The notes under the pieces are model-generated. The model was not told where the DNA came from and made no database searches. It saw nothing but the letters and a program-made list of their open reading frames with translations. The position numbers and the translations under genes are program-made. Of a stretch of DNA of 64,000 bases, positions 1 through 64,000 are shown in pieces. Position 1 is the first letter of the stretch. The number at the start of each line of letters is the position of its first letter. The DNA is from Agathobaculum sp. NTUH-O15-33 (GTDB lineage: Bacteria; Bacillota; Clostridia; Oscillospirales; Butyricicoccaceae), in the NCBI RefSeq assembly GCF_033193315.1, contig NZ_CP136187.1, forward strand, positions 3,479,501 through 3,543,500, given 5' to 3'.

Positions 1-285
1 GTTGTTGTACAGCAGGTCGACACGGCCAAACAGCCGCACCGCCTTGTCGATCATGGCCTGCGCGTCCGCCGCGTTGGTCACGTCTACCTGCACGGCCGTC
101 GCCTGACCGCCCGCCGCGCAGATCATGGACGCGGTTTCCTCCGCGTTTTGTAGCGCCATATCGGCGACCAGCACCTTGGCGCCGTGCGCGCCGAGCGCCA
201 TACAGATTGCGCGGCCAATGCCCGCGCCGCCGCCCGTGACAACGGCGACTTGATCCTTCAATGAGATTCCCTTGTTCAGCATCAT
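1..285 (-). CDS. SDR-family NAD(P)-dependent oxidoreductase, N-terminal part (cut by window edge)
   Basis: This is the first 95 codons of a short-chain dehydrogenase/reductase; the rest lies beyond position 1. Visible motifs are the Rossmann nucleotide-binding TGGGAGIGRA near residue 17, a conserved VDVT after the third strand, and the beginning of the NNAG motif at the cut edge (LLYNN). An Asp after the second strand (VADMA) suggests NAD preference, which is inferred. Two adjacent ATG codons (285 and 282) follow a GGAGG at 291-295, and either could start. It is the last gene seen in the long minus-strand catabolic operon, 11 bp after a sugar isomerase gene, so it probably oxidises or reduces a sugar or polyol intermediate. 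The exact substrate cannot be read from this fragment. Confidence 0.9.
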   Translation of the reverse strand, partial: MMLNKGISLKDQVAVVTGGGAGIGRAICMALGAHGAKVLVADMALQNAEETASMICAAGGQATAVQVDVTNAADAQAMIDKAVRLFGRVDLLYNN

Positions 286-296
286 GAATACCTCCA

Positions 297-1163
297 TCAA
301 TAATTGGGTTTTTGTTTATGCGGTGCGCACGCCTGCCGCAGGAACGGCCGCGTGCAGCAGGCGCCGAGCCGGAACACCGCGTCGGCCTCCATGGCCCAGT
401 ACGCGGGACGAAATAGCTCCAAGCAGGCCGGGCCGTCGTATCCTGTGCTTTGCACCGCCTCCGTGATCTCCGCCACCGGGATACAACCCTTGCCCGGCAT
501 GATGCGGTGACAGTGATCGAGCACGCCGAAGGGCCGATCCTCGCAGTCGTTGATGTGATAGATAAACAGCTTGCCGCGCGGGATATTGCGAATGGACGCC
601 ATATCCGCGCACTTATCGTGCATGTAAAAGTTGATGCAGTCCACCGTCAGGCCGACGTTGTCCCGATCGACCGCATTTACGATCTCGGTCGCGAAACGGA
701 GCGAGTTGCAGCACCAGCGCCGGTCGCCGACCGGCTCAAAGGCGATAGATACGCCATAGGGCCCGGCCAGATCGCTCAGCCTGCAAAGGACGGAAACCGT
801 ATCGTCAAAAACCTCTTGTTCGGTCTTGGTAAAATAGGTATCCGCCTTGCTGGGGCACACGATCAAATACCGGCAGCCGATCCGCCGCGCGATGCGGCAG
901 CTAAAAAGCGCCTGCCGCCGGACCTCCTCCCACTGCGCGGGGGAGGTAAAATTGATATAATCGATCGCGTTGATCGAAAAAGGCTTTACATGGCTGGCGC
1001 TGAAAAATGCTTGCAGGTCCTCCACCGTGTGGGTTTGCAGGTATGCTTCCAGCATGTCGATGCGCAGCTCGATATCGTCGTACCCATATTTTTCGCACAG
1101 GATGAGATCCTGCTCCAAGCTGGAATTTTCCATACAGGTGGCTTCGTTATAGCCCAGTCGCAT
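297..1163 (-). CDS. Sugar phosphate isomerase/epimerase (xylose-isomerase-like TIM barrel)
   Basis: A 288-residue protein of the AP-endonuclease-2/xylose-isomerase-like TIM-barrel family, which includes IolE, IolH and various ketose epimerases. Metal-ligand-like positions at the ends of barrel strands are visible: AFEPVGD, LTVDCINFYMHD, YHINDC and CLELFRP, matching the Glu/Asp/His/Glu pattern of the family. It lies between the second ABC permease gene (25 bp) and the SDR gene. The likely role is isomerisation or epimerisation of the imported sugar or of an oxidised derivative. A second family member sits in the same operon at 12769-13647, so two different isomerisation steps are probable. The substrate is not assignable. 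Confidence 0.87.
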   Translation of the reverse strand: MRLGYNEATCMENSSLEQDLILCEKYGYDDIELRIDMLEAYLQTHTVEDLQAFFSASHVKPFSINAIDYINFTSPAQWEEVRRQALFSCRIARRIGCRYLIVCPSKADTYFTKTEQEVFDDTVSVLCRLSDLAGPYGVSIAFEPVGDRRWCCNSLRFATEIVNAVDRDNVGLTVDCINFYMHDKCADMASIRNIPRGKLFIYHINDCEDRPFGVLDHCHRIMPGKGCIPVAEITEAVQSTGYDGPACLELFRPAYWAMEADAVFRLGACCTRPFLRQACAPHKQKPNY

Positions 1164-1188
1164 CGCGTATCCCTCCTAACGAACCGCC

Positions 1189-2151
1189 TTACACGTCCTC
1201 GCGCTTCTTTTTGCGCGCGTAACAGTCCATCGCGATAACGAACACGATCACGATGCCGCGGATGAGCTGCTGATAATAGGACGATACGTTTTTCAGGCTC
1301 ATTGCGTTTTCCAGCACGCCCAGCAAGAAAATGCCGATGAGCGACTGGACGATACCGCCATATCCGCCGTTAAACGGCGTGCCGCCTACGACGACGCCGC
1401 AGTTGACCAGCAGCGCGGTATTTTCACCATAAGTGGCCGAACCGGAATTGAGCTCCGCCGAAAAACAGAAGCCCGCGAGCGCCGCGCACATCGCGCTGAT
1501 CAAAAATGTCATGCGCTTGTGCCGCTTGACATTAATGCCGGAATAGGAGGCAACGCCCTTGTCGCCGCCGACCGCGAAGCAGTTACGGCCAAACTGTGTA
1601 TGCGTCATCACCCACCAGCACACGAAAAACATGGCGATGGCCAGCCAAGTGATAAAGTTGATGCCTAGGAACTTGCCGTTGCCAAAATGCACATACGCTT
1701 CACTCGCGCCCGATACCGGCTTGCCGTTGCTCGCTACCAAGGAAACGCCGCGCAGCACCATCATCATGCCGAGCGTACAAATAAACGAGTTTGCCCCCTG
1801 ATCGACGATGATAAAGGCATTGATCGCGCCGACCGCCAGCCCCACCAGCAGAACCACCAGTAAGATCGCGAGTAACGGTAAATACTGCTGCAACTGAATG
1901 GACAAAATGCCGGCTAAGCACATATTGGTGCCGAGCGACAGGTCGCACTCGCCGGATACGATGCAAAACGTTACGCCGAATGCCATTATCAGCAGAATGG
2001 TGACTTGCAGCATCAGCGCCGACATATTGGTGCCGGTCAGAAAGTAGGGGCTGAAGAAGGGCATGATGATGAAAAACGCGAGGATCGCCAGCGCGGCCTT
2101 TTGTTTTTTCAGCACTTTCCAAAGCTGCGTAGCCTTTTGGGTCTTTTCCAT
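1189..2151 (-). CDS. Ribose-type ABC transporter permease (second of two)
   Basis: A 320-residue very hydrophobic inner-membrane protein of the RbsC/BPD_transp_2 family, with about eight to ten predicted membrane segments. The family landmark near the C-terminus is visible (GGTPFNGGYGG, normally GGTSLxGGxG), as is the early SGxxDLSLG-type loop (VSGECDLSLGTN). With the permease at 2166-3149 it probably forms a heterodimeric channel for the ATPase at 3156-4634. Its start is the ATG at 2151 after AAGGAGGGGG, 14 bp from the preceding gene. A basic C-terminus (RKKKRED) agrees with a cytoplasmic tail. Substrate specificity would be set by the binding protein at 4725-5846. Confidence 0.92.
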   Translation of the reverse strand: MEKTQKATQLWKVLKKQKAALAILAFFIIMPFFSPYFLTGTNMSALMLQVTILLIMAFGVTFCIVSGECDLSLGTNMCLAGILSIQLQQYLPLLAILLVVLLVGLAVGAINAFIIVDQGANSFICTLGMMMVLRGVSLVASNGKPVSGASEAYVHFGNGKFLGINFITWLAIAMFFVCWWVMTHTQFGRNCFAVGGDKGVASYSGINVKRHKRMTFLISAMCAALAGFCFSAELNSGSATYGENTALLVNCGVVVGGTPFNGGYGGIVQSLIGIFLLGVLENAMSLKNVSSYYQQLIRGIVIVFVIAMDCYARKKKREDV

Positions 2152-2165
2152 ATCCGTCCCCCTCC

Positions 2166-3149
2166 TTAAACCGTCCGGCGGCTGTCAAGCCAGATCGCCG
2201 CGACCAGAATAACGCCCTTCCAGACGTTTTGCATGTTCGGGCCAACGCCCAGCATGTTCAGTGCGTTGGCCATAATGGTGAACAGCGCGACGCCCAAGAC
2301 CGTATTGAGCACGCTGCCCTTGCCGCCCGACAGGCTCGTGCCGCCGATGGTGACGGACAGGATCGCGTTCGCCTCATAATTGCGGCCCGCGATCGGCAAG
2401 GCCGAACCGACGCGGCAGGTCATAATAAACGCGCCGAGAGTGGTGAGCACGCCCGTGATGATATAGATCATCATAATAATACGCTTGAGCGGGATGCCGC
2501 ACAGCTCAGCCGCGACCGGATTACCGCCTGCCAGATGGATTCCGCGCCCGATCGGCATTTTCTTCATCATAAATTGCAGGATAGCCGTGACCACGATGAA
2601 GATGATTAGCATAAACGGAATGTGCAGCACGCCGCCGTTACCGACAAACTGCGTAAACGCCGTCTCGTTCAGCGCCACATAGTTGCCGCTATTGGCGATC
2701 AGCGCCAGCGCGCCGAACACGGTCTGCATGCCAAAGGTGATGAACAGTGCGTCCGAATCATCCCGCGCGCCGCACTTGATCAAGATCAGCGCGTTGACCA
2801 GACCGCACAACCCGCCGATCGCAAGCACCACGATCAAGGATGCCGGGCCCATGCGGTTGAGCAGCAGGGCGGACACGATGCCCATGAAGGAGAAAATTCC
2901 CGCGACGGACAGGTCGATATAGCCGCCGATAATGACGAGCGTCATGCCGAGCGCCACCATGCCGAGCGGCACGAACTGCCGAACCAGACTGAGCAGGTTG
3001 CCCGGCGCAAGGAAGGACGGCTGCACGATGCAGGTGTATAGAGTAAGGATCAGAATACCGATCAGGATCAAATAATCGTTTACAAGCTTTTTCACTACGT
3101 GCCGTTTTTGCGCTTTTGCGGCAGGCTGCGCCGAATGGATCGCATTCAT
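2166..3149 (-). CDS. Ribose-type ABC transporter permease (first of two)
   Basis: A 327-residue RbsC-like permease. It has a long cytoplasmic N-terminus, then alternating hydrophobic segments with the IIGGYIDLSVAG loop and the GGTSLSGGKGS signature that characterise the family. It begins at an ATG after GGGGGAGGGGTG, which overlaps the end of the ATPase gene, so translation is probably coupled. Having two non-identical permeases instead of one RbsC is common in Clostridia sugar importers; the two proteins share motifs but are clearly diverged. The role is import of a monosaccharide, polyol or related small molecule into the cytoplasm. Confidence 0.92.
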   Translation of the reverse strand: MNAIHSAQPAAKAQKRHVVKKLVNDYLILIGILILTLYTCIVQPSFLAPGNLLSLVRQFVPLGMVALGMTLVIIGGYIDLSVAGIFSFMGIVSALLLNRMGPASLIVVLAIGGLCGLVNALILIKCGARDDSDALFITFGMQTVFGALALIANSGNYVALNETAFTQFVGNGGVLHIPFMLIIFIVVTAILQFMMKKMPIGRGIHLAGGNPVAAELCGIPLKRIIMMIYIITGVLTTLGAFIMTCRVGSALPIAGRNYEANAILSVTIGGTSLSGGKGSVLNTVLGVALFTIMANALNMLGVGPNMQNVWKGVILVAAIWLDSRRTV

Positions 3150-3155
3150 ATTTCT

Positions 3156-4634
3156 TCACCCCTCCCCCAGTGCGGCCGCCATAATATCCTCCGACGATAC
3201 CGCGTTAGGATCGAACTCTCCGACCACGCGGCCATCCGAAAGGACGATCACACGGTTGGACATGTTCAGCACCTCGGGCAGTTCGCTCGAGATCATGATG
3301 ATGGTGCCGCCCGATTCCGCGATCTGCTTCATCAGCATATAAATTTCGTACTTAGCGCCAACATCGATGCCGCGCGTCGGTTCATCCATGATCAGCACCT
3401 TCGGGTTGTTTTCCAGCCAGCGCGCGATCAGGCATTTTTGCTGATTGCCGCCCGAAAGCGTGCTGATGTAAACCTCCGGCCCCGGCGTTTTGACAGCGAG
3501 AGCCTTGATCTGCCGGTCGATTATCTCGCGCTCCTTCTGCTTGTCGAACACGCCGTTTCTGACAAAATGATCGAACGACGCCATGGTGATATTCGTGCCC
3601 ACATCGAAATTCAGCAGCAGCCCCTGCTGCTTGCGGTCCTCGGTCACAAAGCCGAAGCCCTCGCGCTTGGCGTCCATGGGGTTTTTGATATCGAGTTTTT
3701 TGCCGTTCAGCCAAACCTCGCCCGAATGCTTTTTGTCCGCGCCGAATACGGCGCGCACGGTCTCGGTCCTGCCCGCGCCGACCAGACCGACAAAGCCGAG
3801 GATCTCGCCTTTTTTTGCGGTAAAGCTCACGTCATGCAGCTTCTTGGTGTTGATATTTTTTACTTCCAGAATGGTTTCGCCCACATTTTGCGCGCGCGGC
3901 GGGTATTCGTTTTCGATCGACCGGCCGACCATCTCGGCGATCATTTCGCCGCGCGTCACCTGCTCGATCGGCTTGGTGCTGATAACATGGCCGTCGCGCA
4001 TGACGGTCACGCGGTTGCACAGATCGAATATCTCATCCAGCCGGTGGCTGATATAGATAATCGTAATGCCCTTGCCGCGCAAATCGTGGATGATAGCGGT
4101 CAAACGGTCCATTTCCTCGGCGGTCAGCGTGGTGGAGGGTTCATCCATGATAATCAGCTTGGAATCATAGGACAGCGCCTTGCAGATCTCCACCATCTGC
4201 TTTTCCGAGACCGAAAGATCCTCTACCGGCGTATAGGTGCCGATTTTGCTGCCGATGCTGTCCAACAGCGCCCTTGCCTTTTTATGTATCTGCCGCAGGC
4301 CGCCCAGCTCCTTAAACCGGCCGAGAAAGATGTTCTCGCCCACGTTCATCTGGTTGACCAAGTTGAATTCCTGATAAATGATCGACAGGCCCAGCCTGAG
4401 CGATTCCGTTGGTTTTTTAATGCGCATTTCCTGTCCGTCAAAAAAGATATTGCCTTCGTCCTTGCTATAAACGCCGGAAAGGATCTTCATCAGCGTTGAT
4501 TTGCCAGCGCCGTTTTCACCGACGATCCCGTGCACCTGTCCCTGATAAATATCAAACGATACCTGATCGAGCGCCACGACGTTGGTGAACCGCTTGGTCA
4601 CGTTCTGTACTGAGAGTATCACGTTAGTGTCCAC
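3156..4634 (-). CDS. Ribose-type ABC transporter ATP-binding protein (two fused ATPase domains)
   Basis: A 492-residue protein with two tandem nucleotide-binding domains, as in RbsA, MglA and XylG. Domain 1 (about 1-240) has Walker A GENGAGKS, a signature LSVSEKQ and Walker B LIIMDEP. Domain 2 (about 250-492) has a degenerate Walker A (GLVGAGRTE), the canonical LSGGNQQK and [16 protein letters not shown]. Such asymmetry is normal in this family. The start is GTG at 4634 with GGAGG nine bases upstream; an ATG at 4636 is out of frame and closes at once. It energises import through the two permeases encoded immediately downstream. A stem-loop at 4655-4702 separates it from the binding-protein gene. 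Confidence 0.94.
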   Translation of the reverse strand: MDTNVILSVQNVTKRFTNVVALDQVSFDIYQGQVHGIVGENGAGKSTLMKILSGVYSKDEGNIFFDGQEMRIKKPTESLRLGLSIIYQEFNLVNQMNVGENIFLGRFKELGGLRQIHKKARALLDSIGSKIGTYTPVEDLSVSEKQMVEICKALSYDSKLIIMDEPSTTLTAEEMDRLTAIIHDLRGKGITIIYISHRLDEIFDLCNRVTVMRDGHVISTKPIEQVTRGEMIAEMVGRSIENEYPPRAQNVGETILEVKNINTKKLHDVSFTAKKGEILGFVGLVGAGRTETVRAVFGADKKHSGEVWLNGKKLDIKNPMDAKREGFGFVTEDRKQQGLLLNFDVGTNITMASFDHFVRNGVFDKQKEREIIDRQIKALAVKTPGPEVYISTLSGGNQQKCLIARWLENNPKVLIMDEPTRGIDVGAKYEIYMLMKQIAESGGTIIMISSELPEVLNMSNRVIVLSDGRVVGEFDPNAVSSEDIMAAALGEG

Positions 4635-4654
4635 ATTCCCGCACCTCCTGATTT

Positions 4655-4702
4655 GGATGGCAGCCTCTGTCAGGACGCGCCCGACAGAGGCTTGCTGCCA
4701 TC
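4655..4702 (-). promoter_or_regulatory. Intergenic stem-loop between binding-protein and ATPase genes
   Basis: Arms at 4655-4671 and 4683-4702 pair over about 17 bp (core TCTGTC/GACAGA extended by GATGGCAGC/GCTGCCATC, with a small bulge). No T-run follows on the minus strand, so it is more likely a processing or partial-termination signal that keeps binding-protein mRNA in excess over the membrane components than a full terminator. That role is inferred from position. Confidence 0.65.
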
Positions 4703-4724
4703 TAAGTTGCTATACCTTAACCGA

Positions 4725-5846
4725 TCAGCCCCAGCCGGCCTCGAATTTACCGGCGTTATCGGCGGTGATCACCACGTTGGGGGTCACCGTTTCCTTGTCC
4801 ACCTTGTCGCCGTCGCCGTTGAGGTAAGCGAGCGCGGCCATGACCTGAATGGCGGTATTGGCTTTGAAATCCTGCATCGAGGTGCTCTTGAAGCAGCCGT
4901 TCTTGGCGATCTCGTCCAGCGCGCCTTGCGTGCCGTCCACAGAGAAGAACATGATCTCGTCTTCGCGGCCGACGTTTTGGGTGGACTGGATCGCCGCCAG
5001 CGTGGCCAGATCAAAATGGCTGAACACCGCGTCGATCTCGGGATATTTGGATAAATAGGACTCCATGATATTCATCGCTTCGGCGGTAGACCACTGTGCC
5101 GACTGTTCCTCGACGATTTCATATTGGGGATAATTCTGCATTACGCCGCGGAAGCCCGCCGTGCGGTTGATCTGTGCGGTCGAACCCATCATGCCGTCGA
5201 TCATAACGATCTTGCCGCCGTCTGGCAGCATTTCCATCAGGACGGACGCCATCTGCTGGGCGGCCATGGTATCGTCCGGGCCGACATAGCAGTCATACCC
5301 GCTCGTATCCGCGATGCGGTTCTGCGAGTTGATGACGACAAGTCCCGCGTCCTTTGCCTTTTTCATGGGAATGCTCAGCGCCGAAGCGTCCACCGGGTTT
5401 ACGATGATCGCATCGCAGCCCTGCGTGATCGCGTTGTTGATATGGTCGGTCTGCTTCTGCGGGTCGCTCTGTGCGTCATACCGCACCAGCTCAAACCCGT
5501 ATTCGTCAGCCGCCTGCTGCATCAATCCGGTCATAAACGCCATGGACTCATCGGAATCATCCGCGCAGCACCAAGCGAGCTTCCATTTGGAGCCGTCCTC
5601 CTTTGTGCCGCTCAAATTGCACTCGTCCGGGATGTAATCGGAAATGACCGGGGAACCCATGAAATCCTCGATATTGACAGGCTCTAAGCTTTCAAATTCC
5701 GAGGCCGTCGCCGCGGCCGCGCCGCTATCCGCCGGGCTCTCGTCCGGCGTCGCCGCCTTGCCCGCGCTATCCGCCGCGGGCGTACACCCTGTCATGCCGA
5801 GCATTGCGAGTACCGTTGTGATCGCGATCCATTTTCTCAGTTTCAT
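4725..5846 (-). CDS. Sugar ABC transporter substrate-binding lipoprotein
   Basis: A 373-residue type I periplasmic-binding-protein-like lipoprotein. The N-terminus has a basic start, a hydrophobic stretch and a lipobox (LGMTGC), followed by an Ala/Ser/Asp-rich linker. Family landmarks include NAITQGCDAIIVNPVDASAL and FFSVDGTQGALDEI, the usual ligand-lobe segments of the RbsB/Peripla_BP_4 group. The ATG at 5846 has AAGGAG eight bases upstream; a GTG three codons earlier would leave no spacing. It captures the operon substrate outside the membrane and delivers it to the adjacent permeases. Trp/Asp-rich pocket segments suggest a carbohydrate-like ligand, but the identity is not readable. Confidence 0.92.
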   Translation of the reverse strand: MKLRKWIAITTVLAMLGMTGCTPAADSAGKAATPDESPADSGAAAATASEFESLEPVNIEDFMGSPVISDYIPDECNLSGTKEDGSKWKLAWCCADDSDESMAFMTGLMQQAADEYGFELVRYDAQSDPQKQTDHINNAITQGCDAIIVNPVDASALSIPMKKAKDAGLVVINSQNRIADTSGYDCYVGPDDTMAAQQMASVLMEMLPDGGKIVMIDGMMGSTAQINRTAGFRGVMQNYPQYEIVEEQSAQWSTAEAMNIMESYLSKYPEIDAVFSHFDLATLAAIQSTQNVGREDEIMFFSVDGTQGALDEIAKNGCFKSTSMQDFKANTAIQVMAALAYLNGDGDKVDKETVTPNVVITADNAGKFEAGWG

Positions 5847-5943
5847 CTTTCGCACTCCTTTTTTTCTATCGGTTTATACTTTAAGACCCCCGCCTGCGCG
5901 GCGATCCTAAACCACGGTGAAATGACATGCGCGGGGCCGCCAT

Positions 5944-5965
5944 CCGGCCGGGACCGCCCGGCCGG
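5944..5965. promoter_or_regulatory. GC-rich perfect inverted repeat upstream of the binding-protein gene
   Basis: CCGGCCGGG (5944-5952) and CCCGGCCGG (5957-5965) form a 9-bp perfect stem with a 4-base loop in the 185-bp gap between the aminotransferase and binding-protein genes. No T-run follows. It is probably an mRNA-stabilising or processing hairpin at the 5' side of the highly expressed binding-protein message; the function is inferred. Confidence 0.5.
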
Positions 5966-6031
5966 AGCCTGAGGAGAGAAGAAATGAGTATGTAGGCAGA
6001 TATGTTCTGTTTAAGAGAAGGCTGCACGGTA

Positions 6032-7474
6032 TTACTCGTACATTGAAAAGACCTTTTCGTAAATGGGCAGCACCTGATCGAGCAGTTCCAGCGAGGGGTA
6101 GCTCAAAAACGTTTTGTTTCCGCCCGCCGTGAGCACGCCGTTCGCCGCGAGAGCCATTGCGAAATCGGTCATGCGCGCGGTGGCAAACTTGCGCTTTTCC
6201 GCCTGCTGCTCGGGCGTGTACTCCGGGAAGGTCGCCACGTGCTTCATGCCGGTCACATCGATCTGCATCACCGAGCCGGTGGACGAAATAATGGCGGGCA
6301 GATCATATTTGTTGGCAAGATCGGTCAGCTTCTGCGCGAACGTCTTGCCCGCCGCGTTCAGTTTGTTCGGGACATCCTCGCGCTGCAGCTTGCACAGCGT
6401 TGCGTAGGCCGCGGCGCAGGTCAGCGGATTTGCCGACAGGGTGCCGCCGATGACGATCTTCTTGCCGGCCACGTGTGACACGCCCGCCGTCAGCACGCTC
6501 ATGACGTCCTCGTTGCCGCCGATGCCGCCCGCGCCGGCCAGACCGCCGCCGATGATCTTGCCGAAGATGGTGATATCCGCGCGGGTATCGAAAAACTCCT
6601 GCGCGCCGCCCAGCGCCAGACGGAACCCGGTGACGACCTCGTCGTAGATCAGTACCACGCCGTACTTGTCGCACAGCTTGCGCACGCCCTTGTGGTATTC
6701 CCGTGTGGTAGGCAGCACGCCGGAATCCTGCCCCATACCTTCCATGATGAAGCAAGCCGTGCCGCCCTTTTTCTCGTTATCGATAAAGCGCTGCTCGAGT
6801 TCGTTCAGGTCGTTGACCATAACGGCGGAGACATATTTGAAATTCTCATCCGGCACGCCGACCGCAAAGGAATTCATGGAACCGCAGTACCGCATATCGT
6901 AAATGAGCTGATCCGAATTGCCGTGGAAGTTGCCTTTCAGCTTGACGATGTTCAGCTTACCGGTGAAGGCGCGCGCCGCGCGAATGGCGAACATGCAGGC
7001 CTCCGTGCCCGAGCCGAGCATACGGAACTTATCCACGGAAGGGAAAAACTCTTTGACCTTTTGCGCGACCTTGTATTCGTTCTCGTGGTACAGGCCGGTC
7101 AAATACCCGGTCTTGCTCAGGCAGTCCTCGATCGCCGCGCGCACATCCGGATCGTTGTTGCCCAAAATAGACGGGCCGCCCGCGCCGATGAAATCAACAT
7201 AGCGGTTGCCGTCGATATCGTACAGATACGCGCCTTCGCCCTTGACGCAGTTGAGCGCGAACGGATAGTTGTTCGCCAGATTATGCTGCACGCCGCTCGG
7301 GATCAGGCTTTTCGCCGCGTCGATCGTCTTTTTCGACGCGGCGCAGTTTTTTTCAAACCAGTCGAGGCATTCCTTTTCCGCCGCGGGCTTCAGGCGCTTC
7401 GTGTTTTCCAGCACATATTTGGCGCGGGCGTGCACGGCCTCGTAATCAAAGCCGTCAAGGTAATCCAGTTTCAT
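6032..7474 (-). CDS. Class III aminotransferase (glutamate-1-semialdehyde aminomutase-like)
   Basis: A 480-residue PLP enzyme of aminotransferase class III, closest in layout to HemL-type proteins. Visible motifs are GSGTEACMFAIRAARA (PLP phosphate binding), IYDEVVTGFR (Asp contacting the pyridine nitrogen), FGKIIGGGL (Schiff-base Lys) and GGTLSANPLTCAAA. An N-terminal extension of about 60 residues precedes the usual PSGVQHN start of the fold. It is not in a haem-biosynthesis context. It sits between the kinase and binding-protein genes of the catabolic operon and shares that operon with glutamate dehydrogenase, so transamination of an amino sugar, amino polyol or amino acid substrate with 2-oxoglutarate recycling is plausible. 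Aminomutase activity cannot be excluded. Confidence 0.88.
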   Translation of the reverse strand: MKLDYLDGFDYEAVHARAKYVLENTKRLKPAAEKECLDWFEKNCAASKKTIDAAKSLIPSGVQHNLANNYPFALNCVKGEGAYLYDIDGNRYVDFIGAGGPSILGNNDPDVRAAIEDCLSKTGYLTGLYHENEYKVAQKVKEFFPSVDKFRMLGSGTEACMFAIRAARAFTGKLNIVKLKGNFHGNSDQLIYDMRYCGSMNSFAVGVPDENFKYVSAVMVNDLNELEQRFIDNEKKGGTACFIMEGMGQDSGVLPTTREYHKGVRKLCDKYGVVLIYDEVVTGFRLALGGAQEFFDTRADITIFGKIIGGGLAGAGGIGGNEDVMSVLTAGVSHVAGKKIVIGGTLSANPLTCAAAYATLCKLQREDVPNKLNAAGKTFAQKLTDLANKYDLPAIISSTGSVMQIDVTGMKHVATFPEYTPEQQAEKRKFATARMTDFAMALAANGVLTAGGNKTFLSYPSLELLDQVLPIYEKVFSMYE

Positions 7475-7489
7475 CGTGATCGTCTCCTT

Positions 7490-8983
7490 CTACTTTTTAT
7501 CCGCATTTAACTTTCTGTACATATCCTCCAGCGCCGTGTAGCTTTCGCGGTACAGGGCGTAGAGCCGGTCGTACCGGCTTTGCAGCCGGGGGCGGGGGAT
7601 CAGCGTGGGCCCGCATTGCACCACGCGGTCTAAAACGCCAAAGCCTTCTTTGGAGCCAAGGCCCGTTTCGATACAGGCCTGTAAGCCCAAATTACCCGCA
7701 AAGCGGGGATTTTGCAGCGGCGTCACCGGCGTGTCCAGCACATCGGCCAGCATTTGCACAAAGGTCTCGCTCGACATGCCGCCGCCGATGCCGCGCAGAA
7801 AGTTGGGGTCCCACCCGTGCTGCGCCGCGTGGATGTCGCGCATCCACCGCAGGTTGAAACACACGCCCTCCATCACCGCGCGGGCGATATGCCTGCGCTC
7901 CGTCCCGCGCGACAGATTGAGGAGCGAGGCGCGCACCGTGGTATTGGAGATCGGCGCGGAAGCGCCGGCCAGAAACGGCAGGAAAAGAACGTTTTCACGG
8001 TCGCCGTCCTTCATGGCCTGACGGATCTCCTGATCCATCTCGGCAAACACGTCCTTGCCCTGCGCGGTTTCCTTGCCATAGTAGGTCTGCAACAGGTAAT
8101 CGATACAGCTGCCGCCCGAATCGGTATCGTAAAAATGGTAGCGCAGCCCCTCCACCGGAGAGGGCATACGCCCCGGCGCGCGCGTGAACGCCGAGGTGCC
8201 CACGGCCAGCCACGCGCTGGTGCCGATGTAGAGGTGCGCGTCTCCGGGCCGGATGCAGCCGGTGCCCAGCATAGCGGTCGCGTGGTCGGTACAGCCGCCG
8301 AACACGGGAATTTCAGCCGCCAGACCGAGTTCGCGCGCCGCCTGCGCGGTCAGCGCGCCCACCCGCTCGGTCGAACCCACGATGCGGTCGGGCACCAGCC
8401 GCCGCGGAAAGCCGATCAGGTCAAACATGGCGGGGTCCCAGCTGCGGCGATCCAGATCGACCAGACCCGTCGCGCGCGAGCCGGTGAACTCATACGCCCA
8501 CTCGCCGGTCAGCCGGTAAAACAGGAACGCAGATACGTCGAGCATATAGCGCGCCTCGTCCACCAGATCGGGCTCGTGCTGCAGGAACCACAAAAGCTTG
8601 GCGAGCACATTTTTGCCGCTGAAGCGCTTTTCGCCCAGCTTGCGGTTGATTTCGCGCGCCTGCTTGTCGGCGCGGCCATCCATCCACATGACGCAGTCGG
8701 AAAGCGGCTTGCCGCGATCATCCACAAAGATGATCGTCGTCGCGGTCTGCGCCATCGCCATGCCCGCGATCCGGCTCGGCGCTGCGCCCGTGCGCGCCAT
8801 TAAGCGGCGCGTCGCCTTGCACATGGCCTGCCAAAGCTCCTCCGGCTTTTGCATTGCCCAGCCGAGCCGGGGGAAATAGGTGGGGTACGGCTCGTTTTCC
8901 ACGCCAACGAGCGTGAACTGCTCGTCGGTCAGCGCCGCCTTGACGCTGCCCGAGCCAAAATCATAAGTCAGACGGTATTTCAT
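7490..8983 (-). CDS. FGGY-family carbohydrate kinase (xylulokinase-like)
   Basis: A 497-residue sugar kinase of the FGGY family. The N-terminal domain starts with the phosphate-binding DFGSGSVKAAL loop. The C-terminal domain carries GGCTDHATAMLGTG and the adenosine-site GIGGGMSSETFVQMLADVL. The length matches xylulose and related ketose kinases. It would phosphorylate a ketose or polyol after import, upstream of the class II aldolase encoded 1 kb away. It lies 15 bp upstream of the aminotransferase gene and 22 bp downstream of the polyol dehydrogenase gene. Substrate specificity within FGGY proteins is poorly predictable from sequence, so no symbol is given. Confidence 0.92.
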   Translation of the reverse strand: MKYRLTYDFGSGSVKAALTDEQFTLVGVENEPYPTYFPRLGWAMQKPEELWQAMCKATRRLMARTGAAPSRIAGMAMAQTATTIIFVDDRGKPLSDCVMWMDGRADKQAREINRKLGEKRFSGKNVLAKLLWFLQHEPDLVDEARYMLDVSAFLFYRLTGEWAYEFTGSRATGLVDLDRRSWDPAMFDLIGFPRRLVPDRIVGSTERVGALTAQAARELGLAAEIPVFGGCTDHATAMLGTGCIRPGDAHLYIGTSAWLAVGTSAFTRAPGRMPSPVEGLRYHFYDTDSGGSCIDYLLQTYYGKETAQGKDVFAEMDQEIRQAMKDGDRENVLFLPFLAGASAPISNTTVRASLLNLSRGTERRHIARAVMEGVCFNLRWMRDIHAAQHGWDPNFLRGIGGGMSSETFVQMLADVLDTPVTPLQNPRFAGNLGLQACIETGLGSKEGFGVLDRVVQCGPTLIPRPRLQSRYDRLYALYRESYTALEDMYRKLNADKK

Positions 8984-9005
8984 CTGCCGGGCCGCCTTTC
9001 TTTGC

Positions 9006-10043
9006 TTAAATCTCGATCACAACCTTGCCCGCCGTGCCCTTGACCATCAGCTCGATGCCGTCCAGCAGCTGCTCGAGCGGCAGGCGGTGGGTGACCAGCT
9101 TGTCGATCGGGATAATGCCGCTTTCAATGATCTTGACCGCCAGCGGGAAGGTGCCCTTGGTGATGTAGGTGCCGCGAATGGTCAGTTCCTTTTCCGTGAT
9201 CGGATACTGCGGAATATTGACCGTGGCCGTCTGGTTGACGCCGAACACCGCGATGCGCGCGCCCTTTTTGGCAATCTGTATGGCGGTGGGCAGCATCACG
9301 CCGACCGCGTCCACGATCAGATCCGCCCCCTGCGGCGCGTAAGCGCGAAGCGCGGCTTCCAGATCGATCTCCTTGGGGTTGATCACTTCGTCCGCGCCGA
9401 GCGCGAGCGCCAGCGCGCGGCGGTATTCGCCGGGCTCGGAAACCGTGACGTGCGCGCCCATGGCCTTGTACAGCATGGCGAAGATCAGCCCGATCGGGCC
9501 GCCGCCCAGCACGACGACCTCGTCGCCCGGATGCGCGGGCAGCGTGGTCGTGCCGTTCAGCACACAGGCGAGCGGCTCGGCCAGCGCCGCGATGTGGCTG
9601 GGCACCTTGCTGTCGATGACGTAGACCATGCGCTCCTCGATGCAGAGATACTCGGCCATCGCGCCGTCGATCCGGTCGCCGATGTGCCGGAAGTTTTCAC
9701 ACAAATTGATGTGCCCCGTGCGGCACGAAGGGCATTTGCCGCACCAGATATTCGGGTGAACGACCACCTTGTCGCCCACCTTGCAGTTGGACACGTCGCT
9801 GCCGACCGCCTCGACGATGCCGCAGCCCTCATGACCGACGATGATGCCGTCCACAAAGTCAAACGCGGGCGGATCGGCCAGCGCGCGCACGTCGGTGCCG
9901 CAAATGCTGACCGCCTCGATGCGGATGAGCACCTCGTCCGGCCGGGTGACGGCCGGTTTGGGCACCTGCGTGATCGGGCAGCGCGCCGCGCCGACGCCGT
10001 TCTTATTGAACTTCGCGCCCTTCATCATTTCTGTATTCGTCAT
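9006..10043 (-). CDS. Zinc-dependent alcohol/polyol dehydrogenase (MDR family)
   Basis: A 345-residue medium-chain dehydrogenase of the sorbitol/threonine dehydrogenase type. Catalytic-zinc residues are visible in SICGTDVR and GHEGCGIVEAVG, the structural-zinc cysteines in CGKCPSCRTGHINLCENF, and the Rossmann GGGPIGL motif near residue 175. ATG 10043 is chosen because GGGGAG lies eight bases upstream; an in-frame GTG at 10052 would overlap the stop of the aldolase gene. It probably interconverts a secondary alcohol and ketone of a sugar or polyol with NAD(P). The tight junction with the aldolase gene suggests translational coupling. Confidence 0.92.
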   Translation of the reverse strand: MTNTEMMKGAKFNKNGVGAARCPITQVPKPAVTRPDEVLIRIEAVSICGTDVRALADPPAFDFVDGIIVGHEGCGIVEAVGSDVSNCKVGDKVVVHPNIWCGKCPSCRTGHINLCENFRHIGDRIDGAMAEYLCIEERMVYVIDSKVPSHIAALAEPLACVLNGTTTLPAHPGDEVVVLGGGPIGLIFAMLYKAMGAHVTVSEPGEYRRALALALGADEVINPKEIDLEAALRAYAPQGADLIVDAVGVMLPTAIQIAKKGARIAVFGVNQTATVNIPQYPITEKELTIRGTYITKGTFPLAVKIIESGIIPIDKLVTHRLPLEQLLDGIELMVKGTAGKVVIEI

Positions 10044-10048
10044 ACGGC

Positions 10049-10972
10049 TCACTCCCCCATGAATTCGTGGTCGTCATTTCGCCCGGCGGACGGAACGATG
10101 CCCTTGCACTGCGCCATGGCCACGCAGGGATTATGGCCCGACGTGCCGAACAGGCGCAGCTTGGCTTTGGCCACTTCCTTGACCTTTTCCCGGGCATAGG
10201 CCGAGCAGATGCGCGGCTCCTTTTCGCCCTTGTTAAACATTTCCTTCATTGCGGCGGACCAAGCGTATTTCAGCTCGGTGCCGACGTTGATCTTTGTAAT
10301 GCCGCATTCAATCGCGCGCCGGATCATTTCATCCGGCGTGCCCGATCCGCCGTGCAGTACGAGCGGCACGTCGACCGCGGCGCGCAGCTGCTCGATGCGC
10401 TCAAAGTTGATCTTGGGCGGCTTGGTATAAACGCCATGCGCCGTGCCGACCGCGGGGGCCAGCGAATCAACGCCGGTCTCTTCGATCAGGCGGACGCAGT
10501 CCTCGACGCGGGCGGTCTCGTCGCCGTCGTCCAGCCGGTCGTCGTCCACACCGGCGCGGAAGATACGGCCGATCTCGGCCTCCGTGTACACGCCGACCGA
10601 TTTTGCCACCCGAACGACCGCTTTGGTCAGCGCGATGTTTTCCTCCAGCGGCAGGGCGGAACCGTCCACCATGACCGAATGAAAATCCCATTTGATACAG
10701 CGCATGATCAGATCGTACTCGGTCGCGTGATCCAGATGCAGATAGGCGCAAACCTTGCTTTGCGCGATCGCCTCGAGGCTTGCCGCGGCGAGCACCTTGT
10801 CATGCAAAAAGGGAACGTACGCGCTGTAAGGCTGCACGATCACGGGGGCGTTTTCCGTTTCCGCCGCTTCCAGCACGGCGAATAGCACGTCGAGATTGTA
10901 ATAATTGAACGCGGGCACGGCGTAACCGCGCATGCGCGCGTCCGCCATGATGACGTTAGGGGATACCAGCAT
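10049..10972 (-). CDS. Class II fructose/tagatose-bisphosphate-type aldolase
   Basis: A 307-residue class II, zinc-dependent aldolase of the FbaA/GatY/KbaY family. Zinc-ligand histidines are visible in HLDHAT, VGTAHG and LVLHGGSG, and the phosphate-binding INVGTEL follows. The length matches ketose-bisphosphate aldolases. In this operon it would cleave the phosphorylated intermediate made by the FGGY kinase into a triose phosphate and an aldehyde; the adjacent aldehyde dehydrogenase could oxidise the latter. That route is inferred. The start at 10972 has AAAGGAG upstream, and the stop abuts the dehydrogenase start. Confidence 0.92.
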   Translation of the reverse strand: MLVSPNVIMADARMRGYAVPAFNYYNLDVLFAVLEAAETENAPVIVQPYSAYVPFLHDKVLAAASLEAIAQSKVCAYLHLDHATEYDLIMRCIKWDFHSVMVDGSALPLEENIALTKAVVRVAKSVGVYTEAEIGRIFRAGVDDDRLDDGDETARVEDCVRLIEETGVDSLAPAVGTAHGVYTKPPKINFERIEQLRAAVDVPLVLHGGSGTPDEMIRRAIECGITKINVGTELKYAWSAAMKEMFNKGEKEPRICSAYAREKVKEVAKAKLRLFGTSGHNPCVAMAQCKGIVPSAGRNDDHEFMGE

Positions 10973-10991
10973 GGTTTTGTCGCTCCTTTCC

Positions 10992-12749
10992 TCACCGGCC
11001 GTGCCGCGCGATCAGCGCGACCGTTGTCTTTAAATCGTTATCCGCTTGAATGCCCATGTCGCACAGCAGGGGGCCCACCTCGGTCGGCTCCGCGTCGCCC
11101 GGCAGAATGGTGTTGAGCTTGCCGCCCATGAAGATCACGTATTCCCTGCCGCGTTCGGCCGCGAGCTGTTTGAGCTGCCTGCCGTAATCGAGCGCCTGCC
11201 CGTTGTGGCAGCTGATGCCAAGGTAGGGCGTGCCGTCCTCGTCCGCCGCGTCCAGCACGTCGACCGGGTCCATGTCCACGCCGATGTTCACGGTTTCCGC
11301 GCCCATCTCACGCAGCACGCCGTCCACCAGCATCAAGCCGTAGGCGTGCGCGTCGCCGGACGCGACGACGATCTGCTTGCCGGTCAGACTGCCTGCAAGG
11401 CCTTCCGCCTTTAGCTCGGTCACGATCTCGTCGCGCATCTGATTGGTCTGGCGGCCCAACACGGTCGGATAGAACGGCGTCACCTCGCTCTTCTTGCCGT
11501 CCACAGTGGAGGAGTGGAACGCGCTTTCTAGCCTTTGCGGCGCGAACTTTTTGAGCATGAGCAGCATTTCAAGCGGATCGCCGGTGTCGATCCCGGCCTC
11601 TTCAAAAGCCGTCATTGCATTTCGGAAATAGCGCTTTGCCTCTTGCACCATCACGTCCTTCATATGAATGATGGGCGTCCAGTCGATCAGCGGCATCCAT
11701 TCGTCCGCCTTTTCCTCCACGCGCTTGCCGCAGGCGTAGATATTCAGCAGCTCCTGCAGGGTGGGCACGGCGATTTTTTCCGTGATCGAAACCGGGTTGA
11801 TGCCGAGCGACATATGGAACTTTTTTTCCGCGCAGATTTCCAGCAGCATTTCCTGCGCGGCGAAGCCGTAGTTGCCGTCGATATCGTGATCCCACTGCAT
11901 GTTGGTGGAACCGTTGATATAGGTCAGCACGGGCTGTTCATCAGTGCCCATGAGTTCGTGCAGGGCCAGCGCCACCGCGATGCGGGTGTGCCCCTCGCTC
12001 AGCAGGCCGCCGAACGAAATGACGTAGCGCGCGCCGCACAATCTGGTGCAGATATAATGCTCGATCAGCGCGTAGCCGACGTAGGACGCGCAGTCCATAA
12101 AATAGCCGGGAAAGCTGTCGTCCAGATAGGTCTCGACCGCGAACATATCGTCCCGCTTGCTGGCCATCACGCCGAGCGAGGTCACCATATCGGAGTAGCG
12201 CTTGACGTGATCGGTGAAGCCGGGATAATCCCATAGGAACTGGCCGAACGAGCCGACGCGCACCGCGCCCGCCTTGAGCGCGTTTACCGTGGTCTCGATC
12301 GAGTTCGGGCAGACCAGATGGTGATCGTTCAGGCTGATATCGATGGGTGCGGCGTTCCGCAGCGCCATCCAGTCGTCCAGTCCGTCCAGCATAAAGCTGG
12401 TCGTCTTGGGCGCGTTTTCGCGGTATTCCCGGGGCAGGGCCACGTTGCCGCTCGGGATATGCAGCATCGAGCCGAGCTTGAAGCCCGTGCGCTTTTGAAA
12501 TTCATCTATTTTCTTGACCGCGGCGACCTCGTCCTCCATGGTGGCCAGCCCCATCAGCAGCGTCCAGTAAATCTTGCCCTCGCGCTGATAAGCCTTCTTA
12601 AACTCCATGTGGTTTTTGTAGCCCTCGTACCGGGTCAACGGCGCTTCAAAGCTGTTTCCCAGTTCGATCCCCTGCCGCACCAGCGCGCGGCCATCCGCGT
12701 GGGGCGCGGGCTTGAGGCTGCGGATGTATTCAATGGTTGCGGGATTCAT
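10992..12749 (-). CDS. Cobalamin-binding mutase-like protein (N-terminal barrel-like domain plus C-terminal B12 domain)
   Basis: A 585-residue protein. The C-terminal 140 residues contain a full base-off/His-on cobalamin-binding signature: DAHAYG, then 41 residues, S-C-H, then 26 residues, GG. The spacing equals the DxHxxG-x41-SxL-x26-28-GG rule of glutamate, methylmalonyl-CoA and related mutases, with His in place of the usual Leu. The first 430 residues look like an enzymatic alpha/beta barrel (segments NSIETTVNALKAGAVRVGSF and GARYVISFGGLLSEGHTRIA), but I cannot assign that domain to a named mutase. Fusion of catalytic and B12 domains is unlike two-subunit glutamate mutase. The start at 12749 follows AGGAGGGTGG; longer readings would run into the upstream gene. 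It is embedded in a sugar operon, which is unusual. A carbon-skeleton rearrangement or aminomutase step is inferred. Confidence 0.82.
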   Translation of the reverse strand: MNPATIEYIRSLKPAPHADGRALVRQGIELGNSFEAPLTRYEGYKNHMEFKKAYQREGKIYWTLLMGLATMEDEVAAVKKIDEFQKRTGFKLGSMLHIPSGNVALPREYRENAPKTTSFMLDGLDDWMALRNAAPIDISLNDHHLVCPNSIETTVNALKAGAVRVGSFGQFLWDYPGFTDHVKRYSDMVTSLGVMASKRDDMFAVETYLDDSFPGYFMDCASYVGYALIEHYICTRLCGARYVISFGGLLSEGHTRIAVALALHELMGTDEQPVLTYINGSTNMQWDHDIDGNYGFAAQEMLLEICAEKKFHMSLGINPVSITEKIAVPTLQELLNIYACGKRVEEKADEWMPLIDWTPIIHMKDVMVQEAKRYFRNAMTAFEEAGIDTGDPLEMLLMLKKFAPQRLESAFHSSTVDGKKSEVTPFYPTVLGRQTNQMRDEIVTELKAEGLAGSLTGKQIVVASGDAHAYGLMLVDGVLREMGAETVNIGVDMDPVDVLDAADEDGTPYLGISCHNGQALDYGRQLKQLAAERGREYVIFMGGKLNTILPGDAEPTEVGPLLCDMGIQADNDLKTTVALIARHGR

Positions 12750-12768
12750 CCGCCCACCCTCCTTTTTG

Positions 12769-13647
12769 TTATTCAAACAGTCCGGTCGCGCGCAGATACT
12801 TGACTTCGCCATGAATGGCGGCGATCGCGTTTTCGCGCGTGGTGTGCGGTTCGAGCGTGCACAGGCCGTCATAGCCGTCCGCCGCCAAACGGTGCACCAG
12901 ACCGTCGATGTTGACCACGCCGTCCTTGGCCTCGCAGTAATAGATCGTGCCCGGCTCCATCGTCATCGCGCCGCCGAACCATTTGGTGTCCGGACAGAAG
13001 CCGCCCGGCCGGTACAGCCGGCCGTTTTTGATATGTACATAGGCGATGTGCTCGCGCAGCAGCTCGTAGGCGTAGGGGAACGCTTCGCAAGAGGCGTGAT
13101 AGTAGTTGGTCGCGTCAAAATTCGTCTTGAAAAACGGGGAATCGAACGCCTGCATGATCGCCAGCATGTTTTCCGGCGTGCGGCTCGCGTCGCCCGCTTC
13201 GTTTTCCAGCGCCAGCGTAATGCCCAGCTCCGCCGCGCGCTTTAGCGCCGCGTCGAAATAGTCGTGCAGGCGGCCCAATTCGGGCGTCGTGCCCGGCTGG
13301 ATCTTATCCGAATAGTGGTTGACGACCTTTGCCCCGAAGAACGCGGCCGCCTCGACCGTGGCGACCAGTTCTCTCGAAAACGCCTCCGGGTCGCTGGTCA
13401 TTTTAGTATCCAGCCCCAGACCGGACGATACCGAGCCGACCAAAAGCCCCGCGTCCGCGATCTGCCGCTTTGCCGTTTGCAGGTCCTTATCGGAGAACGC
13501 GTAAAAGTTTACCGGCGCTGCGCCGTTCGGCGCAAGGTTGGAGCCCCAAAGCTCTAAATATGTAATGCCGAAGTCCTTTGCCATCGGCAGCAGCACCGCG
13601 AGCGGTTCGCCCGCGAAGGTATTGGTATTAAGACCGATCTTCATCAT
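12769..13647 (-). CDS. Sugar phosphate isomerase/epimerase (TIM barrel), second operon copy
   Basis: A 292-residue xylose-isomerase-like TIM-barrel protein. Barrel-end metal-ligand segments are LALENEAGD, KTNFDATNYY, YVHIKNGRLY and CTLEPHT, the Glu/Asp/His/Glu set expected for ketose epimerases and IolE-like dehydratases. It starts with MMKIGLNTNTF (two ATGs, 13647 and 13644) and lies 19 bp upstream of the B12 protein gene. It is clearly different from the family member at 297-1163. In context it probably epimerises or isomerises a sugar, amino sugar or keto-polyol ahead of the kinase and aldolase steps; this is inference. Confidence 0.87.
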   Translation of the reverse strand: MMKIGLNTNTFAGEPLAVLLPMAKDFGITYLELWGSNLAPNGAAPVNFYAFSDKDLQTAKRQIADAGLLVGSVSSGLGLDTKMTSDPEAFSRELVATVEAAAFFGAKVVNHYSDKIQPGTTPELGRLHDYFDAALKRAAELGITLALENEAGDASRTPENMLAIMQAFDSPFFKTNFDATNYYHASCEAFPYAYELLREHIAYVHIKNGRLYRPGGFCPDTKWFGGAMTMEPGTIYYCEAKDGVVNIDGLVHRLAADGYDGLCTLEPHTTRENAIAAIHGEVKYLRATGLFE

Positions 13648-13671
13648 TGCGAATTCTTCCTTTCCAGCTTT

Positions 13672-15117
13672 TCAGAGATTGCCCAGCACGTTGCGCAGCA
13701 CATAGGACTTTTCCTGCGTGAACTCCAGCAGCGTGTGGGACGAACCCTCGCGCCCAACGCCGCTCTTTTTATAACCGCCGAACGGCATGGTCGCGGTGCG
13801 GTAGTTGCTGCCGCCGTTCACGATGACGCTGCCAGCCTGCACGCGCTCGGCAAAGGAAATGGCTTTTGCCATGTCCCGTGAAAACACGGCGCTGTTGAGT
13901 CCGTAGGGGCAGTTGTTCACAAGCGCCAGCGCTTCTTCCGCCGTGCGGAAGGTCATGATCGGGAACACCGCGCCGAAGATCTCCATATCGCGGGCCACAT
14001 CCATTGCGCCGGTCACATTGGTCAGCACGGCGGGGATCAAAAAGTTTTTGCCCTGCGGCTCGCCGCCGTAGACCAGCTTCGCGCCCTGCTCCACCGTGCG
14101 GCGAATCTGCCGCACCACCTCGTCGCGCGCCTTTTCCGAGATCATGCCGCCAATATCCATCGAGCGGTCCATGGGGTCGCCGATTTTCAGCCCCTTCAGC
14201 GCTAGGATCAGCTTGTCGGTAAACGCGCCGAAAACGCTCTCGTGCACGATAAAGCGCTTGGAAGCGCAGCACACCTGCCCCGCGTTATTGGCGCGGCCTT
14301 CCAGCGCCTGACCGATCGTCCAATCGATATCCGCGTCGTCCATGACCACAAAGGCGTCGTTCCCGCCCAGCTCAAAATAGCAGCGCGTCAGGTTTTTCGC
14401 CGCGACCTCGGCAATGTGCGCGCCGGTCTCGGTGCCGCCGGTCATGGTGATCGCCGCGATGCCGGGGTGCGACACCAGCGTGTCGCCGATGACCGAACCG
14501 CGCCCGGTGACGACCTGCGCCGCCCCCGCGGGCACGCCCGCCTCGTGCAGGCAGTCCACCAGCCGGATGATGGCGAGCGGGCAATCGGAAGGCGGCTTGA
14601 TGATCACCGCGTTGCCCGCCGCGAGCGCGGGCGCGATCTTGTGCCCGCACAGCTCGACCGGGAAATTAAACGGCAGCAGACAGGCGACCACGCCGACCGG
14701 CTCGTGCCGCGTGACGATCATATCGCCGTGGCAGTTGGTCGCGTCCGTCCCGTTCGGGAGGGAAACGCCGTATAGGTGGCTCGCCTTGTCGCAGTAGCTC
14801 TCCACCAAGGCCGCCACGGTGTCGAACTCCTCCTCCGCTTCGGCGATGCGCTTGCCGTTTTCCCGGCATAGCAGCTCGCCCAGCTCGGCGCGTCGGCTAA
14901 GCAGCAGCTCGGCGAAATGCCGTAAGATACGGTTGCGCTCGGTCTGCGGCTTGGCCGCCCACTCGCGCTGTCCCTCTGCCGCTGTCTCCACCGCGCGGTC
15001 GATATCCGCTTTCGTCAGCGCGGGCACGGTGTCGATCGCTTCGCCGGTTGTCGGATCGAAGACCGTCAGCGCTTCACGCTCCTTTTCAACGGTCCCGCCG
15101 CCAAGTTGAACGTACAT
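13672..15117 (-). CDS. NAD(P)-dependent aldehyde dehydrogenase (semialdehyde-dehydrogenase-like)
   Basis: A 481-residue aldehyde dehydrogenase superfamily member. The active-site segments are ELGGNDAFVVMDDADI (catalytic Glu in ELGG) and NAGQVCCASKRFIVHE (catalytic Cys), followed by EIFGAVFPI. The length and motifs resemble succinate-semialdehyde or glycolaldehyde/lactaldehyde dehydrogenases. The ATG at 15117 has GGAGG nearby. A 72-bp gap to gdhA contains a 19-bp sequence (15148-15166) nearly identical to one in the gdhA promoter, so this gene may have additional regulated initiation. It would oxidise an aldehyde from aldol cleavage or transamination; the substrate is unknown. Confidence 0.92.
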   Translation of the reverse strand: MYVQLGGGTVEKEREALTVFDPTTGEAIDTVPALTKADIDRAVETAAEGQREWAAKPQTERNRILRHFAELLLSRRAELGELLCRENGKRIAEAEEEFDTVAALVESYCDKASHLYGVSLPNGTDATNCHGDMIVTRHEPVGVVACLLPFNFPVELCGHKIAPALAAGNAVIIKPPSDCPLAIIRLVDCLHEAGVPAGAAQVVTGRGSVIGDTLVSHPGIAAITMTGGTETGAHIAEVAAKNLTRCYFELGGNDAFVVMDDADIDWTIGQALEGRANNAGQVCCASKRFIVHESVFGAFTDKLILALKGLKIGDPMDRSMDIGGMISEKARDEVVRQIRRTVEQGAKLVYGGEPQGKNFLIPAVLTNVTGAMDVARDMEIFGAVFPIMTFRTAEEALALVNNCPYGLNSAVFSRDMAKAISFAERVQAGSVIVNGGSNYRTATMPFGGYKKSGVGREGSSHTLLEFTQEKSYVLRNVLGNL

Positions 15118-15147
15118 GAGTCTACCTCCATAAATATCCCAATTTTC

Positions 15148-15166
15148 ATTTTACTTTTTATTAATT
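15148..15166. promoter_or_regulatory. Putative operator, copy 2 (upstream of aldehyde dehydrogenase gene)
   Basis: The 19 bases read ATTTTACTTTTTATTAATT on the plus strand and match the site at 16561-16579 with a single difference. It lies 31 bp upstream of the aldehyde dehydrogenase start, in the only sizeable gap near the head of the operon. A shared site in front of two genes of one operon, next to a ROK regulator gene, suggests it is that regulator's binding site. Confidence 0.5.
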
Positions 15167-15189
15167 CAATTAAAACTCGCGAAAAAATT

Positions 15190-16449
15190 TTACGGCCATA
15201 CGCCGCGAATCTTCTTCGCCTCCACCACGCGCTGGATCGCGATCATATACGCCGCCTCGCGCAGGGTGACCTTGCTTTCCTCCGCCATTTCGCAAACCTC
15301 GCCGAAGGAGCGGTCCATGACGTGCTTGAGCTTTGTGTTGGTTTCGGTCTCTTCCCAGTAGATGGCCTGCTGGTTTTGCACCCATTCCAGATAGGATACG
15401 ACCACGCCGCCCGCGTTGCAAAGGATATCGGGAACGACGGTGACGCCGCGCTCCGCCAAGATCTTATCCCCTTCGAGATTCGTCGGGCCGTTGGCCGCTT
15501 CGACAACGATCTTGCAGCGCAGGGTGGCGGCGGTGTCCTCATTGATCTGGTTCTCCATTGCCGCCGGGATCAGCACCGTGCATTCGGCCGCGAGCACCTC
15601 GGCGTTGGTGATGTGCGAAACGCCCTCCGCCTCGTAATCGGCAAACAGCTTATCGGGATTTTTCTTGGTAAAATCGAGCAGCTCATAGATGTTCAGGCCG
15701 TCCTTGCAGTACAGGCCGCCCGATACGTCGCTGACCGCCACGATTTTAAAGCCCTCTTTATAAAGCAGACGCGCCGCCGTGCCGCCCACATTGCCGAAGC
15801 CTTGAATCGCAATGGCCGCGTCCTCAAAAGCAATGTCCATTTTCTTTAAAATGTTCTTGGTGGTGAACATCACGCCGCGTCCGGTGGCCGACATACGGCC
15901 CGGAATCCCGTGAATGGCAAGCGGCTTGCCGGTGACGACGCCGGGCATGCTGTGTCCTTTCAGCATCGAATAAGTATCCATGATCCATCCCATGATCTCG
16001 GGGTTGGTATTGACATCGGGTGCGGGAATATCCTGATCCGGCCCGATGATGGGCGCGATCATCGCGGTGAAGCGGCGGGTCATATGCCGCAATTCGGATT
16101 TGGAAAGCTGCCTCGGATCGACCACCACGCCGCCCTTCGCGCCGCCGTACGGAATGTTGACGACCGCGCACTTGAAGGTCATCCACGCGGCAAGCGCCTT
16201 AACTTCGTCCTTATTCACCGCGGGGTGGAAGCGGATACCGCCCTTGGCCGGGCCGCGCGTGGTCGAGTGCTGCACGCGGTAGCCTTCAAATACGCGGATA
16301 GTGCCGTCGTCCATCCGCACGGGGATGGAGACCTGCAGCTCGCGCTCCGGGTGCTTGAGCGTTTCATAGTCCGCCGGTGCGTAGCCGAGTTTTTGCGCCG
16401 CGTTTTCCACAACAGTGATCACATTGTCAAACGGATTATAGCGTTCCAT
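15190..16449 (-). CDS. gdhA: Glutamate dehydrogenase (Glu/Leu/Phe/Val dehydrogenase family)
   Basis: A 419-residue amino acid dehydrogenase with KGGIRFHP, MTFKCAVVNIPYGGAKGG (catalytic Lys region) and the Rossmann IQGFGNVGG motif. The length and PDVNTNPEIMGWIMD segment fit hexameric NAD-type glutamate dehydrogenase. As the first gene after the operon promoter it can remove or recycle amino groups passed to 2-oxoglutarate by the class III aminotransferase encoded downstream. A housekeeping anabolic role is the alternative, but its placement at the head of a catabolic operon favours deamination. The leader upstream is about 145 nt with a GC-rich stem. Confidence 0.92.
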   Translation of the reverse strand: MERYNPFDNVITVVENAAQKLGYAPADYETLKHPERELQVSIPVRMDDGTIRVFEGYRVQHSTTRGPAKGGIRFHPAVNKDEVKALAAWMTFKCAVVNIPYGGAKGGVVVDPRQLSKSELRHMTRRFTAMIAPIIGPDQDIPAPDVNTNPEIMGWIMDTYSMLKGHSMPGVVTGKPLAIHGIPGRMSATGRGVMFTTKNILKKMDIAFEDAAIAIQGFGNVGGTAARLLYKEGFKIVAVSDVSGGLYCKDGLNIYELLDFTKKNPDKLFADYEAEGVSHITNAEVLAAECTVLIPAAMENQINEDTAATLRCKIVVEAANGPTNLEGDKILAERGVTVVPDILCNAGGVVVSYLEWVQNQQAIYWEETETNTKLKHVMDRSFGEVCEMAEESKVTLREAAYMIAIQRVVEAKKIRGVWP

Positions 16450-16498
16450 TTTTCCTTTACCTCACTTTGCTGTTTCGTGTTGCACGATATGCTTTTTA

Positions 16499-16549
16499 TT
16501 GCGGGGCGCGTACCTTCGCCTCCTCTCAAAAGCGGTCCTCCCCGCTGCA
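16499..16549 (-). other. Structured leader of the gdhA operon
   Basis: Between the predicted start point (about 16594) and the gdhA ATG lie about 145 nt. TTGCGGGG (16499-16506) can pair with CCCCGC plus CAA (16540-16549) around a 33-nt interior. No T-run or recognisable riboswitch core was found, so the role, if any, is open. Confidence 0.3.
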
Positions 16550-16560
16550 AACTATATTTG

Positions 16561-16579
16561 ATTTTACTTTTAATTAATT
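16561..16579. promoter_or_regulatory. Putative operator, copy 1 (gdhA promoter)
   Basis: ATTTTACTTTTAATTAATT lies just downstream of the -10 element of the gdhA promoter, where a bound repressor would block transcription. It differs from the copy at 15148-15166 at one position. AT-rich flanking sequence (TATTTAATTAGTT) makes the full site an imperfect palindrome. The neighbouring ROK-family protein is the obvious candidate ligand-responsive repressor. Confidence 0.55.
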
Positions 16580-16600
16580 ATTTAATTAGTTGTTGCAATA

Positions 16601-16629
16601 ATCATAGCGCCACCTTTTCCATTTGTCAA
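16601..16629 (-). promoter_or_regulatory. Sigma-70-type promoter of the gdhA-led catabolic operon
   Basis: On the minus strand TTGACA (16624-16629) and TATGAT (16601-16606) are separated by 17 bp, close to consensus. The direction fits gdhA and the genes after it. The putative operator at 16561-16579 lies at and just beyond the expected start point. Confidence 0.75.
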
Positions 16630-16710
16630 TCCGTTTTATGCAATTCCCCTCAAATACGTGATTCCCGCCAATCTTCCCTCTGTTTTTTTGTGCATTTCTC
16701 GTGACATAAC

Positions 16711-16876
16711 AAAGGCGCGTTGCAAAATAAAAAAATTCTTGTCATTCCGAGGAGAGAAACGACGAGGAATCTCGCGCGAACGCGCGGTTTCCACGTTCAT
16801 TCCGCGCGTTCGCGCGGGATTCTTCACTTCGATCAGAATGACATACGGAATTTCTTTTATTTTGCAACGCGCCCTT
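16711..16876. repeat. MITE-like element with terminal inverted repeats, about 166 bp
   Basis: The left end AAGGCGCGTTGCAAAATAAA recurs inverted at the right end with one inserted base. Inside, a second inverted pair (GTCATTC ... GAATGAC, and CGCGCGAACGCGCG against CGCGCGTTCGCGCG) makes the whole element foldable. No coding sequence is present. It fills most of the gap between the ROK regulator gene and the gdhA promoter. A diverged fragment of the inner right arm occurs at 38061-38100, showing that it is dispersed. Confidence 0.75.
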
Positions 16877-16899
16877 CGGTTTGTGTGCATTTTGGGGGC

Positions 16900-18003
16900 T
16901 TATGCTTTGCGTTTGACCAGCATCACGCCGCAGGACAGTTCCTCCAGCGCCAAATTGAGCAGCCCGCTGACATACTCCTCGTGGATATTGGCCCTGAGGA
17001 TGATCTGCGGCATGTGCTGCGGGGCAATCAGCCGAAGGCAGCGCGCACGGATCTCCTCCACCGTCTTTTTATCAAAATAACCGCCCGTCAGCGCGACGAT
17101 CTCCGGGTTGAGCACCGGCACGATCGAACCGATGATATGGCTCATCGACTCGACCGACGCATCCACCGGATCGATTTCCTTGGAGCGCACCACCGGCAGG
17201 AAGGACACCTCGCCGGCAAACCCGGAAAATCCGCGCAGGATATGACCGCCGGACACAAAGCCCGCGCCAAAGTTGATGGAAAGGTTGATCAGCGTGCGCT
17301 GTTCCTCACTCACCGGCATGGTGGGGTCTTCCCGCAGCATCTGCTCCAGCCCGGTCTGCGCGTCGATCGGCGAATAGATGAACGCAATGGTGGTGTCGCG
17401 CCCGCCGCAGTTGTTCTGGTAAAAACCGTAAGCGGCGGCGTTCATATCGTTTTCGACAAGTATTTTGATATCCGGGAACTTTTCCTGCAGCATGCTGCGC
17501 AGCGGCAGCCCCATCAAATCGACGAAGTTACAAAGGCCGATCACATCGTTTGTGATATAGCCCGGTATGCCGATGGAAGCCACGCGCAGCTTCGCGTGCT
17601 TTTCTGTCAGGCGGCGGATGGTATCTTCCAGCACATCATAGGTGGCCCGTTCGATCTCCCGCGTGGATTCCTCCTGCACCTCGCCCAGCAGGTTGCACAC
17701 CATGGAGGAAAGCGTTACCTTGCCGCGGTCGCTTGCCACATAAACGCAGGCGATGAGCGAGTAGTTGCCGTTGTAAACATAGCTTTTCGCCGGGCGGCCA
17801 TAACCGCCCGAGGTCACCGCCGCTTCCATTACCTCGCCGCTTTCGCAGAGCTCGTTGAGGATCTTGCCGCAGGTCGCCACGCTGATCTCGGTCGCCTCCG
17901 CGATCTGCGCCTTGGTGGCCGTGCCCAGCCCCTTGAGGGCGGATTTGATCAGTTCAACGTTTATTTCCTTCACTTTTGTGATATCGTTCCGAATAGTGTG
18001 CAT
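16900..18003 (-). CDS. ROK-family transcriptional regulator
   Basis: A 367-residue protein with an N-terminal winged helix-turn-helix (about 10-75, including TKAQIAEATEISVATCGKIL) and a sugar-kinase-like ROK domain (ILVENDMNAAAYG; INFGAGFVSGGHILRG; GFAGEVSFLP). The zinc-binding cysteine cluster of true ROK kinases is not visible, as in some regulator members. It lies directly upstream of, and in the same direction as, the gdhA-led operon, separated by the element at 16711-16876, so it is the likely repressor, released by a sugar-like ligand. ATG 18003 is preferred; a GTG three codons upstream lacks spacing. Confidence 0.88.
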   Translation of the reverse strand: MHTIRNDITKVKEINVELIKSALKGLGTATKAQIAEATEISVATCGKILNELCESGEVMEAAVTSGGYGRPAKSYVYNGNYSLIACVYVASDRGKVTLSSMVCNLLGEVQEESTREIERATYDVLEDTIRRLTEKHAKLRVASIGIPGYITNDVIGLCNFVDLMGLPLRSMLQEKFPDIKILVENDMNAAAYGFYQNNCGGRDTTIAFIYSPIDAQTGLEQMLREDPTMPVSEEQRTLINLSINFGAGFVSGGHILRGFSGFAGEVSFLPVVRSKEIDPVDASVESMSHIIGSIVPVLNPEIVALTGGYFDKKTVEEIRARCLRLIAPQHMPQIILRANIHEEYVSGLLNLALEELSCGVMLVKRKA

Positions 18004-18069
18004 GTATTTCACCCTGTTTCAAGGCCCCTGTTTCGGCGCCGTTAAAAATTTCATTATTTTCCTATTCAC

Positions 18070-18099
18070 ATCATAGCATTCCCGCTTACCCAGTGTCAA
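18070..18099 (-). promoter_or_regulatory. Promoter of the ROK regulator gene
   Basis: On the minus strand TTGACA (18094-18099) is followed after 18 bp by TATGAT (18070-18075), about 65 bp upstream of the start codon. The 19-bp putative operator is not seen here, so autoregulation is not supported. Confidence 0.6.
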
Positions 18100-18159
18100 T
18101 AGTTACGATTTCTTATTTTGATTCTATATTTCAAAATGATTTTCGTTTGTCTTTTTATA

Positions 18160-18187
18160 TTGACAAGGATTTTTATTGTGCTATATT
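18160..18187 (+). promoter_or_regulatory. Promoter of the SGNH hydrolase gene
   Basis: TTGACA (18160-18165), a 16-bp spacer and TATATT (18182-18187) precede the hydrolase start at 18224 with AAAGGAG between. This excludes the longer in-frame reading that would start at 18176. Confidence 0.65.
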
Positions 18188-18223
18188 GAAAAGCAAGTCA
18201 GGCAACGGAAAGGAGCGCGACCT

Positions 18224-18856
18224 ATGAAACACATTCTATGCTATGGCGATTCCAACACTTGGGGGTACAACAGTGAAACGGACGCCCGTTTTCCCTTTTG
18301 CGAGCGCTGGACCGGACGGCTCGCGGCGGAACTTGCCCCGGACTGCCGCATCATCGAGGAGGGACTCTGCGGGCGTACGACGGCCTATGAGCTGCCGCTT
18401 GAACCGGGCCGCAACGGCTTTGCCTATTACCCCACCGCGCTGTCCAGCGCCGACCCGCTCGATCTGGTCGTGCTGATGCTGGGCACCAACGACCGCCGCA
18501 AGCAGCTGATCGTCTCGCCCGAGGAAAGCGCGCTGGCGCTCGAACGCTACATCCAGTTCACGCGCACGCCGGTGCATTGGTCGGGCCGGCAAACGCCGCG
18601 GCTTCTGCTGGTCTCCCCGCCCGAAATCGACCCCGCGATCGCCGAAAACGAATTTGCCTTTTATTACGATGAAAATTCGGTCGCCCACTCCCGGCGGCTC
18701 AAAACCGTCTACCGCCGCCTTGCCGAGCAATACGGCTGCGCCTTCTTGGACGCTGCCGCACATTGCGGGCCCGGCGCGGACTGCGTGCATCTCGACGCGG
18801 CGGGCCACCGCGCTTTGGCACAGGCGCTGGCAATACAGGTCCGGCAGATCATATAG
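18224..18856 (+). CDS. SGNH/GDSL-family hydrolase (arylesterase-like)
   Basis: A 210-residue single-domain hydrolase. Block I is GDSNTWGY (nucleophile Ser), block III contains LGTNDRR (oxyanion Asn), and block V is DCVHLD (catalytic Asp and His). There is no signal peptide, so it acts in the cytoplasm. The family includes arylesterases and carbohydrate acetylesterases; the SNTWGY variant is typical of the former group. The gene stands alone with its own promoter and ends just before the hairpin cluster at 18871, which includes its terminator. The natural substrate is unknown. Confidence 0.88.
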   Translation: MKHILCYGDSNTWGYNSETDARFPFCERWTGRLAAELAPDCRIIEEGLCGRTTAYELPLEPGRNGFAYYPTALSSADPLDLVVLMLGTNDRRKQLIVSPEESALALERYIQFTRTPVHWSGRQTPRLLLVSPPEIDPAIAENEFAFYYDENSVAHSRRLKTVYRRLAEQYGCAFLDAAAHCGPGADCVHLDAAGHRALAQALAIQVRQII

Positions 18857-18870
18857 CCCACAACGATAAA

Positions 18871-19160
18871 AAGCACCCCAAAGCGATCGCTTTGGGGTGC
18901 TTCAGACTGTAGACAAAGGTCTCTAGCCGCAGCGCGTATAGAATGTAAAATGGAGCGAAGCGACGTAAAATCCGTTTTTTCGGGGGCGTGTACCTCGAAA
19001 AAACACCTCGACCCGCGCCACCGGGCGCGTAACCCGGGGGTATCGAGACCGGTTTCTCCGGAACGGGTCGAGTATCTAGGGGGCACTGGGTGCCCCCTAG
19101 ACAGCGTGTCGACTTTGTCGACACGCTAAAGCACCCCAAAGCGATCGCTTTGGGGTGCTT
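18871..19160. repeat. Cluster of six hairpins bounded by two identical 32-bp palindromes
   Basis: Identical perfect 32-bp palindromes occupy 18871-18902 and 19129-19160, each centred on GCGATCGC. Between them are four more stems: 18974-19004 (GTTTTTTCG/CGAAAAAAC), 19007-19072 (CTCGACCCG/CGGGTCGAG with an inner CGCGCC/GGCGCG), 19076-19100 (CTAGGGGGCAC/TGCCCCCTAG) and 19103-19127 (AGCGTGTCGAC/GTCGACACGCT). The outer sequences also match each other inverted beyond the palindromes. The interval lies between convergent genes. The right palindrome is followed by six T and can terminate plus-strand transcripts; for the minus strand the left one is followed by TTTTT. No ORF is supported inside. Confidence 0.8.
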
Positions 19161-19190
19161 TTTTAACAAGCTATGGGAGACGAGTTCTGT

Positions 19191-19466
19191 TTATCTGCGG
19201 AAACAATCGCTGCAGTACACAGGACGGTCGTTACGGGGCTCGAAGGGCACCTTGCAGGGCTTGCCGCACTCGGCGCAAACAGCGTCATACATCTGGCGGC
19301 CGCCACCCTGACCACCGCGGGAGTTGCCTTTGCGTGCATCGCGGCAGGGCTTGCAGCGCTGCGGCTCGTTGGTGAAGCCCTTTTCAGCAAAGAACTCCTG
19401 TTCGCTGGCTGTGAAGGTGAACTCCTGTCCGCAATCCTTGCAGACGATAGTTTTGTCTTGAAACAT
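19191..19466 (-). CDS. Small zinc-ribbon protein (CxxC-x17-CxxC type)
   Basis: A 91-residue protein with four Cys pairs: CKDC near the N-terminus, CKPC at about residue 38, CAEC at about 68 and CSDC near the end. The pairs form two zinc ribbons separated by a Gly/Arg-rich linker (SRGGQGGG). It begins MFQDKTIVCKDCGQEF, typical of small zinc-ribbon proteins widespread in Firmicutes and CPR bacteria. The charged Gly/Arg linker suggests nucleic-acid binding; no biochemical role is established. It is monocistronic and ends 31 bp from the hairpin cluster, whose left boundary can act as its terminator. Confidence 0.85.
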   Translation of the reverse strand: MFQDKTIVCKDCGQEFTFTASEQEFFAEKGFTNEPQRCKPCRDARKGNSRGGQGGGRQMYDAVCAECGKPCKVPFEPRNDRPVYCSDCFRR

Positions 19467-19605
19467 GTAATACCTCTTTTAAGTTAGTTCGCCATGATTG
19501 GTCGATGGTTTAACTGTACCTCTTAATCGCGATAAAGTCAACAAAAAGTTTTGCAAATGTTCCCGGATTCCGCAGAAAATACGTTTTTTATCGGAAAAGA
19601 CCTTT

Positions 19606-21258
19606 TTATTCCATAACATCGGGGGGCGTATAGTCTAAAATCACGTGGCCGTGCTTGCCGCCGTGCTTGGCTTGGTACATGGCGGCGTCCGCCCGTTCGG
19701 TCACTTGGGCCGAAGTCAAATTCTCCATACCGCTTTGCGAAAAGTCGATACGGACCGCGCCGATACTGCAATAAACATACAGCCGGGCGCCGCTGCCGCG
19801 CACCACGAACTGGTTATTCGACGGCTCTTCCAGCCGGTTCAGGAACGCGTCGAGCGAAGCAAGCTGCTCCGACGCTTCCATGATCACCAAAAACTCGTCT
19901 CCGCCCACGCGGCCCACCGTGCCGCCCGTTTGCTGCGCCAACTTGGAGGTGAGGTACAAAAGCACCTGATCGCCCACGTTATGCCCATACTGTGTATTGA
20001 AATCTTTAAAATCATCCACATCCACAAACAGGACCGCCATCGGCGTGCGATCCGCCCGGTGCCGCTCGATCGCCTCCTGCAAGACCTGATCGATGCGCTC
20101 CTTGTTCAGCACCTTGGTCAGCGCGTCCTGCTCGGCCTTTGCCTGAAGCAGGCGCTGCTGCTGCGTTTTATAGAGATTTTCCGTTTCTATAAAGTCAAGC
20201 AGCTCGTTCACTTCCCCGGCCAAGCTGCCCAGCTCATCCTTGCGTTCAACCGCTACCCGCAGCGTATAATCCTGCTCCTGCCTGATGTTTTGCAGGGTGC
20301 CGGAAATGCTTTTGATGGGATGGATGATCCGCTTGGAGGCAAACCGGCCGATCCATATCGCCAGCAGGATGCATAAAAGCACCATGGAGCACGCCAAAAC
20401 GAAATACACGGTCTCCTTGGACTGGTAATTGCTCAAATTCACCGAAAGCAGCACGCGCCAATCGGTATATGCCACGTCGGAATAATAGGTGATGTAACTA
20501 TTTTCGTTCATGGTGTAGCAAAAGCTGCCTTCGGGTTCCTTTTCAAAATCAATGGCGCTATATTTTTCGTTATAATCCTCGCGCTCCTGCGCGCTCGTCA
20601 CAAAGCTTTCCCGCTTTTCGTTTTGCGTGCCCGCGCTGACGATCTGCCCGCGGCCGTCCAGCAAATAGAACGTCGAGTCGTTCCAAAGCTCGGCCCGCTC
20701 GCGGATCGCGCTGTAAAAATCAAGATTGATCTCCGCCAAAATATAGCCGAGCGTCTGCCCGCCTTCCTCGATCCGGGCGGTCGCCACCAGCAATTTTTGG
20801 CCCTTGGCGTCCGTCAACACGTCGGAAATGTGGAAGGGCTGCCCCTTCATGGCTTGCAACACGTTATCGATGCCCTCATTCGCAAAGGCCGTGTGGGCCG
20901 CGCTGCACGCGACGACGCGGTTCTTGTTGTCAATGATAGCAAGGGTGTTCAAATAGTCCAGCGTTTGCACGCGGGCCAAAAGCACATTGTCCAAATACTG
21001 ATTCATATCTCCGGCCAGCTCGCTGCGCATGGCCGCGTGAGACAGATCCATGGTGCCGATAAATTCCAGATATTCTTTTTGCTGCTCACAAAAATTCGCC
21101 ATTTCCGCAACTTGCGCATCTGCGACCACACGAAGGCTATCCGCAATGATGTTCTCCAGTATGCTGGAGTACAGATTTGTGATAACCAAGCTAAACAGTA
21201 GAAAGGGCAAGACGATCAAAGCAAAAACCATGCGGTACATGGAAGTACGAACGCTCAT
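19606..21258 (-). CDS. Membrane diguanylate cyclase (double-Cache sensor, HAMP, GGDEF)
   Basis: A 550-residue protein. TM1 is at about 10-30, an extracellular Cache-like sensor at about 35-280, TM2 at about 285-305, then a HAMP linker and a C-terminal GGDEF domain (about 385-540). The active-site loop is intact (RVGGDEFLVI), with the metal-binding VDVDDFKDFN upstream, so synthesis of cyclic di-GMP is expected. The product-inhibition RxxD motif is not found at its usual place before GGDEF. The gene is monocistronic. The signal sensed outside the cell is unknown. Confidence 0.92.
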   Translation of the reverse strand: MSVRTSMYRMVFALIVLPFLLFSLVITNLYSSILENIIADSLRVVADAQVAEMANFCEQQKEYLEFIGTMDLSHAAMRSELAGDMNQYLDNVLLARVQTLDYLNTLAIIDNKNRVVACSAAHTAFANEGIDNVLQAMKGQPFHISDVLTDAKGQKLLVATARIEEGGQTLGYILAEINLDFYSAIRERAELWNDSTFYLLDGRGQIVSAGTQNEKRESFVTSAQEREDYNEKYSAIDFEKEPEGSFCYTMNENSYITYYSDVAYTDWRVLLSVNLSNYQSKETVYFVLACSMVLLCILLAIWIGRFASKRIIHPIKSISGTLQNIRQEQDYTLRVAVERKDELGSLAGEVNELLDFIETENLYKTQQQRLLQAKAEQDALTKVLNKERIDQVLQEAIERHRADRTPMAVLFVDVDDFKDFNTQYGHNVGDQVLLYLTSKLAQQTGGTVGRVGGDEFLVIMEASEQLASLDAFLNRLEEPSNNQFVVRGSGARLYVYCSIGAVRIDFSQSGMENLTSAQVTERADAAMYQAKHGGKHGHVILDYTPPDVME

Positions 21259-21450
21259 GGTGATCCCCCGTTTAATTTTTTATATCGGGCCGCAAGCACA
21301 TCTATGCATTGTGTTGTTACCATTATACAACTCGTCCCCCCGCACATCAAGTCAATAAAACAGCACTTTTCACAAGGCCTTGCCGGATTCGCCATGGTGT
21401 TTGCAGGGGGTGTGGTTCCGTTCCATTCTCAATTCGTTTGAAAAATTTTA

Positions 21451-21484
21451 TTGACCGACCGGTCTATTTCGTGTAAAATAGACC
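21451..21484 (+). promoter_or_regulatory. Promoter and operator of the TetR-antiporter operon
   Basis: TTGACC (21451-21456) and TAAAAT (21474-21479) are 17 bp apart. A perfect inverted repeat, GGTCTATTT (21461-21469) and AAATAGACC (21476-21484), covers the spacer and -10 element. This arrangement is typical of TetR autorepression. Confidence 0.8.
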
Positions 21485-21511
21485 ATATAGTCTACTTTAG
21501 GAGGCCGGCGT

Positions 21512-22135
21512 ATGAAGCAGGAGGAACGGAGCAAACGCACGTATCAGCGCATTTTAACCGCAGCAATCGCTGAATTTGGCGGCAAAAGCTATGAAAGCGC
21601 TTCTATCAACAACATTTGCAGCGTTAACCATATCCCCAAGGGGCTGATCTATTACAATTTTGAAAACAAGGATCAGCTGTATCTGCGGTGTGTGCAAGCC
21701 TGCTTTGACGAGCTGACCGCATACCTGCAAAGCGCGTCTTACCCGCCGGACGATACGGCGGGCAGCCTGCGGCTGCTGCTCGCGCGGCGGCAAACCTTTT
21801 TTACCGACCAGCCCTCGTATAAGCGCCTTTTCTTTCAAACGCTGTTCCAGCCCCCGCTTCATCTAGCAAACGAGCTTCGGACGCTTCGCCGCGCGTTCGA
21901 CGGCTTCCATGCCGCCCGCTATCAAGCGGTGCTCGATCATATTGAATTGCGCGACGGCATCTCGGCGCAGGCCGCCAAAGAGTATTTCTTTATTTTTCAG
22001 GAGATGTTCAACGGGTATTATCAAACGCAGGCTGTCGGCGGCACCGACCTGTCCCTCCTGATTGAAAACCACGAAAGCAAGCTGCCCGCCCTAATCGACC
22101 TTATGCTTTACGGCGTTGCGAAGGAAAAGGACTGA
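21512..22135 (+). CDS. TetR/AcrR-family transcriptional regulator
   Basis: A 207-residue protein with an N-terminal TetR helix-turn-helix (about 8-55; SINNICSVNHIPKGLIYYNF is the recognition part) and an all-helical ligand domain. The ATG at 21512 follows AGGAGG at 21499-21504. It is the first gene of a two-gene operon with the cation:proton antiporter and should repress it by binding the inverted repeat over its own promoter. The inducer may be a toxic cation, pH stress or an antimicrobial; nothing in the sequence decides this. Confidence 0.92.
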   Translation: MKQEERSKRTYQRILTAAIAEFGGKSYESASINNICSVNHIPKGLIYYNFENKDQLYLRCVQACFDELTAYLQSASYPPDDTAGSLRLLLARRQTFFTDQPSYKRLFFQTLFQPPLHLANELRTLRRAFDGFHAARYQAVLDHIELRDGISAQAAKEYFFIFQEMFNGYYQTQAVGGTDLSLLIENHESKLPALIDLMLYGVAKEKD

Positions 22136-22160
22136 CGGCGCGTGCAACAAAGGAGGCCCC

Positions 22161-23375
22161 ATGCTATTACCGATTCTCAGGCTTTTGGCCACAGTCGTTC
22201 TTGCTTTTGTGGTGGGCAGGCTGCTCGCTAGGATCAAGCTGCCCGCTATTCTCGGCTGGCTGATCACCGGCATGCTCCTCGGCCCGCACGCGCTGCAGCT
22301 GCTCGATCAGAGCGTGCTCGACGCGCTGTGGTACCAAGCCGCCGTTCACGTTCTGGAGTGCACCGTCGGCCTTCTGATCGGCACGGAGCTTGTGTGGAAG
22401 CGAATCAAGCAGTTCGGCAAGCAGATCATCGTCACCACGCTGACGCAGTCGCTCGGCACCTTTCTGGTGGTCAGTCTTGTGTTCGGCATCATTTTTCATT
22501 TCATGGATATCCCGCTCTATCTCGCCGTGATCTTTGGCGGCATCGCGTTGGCCACTGCTCCGGCTCCGGCGCTTTCGATCGTGCGGGAATTTCAAACCAA
22601 TGGGCCGGTCACCAAAACCCTGATCCCCATGGCCGCGCTGGACGATATGGTGGGCGTTGTGGTGTTCTTTTCGGTCATCTCCCTTGTGGCTTCCCGTGTT
22701 TCCACCGAGCGTTTACCGGCGTATATGATCGCGTTAGTCGTGCTGCTGCCGCTGGGAGTTGGCGCGGCGGTGGGCGTGCCGGCCGGTTTGCTCCTGAAAA
22801 AGGAACGGGGGCCCGCGCCGACGGTCGCGCTGCTCGTTGGCACCCTGCTCCTTGCCTCCGCCGCCGGTTTTTACTTGAACTACCGGGTCATGCCGCGCCC
22901 TGTTTTGAACTTCATGCTCATCGGTATGGCGTTCTCCGCCGTTTTTGCCAATATGGTGGGCGAGGTGCGGCTGGAACGGATTCTGTGCAGCTTCAACCCG
23001 TTCCTCGGTTTGTCGATGATCGTGGTCATTTTAAATTTGGGCGCGCCGCTCGATTACCATCTGATCTTGGGCGCGGGCCTGTTTACCGCCCTATACATCG
23101 TCTCACGCGCGGCGGGCAAGTATGGCGGCGCTTATCTGGGCGCGACCCTTACCGGCGCGCCGCAGACCGTGCGCAAGTATTTGGGCCTTACGCTGCTGCC
23201 GCATTCCGGCGTCTCGCTCGTTTTCACCGGCATTGCCGTTTCCGTGCTCAGCGGCCCCGCGCCTGAAAGCGCGCAGATCATTCAGGGCACGATTGCGGCC
23301 GCGGCGGTCATCAACGAGGTGCTTGCGGTCGTTATCGCCAAAAAAGGCTTTGAATGGTCGGGCGAGCTGCGTTAG
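22161..23375 (+). CDS. Cation:proton antiporter (CPA2 / KefB-like)
   Basis: A 404-residue integral membrane protein with about 11-13 hydrophobic segments, of the Na+/H+ exchanger (CPA2) family. The early RIKLPAILGWLITGMLLGPHAL and the conserved ALDDMVGVVVFF Asp-Asp ion-binding pair are visible. No C-terminal RCK/TrkA-N domain is present, unlike full-length KefB. ATG 22161 has AAAGGAGG seven bases upstream and lies 25 bp after the TetR stop. It probably exchanges Na+ or K+ for protons under TetR control and ends at a strong bidirectional terminator. Confidence 0.9.
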   Translation: MLLPILRLLATVVLAFVVGRLLARIKLPAILGWLITGMLLGPHALQLLDQSVLDALWYQAAVHVLECTVGLLIGTELVWKRIKQFGKQIIVTTLTQSLGTFLVVSLVFGIIFHFMDIPLYLAVIFGGIALATAPAPALSIVREFQTNGPVTKTLIPMAALDDMVGVVVFFSVISLVASRVSTERLPAYMIALVVLLPLGVGAAVGVPAGLLLKKERGPAPTVALLVGTLLLASAAGFYLNYRVMPRPVLNFMLIGMAFSAVFANMVGEVRLERILCSFNPFLGLSMIVVILNLGAPLDYHLILGAGLFTALYIVSRAAGKYGGAYLGATLTGAPQTVRKYLGLTLLPHSGVSLVFTGIAVSVLSGPAPESAQIIQGTIAAAAVINEVLAVVIAKKGFEWSGELR

Positions 23376-23404
23376 CGCACGCGCCGCACCGCCTTTTTTC
23401 GCAT

Positions 23405-23439
23405 AAAAAAGTCTCCGATTCTTACATCGGAGACTTTTT
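23405..23439. terminator. Bidirectional rho-independent terminator
   Basis: GTCTCCGAT (23411-23419) pairs with ATCGGAGAC (23426-23434). A six-A run precedes and a five-T run follows, so it can end both the plus-strand antiporter and the convergent minus-strand lipoprotein transcripts. Confidence 0.9.
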
Positions 23440-23452
23440 GCGCTTTTGCTTT

Positions 23453-24343
23453 TTACGCGGCGGCGGCGTTCAGCGCTTCCGCGGGGATTTCAATGCTTTC
23501 CACACCGTTGATGTTGCTCACGGTCATGGATACGAGCACGTTGGCTACGTCGAGCTTATCGTCCTCGCCCGCGCCCATGCTGTCCATCATCTTGCCCATC
23601 AGGCTCTGCATGATCGCGGTCATGTCCATTTCGTACTTGACCGGGATCTGGTCCGCCTTGGAGATCCACAGGCTGATCGGCAGGTCGCCCAGATCGGTGA
23701 GCATGGTATCCAGCTGGTCGCCCGTAATGCCAAGGCTGGAAAACTGGTCCATCACGCCGGAAGCTTCGAGCACCTGAGCCAGGTCCTCCTCGGAGATCGT
23801 GCCGTCATAACGGGTCGCTTCCGCGCCGCCAACCGTTTCGGTACCGTTTTCCTTAAAGCTTTCCGCGCTGGAAAGATACAGGTCAAAGCTTTCGCGCGCG
23901 TCCATCTGATCGAACGCGGAGGTATCGGCCATCTCCTGCTTCTGCCAAACCAGATTGCCGTCGCCCGCGTCAATTCCGGTGTACAGCATGTACTTATCGC
24001 CATCCTGCGCAACGTACATGGCGGTATTCATATTGCCGACCTCGCCCATATCCACGTTCATATCCAGTTTCATCGTGATCGGATCGACGATCTGGTCGAC
24101 CTTGCCGCTCGTGGCGATCTTCAGGGTCTCGTCATTCGCCTTCATTTCCATGCTCATGGTCATATCATAGCTCATGCTCTTAACATCCGCCATGTTGGCC
24201 TGCGCGGTCTTCATGATATCCTCGATGCTCTGGCCGGCGGCGCCGCCGTCAGCCTTGTCGCCGCAGGCGCCAAGCCCAGCCGCCATCGTCAGTGTCAGGA
24301 TCGCCGCGGCCGCCCGCCGCGGCCAGCTTCTGGTATTTCTCAT
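23453..24343 (-). CDS. Secreted lipoprotein, DUF6612/LppX-like fold (unknown ligand)
   Basis: A 296-residue lipoprotein. The signal peptide ends in a lipobox (AAGLGACG). The mature part begins with ADGGAAGQSIEDIMKTAQAN and continues as alternating strands rich in Met, Thr and Asp (MSYDMTMSMEMKA), which resembles LolA/LppX-like hydrophobic-ligand or outer-surface domains often annotated DUF6612 in Firmicutes. The start at 24343 is set by AAGGAG 8 bp upstream; an in-frame extension to 24661 has no ribosome site. It is monocistronic and the function is unknown. Confidence 0.8.
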   Translation of the reverse strand: MRNTRSWPRRAAAAILTLTMAAGLGACGDKADGGAAGQSIEDIMKTAQANMADVKSMSYDMTMSMEMKANDETLKIATSGKVDQIVDPITMKLDMNVDMGEVGNMNTAMYVAQDGDKYMLYTGIDAGDGNLVWQKQEMADTSAFDQMDARESFDLYLSSAESFKENGTETVGGAEATRYDGTISEEDLAQVLEASGVMDQFSSLGITGDQLDTMLTDLGDLPISLWISKADQIPVKYEMDMTAIMQSLMGKMMDSMGAGEDDKLDVANVLVSMTVSNINGVESIEIPAEALNAAAA

Positions 24344-24731
24344 TTTTCGTCTCCTTTTGTGTATGTGAGTTTTATATTGAAACACGCCCCAAGGGGCGCA
24401 ATTTCCACCCATAGCGTATGCGGCGCCGTTGTGGGTCATGACACGCGCCGCCCTTACACTGTCGAGGATACCACACCCGCCGCCTTTCGTCAAGAAAGCC
24501 GCTGTACAAAATGTGGAAATTCCCAAACCCGCATGACACACCGCGCGTTTGCCTTGCGGCTTGCGCTGCCGGCGCGCAATCGTGTTCGCACCGGTTGCAG
24601 TGTCAATATGGCTTCTTATGATCACGTCATGAACAAAAGGAAAAATGTATGTGCCATGCAATAAACTGGTATATCCTTCAAAAAAACCGCTTAAAACGAC
24701 GAAAAAAACACGTTTCCGTACGATAAGCGGC
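24344..24731. other. Gene-free interval between divergent lipoprotein and LacI-family genes
   Basis: About 390 bp without a credible gene. It contains a GC palindrome near 24385-24398, a TATAAA-like -10 for the lipoprotein gene at 24371-24376 (minus strand, poor -35), and a wide inverted repeat CCGCTTA (24687-24693) / TAAGCGG (24724-24730). The last, read on the minus strand, is followed by seven T and looks terminator-like, but no minus-strand gene ends there. Confidence 0.5.
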
Positions 24732-24789
24732 TTGCACCCGTCCCGGCTTTCGGTTATAATGAAAATATAGCTTCAACTTTTTAGTAAAA
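24732..24789 (+). promoter_or_regulatory. Promoter and putative operator of the LacI-family regulator gene
   Basis: TTGCAC (24732-24737), a 17-bp spacer and TATAAT (24755-24760) form a strong promoter. TTTTTAGTAAAA at 24778-24789 lies just downstream of the expected start point and overlaps the ribosome site. The same motif recurs at the galK and mglB promoters, suggesting autorepression within a galactose regulon. Confidence 0.7.
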
Positions 24790-24801
24790 GAAGGTGGCTG
24801 C

Positions 24802-25827
24802 ATGGCTACGCTAAAAGAGCTGGCGGAATATACGGGTTTTTCCATCGCGACGATCTCCCGTGTGCTCAATAACGACCCCACGATGAGCGTGAGCGATTCG
24901 ACGCGCGCCGCGATACTGGACGCCGCCGGAAAGCTGCATTACGATACCGCCGCGCGCACGCGCAAGGCGCGCGTGAACATACGCACACGTCGTTTCGCCA
25001 TTGCGGAAATGCTCACCCCGGCCCAGCAGTTGGCTGATCCTTACTACTTATACCTGAAAAACTTTGCCGAGCAGCGCTTTTTCGATCTGGGCGCCGAGGT
25101 CACGCACCTGCTGGAACGCAACGGCGCTTACCGCCAGAATATGCCCCAGCCGGTGGACGGCGTGCTCGCCATCGGTATTTTTTCCGAAGCGCAGATTGAA
25201 TCGCTGCGCAGCATCACCGAAAATTTGGTTTTTCTCGATTCCGCGCCGGACGAGTTGCATTTTGATTCCGTGGTGCTGAATTTTCGCCTTGGCGTCGAGC
25301 AGGCGCTCGATTATTTTATGCAGCGCGGCCACCGCAGCATCGGCTTTTTAGGGCCGGACTGCAAGCTGGACCAAAAAAAGCGCCCCGCGCCGGAAGTGCG
25401 GCGGCAGTATTTTATTCAATACATGCAGGACCGGGATCTGTTCGATCCCAAACTGCTCTTTAACGCGAAAATGAACGCGCGTGACGCGCGCGACGCCATC
25501 AGCGCACGGCTGACCGCCGGCGGGCCGATGCCCACCGCCCTGCTGGCCGCCAACGAAGAAGCCGCGATCGGCGCGGTCGGCGCGATGCGGGAAGCCGGGC
25601 TGCGTGTGCCGCACGACCTTTCCATCATCAGCTTTAATAACACCGCTGTTTCCGCGCTGACCGATCCGCCGCTCACCAGCATCAGCACGCACGTCGAAGC
25701 AATGAGCGCCACCGCGGTGAGCCTTCTTGCCCGCCGCACCGACGGCGCGTTGCCGGATATGCCGCTCAAGATCGTCGTGCCGCCCACGCTGATCGAGCGC
25801 GACAGCGTTTTTGCACCCAGTAAATAA
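24802..25827 (+). CDS. LacI/GalR-family transcriptional regulator of the galactose locus
   Basis: A 341-residue LacI-family regulator. It has an N-terminal helix-turn-helix (TLKELAEYTGFSIATISRVL) and hinge, then a periplasmic-binding-like effector domain (about 65-335; PTALLAANEEAAIGAVGAM; LSIISFNNT). It lies upstream of galK-galE-galT-galM in the same direction, but is separated from galK by a repeat-rich 650-bp interval with its own promoter. A TTTTTAGTAAAA site sits over its own start region and related sites flank the galK promoter, so it probably represses the Leloir genes until galactose or a derivative binds. The ligand is inferred. Confidence 0.9.
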   Translation: MATLKELAEYTGFSIATISRVLNNDPTMSVSDSTRAAILDAAGKLHYDTAARTRKARVNIRTRRFAIAEMLTPAQQLADPYYLYLKNFAEQRFFDLGAEVTHLLERNGAYRQNMPQPVDGVLAIGIFSEAQIESLRSITENLVFLDSAPDELHFDSVVLNFRLGVEQALDYFMQRGHRSIGFLGPDCKLDQKKRPAPEVRRQYFIQYMQDRDLFDPKLLFNAKMNARDARDAISARLTAGGPMPTALLAANEEAAIGAVGAMREAGLRVPHDLSIISFNNTAVSALTDPPLTSISTHVEAMSATAVSLLARRTDGALPDMPLKIVVPPTLIERDSVFAPSK

Positions 25828-25838
25828 ACAAAAAAAGT

Positions 25839-25854
25839 GCACGCTACGGCGTGC
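25839..25854 (+). repeat. Hairpin after the LacI-family gene, without T-run
   Basis: GCACGC (25839-25844) and GCGTGC (25849-25854) form a 6-bp stem. The T-run expected of a terminator is missing; TTCAGG follows. A similar hairpin with six T is found at 26320-26341, as if one terminator had been duplicated or split around the repeat in between. Confidence 0.55.
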
Positions 25855-25922
25855 TTCAGGCATCTGCGCGCGCCTTACAGGCGCACTTGAAGTCGGTTTG
25901 TTAAAAAGGTGAGATACATGCT

Positions 25923-26226
25923 CAATGTCATTCAGTTAAGGTCAGACAAGACAAAAAGGTATCGCAAGTACAGAACATGTAGGGCGCGACGCCCTCGGCG
26001 CGCCGAGAGCGAAGCACCGGGATAAGTGAGAGCATCAAACAGGCTGGTACAGCCGAGCGAAGGGACATGGTTTCTCAGGAAGCGTTACGTCCCTTCGAGA
26101 CGGCGCGCCGGAGGCGTGGTCCAGACCAGCTTCTCTTGGCCTTCGGCCAATTCACCTTCTCGCGCCCTACTAGCTCGGTGATTCCCTTGTTTTTTCCTAT
26201 GCGTTTCCCTTATCTTTATGACATTG
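25923..26226 (+). repeat. MITE-like element, copy A (304 bp)
   Basis: It is bounded by perfect 9-bp terminal inverted repeats, CAATGTCAT (25923-25931) and ATGACATTG (26218-26226). The inside contains further palindromes (GGGCGCGACGCCC, CGGCGCGCCG). It matches 38257-38510 in inverted orientation over almost its whole length, except for about 55 extra bases near 26110-26160. No ORF is supported. It lies between the LacI-family gene and galK. Confidence 0.85.
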
Positions 26227-26319
26227 GATACATGCTCCCACTTTTTTCAACTTGAAGCGCTGCTTCAAGTTGACACTTTATACGCGCTGCGGCGCGAGGG
26301 GATTTTTTAACAAGCTGGA

Positions 26320-26341
26320 GCACGCCAAGGCGTGCTTTTTT
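26320..26341 (+). terminator. Terminator upstream of galK
   Basis: GCACGCC (26320-26326) and GGCGTGC (26329-26335) form a compact stem followed by TTTTTT. It would stop transcription coming from the LacI-family gene or the repeat, leaving galK dependent on its own promoter. Confidence 0.8.
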
Positions 26342-26384
26342 ACTATTGCAAAACCACCAAAAAAGCGAGGGCGTTTTTGGTGGG

Positions 26385-26432
26385 TTTTTCAGTAAAACTT
26401 TCATTGAGTTTTTACTAAAACAGTGTTATCCT
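26385..26432 (+). promoter_or_regulatory. galK promoter with two regulon-type motifs
   Basis: A weak promoter, TTGAGT (26405-26410), 16 bp, TATCCT (26427-26432), is overlapped by TTTTTACTAAAA (26409-26420) and preceded by TTTTTCAGTAAAAC (26385-26398). Both are variants, in opposite orientation, of the motif at 24778-24789 and 42583-42613. Two sites about 23 bp apart around the promoter fit repression by a LacI-family protein. Confidence 0.6.
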
Positions 26433-26483
26433 GATGATAGGAGCACTGCGCAACTGATACGGATAAGAATGGAGAGAGAGCAT

Positions 26484-27773
26484 ATGTTACGACAAAGCAG
26501 CCTTTCCGCTGAAATCGGGAACGGCGCGCTTGATTCACGCCTGCGCGCCATGACCGGCTGCGACCCGAGCGAGCTGCCCGCCCTGTGCGCGCGGCTATCC
26601 CACGTGCTTTCAAGATATGGAAAAATCTTTGGGCCGGACGGCGAGGTCGGCCTGTTCAGCGGCCCCGGCCGCACCGAGATCGGCGGCAACCATACCGACC
26701 ATCAGCGCGGCCGCGTGCTGGCCGCCGCCATCAATCTGGACGCGCTTGCCTGCGCCGGGCCAAACGGCACGGATACCATCCATATTTGCTCGGCCGGTTA
26801 TCCGGATATCGCGGTATCGCTCGGCGATCTTGCCGTACAGCCGGGCGAAGCGGGCACCTCCGCCGCGCTGGTGCGCGGCGTGGCCGCGCGTTTTACCGCG
26901 CTCGGCCATCCGGTAAGCGGGTTTAACGCCTATATCGAATCGACCGTGCTGGGCGGATCGGGCCTCTCGTCCTCGGCGGCGTACGAGGTGCTGATCGGCG
27001 TGATCGTGAACCACTTATTCTGTCAGGACGCGGTCTCGCTCGTGCAGATCGCGCAGATCGGCCAATACGCGGAAAACGTGTATTTCGGCAAGCCCTGCGG
27101 ACTGATGGATCAGCTTGCCAGCGCGGTGGGCGGCATCGTTTCGATCGACTTTAAGGACCCCGAAACGCCCATCGTACACCAGATCGATTACGACCTTTCC
27201 GCTTCGGGCCACGCGCTGTGCATCATCGATTCCGGCGCCGACCACGCCGACCTGACCGAGGATTACGCCGCCATCCCCCGTGAAATGGGCGCTGTGGCCG
27301 CCTTTTTCGGCAAGGATGTGCTGCGGCAGGTCGACTATGAAGCGTTTTGGCAAAACATCCCCGCTCTGCGAAAGGCCGCGGGCGACCGCGCCGTGCTGCG
27401 CGCCATCCACTTTTTCGACGACAACCTGTGCGCGCAAAAGCAGGCGACAGCGCTTGAGAGCGATAACTTTGTTCAGTTTTTGAATCTGGTCAACCAGTCC
27501 GGCATCTCCTCGTCCGAGCACCTGCAAAATCTGTACAGCGCGTCGGCCCCGGGGCAGCAGGCCCTGCCGCTCGTGATTGCGCTGGCGCGCCGCCTGCTCG
27601 GCGGTACGGGCGCGGTGCGTGTGCATGGCGGCGGTTTTGCCGGAACCGTGCAGGCCTTTGTGCCCTTCCCGCAGCTTGATACGTTCCGCGGGCGGATCGA
27701 AGCCGCGTTCGGCAAGGGCTGCTGCCATGTGCTGCGTATCCGCCCGGAGGGCGGCGCTGTTATTGCGGGTTAA
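26484..27773 (+). CDS. galK: Galactokinase
   Basis: A 429-residue GHMP-family galactokinase, which phosphorylates galactose to galactose 1-phosphate. The galactokinase signature appears as GRTEIGGNHTDHQRG (variant of GRxNLIGEHTDY), the ATP loop as VLGGSGLSSSAAYE, and the C-terminal motif as VRVHGGGFAGTVQAF. An N-terminal extension of about 60 residues precedes the signature, longer than in E. coli. ATG 26484 has GGAGAGAG five bases upstream; an ATG at 26469 is in frame, while the predicted promoter excludes the still longer reading. It is first of the galKETM operon. Confidence 0.93.
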   Translation: MLRQSSLSAEIGNGALDSRLRAMTGCDPSELPALCARLSHVLSRYGKIFGPDGEVGLFSGPGRTEIGGNHTDHQRGRVLAAAINLDALACAGPNGTDTIHICSAGYPDIAVSLGDLAVQPGEAGTSAALVRGVAARFTALGHPVSGFNAYIESTVLGGSGLSSSAAYEVLIGVIVNHLFCQDAVSLVQIAQIGQYAENVYFGKPCGLMDQLASAVGGIVSIDFKDPETPIVHQIDYDLSASGHALCIIDSGADHADLTEDYAAIPREMGAVAAFFGKDVLRQVDYEAFWQNIPALRKAAGDRAVLRAIHFFDDNLCAQKQATALESDNFVQFLNLVNQSGISSSEHLQNLYSASAPGQQALPLVIALARRLLGGTGAVRVHGGGFAGTVQAFVPFPQLDTFRGRIEAAFGKGCCHVLRIRPEGGAVIAG

Positions 27774-27808
27774 CGAATCGATCACCGAATGCAAGGAGGC
27801 ATTTTGTT

Positions 27809-28798
27809 ATGGCAATTTTAGTTTTGGGCGGCGCGGGCTACATTGGTTCGCACACCGTACGCGCGCTGATCGACGCGGGACGCGACGTGGCCGTGGCCGA
27901 TAATCTGGAGACCGGCTACCGTGCGGCCGTGCACCCGCAGGCCCGCTTTTACGAAGGCGACATCCGCGACCGCGCGTTTGTGGACCGTGTGCTGGAAAGC
28001 GAGCAGATCGAAGGCGTGATCCATTTCGCCGCCAACAGTCAGGTCGGCGAAAGCATGACGGACCCGCTGAAATATTATGATAACAATCTGACCGGCACCA
28101 AGGTGCTGCTGGAAAGCATGGTCGCGCACGGCGTGCTGAAGATCGTATTTTCCTCCACCGCCGCGACCTATGGGGAGCCCGAGCGCGTGCCCATCCTCGA
28201 AACCGATCGCACCGACCCGACCAACTGCTACGGCGAGACCAAGCTTTCGATGGAAAAGATGATGAAATGGGTTTCCGCCGCGCACGGCCTGCGCTTTGTG
28301 GCCTTGCGCTACTTCAACGCCTGCGGCGCGCAGCCAGACGGCTCGATCGGCGAGGCCCACAATCCGGAGACCCATCTTGTGCCGCTGATCCTGCAAGTGC
28401 CGAACGGCCAGCGCGCGCAGATCGCCATCTTCGGCGAGGATTATCCCACGCCGGACGGCACCTGCATCCGCGATTATATCCACGTTTGCGATCTGGCGCA
28501 GGCGCATATTCTGGCGCTCGACTACCTGCTCGCGGGCGGTGAAAACAACATCTTTAACCTTGGCAACGGCGTGGGCTTTTCGGTCAAGGAGGTCATCGAG
28601 GAGACCCGCCGCGTGACCGGCCACCCGATCCCGGCTACCGTTTGCCCGCGCCGCGCGGGCGACCCGGCGCAGCTGATCGCTTCGAGTGCCAAGGCCCGCG
28701 AGGTGCTCGGCTGGGAACCGCAGTACGACGACCTGCACACCATAATCGCGACCGCGTGGGACTGGCACAAGGCCCATCCCCACGGCTACTTCAAGTAA
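27809..28798 (+). CDS. galE: UDP-glucose 4-epimerase
   Basis: A 329-residue extended SDR enzyme. GGAGYIGSHTV is the NAD-binding glycine motif and CYGETKLSMEKM carries the catalytic Tyr-x-x-x-Lys. HLVPLILQV, RDYIHVCDLA and the length are characteristic of GalE. It regenerates UDP-glucose from UDP-galactose in the Leloir pathway. It starts 35 bp after galK with AAGGAGG upstream and is 15 bp before galT. Confidence 0.96.
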   Translation: MAILVLGGAGYIGSHTVRALIDAGRDVAVADNLETGYRAAVHPQARFYEGDIRDRAFVDRVLESEQIEGVIHFAANSQVGESMTDPLKYYDNNLTGTKVLLESMVAHGVLKIVFSSTAATYGEPERVPILETDRTDPTNCYGETKLSMEKMMKWVSAAHGLRFVALRYFNACGAQPDGSIGEAHNPETHLVPLILQVPNGQRAQIAIFGEDYPTPDGTCIRDYIHVCDLAQAHILALDYLLAGGENNIFNLGNGVGFSVKEVIEETRRVTGHPIPATVCPRRAGDPAQLIASSAKAREVLGWEPQYDDLHTIIATAWDWHKAHPHGYFK

Positions 28799-28813
28799 AA
28801 GGAGCGAACCGCC

Positions 28814-30304
28814 ATGATCGACAACGCAGTCGCCAAGCTGATCGCATACGCGGAAAAGACCGGGCTAACCCTGCCCGAGGATCGCGTGTGGGCCACGAAC
28901 GCGCTGCTGGAGGTATTACAGCTTCCCGCCTTTGACGCGCCCGCCTATGAGGGCCCGATCGATCTGCCCGGCGTGCTGGACGAACTGACGGACGACGCTT
29001 ACGCGCGCGGCGTGACGAGTGAAAACTCCATCGTTTACCGCGACCTGTTCGACACCTCGCTGATGGGCCGCCTGACCCCGCCGCCGCGCGAGGTGACCGC
29101 TCGTTTCCGCGCGCTTTACGCGCAGTCGCCCCAAAAGGCGACCGATTGGTTCTATCAGTTCAGCCAAAACACCAATTACATACGCCGCGACCGCATCGCG
29201 CGGGATATGCAGTGGAAGACCGGGACCAATTACGGCACGCTGGATATCACCATCAACCTATCCAAGCCGGAAAAAGACCCCAAGGCCATCGCTGCCGCGC
29301 GCGAGATGCCGCAATCCGGCTACCCCAAGTGCCAGCTCTGCGCGGAAAACGAGGGCTACGCGGGCCGCGTCGATCACCCGGCGCGGCAGAACCACCGCAT
29401 CATCCCGCTCACGATCGACGGCAGCCCGTGGTTTTTGCAGTATTCCCCCTATGTTTACTATAACGAGCACTGCATCGTGCTGAACAGCCGCCACGTGCCC
29501 ATGCAGATCGACCGCGCTTGTTTCCGCAAGCTGACCGATTTCGTCACCCAGTTCCCGCACTATTTCGTCGGCTCGAACGCCGATCTGCCGATCGTCGGCG
29601 GCTCCATCCTGTCGCACGATCATTTTCAGGGCGGTCACTACCAATTTGCCATGGAGCGTGCGCCGATTGAAACGCGCGTACCGTTCGCCGGCTTTGACGA
29701 TGTGACCGCCGGTATCGTGCGCTGGCCGATGTCGGTCATTCGCCTGCGCGCCGCGGACCGCGAGCGCCTGATCGAGCTGGCCGATCGCATTCTGAAGGCG
29801 TGGCGCGGCTATACGGACGAAGGCGCGCGGATCTATGCCGAGACCGGCGGCGTGCCGCATTCCACCATCACGCCGATCGCCCGCCGCCGCGGCGACGATT
29901 ACGAGCTGGACCTTGTGCTGCGCAACAATTTAACGACAGAGGAGCACCCGCTCGGCCTGTACCATCCGCACGCGGAAAAGCACCATATCAAGAAGGAAAA
30001 CATCGGCCTGATCGAGGTCATGGGTCTTGCCGTGCTGCCCGCCCGCCTGAAAGACGAGCTGGAAAGCGTGGCCGCGGGCCTGATCGAAGGAGCCGATCTG
30101 ACGGCGGATGAAAGCACCGCGTCCCATGCCGCGTGGGCGCAGGAGATCGCGCGCCGCATACCGCTGAGCGAAGCCAATGTGCGCGACGTGCTGCGGCAGG
30201 AGGTCGGCAAGGTGTTCGCCGCCGTGCTCGAGGACGCGGGCGTGTTTGCCCGCACGGACAAAGGGCAGGCCGCGTTCCTTCGCTTTATAGAAACGGTGAG
30301 GTGA
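28814..30304 (+). CDS. galT: UDP-glucose--hexose-1-phosphate uridylyltransferase, class II (Firmicutes type)
   Basis: A 496-residue class II GalT, the form without the HIT-type HxHxQ motif of E. coli GalT. Landmarks are YPKCQLCAENEGYAGR, SILSHDHFQGGHYQFAMERA and YHPHAEKHHIKKENIGLIEVMG. It exchanges UMP between UDP-glucose and galactose 1-phosphate. The start follows AAAGGAGCG, and the stop is 6 bp before galM, so the four genes are probably one transcript. Confidence 0.95.
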   Translation: MIDNAVAKLIAYAEKTGLTLPEDRVWATNALLEVLQLPAFDAPAYEGPIDLPGVLDELTDDAYARGVTSENSIVYRDLFDTSLMGRLTPPPREVTARFRALYAQSPQKATDWFYQFSQNTNYIRRDRIARDMQWKTGTNYGTLDITINLSKPEKDPKAIAAAREMPQSGYPKCQLCAENEGYAGRVDHPARQNHRIIPLTIDGSPWFLQYSPYVYYNEHCIVLNSRHVPMQIDRACFRKLTDFVTQFPHYFVGSNADLPIVGGSILSHDHFQGGHYQFAMERAPIETRVPFAGFDDVTAGIVRWPMSVIRLRAADRERLIELADRILKAWRGYTDEGARIYAETGGVPHSTITPIARRRGDDYELDLVLRNNLTTEEHPLGLYHPHAEKHHIKKENIGLIEVMGLAVLPARLKDELESVAAGLIEGADLTADESTASHAAWAQEIARRIPLSEANVRDVLRQEVGKVFAAVLEDAGVFARTDKGQAAFLRFIETVR

Positions 30305-30310
30305 TTTTAC

Positions 30311-31357
30311 ATGGATATTGTATGCACGCCCTTTGGGCGCGACCGCGCGGGCCATGCGGTGCTGCGCTATACGTTGACGGAAGGGGCGCTTTCCGCCTCG
30401 ATCCTGACGCTGGGCGGCGTTTTGCAGTCGCTTACCGTGCCGGACCGGAACGGCAAGCCCGTGGACGTGGTGCTCGGCTTTGATTCGGCCGAGGATTACG
30501 AACAGCAGACCTGCTATATCGGCGCGTTGATCGGCCGGTGCGCCAACCGCATCGCGGAGGGCCGCTTTGTGCTGAACGGGCAAGCCTATCAGCTTGCCTG
30601 CAATGAAAACGGTACGACCCACCTGCACGGCGGTAAAATTGGCTTTGATAAACGGCAGTGGATCACCTCGATCCATTCCGAAGGGCTCAGCCTGCAATAC
30701 CACAGCCCGGCGGGCGAAGAAGGCTATCCCGGCGCGCTGCACGCCGCCGTTACCTATCGGCTGACGGCGAACAGTCTGATCATCGACTATCACGCCGAGT
30801 CCGACACGCCTACCCCCTGCAACCTGACGAACCACAGCTACTTCAATCTGGACGGCCACGGCGCGGGTCCGGTGGGCGGGCAGCGCATCCGGCTGAACGC
30901 CGCGCGCTATACGCCGATCGACGCCGCGAGTATCCCGACCGGCGAGATCGCCGCGACGCAGGGCACGCCGATGGACCTGACCCGCGAAACGCCCCTCGGC
31001 GCGCATTGGGACGACGATTTTGAACAGCTGCGCCTTGCCGGCGGGTACGACCACAACTTTATCGTGGACGGCGCCTTTGGTACGCTGCGCCCTGCGGCGC
31101 GTGTGAGTAGCGAGCGCACCGGCATCATCATGGATGTGGATACCACCATGCCCGGTATGCAGCTATACACCGGCAACTTTTTACGCGCCGATATGCCCGC
31201 GGGCAAGGGCGGCGTCAAATACGCGCCGCGGCACGGCTTCTGTCTGGAAACGCAGTATTACCCAAGCGCGCTCACCCTGCCCCAGTTCCCGCAGCCCGTG
31301 CTGCGCCCCGGCGAGACATACCGGCACCAAACCGTGTTCCGCTTTTCGGCAGAATAA
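30311..31357 (+). CDS. galM: Aldose 1-epimerase (galactose mutarotase)
   Basis: A 348-residue beta-sandwich mutarotase. Substrate-binding and catalytic segments are visible: GRCANRIAEGRF, THLHGGKIGFDKR, LTNHSYFNLDG (catalytic His) and FCLETQYYPSALTLPQFP (catalytic Glu). It converts beta-D-galactose, released for instance from lactose, to the alpha anomer used by GalK. It is the last gene of the galKETM operon and ends 27 bp before a strong terminator. Confidence 0.95.
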   Translation: MDIVCTPFGRDRAGHAVLRYTLTEGALSASILTLGGVLQSLTVPDRNGKPVDVVLGFDSAEDYEQQTCYIGALIGRCANRIAEGRFVLNGQAYQLACNENGTTHLHGGKIGFDKRQWITSIHSEGLSLQYHSPAGEEGYPGALHAAVTYRLTANSLIIDYHAESDTPTPCNLTNHSYFNLDGHGAGPVGGQRIRLNAARYTPIDAASIPTGEIAATQGTPMDLTRETPLGAHWDDDFEQLRLAGGYDHNFIVDGAFGTLRPAARVSSERTGIIMDVDTTMPGMQLYTGNFLRADMPAGKGGVKYAPRHGFCLETQYYPSALTLPQFPQPVLRPGETYRHQTVFRFSAE

Positions 31358-31383
31358 AACAAGCCCATAACCCACCCCATATA

Positions 31384-31434
31384 GCAGCAGCGCACACGGC
31401 AAACCGTTTTGCCATGTGCGCTGCTGTGTTTTTT
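31384..31434 (+). terminator. Terminator of the galKETM operon
   Basis: An 18-bp stem (about 31384-31403 with 31407-31426) is followed by TGTTTTTT. On the other strand there is no T-run, so it mainly serves the plus-strand gal operon, though the convergent AraC-family gene ends within its tail. Confidence 0.9.
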
Positions 31435-32311
31435 ACTGCTTCTCTCGGATCGGTAGCAGCTCGATATAACCCCTTGTGCCGATCGGCTCCAACTGCACGC
31501 GGGGGTTCGTTTCATCCCACGCATAGCCGATCACCGCCGGATCGTACTTTTGGATCGAAGCCTGCACCTCGTCAATGGCCTGACAGTAGTCCTCCTCCGC
31601 GAACGGCTCGCCCTGAAACATCAGATACTTGGCGGCAGGCAGGTCGATCACATCCAAGCCCTCGGGCACGACGCCGTCGTAATCCACGCCGACCTCGACG
31701 CCCTGCACATACTCCGAGGTGCCCGGCTTGCGGTACGGCAGCGGCAGCCACAGGCAAACCGGTTCGCCGCTAATGGATCGGATGCTTTGCAGCAAGCCCC
31801 ACACGTCGCAGCCCACCTCCTCGCAATAGGTCCAATAATCGGCCGCCTTGATCCCACGCTTGATCAGCGCCTTGCGCGCGGGCTTTTCGATCACCTGTAC
31901 AAATACGTTCTTTAAATTTTCCATGACCGGTCTCCTTTCGATATGCCTAAACTTCACGCCGTAGGGGGTGAACAGATAGACCGGAACCGGATGCGCGGCG
32001 TATTCGCTCGGGTTGCACCCAAATTCACGGCGAAACGCGCGCTGGTAGCCGTCCACGCTGCCGAACCCCATGGCAAACGCCACCTCCGCTATTTTGCACG
32101 GTTCGTCCCGCAGCCGCAGCGCCGATTTGGAAAGGCGGAACCGGCGGATATAATCCGCCGGGGCCATTCCGGTTTGACGGACAAACAGCCGGTGCGCGTA
32201 CCACGGTGAAAACAGCGACGCCGCCGCGAGATTGGCCAGCGTGATATTTTCAAACAAGTGCGCTTCGATATAATCCTGCATGCGCTGTACGGCTTCTATT
32301 TGTTCCTGCAT
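31433..32311 (-). CDS. AraC-family regulator with GyrI-like effector-binding domain
   Basis: A 292-residue protein. Two AraC helix-turn-helix motifs occupy about 1-105 (LANLAAASLFSPWYAHRLF; KIAEVAFAMGFGSVDGYQRAF), followed by a GyrI-like/AraC_E_bind small-molecule domain (about 130-290). ATG 32311 is preferred because GGGAGGTGA lies 5 bp upstream; the 23-residue in-frame extension has no ribosome site. Proteins of this layout (Rob/BmrR-like) sense amphipathic drugs. It lies next to a MATE exporter gene in the same direction (114 bp apart), which may be its target, though no operator was identified. Confidence 0.9.
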   Translation of the reverse strand: MQEQIEAVQRMQDYIEAHLFENITLANLAAASLFSPWYAHRLFVRQTGMAPADYIRRFRLSKSALRLRDEPCKIAEVAFAMGFGSVDGYQRAFRREFGCNPSEYAAHPVPVYLFTPYGVKFRHIERRPVMENLKNVFVQVIEKPARKALIKRGIKAADYWTYCEEVGCDVWGLLQSIRSISGEPVCLWLPLPYRKPGTSEYVQGVEVGVDYDGVVPEGLDVIDLPAAKYLMFQGEPFAEEDYCQAIDEVQASIQKYDPAVIGYAWDETNPRVQLEPIGTRGYIELLPIREKQ

Positions 32312-32424
32312 CTGTGTCACCTCCCGACAAACGTTATTATAGGAGACTTTGCAAAAAACCGCTCGACGTTTTTTGCGCAATCGCTTTTTCTATTATAATG
32401 CAAATCCACGGATCTTGCAGCTTT

Positions 32425-33765
32425 TTATGCTGCGGGCAGTAGTGCGCGTTCCTTTTTCCATAGCGCCAGTGTCAGCAGCGTGGCGCACACGTCCGCCGCC
32501 AGCTGGGCGCCGATCATGCCGGGAATGCCCCAAAGGCGGCTCAGCACTAAAAGAAACGGGATGAAAAATAATCCTTGCCGGAATACGCTGAGCATGCCGC
32601 CCTGCCGCGCCTTGCCCGTCGCCAAAAAGTAATTGCCGATGACGATCTGCACGCCCAGCAGCATAAAGGAGACCGCGTCCACACGGAGTGCGGCGCTGCC
32701 GATCGACAGCACCTGCGCGGAGGACTGATTGAACAGATGGATCAGCGGCCCGGCGAGCACGATGCAGATCACGCCAAACAGGATATTGGCCGCCGTGCTC
32801 CAACGAGCGGCGGTTCTGGTCGCTTCGCGCACGCGCGCCAGATCTCCCGCGCCGTAGCTGTAGCCGACCAGCGGAGAATACCCCTTTAAGAAGCCGTAAA
32901 GCGCGTTGGTCTCAATGGACATGATCCGGTTGACAATGCCCATGGCGGCTACCGCGGCTTCGCCAAACGGCTTTGCGGCGTTGTTGGTCAAGGTAACCGC
33001 GGCGCCGGCCAAAAACTGGAACAAACAAACGGGCAAGCCGATACGGAAGATTGTAGCATAAAGCTTACCATTCGGCCGAAAGCGCCGAACCGAAACACGA
33101 AGGCAGCTTTTTCCCCGCAGCAGGTACCCGATATAAAACGCGGAAGAAACCAAGCGCGAGAGCAGCGTGGCCGCCGCCGCGCCGCCCACGCCCCAGCCGC
33201 AGGCGAAAATGAAAATCGGGTCCAGCACCAGATTGGCGCAGCCGCCCGCCAGCATCGCAAACATGCCGAAGGAAGAAACGCCCTCTGCCGCGATCAGGTT
33301 GTTCATTATCATATTGAACACATTGAAGATCAACCCGATGATATAAAGTATACCGTAATCCCTTGCAAACCCATAGCTGCTCCGCGAGGCCCCCAAGGCA
33401 TACATGAGCGGCTTGAGGAACAGAAGCATGCCGACCGCCAGCACGGCCATGACCGCCACGCCGGAAAGGATGGCCGTACTGCTGAAAGCGCCCACCTGTT
33501 CAGCATCCTTTTTGCCGAGCAGCCGAGAAATGTTAGAGCCCGCCCCGTTGCCAAACAGCAGCCCCACACCCATGGCGACCATGGTTAGCGGATAGACCAC
33601 CGTAACGGCGGCTGTTTGCAGGGTGCCCAATGTGCCGATAAAAAAAGCGTCCACCAGATTATAGACCGTGGAGATCAGCATACCGGTCATGGCCGGTATG
33701 CCGAGCCGCAAAAGCGCGGGCTTCACCGGCGCTTTTTCCAACAGCTCGGTGTGTGTTTCTTGCAT
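32425..33765 (-). CDS. MATE-family efflux transporter
   Basis: A 446-residue membrane protein with about 12 hydrophobic segments and MATE landmarks (IPAMTGMLISTVYNLVDAFF; NGAGSNISRLLG; GYSYGAGD). It probably extrudes cationic drugs or metabolites using a Na+ or H+ gradient. It lies downstream of the marR-flavodoxin genes, separated by a terminator at 33835-33866, and upstream of the AraC/GyrI-like regulator gene. It could be controlled by either neighbour. Confidence 0.93.
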   Translation of the reverse strand: MQETHTELLEKAPVKPALLRLGIPAMTGMLISTVYNLVDAFFIGTLGTLQTAAVTVVYPLTMVAMGVGLLFGNGAGSNISRLLGKKDAEQVGAFSSTAILSGVAVMAVLAVGMLLFLKPLMYALGASRSSYGFARDYGILYIIGLIFNVFNMIMNNLIAAEGVSSFGMFAMLAGGCANLVLDPIFIFACGWGVGGAAAATLLSRLVSSAFYIGYLLRGKSCLRVSVRRFRPNGKLYATIFRIGLPVCLFQFLAGAAVTLTNNAAKPFGEAAVAAMGIVNRIMSIETNALYGFLKGYSPLVGYSYGAGDLARVREATRTAARWSTAANILFGVICIVLAGPLIHLFNQSSAQVLSIGSAALRVDAVSFMLLGVQIVIGNYFLATGKARQGGMLSVFRQGLFFIPFLLVLSRLWGIPGMIGAQLAADVCATLLTLALWKKERALLPAA

Positions 33766-33834
33766 GATAAATCCTTCTTTCCGGTTTTCGCGTCAGTTAG
33801 CACCTCTACAGTATAAAAGCTAAACAATATAGGT

Positions 33835-33866
33835 AAAAAAATACCGCGTTAGCAGGTATTTCTTTT
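33835..33866 (-). terminator. Terminator after the flavodoxin-like gene pair
   Basis: AAATACC (33839-33845) pairs with GGTATTT (33855-33861). On the minus strand a T-run follows directly. It separates the marR-flavodoxin operon from the MATE gene. Confidence 0.75.
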
Positions 33867-33872
33867 TGATCC

Positions 33873-34493
33873 TCATTCGGTTTTCCTGATCGCGGCGCTT
33901 TTTAAGCCGTTTTCTTTCGCCTGCTTGCGCCAACCATAATGGGCGGCCAGCTTATATAAAAAGCGTGGAAGATTCGGCTCTACAAACAGATCATTTTGGG
34001 CGCTTCCGGCTTCTATCGTCTTGACAAGCCGATCGATCGCCTTGCCCAAATTAACGAGCGGCCCATGTCCCATTGGCGCCATCTGCACCATTTCCCCCGC
34101 GCCGATTCCCACCGCGCAGCCCCTTTGAAAGCCGCACTGATCGCACCAATTCCAAAGGATATCGATCGCTATGCTGTTTTGCGCGGCGTCATAAAACCCA
34201 TTGTTGACCAGCGTGTAGACTCTGATCTTTTCCCGTCCCGTTATGCTTGCCTGTTGGACGGCGCTTAACGCTTGCAGCAGGTTGGAAGGCACGCCATCCA
34301 CATAGAGCGGGCATGCGATCACAAAAACATCGCTGCCGGATAGGTCAGCCGCCAAGGCAGCCAGATTGGTGCCGGTCGACTGATACATCGTTATCTCGTT
34401 TTCCGCCGCCAGTTTATCTTTTAGGATATCCAGCAAATATAGAGACGTACTTCGCTTTGGGCGCGGGCTGCCGCTTAACATTACAATTTTCAT
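33873..34493 (-). CDS. Flavodoxin-like NAD(P)H-dependent oxidoreductase
   Basis: A 206-residue flavodoxin-fold protein that begins with the FMN-phosphate loop VMLSGSPRPKRSTSLYLLDIL. It then has DVFVIACPLYVDGVPSNLLQAL, typical of NADPH-dependent FMN reductase/NAD(P)H dehydrogenase relatives. The C-terminus is basic. Its start overlaps the preceding flavodoxin gene by 4 bp (ATGA), so the two proteins are probably made together and may cooperate. A quinone- or drug-reducing role is inferred from the MarR regulator in the operon. Confidence 0.85.
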   Translation of the reverse strand: MKIVMLSGSPRPKRSTSLYLLDILKDKLAAENEITMYQSTGTNLAALAADLSGSDVFVIACPLYVDGVPSNLLQALSAVQQASITGREKIRVYTLVNNGFYDAAQNSIAIDILWNWCDQCGFQRGCAVGIGAGEMVQMAPMGHGPLVNLGKAIDRLVKTIEAGSAQNDLFVEPNLPRFLYKLAAHYGWRKQAKENGLKSAAIRKTE

Positions 34494-34993
34494 TGAGTTG
34501 CCACCCCGATTTCTTCCGCCGTTTCATAAAACAGTACCGAACAGCCTGCCGCGCCCAAATTGATCGCGTTGGCGTTGACCAATCTTTTTGCGATGCTCCG
34601 CTCGTTATCGCCGCACGTTCCATAAAAGTGTACGTTTAGCTGAAAGGGATTTTGGTGCCGCATTTGATGGTGCATCTGTCCATCGATATACCGGAAATAC
34701 GGCAGCAAATAACCGATCGAACGGTCTAAAACAGCCTTTACATTGGCCGAATAGCCGCCATATAAAATGGGACTGACGATCATGACCTCGCTGCATTGCG
34801 CAAAGTAGGAAGGGAGCACCGAAGCCCGATCCTTTATTACACACCGGCCGGGCGTTTTAATCCAGCACCCAAAACAACCGATACAGTGCGCGACCGGCGG
34901 GTTGGCGGAAAAGAGCAGGTCCATCCCCTGTCGCCGGTCAAAAGTCGCCTCCAAACGCGGCTCCACATCATAAATCAGTAATCGTTTTGCCAT
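34490..34993 (-). CDS. Flavodoxin-family protein with Cys-rich motif
   Basis: A 167-residue protein related to iron-sulfur flavoproteins and multimeric flavodoxins. The segment HCIGCFGCWIKTPGRC (about 36-51) resembles the compact Cys motif that binds a 4Fe-4S cluster or forms redox disulfides in this group. The flavin-binding MIVSPILYGGYSANVKAVLD follows. It is 16 bp after marR and overlaps the next flavodoxin-like gene by 4 bp. The substrate is unknown; redox defence or xenobiotic reduction is inferred. Confidence 0.83.
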   Translation of the reverse strand: MAKRLLIYDVEPRLEATFDRRQGMDLLFSANPPVAHCIGCFGCWIKTPGRCVIKDRASVLPSYFAQCSEVMIVSPILYGGYSANVKAVLDRSIGYLLPYFRYIDGQMHHQMRHQNPFQLNVHFYGTCGDNERSIAKRLVNANAINLGAAGCSVLFYETAEEIGVATQ

Positions 34994-35009
34994 ATGGTCT
35001 CACCGCCCT

Positions 35010-35465
35010 TTACTCTTCCCGCAAGCCTTCATCGATGACCTTCTCGAAGGCTTCAAAATATTCCGCCATGCTTTCCAAAAGCGGCTCCGGCATTTCTCTG
35101 AGCAGGTTCAAGGCTTTGTCGCCCGCCTGCCGATGGTAGGCCGCGTGTGCTTCGTGATTCTTTTTTCCCGCCGCGGTGAGGTTCAGCACCACCTCGGTAT
35201 CCGAATCCGGCGATACCCGTTTTTCCACCGCGCCTTTATCAACCAGCTTATAGATCATTTGCGAAGCCGCGCCCTTCGTGACGCCCATAACCTCCGCAAG
35301 CGCGGTAATGTTGATATTCGTATGATCGCCAACGGCGGCGATCGTATGGATTTCCGCCTTGGATAGCGGCACCTCGGTACCGTAGGTGCGCTTTTTGTCC
35401 TCCCAACGGGTATATTTATGGACAACGCGCTCCATCAGCGCGGTCAGCTCAGAAAAGTCCCTCAT
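35010..35465 (-). CDS. MarR-family transcriptional regulator
   Basis: A 151-residue winged-helix protein of the MarR family. The recognition segment is NINITALAEVMGVTKGAASQMIYKLV and the wing follows at ESPDSDTEVVLNLT-like sequence. ATG 35465 is chosen because GGAGG lies 8 bp upstream; the in-frame ATG eight codons earlier lacks a ribosome site. It leads an operon with two flavodoxin-like genes. The perfect palindrome over its promoter (35496-35512) is the expected autoregulatory site, so exposure to a redox-active compound or phenolic would derepress the operon. Confidence 0.9.
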   Translation of the reverse strand: MRDFSELTALMERVVHKYTRWEDKKRTYGTEVPLSKAEIHTIAAVGDHTNINITALAEVMGVTKGAASQMIYKLVDKGAVEKRVSPDSDTEVVLNLTAAGKKNHEAHAAYHRQAGDKALNLLREMPEPLLESMAEYFEAFEKVIDEGLREE

Positions 35466-35495
35466 GCTATCATCCTCCAATTTTAGCATCTATAC

Positions 35496-35542
35496 AGTTT
35501 AGTTTCTAAACTCATAATAGGCGCTTTCTTCCCATTTGTCAA
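35496..35542 (-). promoter_or_regulatory. Promoter and operator of the marR-flavodoxin operon
   Basis: On the minus strand TTGACA (35537-35542) and TATTAT (35514-35519) are 17 bp apart. Immediately downstream is the palindrome AGTTTAGTTTCTAAACT (35496-35512), with two 7-bp arms and a 3-bp centre, placed at the start point where MarR repressors bind. Confidence 0.8.
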
Positions 35543-35552
35543 TAGGGTACGC

Positions 35553-35584
35553 AAAAAGGGCGGCACAGTTTTCCTGTGCCGCCC
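35553..35584 (-). terminator. Terminator of the GH25 lysozyme gene
   Basis: GGGCGGCACAG (35558-35568) pairs with CTGTGCCGCCC (35574-35584). Read on the minus strand it is followed by TTTTT. Confidence 0.88.
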
Positions 35585-35598
35585 GGGGCGCGCTTCCG

Positions 35599-36411
35599 TT
35601 ATTTATCCAATAGGCCCAGACGATCGAGCACGACCGCAAGCTGTTCGCGCGTGGCGCAAGAGCGCGGCGCGGTGCCGTCCATAATGCCCTGTTTCTTCGC
35701 GTCGGCCCAAGCTTCTACCGCGTAGCGGCTGGGCGCCTTCTCCTCCTGCGCCGCCAGATAGCCGTTCAGCGCCGTATCGAACATCCGATTAAACTCTTCT
35801 TGTGTCATTTCGGGCTCCTTTCGGTAGTTTTTATAACACAGATCAAGGTCTACGTTGGTCGGAATGCCGGGCACGCGCCCGGTCGAGGCATACTGCCACA
35901 TTTCATAGCGGCCCGTATAGGTAGGCTTTGCGCTCCACTGCGCCAGCCACACGTCGCAGGGCGGCAGTTGCTCCACATCGATGTAATGCGTCAGCCAATC
36001 CTCGTTGGCGTAAACGCCGCAGGGCCTCCCATTGGCACGAATGACCTCTAAAAATGCCGCGCAAAGGCCAGTGATGTTTTGTCTGGAAAACACGAACCCA
36101 TGCCGCGCCTTGTACCCGTCCGCGTCCTCCATATCGAGCCAAATGGGCATGGTGGGCCGTCTGGTGCCCAAAACGGAAAGCACATGGTTCGCTTCCGCGC
36201 GGGCGTCCGCGTCGTTCAGCGCATAGCTGTAATGGTAGACCCCGCGCAGCAGCCCGGCTTCTCCCGCCTGCTCATAGTTATAGGCAAAGCGTTCGTCCAC
36301 ACTGTACAGGCCATAGCTTGACCGAATCACAGCGAATTGCTGCCCATGCTGCGCTACCTGCGGCCAATCGATCGCGCCGTCGTGCTCGCTGACGTCGATC
36401 CCTCTCAGCAT
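35599..36411 (-). CDS. GH25-family lysozyme with C-terminal SLH-like segment
   Basis: A 270-residue muramidase. The GH25 barrel occupies about 1-200, starting LRGIDVSEHDGAIDW (catalytic Asp region), with WLDMEDADGY supplying the Asp-x-Glu catalytic pair and CDVWLAQW near the end. Residues about 225-270 (AVEAWADAKKQGIMDGT; TREQLAVVLDRLGLL) look like one S-layer-homology repeat, which may bind the cell wall. No signal peptide is visible, as in phage-type and some autolysin GH25 proteins. It is monocistronic. It probably cuts peptidoglycan; no holin gene or phage context is present. Confidence 0.9.
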   Translation of the reverse strand: MLRGIDVSEHDGAIDWPQVAQHGQQFAVIRSSYGLYSVDERFAYNYEQAGEAGLLRGVYHYSYALNDADARAEANHVLSVLGTRRPTMPIWLDMEDADGYKARHGFVFSRQNITGLCAAFLEVIRANGRPCGVYANEDWLTHYIDVEQLPPCDVWLAQWSAKPTYTGRYEMWQYASTGRVPGIPTNVDLDLCYKNYRKEPEMTQEEFNRMFDTALNGYLAAQEEKAPSRYAVEAWADAKKQGIMDGTAPRSCATREQLAVVLDRLGLLDK

Positions 36412-36473
36412 CCGCCATTCCTCCTTTCATCGGATAGAATTTCTGGTTCTACCCTATGCGGGGAACGGCGCCC

Positions 36474-37319
36474 TTATGCCGCCGGCAGCGTCACGCCGTG
36501 AGATTCCGCAGGATCTCCTGATAGCGCCTTGTGGCAAGCTCGCTCGTCCCGCCTTTTTTTGCAAAAGCGCAGCGCCCCGAGCTTGGGAACGACCCTTTCA
36601 ACCGGCACCTCCCCATGGACCGTTTTGGATCGAAGTGCTTCAAAGGCCTCTAAAAAGCGCGGGTCGGCCTTGGCCCGGTCATAGAACGATAGCACATACA
36701 CATAGTAAAACAGGCCGTAGCCGCGAAAGGGATATTCGATCTGCATGAACCGGGAACCAATGCCATAGTGGCAAGGGCTGATTGGCTTACGAATGACCCA
36801 GTGTTCCAAAAGAAATTCCACCGCCCGGTCGAGGCGTTGTTCCTTGTTGAGAACACGCGCATAGCGAAACAAATCCAAGACTTCCAAGGTCGTATAGGGG
36901 GTGGAGTATGCGGTCTCCTCGCCCCTGCCAAAGCTATATTTATTGCACTTCCAGCCGCCATCCTGCTGTTGCGTTACAAGGAAATAGTCAAACGACTTTT
37001 TCACCCGTTCGTCGTCCGCATAGCCCATGCGGCACAAAACATTTACCGCCAAAGCGGTATGACATGGATATATCCCGCCGGTGGGCGAAACTTTTATTCT
37101 TCCATCCTCTCTCCAGCCGTCAAAAATGAGCGCGGCGACGTGTTTCATCACCTCATCCTCCGGCGGCACCCCGAGTTCCAATAGATATAACGCGCTTTCC
37201 AAGGTCGTAAAGGGCGCGCCTTTCAGCAATTTGTGATCGGGCGTCGTCCAATAGTCCGCGCCATTATCATACCGGTGCGATAAAATTGCCTCCACATCGG
37301 CCATATATTGTTGTTCCAT
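36474..37319 (-). CDS. Prenyltransferase/squalene-oxidase-repeat-like alpha/alpha toroid protein, probable C-terminal frameshift
   Basis: A protein of about 275-281 residues with repeated helical segments (FTTLESALYLLELG; CHTALAVNVLCRMGY; YSTPYTTLEVLDLFRYA) and QQDGGWKC, typical of the terpene-cyclase/prenyltransferase alpha/alpha barrel. Such stand-alone domains occur in Firmicutes with no known reaction. A run of seven T at 36554-36560 (A on the coding strand) lies near the end. In the frame as given the last 28 residues look non-native, whereas one base fewer yields KKGGTSELATRRYQEILRNL and a stop at 36491. That alternative fits the helical fold better, so an indel or slippage is suspected. 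It is a short single gene with GAGGTGA upstream of ATG 37319. Confidence 0.75.
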   Translation of the reverse strand: MEQQYMADVEAILSHRYDNGADYWTTPDHKLLKGAPFTTLESALYLLELGVPPEDEVMKHVAALIFDGWREDGRIKVSPTGGIYPCHTALAVNVLCRMGYADDERVKKSFDYFLVTQQQDGGWKCNKYSFGRGEETAYSTPYTTLEVLDLFRYARVLNKEQRLDRAVEFLLEHWVIRKPISPCHYGIGSRFMQIEYPFRGYGLFYYVYVLSFYDRAKADPRFLEAFEALRSKTVHGEVPVERVVPKLGALRFCKKRRDERACHKALSGDPAESHGVTLPAA

Positions 37320-37407
37320 ATCGACGGGTCACCTCACTCCTGATTTTCATGCTAACAGTATACCACCGATCCGAGGGGCGCACAATTTTGGGTACAAAGA
37401 GATCGGT

Positions 37408-37758
37408 TTACGCTAGCAAATCATTTTTCAGTACTTCCATACATTCCAACGCACTGCGAATCATAGCGGTCACCACCTCTATTTGATAGGGCGGCGCGGT
37501 TTTCCATAGGTCAGAAAGTACATTAAAACCGCTCAGTTCATTATCGTTCAAGCAATCTTCCAGCAAATAGGTTGGCGATACCGCAAGCTCCCTGCATAGG
37601 CTAACGAAAACCGTCAGACTGGGAATCTTACGGCCTGCCTCAATTTGCCGAAAATAGGTCGCGTTGATATGACACAACTCGGATAAATGTTCTCCTGTCA
37701 ATCCCTTGGCTTTACGCGCCGCCTTGATTCGCTTTCCCATACCGCTTTGTTCTGCCAC
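37408..37758 (-). CDS. XRE-family helix-turn-helix regulator
   Basis: A 116-residue protein whose first 65 residues form a lambda-repressor-like DNA-binding domain (RKAKGLTGEHLSELCHINAT; IEAGRKIPSLTVFVSLCREL). The remaining 50 are a helical tail, perhaps for dimerisation. The likely start is GTG at 37758, eight bases after GGAGG; a TTG at 37764 is too close to it. It stands alone, facing a repeat-rich intergenic region. Its targets are unknown. Confidence 0.82.
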   Translation of the reverse strand: MAEQSGMGKRIKAARKAKGLTGEHLSELCHINATYFRQIEAGRKIPSLTVFVSLCRELAVSPTYLLEDCLNDNELSGFNVLSDLWKTAPPYQIEVVTAMIRSALECMEVLKNDLLA

Positions 37759-37860
37759 TTTCAATTCCTCCGTCCATCATAACCTTTCTGTGTAGGTAAC
37801 GCTATCATAACATTAAATCTTTAGGGGTGGAATTGCCGTTAATAGTAATTTTACTACCAC

Positions 37861-38034
37861 AGGTAGCTCGCACCGCTCGCAATTTCATACGCGGCAGTAG
37901 CCGCGACGGCGGCGTGAGTCACGCCGCCCTACATGCTTGGTCGATGCATCCCTTTTGTAGGGCCGGGTGACCTCACCCGGCCGCCCGCGGCTACCGCCGC
38001 GCATATAATTGTGAGCGCCAGCGAACCTCCTATT
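37861..38034. repeat. Dispersed palindromic element, family 2, full copy
   Basis: The left arm (about 37861-37932) and right arm (about 37958-38032) are imperfect inverted repeats: a variable GC palindrome (GGCGGCGTGAGTCACGCCGCC on the left, GGCCGGGTGACCTCACCCGGCC on the right) flanked by GGCAGTAGCCGCG and CGCGGCTACCGCC. The 48-base right end recurs with one change at 38558-38605, and a third copy is at 47764-47911. It is non-coding. Confidence 0.78.
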
Positions 38035-38060
38035 GAGGCGAAGGCCTCACTCATCGGAAA

Positions 38061-38100
38061 CGCGCGTTCGCGCGGGATTCTTCGCTCTGCTCAGAATGAC
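38061..38100. repeat. Fragment of the MITE-like element seen at 16711-16876
   Basis: CGCGCGTTCGCGCGGGATTC followed by TTC, six differing bases and TCAGAATGAC matches 16803-16841. Only the inner right arm is present, so this is a remnant, lying beside other repeats. Confidence 0.65.
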
Positions 38101-38256
38101 GGGGATGTGGAAAATGGGCGCGCCAATCAGGCCGGTCCGGCCGTGCGAAGGCTCCCTTCCACGGAATCCCTAGGCACCCGGTACGGCTCTCCCCAACTTG
38201 TTAATGATAACAAAAGGGCGGCACGCTCTTCCCCTGACAGGAGCAGCGAAAAGGAT

Positions 38257-38510
38257 GGATGTCAAGAGGGAAACGCATGAGAAAAACAAGGGATTCACCG
38301 AGCTAGTAGGGCGCGACGCCCTCGGCGCGCCGTCTCGAAGGGACGTAACACTTCCTAAGAAACCATGTCTCTTCGTTCGGCCGTACCAGCCTGTTTGATG
38401 CTCTCACTTATCCCGGCTCTTCGCTCTCGGCGCGCCGAGGGCGTCGCGCCCTACATTTTCTGTGCTTGCGTTACCTTTTTCTCTTGCCTGACCTTATCAT
38501 AATGACATTG
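38257..38510 (-). repeat. MITE-like element, copy B (254 bp, inverted relative to copy A)
   Basis: Read on the minus strand it begins CAATGTCAT (38502-38510) and follows copy A at 25923-26226 with few differences, including AGGGCGCGACGCCCTCGG and GATAAGTGAGAGCATCAAAC. It lacks about 55 bases found in copy A. The left terminal repeat is degraded (GGATGTCA at 38257-38264). It is non-coding. Confidence 0.85.
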
Positions 38511-38557
38511 TGGTTGTCCCTTCCTTCTTGCCCCCGCGGCGGGCGCCGCACCGCCCT

Positions 38558-38605
38558 CGCGGCTACTGCCGCGCATATAATTGTGAGCGCCAGCGAACCT
38601 CCTAT
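38558..38605. repeat. Dispersed palindromic element, family 2, right-end copy
   Basis: These 48 bases equal 37987-38034 except for one substitution, in direct orientation 571 bp apart. The left arm is missing or replaced by copy B of the other element. Confidence 0.75.
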
Positions 38606-38611
38606 AACCGC

Positions 38612-38647
38612 AAAGCAGCCCCGAAGCGTATGCTCCGGGGCTGCTTT
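38612..38647. terminator. Terminator downstream of mglC
   Basis: AAAGCAGCCCCG (38612-38623) pairs with CGGGGCTGCTTT (38636-38647), 9 bp from the mglC stop. The longer T-run is on the plus side; on the minus strand three T follow. It probably works in both directions. Confidence 0.75.
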
Positions 38648-38655
38648 TTTAAGCC

Positions 38656-39735
38656 TTACTTGCGGACTAAATATTTGCGCATATCGATCGCGCAGGCGAT
38701 CAGGATAATAAGACCCTTGATGATATACTGCAAGTTTGCGCTGACCGAAAGGAAGGTCAGGCCGACGAAGATGATGCGAAGCAGCAGCACGCCAACGATG
38801 ATACCGCTGATCGAGCCAATGCCGCCGACGAACGATACGCCGCCGATAACACAGGCCGCGATCGCGTCCAGCTCGTAGTTCAGGCCGGTGGACGGGCTGT
38901 TGGAACCGATACGGGCGGCTTCGATAAAGCCGGTGATCGAGTACATGACGCCCGCGAGGATGAAGACCATCATCGTATTCTTGGCTACGTTAACGCCGGA
39001 AACATTGGCCGCTTCCGGGTTGGAGCCGCAGGCAAACATGTTCTTGCCAAAGCGGGTCTTGTTCCAGATGAACCACATGATAATGGCAATAGCGAGCGCG
39101 TACCAAACAAAGTTCGGAATCGGCGTTTTGCCAATGGAAAGGAACGAACCGTTTACCACCTTCTTGTACGGTTCGGACAGGCCGGAGATCGGCGCGCCGG
39201 AGTTGCCGTTCAGATTGGTGAACAGAAGCAGGAAGCCGTAAACGATCAGCTGCGTGGCCAGCGTAACGATAAAGGGATGCAGGCCGAACTTTGCAACCGA
39301 GAAACCGTTGACAAAGCCGACGATTGCGCCGACGACCATGACGATCAGCAGCGTGCAGATGATCATAACAGCCGGGTGGAACTGCGGCAGATCCGGGAAC
39401 ATTCTATTCGGATAGTTTGCGGCCTGTAACAGCGCCGCCGAGATACAGGCCGTCAGGCCGACGACACGGCCCGCGGACAGATCGGTACCGGTCAGCACGA
39501 TGGTGCCCGCGATACCCATTGCGATCGGCAGGTTGGCCGCCGTCAGCGACAGCATGTTGACGATGGACGGAATACCGAAAAAGCGGTTGTTATAAATACC
39601 GATGCCGATCGCGGCGACGATCAGGAAGATGTACAGCGAATTGCTGATGAACCATTCCTTCCAAAAGTTGCGTTTATCCGCGGCGCTGAGCGCCTTGAAA
39701 TCTTCATATTTTCCTTTGATATTGAGTTTGCCCAT
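38656..39735 (-). CDS. mglC: Galactose/methyl galactoside ABC transporter permease
   Basis: A 359-residue membrane protein of the RbsC/MglC family with about ten hydrophobic segments. VLTGTDLSAGRVVGL, GFSVAKFGLHPFIVTLATQ and IGGVSFVGGIGSISG are the family landmarks. The charged N-terminal extension (KLNIKGKYEDFKALSAADKR) is typical of Firmicutes MglC. The start at 39735 has GGGGGAGG upstream, 14 bp after mglA; the longer in-frame reading overlaps mglA. It forms the channel for galactose/glucose uptake with MglA and MglB. Confidence 0.93.
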   Translation of the reverse strand: MGKLNIKGKYEDFKALSAADKRNFWKEWFISNSLYIFLIVAAIGIGIYNNRFFGIPSIVNMLSLTAANLPIAMGIAGTIVLTGTDLSAGRVVGLTACISAALLQAANYPNRMFPDLPQFHPAVMIICTLLIVMVVGAIVGFVNGFSVAKFGLHPFIVTLATQLIVYGFLLLFTNLNGNSGAPISGLSEPYKKVVNGSFLSIGKTPIPNFVWYALAIAIIMWFIWNKTRFGKNMFACGSNPEAANVSGVNVAKNTMMVFILAGVMYSITGFIEAARIGSNSPSTGLNYELDAIAACVIGGVSFVGGIGSISGIIVGVLLLRIIFVGLTFLSVSANLQYIIKGLIILIACAIDMRKYLVRK

Positions 39736-39749
39736 GGTTTTTCCTCCCC

Positions 39750-41246
39750 CTAAGCGTACTTGGCCGCGAGCGTCATGATTTCCTCCTGCGAGGTGTTCTT
39801 CGCATCCACCTCGCCCGCGAGCCGTCCGCCCGACATGACGAGGATGCGGTCGCACACACCAAGCAGCTCGGGCATTTCACTCGATACCATGATGACCGCC
39901 TTGCCGCGGCCAGCCAGATCGATGATCAGCTGATAAATCTCGTATTTTGCGCCCACGTCGATACCTCGGGTCGGCTCGTCAAGCAGCAGAACCTCGGGAT
40001 CGGTCAGCAGCCAACGGCCAAGGATTACCTTTTGCTGGTTGCCGCCGGAAAGCGAGCGGATTTTGGTCTCTTGCGTCGGGGTCTTGATGCGCATGGCCTT
40101 AATCGACCAATCGGTGTCCTTACGCATGGCGCCGTTGCTCAGCATCGGCCCCTTCATGTACTTTTTCAGGCTCGAAATAACGGTGTTGTCGCGAATGTTC
40201 AAAATACCGAAAATACCGGTGGCGCGGCGCTCCTCCGTCAACAGGGCAAAACCGTTCTTGATCGATTCGGTGGCGCGGCGGTTATGTACCTGCTTGCCAT
40301 CCAAGCGTATCGTGCCGCCCTTGCGGGTCGCAACGCCGAATATGTTTTCCAGAACCTCGGTCCGGCCCGAGCCGTCCAGACCCGCGATGCCGAGGATTTC
40401 GCCCTTTTTAAGCTGGAAGGAAACATCCTTCACGTGGGAATACATGGCGGTCAGCCCTTCGACCTCCAGCGCGACCTCGCCGGGCTCGTTGGTCTTGGGC
40501 GGGAAACGGTTGGTCAGCTCGCGGCCGACCATCAGTTTGATGATCTTATCCATCGTCAGCTCGCTCGCGGGCTCGGTGGCGATCCACTGCCCGTCGCGCA
40601 TGATGGTGACCTCGTCCGAAATGCGGAGGATTTCCTCCATTTTATGAGAAATGTAAATGATTCCGCAGCCCTGATCGCGCAGCATATTGATGATGCGGAA
40701 CAGGTGCTCGACCTCTACCTCGGTTAGCGAGGAAGTCGGCTCGTCAAACACGATGATCTTGGCGTCGTACGAGACCGCCTTGGCGATCTCCACCATCTGG
40801 CGCTGGGAAACCGGCATTTTGCTCATCACCGTGTGCGGATTGACCTTAACGCCCAGCTTTTCAAACAGGGCGACAGAGTCCTTATACATCTTCTTTTCAT
40901 CGATACAGTTGCCAAATTTGAGCGGGATACGGCCCAGCCACATGTTTTCCATGACCGTGCGCTTAAGCGCCTGATTCAGTTCCTGATGCACCATGGCAAC
41001 GCCGTTTTCCAGCGCTTCCTTGGAGGTTTTGAAGTTGACCTCTTTCCCCTCCAGCTCGATGGTGCCGCTATTCTTTTCATAAATGCCGAACAGGCATTTC
41101 ATCAGTGTGGATTTTCCCGCGCCGTTCTCGCCCATCAGCGCGTGCACGGTGCCGCGCTTCACGGTGAGCGATACGCCGTCCAGCGCTTTGACGCCGGGAA
41201 ATTGCTTGCAGATTTTCGTCATCTGCAGCAAAACGTCGTTAGCCAT
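39750..41246 (-). CDS. mglA: Galactose/methyl galactoside ABC transporter ATP-binding protein
   Basis: A 498-residue tandem ATPase. Domain 1 has [19 protein letters not shown] and [11 protein letters not shown]. Domain 2 has a degenerate Walker A (GLDGSGRTE), LSGGNQQKV and [15 protein letters not shown]. It powers MglC. It is placed between mglB (102-bp gap with a stem-loop) and mglC (14-bp gap) in the usual BAC order. The neighbouring MglB, which retains the calcium loop, supports galactose/glucose specificity. Confidence 0.94.
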
Positions 41247-41273
41247 ACTTTTGCTCCTCCCCTATTTTCGGAT

Positions 41274-41313
41274 AAAAACGGCCGCCGCCGCGTGCGCGGT
41301 AGCGGCCGTTTTT
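41274..41313 (-). promoter_or_regulatory. Stem-loop between mglB and mglA (partial terminator)
   Basis: AAAAACGGCCGC (41274-41285) and GCGGCCGTTTTT (41302-41313) form a strong stem, with T-rich sequence on either strand. Located after the binding-protein gene, it probably lets only part of the transcription continue into mglAC, giving excess MglB. Confidence 0.75.
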
Positions 41314-41348
41314 GTCATTGCTTCAAATGCGTCCGGGTGGAAGACGGC

Positions 41349-42473
41349 TTACTCGCCCAGATAAATCTGGTAGGGGATACGGATCTTGTTAACGCCTTCG
41401 TCGACCGTGTACTTGTCGGCGATGCCGTCCATCAGGTCCTTGCCGGCGGCCACGTTGGCTACCAGATCAGAGATGCACTGCGCCATGCCGTCCGCGTCCT
41501 GCTTGATGGTACCAGCCATCTTGCCGTCCGCGATCAGGGCCTTGGCGGCGTCCGTCGCGTCAACGCCGAATACCGGAATGGTCTTGGCGGCGTCGCCGTT
41601 GTTGTAGCCCGCGGTATTCAGCGCGGTTACCGCGCCTTCCGCCATGCCGTCGTTGTTGCAGATAACGAGTTCGACCATGTTGTTGTTCTGATCGTTGTAC
41701 TCGGAAAGGATCGTGGTCATGTATTCCTGCGAAGCAGCGGAGGACCAAGAACCGTTCTTGTCAACCAAATACTTATCGGAGTTGTTCGCGTCATAGAATT
41801 CGAGTTCGGGCTTGCCGGCCTCGACCAGTTTCTTATTCGCGTCCTCAACGCCGTACTGGGTGCGGGCTTCCGCTTCCGCGTTGCCCTGCTCGCCCTTGAA
41901 CATGACGTAGGAAATCTTGCCGTCGCCGTTCAGGTCGTACTTTTCATAATCAGCCAGCAGATAATCGCCGATCATTTCGCCCTGCATGTGGCCAGCTTCC
42001 GGTGCGTTGGTGCCGACAAAAGCGGACTTGTCATAGCTCTTGATCACATCGTCCGAAACCTCGCGGTTGAAGAACAGGAGCGGCAGATCGCCGGCCTTGG
42101 CCTTGTCTACGATACCGGTGGCGGCGTCGTCGGACGAGGTGTTGACCACGTTGACGACCAGCATCTCGGTGCCCTTGGTGATTTCGTTCTGCACCTGCTC
42201 GGACTGGGTGGTCTGGTTGTTGTTGCCGTCCTGATCGGAGTGCTTGATGCCCATTTCGTCGAGCTTAGCGGAAAGCGCGCCGCGAACGGAAGCGATGTAA
42301 GTATCCGCGTAGTTGTAATACAGTACGCCGATCGACAGATCGTTTGCCGCGGGCTGGTCGCCGCCGGCTTCCGTGCCGCCGCCCTCAGCGGGCTTCTTGT
42401 CGCCGCCGCACGCGGTGAGCGTAAACAGCATCGTTGCCGTCAAACCGGCTGCCAGCCATCTTTTTGTGTTCAT
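41349..42473 (-). CDS. mglB: Galactose/glucose-binding lipoprotein
   Basis: A 374-residue type I sugar-binding protein. After a signal peptide with lipobox LTACGG and a Gly/Glu linker, it follows E. coli MglB closely. The calcium-binding loop DLNGDGKIS is conserved, as are EARTQYGVEDAN, VICNNDGMAEGAVTAL and IPVFGVDATDAAKALI. It binds galactose or glucose outside the membrane. ATG 42473 has AGGAGGG upstream; the 48-residue in-frame extension covers the promoter and is not coding. Expression is probably activated through the direct repeats at 42583-42613. Confidence 0.95.
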   Translation of the reverse strand: MNTKRWLAAGLTATMLFTLTACGGDKKPAEGGGTEAGGDQPAANDLSIGVLYYNYADTYIASVRGALSAKLDEMGIKHSDQDGNNNQTTQSEQVQNEITKGTEMLVVNVVNTSSDDAATGIVDKAKAGDLPLLFFNREVSDDVIKSYDKSAFVGTNAPEAGHMQGEMIGDYLLADYEKYDLNGDGKISYVMFKGEQGNAEAEARTQYGVEDANKKLVEAGKPELEFYDANNSDKYLVDKNGSWSSAASQEYMTTILSEYNDQNNNMVELVICNNDGMAEGAVTALNTAGYNNGDAAKTIPVFGVDATDAAKALIADGKMAGTIKQDADGMAQCISDLVANVAAGKDLMDGIADKYTVDEGVNKIRIPYQIYLGE

Positions 42474-42545
42474 GTGATAACCCTCCTCAAAATTAACGGA
42501 ATCTTCTCTTCTTCTCAAAGGCCTCTCGGGCTTTTCTGTGTTTTT

Positions 42546-42613
42546 ATTATATCGGCCGGGCGGCAAAAAAGAAATGGAATCCTTTACTGAAAGGGTTAGA
42601 ATTTTTACTGAAA
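42546..42613 (-). promoter_or_regulatory. mglB promoter with 21-bp-spaced direct repeats
   Basis: On the minus strand a consensus TATAAT (42546-42551) has a poor -35 (TTTCTT at 42569-42574), the pattern of an activator-dependent promoter. Upstream, TTTCAGTAAA occurs twice in direct orientation (42604-42613 and 42583-42592), exactly 21 bp apart, that is two helical turns, with the proximal copy 8 bp from the -35 element. An AraC-type response regulator such as that at 45352-46956 commonly binds such repeats. The same motif also resembles sites at lacI and galK. Confidence 0.65.
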
Positions 42614-42668
42614 ACAAAAAGTCACCGGTTTATTCCTACACCACCTTTGGTTAAATCCTATATAAATG

Positions 42669-43649
42669 TTACTGATTTTCTGTAAAGCTGAACAAAAACT
42701 TCTGGTTTTCATCGGAATACATGCCTTCGCGGTCGATCGCGCGCACTTCGGTGTCAATCCGGTCGGCTGAAGGGATTTTACCGGAGGCGAGCAATCCGGC
42801 GTTTTCCACGCCGAGGTAACCGATGGCAAACGGGTTTTGTACGATTAGCACGTCGATCTCGCCGGTTTCCAGCATACCGACTGAAACAACGTTGTTATCG
42901 AACCCGACCGCGCGCACCGTGCCGCCCAGCCCCAGCTCGCCGATCGCGTGGCCGACGCCGAGCGTCGTCAGCTCGTTAAAGGTGACGACGGCGTTGATCT
43001 CCGGGTGGCGGGTCAACAGATCGCGGGTGGCCTTCTGGGCGGTCTCGGAATCCGAAGAGGTGTTGACCGTTTCGACGATCTCGGCGCGGCTGTCCTCCGC
43101 GATGGCGTCCTCAAAGCCCTGCTCGCGCTCCTGTCCGTTTTTGGTGTGCACGTCAAAGCCGATCACGCCGATGCGGAGCGTGTTCTCCTCCCCGCCGAGC
43201 ACGGCCAATCCTGCTTCCCGGCCGGCGGCGTAGTTATCCGTGCCAATGCGCACCGCGACCTGATCGGAATCCACATCCGAATCGATCACAACGATCTTAA
43301 CGCCCGCCGCCGCCGCGCGCTCCACGGCTTCCGCCGTACCGCTGAAGTCGATGGCGGAGAGCACGATCGCGTCCGCTCCGGCGGCGACCGCGTCGCCGAT
43401 CATCCGGTTCTGGCCTTCGTAATCCTCTTCGCTGAGCGGGCCGTCAAACGAAAAGCCAAAGTTGTATTCGCTTGCGGCGGCGTTTGCCCCCGCTTTGACC
43501 GATTTCCAGAAAGAAGAACCGGTGGATTTGACGATAACCGCCACAAAGGGCTTTTGCGCCCCTACCCCCTGCCGCGGCGCGGCGCAGCCCGCATACAGCG
43601 CGAGCGATAGCAGCAGCATGGCGGCGCATAAGCGTTTCAGCCTAATCAT
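42669..43649 (-). CDS. Sugar-binding lipoprotein, probable sensor subunit of the kinase
   Basis: A 326-residue type I periplasmic-binding-like lipoprotein (lipobox LYAGCAA). Ligand-lobe landmarks are GADAIVLSAIDFSGTAEAVE, KIVVIDSDVDSD and VGFDNNVVSVGMLETGEIDV. It resembles RbsB/YtfQ-type proteins but is not encoded with its own permease. Its start overlaps the histidine kinase gene by 4 bp, which is in turn overlapped with the response regulator gene. The known XylFII-LytS-YesN precedent in Clostridium suggests that it presents bound sugar to the kinase. The ligand is probably galactose, given the adjacent mglBAC; this is inference. Confidence 0.88.
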   Translation of the reverse strand: MIRLKRLCAAMLLLSLALYAGCAAPRQGVGAQKPFVAVIVKSTGSSFWKSVKAGANAAASEYNFGFSFDGPLSEEDYEGQNRMIGDAVAAGADAIVLSAIDFSGTAEAVERAAAAGVKIVVIDSDVDSDQVAVRIGTDNYAAGREAGLAVLGGEENTLRIGVIGFDVHTKNGQEREQGFEDAIAEDSRAEIVETVNTSSDSETAQKATRDLLTRHPEINAVVTFNELTTLGVGHAIGELGLGGTVRAVGFDNNVVSVGMLETGEIDVLIVQNPFAIGYLGVENAGLLASGKIPSADRIDTEVRAIDREGMYSDENQKFLFSFTENQ

Positions 43650-45355
43650 GGTTCCTCCCTTCCTGTCTGCGGCAGACGGATCGTGACGCGCGTGCCCCTG
43701 TCTGGCTCGCTTTCGATTGAAAGGCCGTACGGCGCGCCGAAATAGATACGGATGCGGTCGGCCACGTTTTTGATGCCGATACCGCCCGGCTCGGATTGGT
43801 CATGCGACAAAATAGCGTGGCACTGCGCCTCATCCATGCCGATGCCGTTGTCCGTCACGGTGAGCACCACGTCCGCGCTGTCCGCTTTTGCGGAAATGAC
43901 GATCTCGCCATCCTCGACCAGTTCGCCAAAGCCGTGCAGAATGGCGTTTTCAATGATGGGCTGTAGCGTAATCTTGCTGCACAGGCAATCAAGCACCGAT
44001 TCGTCCACGTCAAACCGATAGGAAAACTGGTCTTTGTAGCGAAATTTCTGAATGATCAGATAGCTTTCGGCGTGCTCCAGCTCGCGGCGGATGGGAATTA
44101 GATCGGCCCCGCGCGAAATGCTGATGCGGAACAGACGCGCCAGCGCAGAGACCATCTGCACCGCCTCATCCGTGCGGCCCACCTCGCACATCCACTGGAT
44201 GGAATCGAGCGTGTTGTACAAAAAGTGGGGGTTAATCTGCGCTTGCAGAGCCTTCAGCTCGGTCTTGCGCAGCGTTTCCTCCTCGCTCTTTACCTCGGCC
44301 ATCAGGTTTTGAATGCGTACCACCATGTGCTCGAACGAGCCGGAAAGCACGTTAATCTCGTCCGTGCCGCTGACCGGCTGGTAAACAAACTGGGCCGCGT
44401 CCTGCTCAAAGCGGCGCATTTCATCCACAAGCCCGTGGATGGGGCGCGACACCAGCCGCGACACCAGCACGCTGATCGCGAGCAGAATCAGCAGCACAAC
44501 CGGCACGACGGCCAGAATCCGGCCTAACGCCGCCTGCCTTGGCTGCGCGACCAGTTCGTCCAGATAGCTCACGCCCACGATGCGCCAATCCCCCTGCGGC
44601 AGGCTTTTGATCACGCGGATGAGCGAGCCGTCCGCGTGCACGCCGTCCGGCAAAGCGGCCAGCGGCAGGGTATCCTCGCTTTTGAGGCCCGAATAGATCA
44701 GCTGCTGCTGCGGGTGATAGACCAACCGCCCCGCGTTATCGATGATGAAGCTGTAGCCGCGCTGGCCGATGCCGACATCGTCCATATACCCGGCGATGGT
44801 GGAAAATTGCAGATCGACTGTGACATACGCGTTCACGCCGCCGTAGCGCGTCAGCTCCGCCGGGCGCGCTACCGATACCACCCACGGGTAGTAATCCATG
44901 TAAAGGCTCTGCACGTGCGGCGGCGTGATATAAACGCCGGTGGAGTCCGCCTCCATCCCGGTCAGGTCGAGCGAAGCGACCGACGCCTTGCGGCGGCGGT
45001 TATCCGCGTAGCAGGCGATGAGCGAGCCGTCCTGCCGGTAAACGCCGATGCTGGCCAGATCGTCTCGCATCTGCACCATGGTGGCAAAGGTCGCGCTGAG
45101 CGTTTCGGAATCATCACTGCTGTTCAGCTCGCCGATGATCCGGCGCAGCAGCTTATTCGTATCCGCCGTATAGTTGGCGATCGCGTTGGCCGCCTGCGTG
45201 ACGGACTGCTCGGAGCCGGTCGCGGCGTTCGAGCGAAGCGCCGCCGTATATAGGGTAGTAAAAACGAAGATAGAAATCAGCGCGGTCACCGCCGCGACGC
45301 CGCTGACCAGCACCACCATCAAGCGAGAGAGCGACAGGGCCTTTTTCTGCTTCAT
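43646..45355 (-). CDS. Sensor histidine kinase (YesM/LytS-type)
   Basis: A 569-residue membrane kinase. TM1 is at about 10-35, an extracellular Cache-like sensor domain at about 40-285, TM2 at about 290-312 and a HAMP domain at about 315-365. A His_kinase domain follows with phospho-acceptor QINPHFLYNTLDSIQW and an ATPase domain with ENAILHGFGE and VTDNGIGMDEAQ. It would phosphorylate the response regulator encoded upstream with a 4-bp overlap. The adjacent binding lipoprotein probably contacts the extracellular domain. Confidence 0.93.
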   Translation of the reverse strand: MKQKKALSLSRLMVVLVSGVAAVTALISIFVFTTLYTAALRSNAATGSEQSVTQAANAIANYTADTNKLLRRIIGELNSSDDSETLSATFATMVQMRDDLASIGVYRQDGSLIACYADNRRRKASVASLDLTGMEADSTGVYITPPHVQSLYMDYYPWVVSVARPAELTRYGGVNAYVTVDLQFSTIAGYMDDVGIGQRGYSFIIDNAGRLVYHPQQQLIYSGLKSEDTLPLAALPDGVHADGSLIRVIKSLPQGDWRIVGVSYLDELVAQPRQAALGRILAVVPVVLLILLAISVLVSRLVSRPIHGLVDEMRRFEQDAAQFVYQPVSGTDEINVLSGSFEHMVVRIQNLMAEVKSEEETLRKTELKALQAQINPHFLYNTLDSIQWMCEVGRTDEAVQMVSALARLFRISISRGADLIPIRRELEHAESYLIIQKFRYKDQFSYRFDVDESVLDCLCSKITLQPIIENAILHGFGELVEDGEIVISAKADSADVVLTVTDNGIGMDEAQCHAILSHDQSEPGGIGIKNVADRIRIYFGAPYGLSIESEPDRGTRVTIRLPQTGREEP

Positions 45356-46956
45356 CCCTGCCCGCCTTCCTCCGCGCCGCCTTGCCTGCGCAGGGTGATC
45401 GGGGAAATACCAAAGCGCTTTTTAAAGCAATAGCTGAAATAGTGCTGATCGGAATAACCGCAGCGCGACGCGATCTCCATCACCTTGAGCGAGGTGCAGG
45501 TGAGCAGCTCGCGCGCGGTATCCAACCGCTTGGCGGTAAGCAGGTTGATAAAGGTATCCCCCGCGTTCTTACGGATCAGCGCGGAAAGATAGTTGGGGCT
45601 GATATGCAGCTTTTCGCTGATGGTGCCGAGCGAGAGCGATTCGTCGCCGTAGCCGCTTTGAATCATGCCGATGGCCTGCTCGCACAGGACCTCGCCGCTT
45701 TCGCGGCACTGATCGGTAATCGCTTCTTTGGCGCGCAGACAAAAATCGGTCATCTTTTCCTTTAGCTCTCCGGGCGACCGGCACGAGAACGACAGCCCGG
45801 AAAGGGGCGAAGCGCTCCAAAGCGCGCCCGCCGCGTCCGGGTCGACCACCGCGCCGATCGAGCGGCACACAGCGGCCAGCAGCTGCACCATCATCAGGTC
45901 GATCTCCAGCGGGTCGTGCGCGCCGGTCTGGAAGCCGCCGAACAGCGTGTCGAGAAATCCGGTCAACTGGTCCGTGCTGCCGCCCTTGATCAGCCCTTCC
46001 AGCTGCGCCGCGGCCTCGGTAAAGTCCGAACGGATTGCGCGGGCGTGTTCCAGATCGGCGATATAGCGCGTTTCGCCCGCGCCTTCCTCCGACGTATAGT
46101 GCAGCGCGCCGACGGCTTCGCGGTAGGCCGCGTGGCAGCCGGAAAGCGAAGCGATCTCGCGGCTTACGCCGACCGTGCAGCGACCGCCAACCACGCGCTC
46201 CAAGCTCTGCGTGATCTCGCTAACCGCAATATGCAGGTACTTCCCGATATCGTGCGCCCCGGCGGCGACCAAGGTGAGCACCCGCCCGCCGATCAGACAG
46301 CTGGCCGAACGCAGGTATTTTTCCGTGATCGTTTCGACCGCGTGTACATGCGCGCGGTCGGTACAGACGCGGCCAAGGCCGTCCTCTATCTCGGTGGCCA
46401 AAACAACGAAATGAGGAGGTAACTCCTCATCCGTTATCAGGCCGCATTCTGCGGCCTGCCGCGCGAGGTCTTTTTCCGCCGCTTCCGGCGGCAGGGCGGT
46501 ATCCGCGCCCAAAAGCAGCGGCATAAGAAAATCATGCGGATGCAGGCGCTCGGCGCGGCTCTGCGCCAGATCGGCCCAGTGCTTGTCCATTTTGGCGCAA
46601 ATGGTTTTCAGTTCGCGCGCCAGTTCCTGCGAGGAAATGGGCTTTAGCAAATAGCTGATGATGTTGTATTCGATCGCCTGCTGCGCATAGGTAAAATCGT
46701 CATACCCGGAAAGAAAGGCGATATGCATGGCGGGCCTGATCTCGCGCACTTCGCGCGCCAACGCGATCCCGGACAAAAACGGCATGCGAATATCGGTCAG
46801 CAGCAAATCCGGGGCCAGCCGCTCGACCTGTTCCAGCGCGTCCATGCCGTTTTCGGCCTCGCCCACGACCTGAAAGCCGCACTCCTCCCAAGGCGTGCGC
46901 TCAATCAGCGACCGGCGCAGCTCCGCCTCGTCGTCCGCCACTACTACGGTATACAT
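45352..46956 (-). CDS. AraC-type response regulator (YesN-like)
   Basis: A 534-residue regulator. The receiver domain occupies about 1-120 (VVVADDEAELRRSL; phospho-acceptor in LLLTDIRMPFLSG; YLLKPI), a long helical middle region follows, and two AraC helix-turn-helix motifs lie at the C-terminus (LGTISEKLHISPNYLSALI; VMEIASRCGYSDQHYFSYCF). ATG 46956 is preferred: the predicted promoter at 46990-47018 lies inside the longer in-frame reading. It is first in the three-gene sensor operon and probably activates mglBAC through the repeats at 42583-42613. Confidence 0.92.
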   Translation of the reverse strand: MYTVVVADDEAELRRSLIERTPWEECGFQVVGEAENGMDALEQVERLAPDLLLTDIRMPFLSGIALAREVREIRPAMHIAFLSGYDDFTYAQQAIEYNIISYLLKPISSQELARELKTICAKMDKHWADLAQSRAERLHPHDFLMPLLLGADTALPPEAAEKDLARQAAECGLITDEELPPHFVVLATEIEDGLGRVCTDRAHVHAVETITEKYLRSASCLIGGRVLTLVAAGAHDIGKYLHIAVSEITQSLERVVGGRCTVGVSREIASLSGCHAAYREAVGALHYTSEEGAGETRYIADLEHARAIRSDFTEAAAQLEGLIKGGSTDQLTGFLDTLFGGFQTGAHDPLEIDLMMVQLLAAVCRSIGAVVDPDAAGALWSASPLSGLSFSCRSPGELKEKMTDFCLRAKEAITDQCRESGEVLCEQAIGMIQSGYGDESLSLGTISEKLHISPNYLSALIRKNAGDTFINLLTAKRLDTARELLTCTSLKVMEIASRCGYSDQHYFSYCFKKRFGISPITLRRQGGAEEGGQG

Positions 46957-46989
46957 ATCGGCATTCCCCTTTCCGTATCCTTCCCCTTT

Positions 46990-47018
46990 AGTGTATAATT
47001 TTTCCCGTCCGCTGTCCA
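46990..47018 (-). promoter_or_regulatory. Promoter of the three-component sensor operon
   Basis: On the minus strand TGGACA (47013-47018) and TACACT (46990-46995) are 17 bp apart, giving a start point about 27 bp before ATG 46956. Confidence 0.5.
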
Positions 47019-47030
47019 GTATACGAAACA

Positions 47031-47077
47031 AAAAAATAACCGGGTCGCTGCCTAGTAAAAAGCAACGGCCCGGTTAT
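47031..47077 (-). terminator. Terminator of the XRE/small membrane protein pair
   Basis: ATAACCGGG (47036-47044) pairs with CCCGGTTAT (47069-47077), extended by GCTGC/GCAAC-like inner pairing. On the minus strand a long T-run follows. The stop codon of the small membrane protein lies inside the stem. Confidence 0.82.
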
Positions 47078-47343
47078 GGCAGGATCAATCCCACGCAAAA
47101 CGCAAGCGAAAGAAGCAGAATGGCCAGCATGGAGCCGCGTGCAAGTCGCGTCTTCCAGCAGACCCGCCGATAGCGCTTTAGCTGGGTTGTGTAGTAATGT
47201 CGAAGCGTCGGAGGAATATCCACACCCTGTGCATGCGCTTTCTCGATAAAATAGTGTTCTCCATTTTGGCCATCCAGCGCAATATAAGCAGCTTTTCGAT
47301 AGATATCTTCCAGCGTCAAGGCATTAGTATCTGTGTCATACAT
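47074..47343 (-). CDS. Small protein with C-terminal membrane anchor, unknown function
   Basis: An 89-residue protein. Its N-terminal 65 residues are soluble and partly helical (TLEDIYRKAAYIALDG; HYYTTQLKRYRRVCWKTRLAR), ending in a basic patch. One hydrophobic segment (MLAILLLSLAFCVGLIL) forms a tail anchor. It lies 12 bp after an XRE regulator gene and ends in a terminator, so the two form an operon. Pairing of an XRE protein with a small membrane partner recalls regulator/anti-regulator or toxin/antitoxin pairs, but no known family is recognised. Confidence 0.7.
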   Translation of the reverse strand: MYDTDTNALTLEDIYRKAAYIALDGQNGEHYFIEKAHAQGVDIPPTLRHYYTTQLKRYRRVCWKTRLARGSMLAILLLSLAFCVGLILP

Positions 47344-47355
47344 ATGTAATACCCC

Positions 47356-47661
47356 CTACAAGCCCTTCAACAAATTCAAAATCATTTCCTGCTGCCTCGC
47401 GTTTAGGGCGGACCAATTATCCAGAAGCACTTTTTGTTCTTCCGTGAGTGATATTGCATCGTCGCCCTCTGCAAAAAACTGTGATAATGTAATGTGGAAA
47501 CCCTTGCAGACCTTTTCCAGCGTATGTATGGTAGGTATTTGCTGCTTACGATACCATGTTGATATGGTCGATTGAGATAACCCGGCGTGCTTGGCCAGTT
47601 CATATTCCGTCCAGTCACGATCCAACCGAAGTCTTTCTATTTCTTTTAGGATATCTTTCAT
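47356..47661 (-). CDS. XRE-family helix-turn-helix regulator
   Basis: A 101-residue protein. Residues about 5-62 form a classic HTH_3 domain (LRLDRDWTEYELAKHAGLSQ, then TISTWYRKQQIPTIHTLEKV), and the remainder (EEQKVLLDNWSALNARQQEM) is a helical tail. GGGGAAG precedes ATG 47661. An exact 10-bp palindrome, TAGTATACTA, lies 30 bp upstream and overlaps a -10-like TATACT, suggesting autoregulation. The downstream partner is the small membrane protein. Confidence 0.86.
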   Translation of the reverse strand: MKDILKEIERLRLDRDWTEYELAKHAGLSQSTISTWYRKQQIPTIHTLEKVCKGFHITLSQFFAEGDDAISLTEEQKVLLDNWSALNARQQEMILNLLKGL

Positions 47662-47690
47662 ATCTTCCCCACCTAGTGTTTTGCTACGTA

Positions 47691-47746
47691 TAGTATACTA
47701 CGGCAAAAAACCATATTTTAGTTGTTTAAGCCGTATAAATAATACG
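47691..47746 (-). promoter_or_regulatory. Operator-like palindromes upstream of the XRE gene
   Basis: TAGTATACTA (47691-47700) is a perfect palindrome containing a -10-like TATACT on the minus strand. CGTATAAATAATACG (47732-47746) is a second inverted repeat with 5-bp arms. No convincing -35 was found between them. Confidence 0.45.
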
Positions 47747-47763
47747 TTTTAAAACACTGGTTT

Positions 47764-47911
47764 GCAGCGCACCAATCGCTGCATCGGCGGCAGGGTGAGT
47801 CACCCTGCCCTACGAAGCACCCACCGTGGAACGGGATGGTAGGGCGTGGTGACCGCACCACGCCGCTCGCGGCTACCGCCGCGCATTTCATTGTGAGCAT
47901 TGCGAACCACC
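47764..47911. repeat. Dispersed palindromic element, family 2, third copy
   Basis: The left arm has GGCAGGGTGAGTCACCCTGCC and the right arm GGCGTGGTGACCGCACCACGCC. The right end CGCGGCTACCGCCGCGCAT, then ATTGTGAGC and GCGAACC, matches 37987-38026. Arms are conserved while the inner GC palindromes differ, so the family is old or under structural selection. It is non-coding. Confidence 0.72.
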
Positions 47912-47920
47912 AGACGCAAC

Positions 47921-47948
47921 AACGCCGCCGGGCAAACCCGGCGGCGTT
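47921..47948. terminator. Terminator of the rnf-mrnC operon
   Basis: AACGCCGCCGGG (47921-47932) pairs perfectly with CCCGGCGGCGTT (47937-47948), 11 bp beyond the mrnC stop. The T-run is short on the minus strand (GTTGTTG). Confidence 0.75.
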
Positions 47949-47959
47949 GTTTTATGCAG

Positions 47960-48364
47960 TTACGAAAACCCTTCCGCGATCGTTTCAAACAATTCGTTGA
48001 CACGGTCGTACTGCTGGCGCAGGTACAGCCAGCCGAACAGCGCTTCCAGCGCAGTGGCCTGCGCGTACTCGGCGATGGACGCCGATTTGGGCACGCTTTT
48101 CGGTTTGGCGTTGCGCCCGCGGCGGAAAACGGCTTCTTCCTCCTCGGTGAGGAGCGGCAGGATGCGCGCGGCCGCTTTGGCCTGCGCAGCCGCGCGGACC
48201 AGCTCGGTCGTGCGGTTGTGCAGGTTTTTAGAGGTCTGTGTGCCCGCGCAAGCGAGCAGGGCGCGCACCATGATCTCGTACACCGCGTCACCCACATGCG
48301 CGAGCGCCAAACTCGACATCTGCGCGAGCGCGGCGTCGTCCAGCCGGGGGCGGAGGTAGTCCAT
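47960..48364 (-). CDS. mrnC: Mini-ribonuclease III (23S rRNA maturation)
   Basis: A 134-residue RNase III-like catalytic domain without a double-stranded RNA-binding domain. LALAHVGDAVYEIMVR holds the catalytic Asp, EAVFRRGRNAKPKSVPK is the family basic loop, and AEYAQATALEALFGWLYL supplies the second acidic site. In Bacillus this dimeric enzyme trims 23S rRNA precursor. Its start overlaps the rnfB stop (TAATG), so it is translationally coupled to the end of the Rnf operon, although the functions are unrelated. Confidence 0.93.
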   Translation of the reverse strand: MDYLRPRLDDAALAQMSSLALAHVGDAVYEIMVRALLACAGTQTSKNLHNRTTELVRAAAQAKAAARILPLLTEEEEAVFRRGRNAKPKSVPKSASIAEYAQATALEALFGWLYLRQQYDRVNELFETIAEGFS

Positions 48365-49272
48365 TACTTGCCTTCCGGCGCGGCGGGAGCGGCTGCGGCA
48401 GCCTTTTCAGCAGCGGCGGCCTTGGCCTTTTCAGCCTGCGCCTTCTGCATGGCGGCAAACTTGGCCTTTTCCTCGGCGGTCGGTACGGGCTCGATGCAGC
48501 CCTTGGGGCAAACCTTGGCGCACATCTTGCAATTCTTGCACTTGTCGTAGTCGATCTTAGCCACGTTGTTTTCCACGTGGATCGCATCGAACTTACAGGT
48601 CTTTTCACACATCTTGCAGCCGATACAGCCGACGGAGCAAACCTTTGTCACCTCCGGGCCCTTGTCGCGCGACATGCAGTTGACATGGGTCTTTTTGCTT
48701 TCAGGGGCAAGATCGATCAGCTTCTTCGGGCAGGCGGAAACGCACTGGCCGCAGGCCACGCACTTTTCCGTATCGACCTTGGCTACGCCGTCCACGATGT
48801 GGATCGCGTCAAACGCGCAGGCCTTGACGCAGGAGCCAAGGCCCATGCAGCCGAACGCGCAAGCCTTGGGGCCGCCCGCGACGCGCATGGCGGCGGTGCA
48901 GTCCTGCAAGCCTTCGTACTTGGCCTTGTCGAGCGCGTTGCAGCCGCCGCCGCAATGTACATGCGCGACCTGACGCTCCGCGTCCGACACCGTGACGCCC
49001 ATGACCTCGGCGATCTTTTCAGCGGCGGCGGCGCCGCCCACCGGGCAGCCGTTTACCGGCGCGGTGCCCTCGACGATGGCGGCGGCAAGGCCGTCGCAGC
49101 CGGGGTAGCCGCAGCCGCCGCAGTTGGCGCCGGGCAGACACTCGCGCACGAGCGGCACGCGCTCATCCACTTCAACCGCGAACACCTTTGCCGCGACGCC
49201 GAGCAGGATGGCGAAAACGACACCCATGACAAACAGCACCGCGACCGCCGCGATTACATTTTGCATATTCAT
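48364..49272 (-). CDS. rnfB: Rnf complex subunit B (iron-sulfur protein)
   Basis: A 302-residue electron-input subunit of the ferredoxin:NAD+ oxidoreductase (Rnf). An N-terminal membrane segment (about 8-30) is followed by the four-Cys cluster motif CLPGANCGGCGYPGC. Several ferredoxin-type clusters come next (CMGLGSCVKAC; CVACGQCVSACPKK; CIGCKMCEKTC; CKNCKMCAKVCPKGC). The last 35 residues are Ala/Lys-rich and may be a flexible or coiled tail. It probably accepts electrons from reduced ferredoxin at the cytoplasmic face. Confidence 0.95.
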   Translation of the reverse strand: MNMQNVIAAVAVLFVMGVVFAILLGVAAKVFAVEVDERVPLVRECLPGANCGGCGYPGCDGLAAAIVEGTAPVNGCPVGGAAAAEKIAEVMGVTVSDAERQVAHVHCGGGCNALDKAKYEGLQDCTAAMRVAGGPKACAFGCMGLGSCVKACAFDAIHIVDGVAKVDTEKCVACGQCVSACPKKLIDLAPESKKTHVNCMSRDKGPEVTKVCSVGCIGCKMCEKTCKFDAIHVENNVAKIDYDKCKNCKMCAKVCPKGCIEPVPTAEEKAKFAAMQKAQAEKAKAAAAEKAAAAAPAAPEGK

Positions 49273-49290
49273 ATTAATTCATATCCTCCC

Positions 49291-49908
49291 TTACTTCCAG
49301 ATCTGTAAGCCGGAGAAGCCCATGAAGGACATAGCGAGCAGCGCAGCGGAAACCAGCGCGATCGGGAAGCCCTCGAAGCACTTGGGGCATTTTGCGGTCG
49401 CATCCAGACGCTCGCGGATGGACGCGAACAGCACGATCGCCAGCGTATAGCCGATACCGGCGCACACACCGTAAACCACCGAACCGATGAAGGAATAGCC
49501 GTTATCGATATTGGAGATAGCGGCGCCAAGCACGGCGCAGTTGGTGGTGATCAGCGGCAGGAAAATACCAAGCGCGGAATAAAGCGCGGGCATCGACTTC
49601 TTCATGAACATTTCAACGAACTGCACCAGCGTCGCGATAACAAGGATGAACGCGATCGTCTGCATGTAGCCAAGGCCCAGCGGCTCCAAAATGAAGTACT
49701 GAACCGCCCACGATACCGCGGAGGCCAGCGCCATGACGAAGATAACCGCCATGCCCATGCCCACAGCCGTGTCGGTCTTCTTCGATACGCCGAAGAACGA
49801 GCAGCAGCCGAGGAACTGGACCAGAATGTAGTTGTTTACCAGAATCGCCGCGATAGCGAGGGACAGGAGATCGGTGATCCCCATGGAAGCGGGTAATGCG
49901 AAAGACAT
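49291..49908 (-). CDS. rnfA: Rnf complex subunit A
   Basis: A 205-residue integral membrane protein with six predicted helices, homologous to RsxA/NqrE. Landmarks are NNYILVQFLGCCSFFGVSKK and PLITTNCAVLGAAISN, whose Cys residues are thought to hold an intramembrane iron-sulfur centre together with RnfE. The start at 49908 is adjacent to the rnfE stop. It is part of the Na+ or H+ pumping membrane core. Confidence 0.95.
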   Translation of the reverse strand: MSFALPASMGITDLLSLAIAAILVNNYILVQFLGCCSFFGVSKKTDTAVGMGMAVIFVMALASAVSWAVQYFILEPLGLGYMQTIAFILVIATLVQFVEMFMKKSMPALYSALGIFLPLITTNCAVLGAAISNIDNGYSFIGSVVYGVCAGIGYTLAIVLFASIRERLDATAKCPKCFEGFPIALVSAALLAMSFMGFSGLQIWK

Positions 49909-50532
49909 TTACTTGTCCCCCTTTCCAGCCATGACCTTCTGGATCACAGCGAAGATGAAGCCCATCATGAGGAAGCCGCCCGCGGGCAGGATCATCATGA
50001 CCATGGGATTGGAATTGAAGAACGGTACCGCGATACCCTTGATGCCGTTCACGTAGCCGGACAGGATGGTGCCTGCGCCCAGCAGCTCGCGGAAGAAGCC
50101 CATGAGGACCAGCGCGAATGTAAAGCCAAGGCCCATGACCACGCCGTCCAGCGCGGAGGGCATCACCTTGTTCTTGGACGCGAACGCCTCGGCGCGGCCG
50201 AGGATGATGCAGTTAACAACGATAAGCGGCAGGAACAGGCCGAGAGAAGCGGCCAGATCCGGCAGGTAAGCGTTCAGCGCCATCTGAATCAGCGTAACGA
50301 ACGTTGCGATAATGGTGATGAAGCACGCGATACGAACCTTTTCCGGAATAATCTTGCGAAGGATGGAAATAACGACGTTGGAGCAGATCAGAACGACGGT
50401 GGCCGCAAGACCCATGCCGATCGCGTTGTTCAGCGAGGTCGTCGTGGCGAGCGCGGGGCAAAGGCCGATGGTCTGCATGAATACCGGGTTGTCGAGGATG
50501 ACGCCGGCCTTCAGTTGATCACTAAATTTCAT
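49909..50532 (-). CDS. rnfE: Rnf complex subunit E
   Basis: A 207-residue membrane protein with six predicted helices, homologous to RsxE/NqrD. It begins KFSDQLKAGVILDNPVFMQT and carries IGLCPALATTTSLNNAIGMG and LIVVNCIILGRAEAFASKN, the paired Cys-containing helices that face RnfA. ATG 50532 follows GGAGG; a longer in-frame reading overlaps rnfG. Here the gene follows the intact-frame stop of rnfG by 13 bp. Confidence 0.95.
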   Translation of the reverse strand: MKFSDQLKAGVILDNPVFMQTIGLCPALATTTSLNNAIGMGLAATVVLICSNVVISILRKIIPEKVRIACFITIIATFVTLIQMALNAYLPDLAASLGLFLPLIVVNCIILGRAEAFASKNKVMPSALDGVVMGLGFTFALVLMGFFRELLGAGTILSGYVNGIKGIAVPFFNSNPMVMMILPAGGFLMMGFIFAVIQKVMAGKGDK

Positions 50533-50545
50533 AATGGCTTCCTCC

Positions 50546-51155
50546 TTAACCCAAAGTCGCAGCATACGCCGCGGCGGTGTTGACGCCGTCGGTCACCGCA
50601 CGGGAGGTGATCGTCGCGCCGGTAATGGCGTTGATCGTGCCGCCGTCCTTGGTAACCTGGAAGCTGGCCGTCCGCCGGCTGGCCGGCGTACTGCGCGATC
50701 CATGCGTCGTCGGTCTGGCTCTTCGCGCCAAGACCCGGGGTCTCCGCGTGGCCGGTCACCTTCGCGCCGGCGATGGTGCCGTCCGCGTTCACGCCGACGA
50801 TCATGGTCAGCGCGCCGCCGAAGCCCTTGGGCTGTACTTCAAGGCAGTAGCCCGCGTCGGCGCCGTCCACGTCCGCTTTGTAAACGCCCGAAATGGCTGC
50901 CGCCGAGCGGCCCGCCGGCAGCGATACGCCGGCCGCCGCGACGTCTTCCGCCGCAAGGGTCACTTCCATATCGGTGAAATGCGCGCCCGGAATGATCTCT
51001 TCCATGGCGGCGTTACGGGTCTTTTCCTGATTGGCCTGAATCAGCGGCTCGGTCACGCCGTTGGCAACGCCGAGAAGCAGCGCGCAGACCAGTGTGATAA
51101 GGCCCAGTACGATGACGAGCTGGATAATGCCGCCTTCTTTTTTGCTGCTGTCCAT
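50546..51155 (-). CDS. rnfG: Rnf complex subunit G, frameshifted in this sequence
   Basis: The N-terminal part (51155 to about 50667) reads as RnfG: one membrane helix (VIVLGLITLVCALLLGVANG), then a periplasmic FMN-binding domain through DDAWIAQYAGQPADG. There the main frame departs into an unrelated Arg-rich tail ending at 50529. The other frame continues the protein as SFQVTKDGGTINAITGATIT and stops at 50546 after YAATLG. The covalent flavin-attachment motif (TGATIT) therefore lies out of frame because of one extra base near 50665-50670 (GGCC, not a long homopolymer). This is either a sequencing error or an inactivated gene. All other rnf genes look intact. Confidence 0.88.
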
Positions 51156-51156
51156 A

Positions 51157-52188
51157 TTACTGCGCCTCCTTTTTCTTTTCTAAAGCGTAGCCGAACTTGC
51201 GGGGATGGGTGGCCTTGTCGATCGCCCACACCAGCGTGTTCATGATAAGGATGGAGTACGATACGCCCTCCGGCAGGCCGCCGAAATAGCGGATGAACAC
51301 GGTTAAAAGACCGCACCCAATGCCGAAGATGACCTGACCCTTGGGGGTGACCGGGCTGGTGACGTAATCGGTCGCCATAAAGATCGCGCCGAGCATCAAG
51401 CCGCCGGAAAGCACCTGCGCCAGCATCCATTCCAGACGCGGCTGGCCGCCCATCGGGAACAGGAAGGTAATGACCGCAACGGTGAGGATGTAAGCCGCCG
51501 GGATATTGATGGTAATGACCTTGCGGTACAGTAAGTACAGGCCGCCCGCGATCAGCGCGAGGGCGGAGGTCTCGCCGATGACGCCGCCGGACTGGCCGAG
51601 CAGCAGGTCCATCATGCCGGTAACGGGCGCGGGGTTCGCGCCGTTCTGCACCCACGGCAGCAGGCCGGCCTTCATGTTGGCAAGCGGGGTGGCGGTGGAG
51701 ATCGCATCGGTCACGGCGACATTCTTGATCCAGTCGACCGCGGCTTTCGGCGCGACCCAAGCGGTCATCAGCGCCGGCCAGGAAGCCATCATGAACGCAC
51801 GCGCGCCGAGCGCCGGGTTCATGAAGTTCTTGCCCAGACCGCCGAACAGCATCTTCACGATGATGATGCCGAACAGGCCGCCGAACACGGGCATCCACCA
51901 GGGCGCCGCGACCGGGATGTTGAAGGCGATCAGCACGCCGGTGACCATGGCGGACAAATCGCGCACGGTGACGGGCTGATGCACTATTTTGCAGTAGAGC
52001 GCCTCAAACACGCCGCAGGACACCATCGAAATGATGGTGAGCACGAGCGCGCGGGGCCCGAAGGTGAACACCGCGACGGCCAGCGCCGGGATCAGCGCGA
52101 TCAGCACGTCCAGCATCAGGCTGCGGGTGTCGTCCTCCGCCTTGATGTGGGGCGAGGAGGTGACGACGACTTTACTTAAATCATACAT
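51157..52188 (-). CDS. rnfD: Rnf complex subunit D
   Basis: A 343-residue membrane protein of the RnfD/NqrB family with about nine helices. SPHIKAEDDTRSLMLDVLIA, GGLGKNFMNPALGARAFM and AIFMATDYVTSPVTPKGQ are family hallmarks; the last segment lies near the site expected to hold covalent FMN. It forms the ion-translocating core with RnfA and RnfE. The start at 52188 follows GGAGGGG, which lies inside the end of the rnfC reading frame. Confidence 0.95.
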   Translation of the reverse strand: MYDLSKVVVTSSPHIKAEDDTRSLMLDVLIALIPALAVAVFTFGPRALVLTIISMVSCGVFEALYCKIVHQPVTVRDLSAMVTGVLIAFNIPVAAPWWMPVFGGLFGIIIVKMLFGGLGKNFMNPALGARAFMMASWPALMTAWVAPKAAVDWIKNVAVTDAISTATPLANMKAGLLPWVQNGANPAPVTGMMDLLLGQSGGVIGETSALALIAGGLYLLYRKVITINIPAAYILTVAVITFLFPMGGQPRLEWMLAQVLSGGLMLGAIFMATDYVTSPVTPKGQVIFGIGCGLLTVFIRYFGGLPEGVSYSILIMNTLVWAIDKATHPRKFGYALEKKKEAQ

Positions 52189-53600
52189 ATTCGTTTTCCC
52201 CTCCTTACTTCTTTTTCGGCTTCGGCGGCCTTTTCGGCCTCGGCCTTTGCCTTTTCAGCGTCCGCCTTGGCCTTTGCGGCCATGCGCTGCGCCTGTATCT
52301 TGCCCTTGGACAGGCGGAACTGGGCCACCAGCGGAATGCGCGCGGGGCACACATAGGCGCACGAGCCGCACTCGATGCAATCCATCATGCCGCACTTTGC
52401 CGCTTCGTCCAGATTATCCGCCTTGCCATACACGTTCATGTACATGGGCAGCAGATGCATCGGGCAAGCGCCGATGCACTTGCCGCAGCGGATGCACTGC
52501 GGGTTTTCCACGCGCTTATCCTCTTCGCCGCACATAGCGAGGAACGCGTTTGTGCCCTTAAACACCGGAATTTCGAGCGAGTACTGTGCCACGCCCATCA
52601 TCGGGCCGCCCATCAGAAGCTTATTGGGCGCTTCTTTAAAGCCGCCGCACGCGTCGATCAGCTTTTCGATCTGCGTGCCGATGCGGACTTCAAGGTTCTT
52701 GGGGTCCGCCACGGCGGAGCCGGAAACCGTAACGATACGGCGGATGACCGGCATGCCCTGCGCGAAGCAGCGGTAGACAGCGCCCGTGGTATCCACATTG
52801 AACACGGCGCAGCCCGCGTCCGCCGGCAGCTTGCCGGAGGGAACCTCGCGGCCGGTGCAGGCGTTGATGAGCTGCTTTTCCGCGCCCTGCGGGTATTTAC
52901 ACTTTAAGGGGTAGAGCTTCAGCCGCGGGTCGGATGCCATCAGTTCCTGCAGCTTCGGGAAGGTATCGGACTTGTTTTCCTCGATCGCGATGATCGCAGT
53001 CTGCACGCCCATGAGATCGGCCAGCATTTTCAGGCCTTCGACGACCTCTTCGGGGCGCTCGAGCAGCAGACGGTGGTCGGACGTGATGTAGGGTTCGCAT
53101 TCGGCGCCGTTTACGATGATGGTATCGCACTTGCCGATGCCGGATTGGATTTTGACGTGAGTCGGGAACGTCGCGCCGCCGTGGCCGACGATGCCGCTCT
53201 TGCGGATATGTTCGATGCGCTCCTCGTTTGTCATTGCCGTAAAGTCATACGGATGCACGGATTCGTGGAGCCGGTCCTCGCCGTCGTTTTCGATCACGAT
53301 GGAAAGGATCTTGTTGCCGCTTGGATGCAGCATGGGAGCTACTGCCGTGACCTTGCCGGACACGGTCGCGTGGATCGGCGCCGAGACAAAACCGCCCGCC
53401 TCGGCGACCGTCTGGCCCAAATCCACGATGTCGCCGACCGAAACGATCGGCTTCGCCGGAGCGCCGATGTGCATAGAAACCGGAAGTATTACCTTCTCAG
53501 GCAACGCCAGCTTCTCGATCGGCTTGGTGTTTGTCGCGGCCTTGTATCCCGGATCGCTGTGGGTACCGGGATGAATGCCGCCACGGAACGAATACACCAT
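52176..53600 (-). CDS. rnfC: Rnf complex subunit C (NADH-binding)
   Basis: A 474-residue cytoplasmic subunit carrying the NADH/FMN site (GHGGATFPTHVK; IIVNGAECEPYI) and two ferredoxin-like clusters (CIRCGKCIGACP; CIECGSCAYVCP). It ends in an Ala/Lys/Glu-rich tail. ATG 53600 is preferred over 53666 because GAGGTGA lies 5 bp upstream. The final residues run through the ribosome site of rnfD; one frame over, a TAA at 52205 sits directly before that site, so the true C-terminus may be shorter. It is the first gene of rnfCDGEAB. Confidence 0.93.
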   Translation of the reverse strand: MVYSFRGGIHPGTHSDPGYKAATNTKPIEKLALPEKVILPVSMHIGAPAKPIVSVGDIVDLGQTVAEAGGFVSAPIHATVSGKVTAVAPMLHPSGNKILSIVIENDGEDRLHESVHPYDFTAMTNEERIEHIRKSGIVGHGGATFPTHVKIQSGIGKCDTIIVNGAECEPYITSDHRLLLERPEEVVEGLKMLADLMGVQTAIIAIEENKSDTFPKLQELMASDPRLKLYPLKCKYPQGAEKQLINACTGREVPSGKLPADAGCAVFNVDTTGAVYRCFAQGMPVIRRIVTVSGSAVADPKNLEVRIGTQIEKLIDACGGFKEAPNKLLMGGPMMGVAQYSLEIPVFKGTNAFLAMCGEEDKRVENPQCIRCGKCIGACPMHLLPMYMNVYGKADNLDEAAKCGMMDCIECGSCAYVCPARIPLVAQFRLSKGKIQAQRMAAKAKADAEKAKAEAEKAAEAEKEVRRGKRICMI

Positions 53601-53635
53601 GTTTTTCACCTCTCTATTTTTTTGCGCAAGAAGAA

Positions 53636-53654
53636 CCGAAGGGAGCCCCTTCGG
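53636..53654 (-). other. Stem-loop in the rnf leader
   Basis: CCGAAGG (53636-53642) and CCTTCGG (53648-53654) form a short stable hairpin about 35 bp before the rnfC start. No T-run follows. It may protect the 5' end of the message; this is inference. Confidence 0.4.
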
Positions 53655-53710
53655 CTCCATCTTCAAACGATATGGTTAGGCAGCGCCTTCACACAGCCTT
53701 ACATAGTAGA

Positions 53711-53740
53711 TTATACTGTTGTTTACCCCCAATAAGCAAC
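53711..53740 (-). promoter_or_regulatory. Promoter of the rnf operon
   Basis: On the minus strand TTGCTT (53735-53740), an 18-bp spacer and TATAAT (53711-53716) predict transcription starting about 105 bp before rnfC. The rest of the 53741-53896 interval holds nothing recognisable. Confidence 0.65.
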
Positions 53741-53896
53741 CCCGAAACTCAAAAAACTTGCCTCAATGCAAAAAAAATTTGCGCACAATGGGTAAATTGT
53801 GGTGAAGTGTAACGGTCGATTTGTGAATAAATACTGAACGGCCGCCGCGCGCGAACGCTGCCGAATCATACCGTAAAAAGTATACTTTTGGGAATT

Positions 53897-56800
53897 TTAC
53901 GCGGCGAGCAGCTGGACAACCAGCCGTTCCAGCATCACGGCTGCTTCGGCGCGGGTAACCGGGCTTTTTAGATCGAGCGAGCCGTCGGGCCGCCCGGTGA
54001 GCAGCCCCTTCTCCCGCGCCCACCGCACCCCGGGAAGCGCCCAATCAGAGGGTTCCGCGTTACTGGGAAGGACGGATTGGCCCGCCACGCTTGGGCTTCC
54101 GGCGTAGCGGTGCAAGATGGTGACGAGCTGTTCGCGCGATACCGGTCGGTCTGCCGCAAAATCCGGACCGATCCCGCGGATCAGTTCGTTTTCGGCCGCC
54201 CATGCGGCGGCCTCGGAATAATAGCGGTTTGCGGCCAGATCGTCAAATCCGCCGTCTCCTTGGGCGGCGGGGCAGCTTTCCAATCGGTGCAGCACGGTTG
54301 CAAGCATGCCCCGGCTCATACCGCCGTCCGGCCAAAAGGTGGTTTCCGTCATGCCGCCGAACAGGCCGCGCGCCGCGACAAAGGTGACCGCGTCCTTCGC
54401 CCAGCTTCGGCCGTCCATATCGCTGAACGTTTTGTCTTGATCGACAATGCGCAGCGAGCAGGTCGCGTGGCACAAAAAAGCCACGCCTTCCTCCGATACG
54501 GCGGATTTTGGAATCACGCGCTCGCCGCCGTCCGGCAGATGCGCCAGCGGCACCAACCCGGAACGCGGCGAATCGACCGGGATGGTCACGGTAAGCGGCG
54601 GCGCGCCGTCCGGCACGGTAACGGCCGCGCTCGTCGCCCCTTCGGGCGAGATCAGCGTATCGATACGCACGCCGGAGGGCGTAAGGTCGCTGATGCGCCG
54701 GGTGCCGTCCGTTTCAGTGGTTTCGGTTCGCTTGGTACCGTTTTGCAGCGTCACGGTATGCTCGGCCGGCGGCGTTTCTTGGGCCGCCGCGCCGATACCG
54801 CCGGACGGGCCGCTCCCGGTGCCGCCGCCCGGTCGGCTCGGATCGGCCGGAGGTTCGGATGGGCCGGGCGGCTCCGGTTGCTCGGGCTCGGTCGGCGTAT
54901 CCGGTACGTTGGTCGGCGGCAGGGCTGGGGTGAGCGCCGCGATCTCTTGCTCCGTCAAAACTCTATTATATAAGGTAAGCGCGCCGATACCGCCGGTCAT
55001 GCCTTTCCCAAGATAGGCGGTTGGCAATAGAAAGGTGGAACAATCCGGCAGGCGCATCACGCCCGGCATGGACGTGTCATACAGCATGGGGCCGCCCTGC
55101 TTTTTACCGTCTATGTAAAGGGCCGTACCGTTCCGGTCGCCGGTCAGCACCAGTGTGCACCAGCGACCGGCGGGCAGGTTGGCGCCGTCAAAGCAAAAGG
55201 TGTAGTCGCCGCGCCGATAGCCGGGACAGCCCGTCTCTTCCACATTCCAATAAAAAGAGCCGTCCGCGCCTGTGTAAAGCAGGGTGTCGGGCGACATTTC
55301 CGTATCACAAAATATATCGATGCGGGCGGTATAGGGATAACCGATCGCAGCGACCGGGAGCGTTAACGCGCCGGTTCCATCGAGACAGAGGGCGGGCCTA
55401 CCTTCCAGCGTGTCAAACGTCGCGCCCCCCTCGGCCACGCCGTCGCGGCCGTTCTCCGTGCGGTCGGCGCCGTTCGATGCAAAGTCCAGATCAACCAGCA
55501 TATCTGTTTGAGAGGCGACGAAACGGCCCGGATCGGCGTTGCCCGCCCGCGCGCCGACCTTTTCAAAGCGGCTGGCGAACCGCGCGCCCGTCTGTTTGTC
55601 CCCATCGCCGCACCATGTTTTTTCCGCGATCAGCGCCACGGCGTTTTTCATCCGGTCAAATAGGTCGACGGCTGCATAGCCGCCGCCAAAAGAGGCCTGT
55701 TCGTTCCAAAGGCAGAAAATCGCGCCCCGCGTTTGCGGATCGGCGGGCGAGATACCGGCGGACACGGCAAGGTCTTCGACCGCATACCGGTCAACCTGCG
55801 CGGCAAGGTCGAAATGATCCGGCAAACCGTTTCTTCCGCCGGTCGAAAGCTGTGTCAGGGAGCGGCGAACGTCGATAACGCCCCGGCCGGTTTGAAACGC
55901 GGTTCGCGCCGCCGCCGGATCGTCCGGCCACAACAGGATATCCGCGGCGGACCGCATATCTTTGATTCCGTTCATATACCAGACTCGCGCTTGCTTCCCG
56001 GCTGCCCCCGCACGGTCTGCCAGCGCATCCGCAAGCTGTGCCAGCGCCGGTCCGTTCGCTTCGCCGTAGATCCCCGCGCCGACGTCGTAATACGCGCCCT
56101 GCAAAAAAGGGTCGTCTCCGGTCAGATACGCATCGGTCAATCGCTGCAAGAAGCGGGCGGTCAGATTAAAGGCTTCGGGAAAAGATATATCGAACGCGCC
56201 GGTCTCATCCAAGGGCAGTTCGGCGGCGTTTGCAAAGCACGCGCCGCGTGCGGGGCCGACGATTTCGGTCACCACTTCGATTCCATAGGCTTTGGCCTCT
56301 GTCTGCAACGCCTGATAGGTTTCCTTGGTGTAGAAGCCGTCCGCAGCGGGCAGTAAGGGAAAGTCCTCACAGGCCAGCCGAAAGGCGGATTTTCCGGAAG
56401 CGGCGCTGCTGTCGTTGATGTGAAGGTGCAGCTCGTTAAGCTTGAACCACGCCATATAGCGGGAAAGCTGCGCCAGCTCGTCCGGCGTAAGATAGGCCGA
56501 CGCGATATCGAGCAGACCGCCGCGCACATCGTAACGCGGATAATCACGCGCCTGCCCGCGCGGGAACCGGGTATGCGCCGCATCCTGCCACAGCACCTGT
56601 ACGAGCGAAACGCCGCCGTATAATACGCCCTGCGGCGCGGCGGCCGATATGGTAAAGACATCGCCGCTGTTCAGCGTGTAGCCTTCCTCACCGAGCGACG
56701 AAAGCGCACGGTCGAGCCGAAGCAGCACATCGCCCGGCTCGGGCGATCCCACGCGTGTCGCAATGGGACGATTCAGCATATCCGAAAAAAAGGACGCAAT

Positions 56801-57736
56801 TTGCCCCGCGGTGCCGTCAAGCGCCGCGGCATCCTGCGGGGACAGCACCAAAGCGCTATTGCCGTTCAGGCAGAAATCGCCTTCGCCCCCTTGCCACTCC
56901 CGCAAGCCGGGCACCACGTTCGGCTGCTGATTGCCGCCAGACGCATAAGCGCCGGGCACCGTCACGGTATGGGCCCGCGTCGATTTGGCCGTATCGGACG
57001 GGTCGGCAAGGCTGCTCACCTGATACAACACGCTCACCTCGGTATCGCGGAGCGGCTGACTGACCGTGCCGTCCGCCGCGATCACCTGACGGGGCTCGCA
57101 GCCGTACAGCGTCACCTGATAGCGCGGGTCGGGCGAGTCCGGAAGGCGCAGCATCGTTCCGTCATCCGACAGGGTCGGGGCGCCGAGCCGCTCCAATACC
57201 GCCTCCGCCGTGGTGGAATCCGCGCCGTATACTTCCAATTCATAGATCGCAAAGCTATAAGGCTTGCTGTTGATCTGATAGCCTTGCCGTTCCAGCAGCT
57301 TGACATAGCGCGCGGGCGGAAAAGAGGAAAGCGAAAACACGCGCTCCGCCTTTTTGCCGTCCTTGCCGTCCGTTACGGTCACCGCTTCCTCAAAATGTGC
57401 GCCGTCATCCGAGAGCAGGATACTGTACGCGGGCGATTCATGAAAAAAGAAGAGCGCCAACTGCTCGATCGAAACGATCTTTCCTAAATCAAGCAATAAA
57501 TAGCGCTCCGCATCATCTGCGTTAGCAAAAAAATAAGTGGATCGGTCTCTGTCCACCGCTTTGTCCGGACCGTCATCTGTCCGGTGTCCTCTCGAACCGC
57601 TGACCGCGGCGATATGCAGCAGGTTATCCGGCGTACCGGTCTCGCCCGTGCCGACAGCGCCGGCGGAGACCGGCGCGACAAGGCCACAAAAAAGCGCTAG
57701 GCACATAGCCCAAGCGCGCCATTTGGAGTTTTTCAT
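53897..57736 (-). CDS. Large secreted discoidin / GH20-like / LamG / SLH surface protein
   Basis: A 1279-residue exported protein. The signal peptide is at about 1-28, a discoidin (F5/8 type C) carbohydrate-binding domain at about 38-172, a GH20b-like region at about 285-395 and a GH20-like barrel at about 400-720 (YDVRGGLLDIASAYLTPDEL; ELHLHINDSS). A LamG-like sandwich lies at about 745-930, a Pro/Gly linker at about 940-990, and three SLH repeats at about 1101-1279 bind the cell wall. At the usual GH20 Asp-Glu catalytic position the sequence reads YDVGAGIYGEANG (about 550-562), so the acid pair appears replaced by Gly-Ile. It may bind rather than cleave hexosamine glycans. GGAGG precedes ATG 57736. 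It is monocistronic. Confidence 0.88.
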   Translation of the reverse strand: MKNSKWRAWAMCLALFCGLVAPVSAGAVGTGETGTPDNLLHIAAVSGSRGHRTDDGPDKAVDRDRSTYFFANADDAERYLLLDLGKIVSIEQLALFFFHESPAYSILLSDDGAHFEEAVTVTDGKDGKKAERVFSLSSFPPARYVKLLERQGYQINSKPYSFAIYELEVYGADSTTAEAVLERLGAPTLSDDGTMLRLPDSPDPRYQVTLYGCEPRQVIAADGTVSQPLRDTEVSVLYQVSSLADPSDTAKSTRAHTVTVPGAYASGGNQQPNVVPGLREWQGGEGDFCLNGNSALVLSPQDAAALDGTAGQIASFFSDMLNRPIATRVGSPEPGDVLLRLDRALSSLGEEGYTLNSGDVFTISAAAPQGVLYGGVSLVQVLWQDAAHTRFPRGQARDYPRYDVRGGLLDIASAYLTPDELAQLSRYMAWFKLNELHLHINDSSAASGKSAFRLACEDFPLLPAADGFYTKETYQALQTEAKAYGIEVVTEIVGPARGACFANAAELPLDETGAFDISFPEAFNLTARFLQRLTDAYLTGDDPFLQGAYYDVGAGIYGEANGPALAQLADALADRAGAAGKQARVWYMNGIKDMRSAADILLWPDDPAAARTAFQTGRGVIDVRRSLTQLSTGGRNGLPDHFDLAAQVDRYAVEDLAVSAGISPADPQTRGAIFCLWNEQASFGGGYAAVDLFDRMKNAVALIAEKTWCGDGDKQTGARFASRFEKVGARAGNADPGRFVASQTDMLVDLDFASNGADRTENGRDGVAEGGATFDTLEGRPALCLDGTGALTLPVAAIGYPYTARIDIFCDTEMSPDTLLYTGADGSFYWNVEETGCPGYRRGDYTFCFDGANLPAGRWCTLVLTGDRNGTALYIDGKKQGGPMLYDTSMPGVMRLPDCSTFLLPTAYLGKGMTGGIGALTLYNRVLTEQEIAALTPALPPTNVPDTPTEPEQPEPPGPSEPPADPSRPGGGTGSGPSGGIGAAAQETPPAEHTVTLQNGTKRTETTETDGTRRISDLTPSGVRIDTLISPEGATSAAVTVPDGAPPLTVTIPVDSPRSGLVPLAHLPDGGERVIPKSAVSEEGVAFLCHATCSLRIVDQDKTFSDMDGRSWAKDAVTFVAARGLFGGMTETTFWPDGGMSRGMLATVLHRLESCPAAQGDGGFDDLAANRYYSEAAAWAAENELIRGIGPDFAADRPVSREQLVTILHRYAGSPSVAGQSVLPSNAEPSDWALPGVRWAREKGLLTGRPDGSLDLKSPVTRAEAAVMLERLVVQLLAA

Positions 57737-57879
57737 ATGAAATTCCTCCTATCGTCCCTTCTCTTTCTATACGGGACTGATTTATTTTCACAGCAGCAGG
57801 CGGAACATATGCCGTCATTTTCGACCGGCGCGCGCAACCCCCTTTCCGTTCCGGTATTCCGATACCTTGAATTGTTTTT

Positions 57880-57908
57880 AGTGTATCGTTTTTGCACTTT
57901 CATGTCAA
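57880..57908 (-). promoter_or_regulatory. Promoter of the SLH surface-protein gene
   Basis: On the minus strand TTGACA (57903-57908), 17 bp and TACACT (57880-57885) give a leader of about 135 nt before ATG 57736. The rest of the 57737-58000 interval shows no gene. Confidence 0.65.
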
Positions 57909-58000
57909 TCCGCAGGTGTATATGTGAGACATTTTTATACAAACTACACAAGCTATAAAAAGACGAATTGGAGGTTTTATCCTTAAAAAGATGTGCAAAA

Positions 58001-58031
58001 AAGTCGCCGCAGCTTTGCGCTGCGGCGACTT
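58001..58031 (-). terminator. Terminator of the alanine dehydrogenase gene
   Basis: AAGTCGCCGCAG (58001-58012) pairs with CTGCGGCGACTT (58020-58031). On the minus strand TTTTTT follows, 7 bp after the stop codon. Confidence 0.92.
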
Positions 58032-58037
58032 ACCATT

Positions 58038-59150
58038 TTATATCAATTCCATGATATTGCTGCACGTCAGGCCGAACGCTTCGGCGGCGCCGGGGCAGGT
58101 GCAGCGGCCCTTAAAGCAGTTAACGCCGTTTGCAAGCCCGGCGTCGTCGCGGACCGCCTGCGCAAAGCCCTTGGTGGCGAGCGCCAGACCGTGTCCGAGC
58201 GTGGTGTTCGTCAGCGCGATGGTCGAGGTGCGGCTTACCGCGCCCGGCATATTGGCCACGCAGTAATGCACCACGCCGTCCACCGTGAACACGGGGTCCT
58301 GATGGGTGGTGGGGTGCGTGGTCTCGATACAGCCGCCCTGATCGACCGCAACATCGACGATGACCGCGCCCGGCTTCATGCGCTTTAGATCCTCGCGCAG
58401 CACCAGCTTGGGCGTGCGGCGGCCCGGCAGCAGCACCGCGCCGATCACCAGATCGGCCTTCTCGATCGAAGCGAGGATATTGGCGCGGCTGCTGTACAGC
58501 GTCTGCACGCGGCCGCTGAACTGATCGTCCAGCTCGGCCAGACGCGCCGCGCTGACGTCCATAATGGTGACGTTCGCGCCCATGCCGGTGGCGATCTTGC
58601 AGGCGTTGGTGCCAACGCCGCCGCCGCCGATGATGACGACCTCCGCCTTTTGCACGCCCGGCACGCCGGAAAGCAGGATGCCCCGCCCGCCGAACGGCGT
58701 TTCCAGATACTTCGCGCCTTCCTGCACCGCCATGCGGCCCGCGATCTCGCTCATCGGAATCAGGCACGGCAGGCCGCCGCGCGCATCCGTGATGGTCTCG
58801 TAGGCGACCGCCGTTGTGCCCGCCTTCAGCAGCGCGTCGGTCAGCGGCCGGTCAGCGGCCAGATGCAGATATGTATAAAGAAGCTGCCCTTCCCTTAAAT
58901 ACCGGTATTCGCTTTCGATCGGCTCCTTGACCTTGACGATCATGCCGGCTTCGTGCCAAACGGCGGCGGCGTCCGCGCGGAACGAAGCGCCCGCCCGCTC
59001 ATATTCCTCATCCGTATAGCCCGAGCCAAGGCCCGCGCCGCGCTCCGCCACCACCGAGTGGCCGGCCTCCACATAGGCCCTGACGCAGTCCGGCGTCATG
59101 CCCACGCGAAATTCGTTGTTCTTGATTTCTTTGACCAATCCAATAATCAT
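58038..59150 (-). CDS. ald: Alanine dehydrogenase
   Basis: A 370-residue NAD-dependent enzyme interconverting alanine and pyruvate plus ammonia. It begins [19 protein letters not shown] (substrate-binding Arg and Lys region) and has [20 protein letters not shown] (Rossmann motif) and [17 protein letters not shown]. The length matches the family. ATG 59150 is the natural N-terminus; the in-frame extension adds unrelated residues. It is monocistronic with a strong terminator, between the surface protein and the PTS operon. Confidence 0.96.
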
Positions 59151-59236
59151 TGTGTTCCCATCCTTTCCAGTCTTCTCATGCCGGGAAAGTTCCCTACCCT
59201 TATATCCTCCGCGCATACGGCCCTCTTGTCAAGCTT

Positions 59237-59280
59237 TTTTTGTAAAAAAAGCGGCGGGCGGACCAATTCGGCCCACCCGT
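59237..59280 (-). terminator. Terminator of the PTS operon (after the HPr gene)
   Basis: CGGGCGGACC (59255-59264) and GGCCCACCCG (59270-59279) pair at eight of ten positions. On the minus strand the stem is followed by a seven-T run after five bases. Confidence 0.65.
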
Positions 59281-59295
59281 CGGTGTATGCATGAA

Positions 59296-59553
59296 TTATA
59301 GGTTTTCCTTCAAAAACGCTTCCAGCGTTTGCGCGGCCTCTGCTTCGTTATCGCCCTCCAGCGTAAAGACGATCTCATCGCCGCCCTTGACGGAAAGCCC
59401 CATAACGGCGAACATTTTAGCCGCGTCCGCTGTTTTTTCACCCTTGGCAAGCATCACCTTGCAATCAAGCTCCTTGGCCTTTTTGACCAGCATGCCCGCC
59501 GGGCGCGCGTGCAGCCCCAGCGGATCGGTCACGGTATAGCGTAGCGTTGTCAT
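59296..59553 (-). CDS. HPr-family phosphocarrier protein lacking the regulatory serine
   Basis: An 85-residue HPr protein. The phospho-acceptor His is intact in LGLHARPAGMLV. Aligned without gaps to Bacillus HPr, the position of regulatory Ser46 is Lys (segment TADAAKMFAVMG), so HPr-kinase control through that serine is not expected. ATG 59553 is 7 bp after GGAGG; the first ATG (59559) is too close to it. It starts 2 bp after the HAD-cupin stop and is the last gene of the sorbitol-type PTS operon, suggesting a dedicated phosphate carrier for that system. Confidence 0.92.
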   Translation of the reverse strand: MTTLRYTVTDPLGLHARPAGMLVKKAKELDCKVMLAKGEKTADAAKMFAVMGLSVKGGDEIVFTLEGDNEAEAAQTLEAFLKENL

Positions 59554-59555
59554 AT

Positions 59556-60884
59556 TCATTCCTCCTGTTGTAATGCGTCCTGCTGCGCCTGCTGTTCTGG
59601 CGACCACGCGGCCTCCCAGTCCGCGCACCACTGCTGGAGCGGCTCCGCCATGCGGATGGTCACCTTGTCGTTCAGACCGGGCACCTTGGCAAAAAGCAGC
59701 CGGCAGCCTTCCCGGCACTTTTGCACATATGGCGTGTCCTGCCGGAGGATGTAAAAATCCCCGGCGGAGAAATGGTACTCGGTTCCGTCCGACAGATCGA
59801 TATACTTGGTTTCGCCGGACAGCAGGTAGCAGTATTCACTTGTGATCGTGTGGTAATGCGCTTGTTCCCAGTGGTAATGGTCGTAATCGCTGATGCCGAT
59901 CTCCACGTTTTTATCGAGTAGGAAATTCAGGTGCTGGGGCAGCCGCAGATCGCCCGCCAGATACTGTCTGGTGCTGAATTCGAGCGAAGCCTCGATCTCC
60001 TCCGCGCGCAAAATCTCGATACGGCCGGAGAACCGGCTGGGCTGCTCGCCGAGCAGCAGGGTTTCCAGCGCCCACGCCACGCCGTCTTTTTGGTTGCTGG
60101 GCGCGATATAGTTCGCCTTGGCCTTGAGCGCGTCGCAGGCGTTTCCCATTGCCACGCGGGTGACCGCTTCATCGAACATGCCAAGGTCGTTTTCGCTGTC
60201 GCCGATGACCATGATCTCTTCCGGGGCAAGGCCCATGGCTTCGCGCACGGCGCGCACCGCGCGGCGCTTGTCCGCCCCTTCCGGGATGACCTCGATATAG
60301 TGCTCGCCCGAGGACAGCGTGACCACGCCTTCGATCGCGTTCAGGGCGACGCGCAGAAACGGGATCTGCGACACATCCCCCACGCTGACGAAAAACTTGT
60401 TCACCTTCAGCCGGTGCGCGGAGAGATAGGCGCGCAGATCGGCAACGGTCTTTTGCGTGCCGGAAAAGAAACGGACATGCTCTTCATCCATCCCGCAGGA
60501 GCATATCAGCCCCGCGCGGTCCTCCTGACAGTAGGCGCGGTTGCCCGCGTACGCCTGAAAGAATACCTTTTCGCGCATAAGACGCTCTAAGATGAACGAG
60601 ACCGCCTTGTCGCTCATATACGCCTCGTACAGCAAGTGGCCGGTGCGGTAATCATCATATACCGCGAGGCCGTTCATGGCGATCATATAGCCGTCCGCCT
60701 CGATGGCGCGCATGGCGAAATCCGCCTCATAGGCCAGCCGTCCGGTCGCGACGACCGGGATAACGCCCGACGCGCGCAGCTTATCGAACGCCGCCACCGT
60801 GCGGGGCGTTACCGTATCGACGCCCTGCAACAGCGTGCCGTCCAGATCGACGAACACCGCCCGGATCGCCTGCTTTTCGTTCAT
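59556..60884 (-). CDS. HAD-superfamily phosphatase (Cof type) fused to a cupin domain
   Basis: A 442-residue fusion. The N-terminal 275 residues are a Cof-like HAD phosphatase: VFVDLDGTLLQG (nucleophile Asp), a C2 cap, and GDSENDLGMFD for magnesium. Residues about 295-410 form a cupin with metal-ligand-like DYDHYHWEQAHYHTITSEYC and YHFSAGDFYILRQDTPYV. ATG 60884 has a weak AAAGGCGG upstream; an alternative is seven codons earlier. It is co-transcribed with sorbitol PTS genes. Dephosphorylation of a sugar phosphate, with the cupin as sugar isomerase or sensor, is inferred. Confidence 0.85.
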   Translation of the reverse strand: MNEKQAIRAVFVDLDGTLLQGVDTVTPRTVAAFDKLRASGVIPVVATGRLAYEADFAMRAIEADGYMIAMNGLAVYDDYRTGHLLYEAYMSDKAVSFILERLMREKVFFQAYAGNRAYCQEDRAGLICSCGMDEEHVRFFSGTQKTVADLRAYLSAHRLKVNKFFVSVGDVSQIPFLRVALNAIEGVVTLSSGEHYIEVIPEGADKRRAVRAVREAMGLAPEEIMVIGDSENDLGMFDEAVTRVAMGNACDALKAKANYIAPSNQKDGVAWALETLLLGEQPSRFSGRIEILRAEEIEASLEFSTRQYLAGDLRLPQHLNFLLDKNVEIGISDYDHYHWEQAHYHTITSEYCYLLSGETKYIDLSDGTEYHFSAGDFYILRQDTPYVQKCREGCRLLFAKVPGLNDKVTIRMAEPLQQWCADWEAAWSPEQQAQQDALQQEE

Positions 60885-61001
60885 GCAAAAACCGCCGCCT
60901 TTCATATCGATAGGGCGCGGGGCCGCGCCGGGCAAAGCGCACCCGGCCGCGGCCCCGCAGAGAGAGTGGAAATTGATGTGTGGGCAAAACTAGAAAGGGA
61001 T

Positions 61002-62294
61002 TTAGAATGTCATGGCATCCTGTTCCTTGCGGAGCTTATAGATGAGGGTGGAGGTGTCCAGCTCGAGCATGTCGAGCGTGAGCAGCTGGCCCTTCTTGGC
61101 GTCCTTGAGCATCTTGGCGCCCTTGGTCACAAGGCCGTAAGGCACATAGCCCTTGGCGTCGGATTCTTCCTTGGTCGCGATCGAGCCATAGGTGGTGTAA
61201 CCGCCGATGCCGTCGATCGTCTGGCCCGCCTTCAGATCGGTCTTGGCGACCGTAATGCACTCGGATACCAGACCGGCCTTGGGCACGATGGTGGTCTCGC
61301 CGTCGATCACGCACTTGGCAACGGTCAGCGGGGTCTCGAGGTTGCACAGGTGGTACGGGCGGTACAGCGTCCACAGCGGGCCGGGGCCCATGGAGTGGTA
61401 CTGCATCTGGTAAGCGATCTCTTCATTGTCGGTGGAGATGGTGACGAACACGCCGGGGGCGATACCGTTGACAAACTCAACGACGCCGTGCTTGTTCAGG
61501 ATGCCGCCGTCTTCCTTGAGGCGGTACATATCGTTCAGGCCCTTCACGTCGCACGCAATGCCGTGGCCGCCGATCACATCGGGTACCAGACCGGTCGCGT
61601 TGGACATGGCGGTCATTTCCACCATGGTCTTGGTGCCGTCCTTGAACGCGCAGAGCATCTTGGGGCTCATCTTGCGGCGGGTGGCCTCTTCCAGCACGGT
61701 ATCCGGGTTGCAGTCGCGGGCCAGACGGTTGTTCTTGCCCTTGCCCATGACCTTAACGTCCATGCCCATGGCCTTGGCGAAGCAGTACAGCTCCATAACG
61801 GCGCCCGGCTCGTCGCCGGCGGAACCGGTATACAGCACGCCGTTGTCCTCGGCCAGTTTTTTCAGGTAAGGCCCAATGACAACGTCGGTCTCAACGTTAA
61901 GCATGACCACGTGCTTGCCGTTCTTGATCGACTCGGTCGCCACGCGGGCGCCGACGTCGGGCACGCCGGTCGCGTCGATCGCGCACTCGACCAGATTGGC
62001 CTGCGAAATGAAGTTTGCGTCCTCACAGGCAATATACTTGCCGGCTTCCATATAGCGGTTGGCCTCTTCGATGGTCTTGGCTACCACGATGTCGCTGTCG
62101 TCCACGCCGGCATACTTAAACGCGTTTACCGCGTTCTGTACCTGAATATCGGATACGATCGCCGGGGTGATGCCGTGCATCAGCACCATCTGGGTGACCA
62201 TGCCGCGGCCCATCTGGCCTGCGCCGACAATACCGGTGCGGATCGTTTTGCCTTCCTGCTCACGCTTGATGAGTTTGTTGTTCATGTTAAGCAT
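61002..62294 (-). CDS. NAD(P)-binding oxidoreductase with SAF domain (homoserine-dehydrogenase-like)
   Basis: A 430-residue protein. It has an N-terminal Rossmann domain (GIVGAGQMGRGMVTQM), a middle catalytic region (VLYTGSAGDEPGAVMELYCF) and a C-terminal SAF-like domain (about 345-415; SECITVAKTDLKAGQTIDGI). Such proteins accompany sugar-acid and sorbitol-type PTS genes in Clostridia and are often annotated only as NAD(P)H-dependent oxidoreductases. ATG 62294 follows GGAGG. It lies between the PTS IIA gene (151-bp gap) and the HAD-cupin gene and may oxidise the phosphorylated polyol in place of a classical SDR-type sorbitol-6-phosphate dehydrogenase. Confidence 0.82.
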   Translation of the reverse strand: MLNMNNKLIKREQEGKTIRTGIVGAGQMGRGMVTQMVLMHGITPAIVSDIQVQNAVNAFKYAGVDDSDIVVAKTIEEANRYMEAGKYIACEDANFISQANLVECAIDATGVPDVGARVATESIKNGKHVVMLNVETDVVIGPYLKKLAEDNGVLYTGSAGDEPGAVMELYCFAKAMGMDVKVMGKGKNNRLARDCNPDTVLEEATRRKMSPKMLCAFKDGTKTMVEMTAMSNATGLVPDVIGGHGIACDVKGLNDMYRLKEDGGILNKHGVVEFVNGIAPGVFVTISTDNEEIAYQMQYHSMGPGPLWTLYRPYHLCNLETPLTVAKCVIDGETTIVPKAGLVSECITVAKTDLKAGQTIDGIGGYTTYGSIATKEESDAKGYVPYGLVTKGAKMLKDAKKGQLLTLDMLELDTSTLIYKLRKEQDAMTF

Positions 62295-62445
62295 AGTTTT
62301 TTCCTCCATTTATGTAATTAAATAGCTTTCGTTGGTGAAAAAAGCCGTACTCCCCTACTGGCGGCGCGGCAAAACGCGCCGTCACAAGCGAATCAGGCTA
62401 TTTTCTTTTTACCGGTACGTCTTTTGGAGGCGTGCCGCAGTGGGA

Positions 62446-62814
62446 TCAATAGATCTCGATGGTACCGCCGACCGCAAGATCGGCCGCCGTGAGCTTTTCG
62501 CCCTCCAGCATGATGCAGCCGGGGCGCTCGGGCTCCGCCCCGCCCTTAAAGCTGAGCGTGCAGTGGCCCAGCGCGCGCAGGGTCTCCTTGGCTTCGTCGC
62601 CTACCGCGGTCACATCGTACACCTTGCCACAGATCATCAGGGTATCGCCGGGCGCGGGATCGGTGTGCAATTCGGCCTCCGTATGCAGAACGGCGATCTC
62701 GGCCAGCTCTTCGGGAGCGTTTTCGTTAAAGAGAATGAGGAAGTTGCACTCTTCGTCTTCGAGAAAGCCGAGCGCGTCCGGTCCCCAACCGGTGATGGTG
62801 GAACAGTACTTCAT
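62446..62814 (-). CDS. srlB: PTS glucitol/sorbitol-type IIA component
   Basis: A 122-residue IIA(Gut) protein. It aligns along its whole length with E. coli SrlB: TITGWGPDALGFLED, VLHTEAELHTDPAPGD (putative phospho-His region), GKVYDVTAVGDEAKETLRAL and GHCTLSFKGG. It passes phosphate from HPr to the IIB domain of SrlE. It lies 57 bp after srlE in the same direction. Confidence 0.94.
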   Translation of the reverse strand: MKYCSTITGWGPDALGFLEDEECNFLILFNENAPEELAEIAVLHTEAELHTDPAPGDTLMICGKVYDVTAVGDEAKETLRALGHCTLSFKGGAEPERPGCIMLEGEKLTAADLAVGGTIEIY

Positions 62815-62871
62815 GCGGATTGCCTCCTTCGTAATGATGCGCCGCGGCGCGGCTGAATGATAAGGAAATTG

Positions 62872-63888
62872 TTATGCGGCGTACAAGCCGATGCTGAATA
62901 CGAACGCGATGATAACGGACAGCGGGCCGGTGATGACGCGGGAGTACAGAACGGCGGGCACGCCAAGTTCGATGGTCTCTTCATCCGCTTCGCCGAGGGA
63001 CAGGCCCACCGGTACGAAGTCGCCGCCGACCTGCGCGTTGATCGCGAACAGTGCGGGCAGGGCGAACTGCGCCGGGATATTGCCAAGGCCGATCTCCGCG
63101 CCGAGCAGCGTGCCGACGACCTGCGCGATGACCGCGCCGGGGCCAAGCACCGGGCTGAGGAAGGGCAGCGCGCAGATCAGCGAGATCACGAGCATGCCGG
63201 GCAGTGTGGAGCACAGGGGCGAAATGGTGTTGGCGATCACATCGCCCAGACCGGAGGCCTGAATGATGCCGAGCAGCATCGAGGTGAAGGCCATGAACGG
63301 CAGGATGTTGCGAATGACCATATCGATCGAATCGCGGCCCGCCTGAAACAGCTTGCCGACCACCTTGCCGACGCCGATGCCGATCCGGGTGATGATGCCG
63401 GGCTTCTTCTGCTCGCGCATCGCGGCGATCTCAGCCTTGGCCTGATCCTTGCTCTTGGGCTCGCTGACCTTGGGCGCGGCGGGAGCGGCGGGGGCAGCCG
63501 AGGAAGCGGCCGCGACCGCGCCTTCGTCCGCGTAGCTGATGTCGGTTTCCTTTACATCGGACACATACAGGTCCTCGGTGATAAACTTGGCCAGAGGGCC
63601 GGTCGCGCCGGAGGGCATGAGGTTGACAGTCAGGATTTTTTTCTTAGGGTAAACGCCGCAGCGCGCGGTGCCGCCGCAGTCGATGACCGCGATCAGGACC
63701 TCGTCGTCGGGCGCGCCGCCCTTGAAGCCGTCCACAACGGTGCCGCCGGTCATTTCAGCCAGCTTGATCGCAACCGGGTGGATACCGCCGATGGTCAGGC
63801 ACAGGATCTTATTTTTCTTCTCGGTGGGCACCGCCGTGATCGGGCCGCCCCAGCCGCCTTGTCCGTGACGAATCGTTACAGCTTTCAT
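62872..63888 (-). CDS. srlE: PTS glucitol/sorbitol-type IIBC component
   Basis: A 338-residue protein matching SrlE. The N-terminal IIB domain contains [20 protein letters not shown] and [18 protein letters not shown] (phospho-Cys region). After an Ala/Pro linker, the C-terminal membrane domain has [40 protein letters not shown] and [20 protein letters not shown]. The start overlaps the srlA stop (TAATG). With SrlA and SrlB it imports and phosphorylates a hexitol. Confidence 0.96.
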
Positions 63889-64000
63889 TAGTTGTCACCT
63901 CCGCGTCCGGCCTTTTTGATCATGTTCAGGTAAATCTTCTCCGTCAGGATGCCGCGAATCAAAATGACGATCACGCCCACGATGAAATAGCGCACAGCCA
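63888..64000 (-). CDS. srlA: PTS glucitol/sorbitol-type IIC component, C-terminal end (cut by window edge)
   Basis: Only the last 36 codons are present. They encode the end of a membrane segment and a short cytoplasmic tail ([20 protein letters not shown], ending KKAGRGGDN). This agrees with the C-terminus of the sorbitol IIC subunit, and its TAATG overlap with srlE is the normal srlA-srlE arrangement. The assignment rests mostly on context. Confidence 0.8.

Follow-up and report, generated by a model that had tools for sequence, protein, structure and literature searches.

A single-chain candidate adenosylcobalamin mutase with three paralogues and HyuA-type ATPase genes nearby in Agathobaculum sp. 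NTUH-O15-33

Introduction

To our knowledge, only a handful of reactions have been described for B12 mutases, with acids, CoA esters, and amino acids as the substrates. Glutamate mutase is built from two chains, epsilon (GlmE) and sigma (GlmS), and has MutL (GlmL) as a known companion; MutL/GlmL-type proteins are thought to free the stalled enzyme of damaged cobalamin. Methylmalonyl-CoA mutase (MCM), of about 700 residues, and isobutyryl-CoA mutase carry a barrel and a C-terminal B12 domain on a single chain, 2-methyleneglutarate mutase (Mgm) of Eubacterium barkeri is a single chain with a C-terminal B12 domain as well, and ornithine 4,5-aminomutase (OAM) and lysine 5,6-aminomutase have the adenosylcobalamin (AdoCbl) barrel fold. 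The adenosyl group is acted on by a glutamate, E330 in GlmE, E338 in OAM, and E370 in MCM (PMC4413051), and glutamate mutase binds its substrate via R66, R100, and R149 (PMC9545868).

Here, we analyzed a stretch of 64,000 nucleotides from the genome of Agathobaculum sp. NTUH-O15-33 (the window), in which one gene codes for a protein with a B12 domain at its C terminus. Among the papers listed by our searches of the open-access literature, none described this mutase family. We set aside the "novel B12-dependent family" that PMC2667541 reports, since its B12 domain is N-terminal and it neighbors an opine dehydrogenase.

Results

A B12-binding domain at the C terminus of a single chain

The mutase gene is one open reading frame (ORF) on the minus strand, and its ATG is preceded by an AGGAGG ribosome site, while the same interval read as plus strand contains stops (Table 1). 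The closest copy found, L019 of a Butyricicoccus faecihominis strain, is 99% identical, and comparison of the two genes yielded a dN of 0.0030 and a dS of 0.038 (NG86), which argues for purifying selection on the mutase; dS was saturated against the 80%-identical copy L046.

The preliminary description had read the C terminus as DxHxxG-x41-SxH-x26-GG, with His instead of Leu after the Ser, and this reading proved exact: D466-A-H468-A-Y-G471 is followed after 41 residues by S513-C-H515 and, 26 residues further on, by G542-G543. With any residue allowed at the Leu/His place, the pattern turned up in 4 of 200,000 letter shuffles of the protein. The Pfam B12-binding family that the same description had named, PF02310, matched residues 461 to 552 above its cut-off (E = 9.9e-11) and was the only Pfam family found at E<=10; the glutamate mutase E family named along with it, PF06368, left the protein unmatched at this threshold. 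In the 21 family members compared, D466, H468, S513, G542, G543, and the 41-residue spacing were kept throughout and G471 in all but one, and the last spacing was 26 in 18 members and 22, 27, and 28 in the other three. The Leu place of SxL is taken by His in 12/12 members of the focal clade, indicating that the exchange is no error, and by Tyr (six), Phe (two), or His (one) in the nine sister members.

Paralogues and distribution of the family

Besides the window mutase, three more full-length paralogues, which are 61, 46, and 43% identical to it, are encoded in the window genome (4.0 Mb, one contig), which has no GlmE (PF06368) match at E<=0.001, no match to MCM (PF01642) or OAM, and no PF16552 partner. 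A search of genome contigs recovered nine loci, four of them from one B. faecihominis strain and the other five from an uncultured Butyricicoccus, a Lachnospiraceae MAG, a Eubacterium MAG, Firmicutes bacterium UBA6806, and a Eubacteriales MAG. At E<=1e-40, the family was present in 4 of 391 genomes sampled from the class and 3 of 398 sampled from the phylum, the window genome being counted in both. At E<=0.001, 51 of the 61 family-group genomes matched, nearly all over the B12 domain only; full-length members occurred in G000, G051, G056, and G024 and a truncated one in G048. Relatives of 27 to 30% identity reside on Rhizobiales plasmids (9 of 72,556 plasmid records matched, 7 of them with at least 80% query coverage), and no stretch of the viral contigs matched patterns derived from the single mutase protein.

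In the tree of 21 members, 12 form a focal clade and the other nine a sister group, in which L027 and L043 are long branches of unsure placement. Excluded from both the 21 rows and the 12 focal-type gene contexts were L015, L019, L021, and L022, which correspond to the four mutase genes of the window genome in another strain of B. faecihominis, and L023, which lies on the same contig as L047. Also outside the 21 rows were the truncated gene at L048, L039, and further rhizobial plasmid hits, such that four of the nine plasmid records were used.

A mutase TIM barrel is predicted at the N terminus

The region preceding the B12 domain, some 430 residues, had been called unplaceable, which held for sequence families: it has no Pfam match at E<=10, and a sequence search against the PDB gave nothing significant outside the B12 domain and the linker. 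The best PDB sequence matches of the family profile were MetH B12 domains. Profile-profile comparison with GlmE was not significant (E = 0.014 at a probability of 3%; 0.29 with alignment A2), nor was that with MCM (E = 0.093), which did not run over the Glu-x4-Pro motif described below; in a control, GlmE and MCM detected each other at 2.4e-6.

Predicted structures did place the region. AlphaFold2 models, built from nine sequences each, were obtained for the window mutase (pLDDT 73.2, pTM 0.76) and for the 51%-identical relative L020 (pLDDT 79.9, pTM 0.83), and in Foldseek searches of the PDB both models matched MCM best, with OAM, GlmE, and methionine synthase among the next. All 37 chains found with the L020 model at E<=0.001 were B12-dependent proteins, with MCM and OAM at the top. 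They include chains that have no B12 domain, namely GlmE (6h9e_B, 5.6e-6; 1cb7_B, 9.1e-6) and lysine 5,6-aminomutase (1xrs_A, 4.9e-5; 8t0v_A, 7.6e-5), and thus the barrel itself was matched. The window model gave 61 chains at E<=0.001; among the best 50 of these 61, which we inspected, non-B12 TIM barrels appeared from rank 35 on, and GlmE scored 2.9e-8 versus 1.2e-4 for the best non-B12 fold, pyruvate carboxylase. Methionine synthase 9cbq matched at 7.0e-9 with the window model, above GlmE, and at 2.4e-7 with the L020 model. Global TM-scores against full-length mutases did not exceed about 0.5 and went with large rmsd values, and pLDDT fell below 50 in active-site loops (residues 281 to 296 and 323 to 326 of the window model and 284 to 299 and 324 to 331 of the L020 model). 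On the strength of these models, a mutase TIM barrel is predicted for the N-terminal region. The fusion would then be a layout like that of glutamate mutase E plus S in one chain, with nothing foreign in it.

A putative adenosyl-acting glutamate and clues to the substrate

The focal motif ITE324KIAVP329 stands at the end of predicted strand 8, and E324 and P329 are invariant in 21/21 family members; in the paralogue at L013, a His directly precedes the motif Pro. The form E-x3-[VLI]-P is common to all six MCM sequences (SRDEALALP in five, SKDEALSLP in one), all three OAM sequences (TPDEGRNVP, as part of ITPDEGRNVP), and four of five GlmE rows. These four, two of which are 99% identical to each other, have E330-x4-P335, and the fifth row, L064, divergent at 40% identity, carries Gln in place of E330 and retains the Pro. 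The hhalign alignment of the family with GlmE, which is not significant, puts E324 opposite E330. As a lone motif Glu-x4-Pro is weak: E...[VIL]P appeared in 63,047 of 200,000 shuffled versions of the protein, and shuffling the family's invariant letters produced such an E/P pair in 1,101 of 100,000 trials. Its weight comes from the invariance, the position, and the fold. On the motif and the predicted position, in a part of the model where local confidence is low, E324 is the putative adenosyl-acting Glu.

The arginine claw of glutamate mutase (R66/R100/R149) was not recognizable in the family, as judged from a GlmE alignment that is not significant. R256 is the sole Arg/Lys column in 21/21 members (R in 19, K in 2), and the focal 12 keep R87, K198, R256, and at least three columns in the linker or the B12 domain. 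R94, near predicted strand 2, is invariant in the sister clade and is replaced by S, C, G, T, L, or V in the focal clade. This pattern suggests that the focal-clade substrate may be without a carboxylate that the sister's has, the comparison with GlmE resting on the nonsignificant alignment. Acidic or amide residues invariant in 21/21 members before the B12 domain are D142, D211, D219, N293, E324, and E408.

Gene neighborhood

The mutase gene lies in a same-strand run that extends past the left window end, where SDR, a third xylose-isomerase-like protein, and a HyuA-like ASKHA protein are encoded (Table 1). The class II aldolase, FGGY kinase, and xylose-isomerase-like neighbors are present as had been noted before. 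Aminotransferase, glutamate dehydrogenase, and aldehyde dehydrogenase genes, which the preliminary description did not name, also belong to the run. Genome G051, whose mutase is 80.6% identical, keeps the operon gene set and most of the gene order.

TABLE 1 Features of the mutase gene and its neighbors (window coordinates; the names RbsA-like and RbsC-like are presumed family names, recognized from sequence)
Feature	Position	Strand	Basis or remark
Second xylose-isomerase-like protein	297..1163	-	
Two RbsC-like permease genes	1189-2151, 2166-3149 (1189..3149)	-	Sequence cluster C6
RbsA-like sugar ABC ATPase	3156..4634	-	Sequence cluster C1
RbsB-like sugar-binding protein	4725..5855	-	Below cut-off
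Class III aminotransferase	6032..7474	-	PF00202; nearest model glutamate-1-semialdehyde aminomutase, below cut-off
FGGY-family sugar kinase, xylulokinase-like	7490..8983	-	Below cut-off
Zinc alcohol dehydrogenase, IolM/Tdh-like	9006..10052	-	Below cut-offs
Class II ketose-bisphosphate aldolase	10049..10972	-	TIGR00167 above cut-off
Probable single-chain AdoCbl-type mutase, 585 aa: predicted N-terminal TIM barrel, helical linker, C-terminal B12 domain	10992..12749	-	
B12-binding Rossmann domain, residues about 455-585	10995..11387	-	PF02310 461-552; AlphaFold2 model
S513-C-H515 ... G542-G543, remainder of B12 motif	11121..11213	-	
D466-A-H468-A-Y-G471, cobalt-ligand His motif	11337..11354	-	
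Predicted mutase TIM barrel, residues about 1-355	11685..12749	-	AlphaFold2 models; Foldseek to GlmE 1cb7_B/6h9e_B
T323-E324-K-I-A-V-P329, predicted strand 8 end, putative adenosyl-acting Glu	11763..11783	-	
Xylose-isomerase-like TIM barrel protein	12769..13647	-	PF01261
Aldehyde dehydrogenase	13672..15117	-	Nearest model lactaldehyde dehydrogenase, below cut-off
Glutamate dehydrogenase	15190..16449	-	Model hits below equivalog cut-offs
ROK-family regulator-like gene	16900..18012	-	Sub-threshold NagC/Mlc hits

In the 12 focal-type contexts, a class III aminotransferase occurred in eight, an aldehyde dehydrogenase in eight, and a glutamate or alanine dehydrogenase (GDH or AlaDH) in seven; an aminotransferase at L014 was left out of the count, since its one trace was a match at the contig edge in the copy L022. 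Sugar ABC importers and a class II aldolase were found at two of the four paralogue loci (window and L014), and no RbsA-like ATPase was present in the stretches read at L013 and L011/L012. What the pathways have in common is loss of an amino group and aldehyde oxidation rather than sugar transport, and the recurrence of these three kinds of neighbor indicates that the pathway probably handles an amine. An attempt to assign the substrate from the neighbors was dropped, the four loci differing around a partly shared core.

ROK-like genes were also seen at the L013, L014, and L048 loci. Sequence cluster C9 holds the ROK genes of L013, L014, L020, L021, L022, and L048; the window's own gene was masked in the clustering by a longer plus-strand ORF and was tied to that of L048 by eye. 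At Rfam thresholds, no RNA family, the cobalamin riboswitch included, was detected in the window, L055, L011, L013, and L014, the sequences searched (L012 was left out).

Each mutase gene of the window genome has a HyuA-like ATPase gene nearby

Exactly four PF01968 (HyuA-like ASKHA) genes were found in the window genome, at about 3,477, 817, 3,178, and 3,561 kb, each lying no more than about 13 kb from a mutase gene (3,491, 824, 3,182, and 3,558 kb, respectively). The one belonging to the window mutase lies just past the left window end on the same strand (L055:11499-13157:-). A HyuA-like ASKHA gene was present in 11 of the 12 focal-type contexts, L058 being the exception. A MutL-type gene adjoins three sister mutases (L044, L045, and L057), that of L044, read as L033, matching PF13941 at E = 6.9e-141, and MutL-like ORFs, which we take to be such by eye, lie upstream of GlmE. 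Neither type of gene was seen in the stretches read for the four rhizobial members and L043; L016 and L027 are on short contigs, so missing neighbors mean little there.

The partner ATPase resembles the HyuA subunit of hydantoinases and oxoprolinases in matching PF05378 and PF01968 strongly, and the nearest solved chain of the L013 copy is 5-oxoprolinase 6yra. It differs from a HyuA/HyuB system in that the window genome gave no match to HyuB (PF02538), which 6 of 14 control genomes matched, in that the partner genes go one to one with mutase genes, and in a short N-terminal match to MutL. A six-frame search of the window genome for MutL gave nothing above cut-off and three sub-threshold matches; the short N-terminal match is that of the ORF beside the window operon, which scored 38.8 bits to MutL over 48 residues (cut-off, 27). 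We infer that the HyuA-type ASKHA ATPase is the reactivase of the mutase, in the place of MutL.

Discussion

Taken together, the predicted fold, the adenosyl-Glu motif, and the pairing, across the whole genome, of every mutase gene with one ASKHA ATPase gene support the view, already put forward in the preliminary description, that the protein belongs to the base-off/His-on AdoCbl mutases, of which it would form a single-chain branch. We put the probability of this reading at about 0.82, a figure that refers to the mutase class and not to the substrate. Glutamate mutase is similar in the spacing of its B12 motif, the match of GlmE to the predicted barrel, Glu-x4-Pro, and an ASKHA partner, MutL, whose type of gene stands beside three sister members, but it consists of two chains instead of one, and the focal clade has the HyuA-type ASKHA protein. 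Glutamate mutase proper was rejected, because the protein is one chain of 585 residues and PF06368 matched neither it nor the genome. MCM and isobutyryl-CoA mutase share the single chain with barrel and C-terminal B12 domain, and MCM provides the top Foldseek matches and the DEALALP motif; however, MCM is longer by more than 100 residues, PF01642 is unmatched, and no CoA-handling gene was recognized among the named operon genes. The ornithine and lysine aminomutases are alike in their AdoCbl barrel fold and, for OAM, in the ITPDEGRNVP motif, whereas the focal protein has no Pfam PLP-binding domain and the genome no PF16552 partner. By the tests run, the family is distinct from glutamate mutase and MCM; with Mgm it has the single chain and the C-terminal B12 domain in common.

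If the protein is such a mutase, its C-terminal B12 domain would cap the N-terminal barrel, and His468 would replace the lower cobalt ligand. Glu324, at the end of strand 8, may hold the adenosyl ribose and aid homolysis of the Co-C bond upon substrate binding; AdoCbl use and homolysis are what we infer. The adenosyl radical would abstract a hydrogen from the substrate, a group would move between neighboring carbons, and the hydrogen would be given back, with the HyuA-type ASKHA ATPase of the same gene run most likely clearing damaged cobalamin from the stalled enzyme. The substrate and the migrating group are a guess at present: the enzyme may serve catabolism of a small amine or amino-polyol, from which the aminotransferase and GDH would remove the nitrogen, aldehyde dehydrogenase would oxidize the carbonyl product, and, in the window operon, the kinase, the isomerases, and the class II aldolase would process the sugar-like part.

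What the mutase acts upon can be read in more than one way. A sugar-derived or amino-polyol substrate had been suggested earlier; it is compatible with the operon, but the recurrent neighbors point to an amine, and sugar genes stand at two of the four loci. It is quite conceivable that the enzyme is an amino acid mutase of the glutamate or 2-methyleneglutarate mutase kind whose substrate is an ordinary amino acid or omega-amino acid; the sugar genes would then be a neighboring pathway or a later feed of the carbon skeleton. The frequency of aminotransferase (8/12) and GDH or AlaDH (7/12) genes in the focal-type contexts speaks for it, as do the L013 stretch read, with no sugar ABC importer, the rhizobial members near branched-chain amino acid ABC importers, and the sisters L044 and L045, which have aminotransferase, 2-oxoacid:ferredoxin oxidoreductase-like, glycyl radical enzyme, and MutL-type genes. 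This is countered by the arginine claw that could not be recognized, by R256 as the only Arg/Lys position common to all 21 members, by the replacement in the focal clade of the sister's R94, and by the two paralogue loci, out of four, that carry sugar ABC importers together with a class II aldolase. More tentatively, and as a doubtful proposal in its full form, the family may be a new AdoCbl mutase branch acting on neutral sugar-derived amino-polyols, with neither carboxylate clamp nor CoA, which would have expanded to serve four parallel pathways in a single gut bacterium, a HyuA-type ASKHA protein of its own standing in for MutL as the reactivase in every one of them.

Two other readings change the kind of reaction. 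A mutase barrel could house a B12 eliminase, an ammonia lyase or dehydratase working on an amino-alcohol or a polyol, whose aldehyde would pass to aldehyde dehydrogenase (8/12 contexts) and whose ammonia would pass to GDH (GDH or AlaDH, 7/12), in keeping with invariant barrel residues that are acidic or polar and not basic (D142, D211, D219, N293, and E324). The aminotransferase would then be idle, and the eliminases known to us are base-on and without the DxHxxG domain, such that we consider this reading improbable. Far less probable still is a corrinoid-dependent methyltransferase, in which a TIM barrel and a B12 domain shift methyl groups. The folate-cobalamin chains of methionine synthase among the Foldseek matches, with 9cbq above GlmE for the window model, and the MetH B12 domains as the best PDB sequence matches of the family profile fit such an enzyme; AdoCbl mutases, however, rank best with both models, the B12-binding_2 cap domain is absent from the Pfam matches at E<=10, MutL-type genes adjoin three relatives, and the adenosyl-Glu motif is found in 21/21 members.

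As for the mutase class favored here, the four copies, each near a likely repair protein in a cluster for sugar or amine breakdown, may perform an undescribed B12 reaction, and it is plausible that the reaction is new for the class, as the preliminary description had supposed. With four paralogues of such a fused enzyme in one butyrate producer of the human gut, gut metabolism would gain catabolic reactions that depend on B12, and HyuA-type ASKHA proteins would be a second kind of mutase reactivase.

Surroundings of the mutase relatives and of the window operon

The ASKHA protein of the window operon (a HyuA-type ATPase and putative reactivase), which is encoded beyond the left end of the window, is devoid of a middle stretch of about 90-100 residues found in its paralogues, and the copy in genome G051 likewise gives two separate match pieces. 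At the L014 locus, which carries another mutase paralogue of the same genome, the UvrA-like ATPase is flanked by the mutase and by a mannose-6-phosphate-isomerase-like gene, recognised by eye. Further genes were noticed in the window (see the table), among which the second alanine dehydrogenase gene shares 72% identity with the copy at the L012 mutase locus.

Coordinates of the features described in this section
Feature	Location	Strand
ASKHA protein of the window operon	L055:11499-13157	-
UvrA-like ATPase, 812 aa (family recognised by eye)	L014:7066-9504	+
Rnf-type electron-transport operon (recognised by eye)	window 48364-53666	-
galE/galT/galM-like gene set (recognised by eye)	window 27809-31357	+
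Second alanine dehydrogenase gene	window 58038-59216	-
Shortened mutase, ~146 residues	L048:8880-9320 (G048:C10)	+
Divergent GlmE relative, 40% identity	L064:1369-2817 (G082:C55)	+
Rhizobial plasmid mutase relative and surroundings (similar: L038, L040, L041)	L037:12160-24455	
Tandem pair of sister-type mutase genes on a short contig	L027:1-2969 (G024:C62)	+
Sister-clade mutase and MutL-type gene, with glycyl radical enzyme alongside	L044:9452-16114	-
Sister-clade mutase and MutL-type gene, with glycyl radical enzyme alongside	L045:672-19501	+

Around the shortened mutase in the genome of a relative (L048), glutamate dehydrogenase, aldehyde dehydrogenase and a xylose-isomerase-like gene are still present, and the remaining operon genes are absent within the stretch read; this operon is apparently a decayed copy. 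The divergent GlmE relative carries Gln at the position of GlmE Glu330, and it also fits the methylmalonyl-CoA mutase model across the strand-8 region.

The rhizobial plasmid relatives of the mutase, where the annotation spans the full gene, are named in the database only 'cobalamin-dependent protein' or 'hypothetical protein'. Next to them lie a GntR regulator and a protein resembling P5C reductase; L037, L038 and L041 additionally have an FAD oxidoreductase and an importer of the branched-chain amino-acid ABC type.

Among the sister-type members, the first of the tandem genes is visible in part only. At L044 and L045, the glycyl radical enzyme is of the HypD/PFL2 kind and is accompanied by an activase gene; the L044 copy of the enzyme reaches 672.9 bits, short of the 1100 set as cut-off for HypD. 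The neighbours include 2-oxoacid:ferredoxin oxidoreductase-like genes, an aminotransferase and a protein of the HpaB family, a relative of which is 4-hydroxybutyryl-CoA dehydratase. These gene sets look like an undescribed amino-acid fermentation with two radical enzymes.
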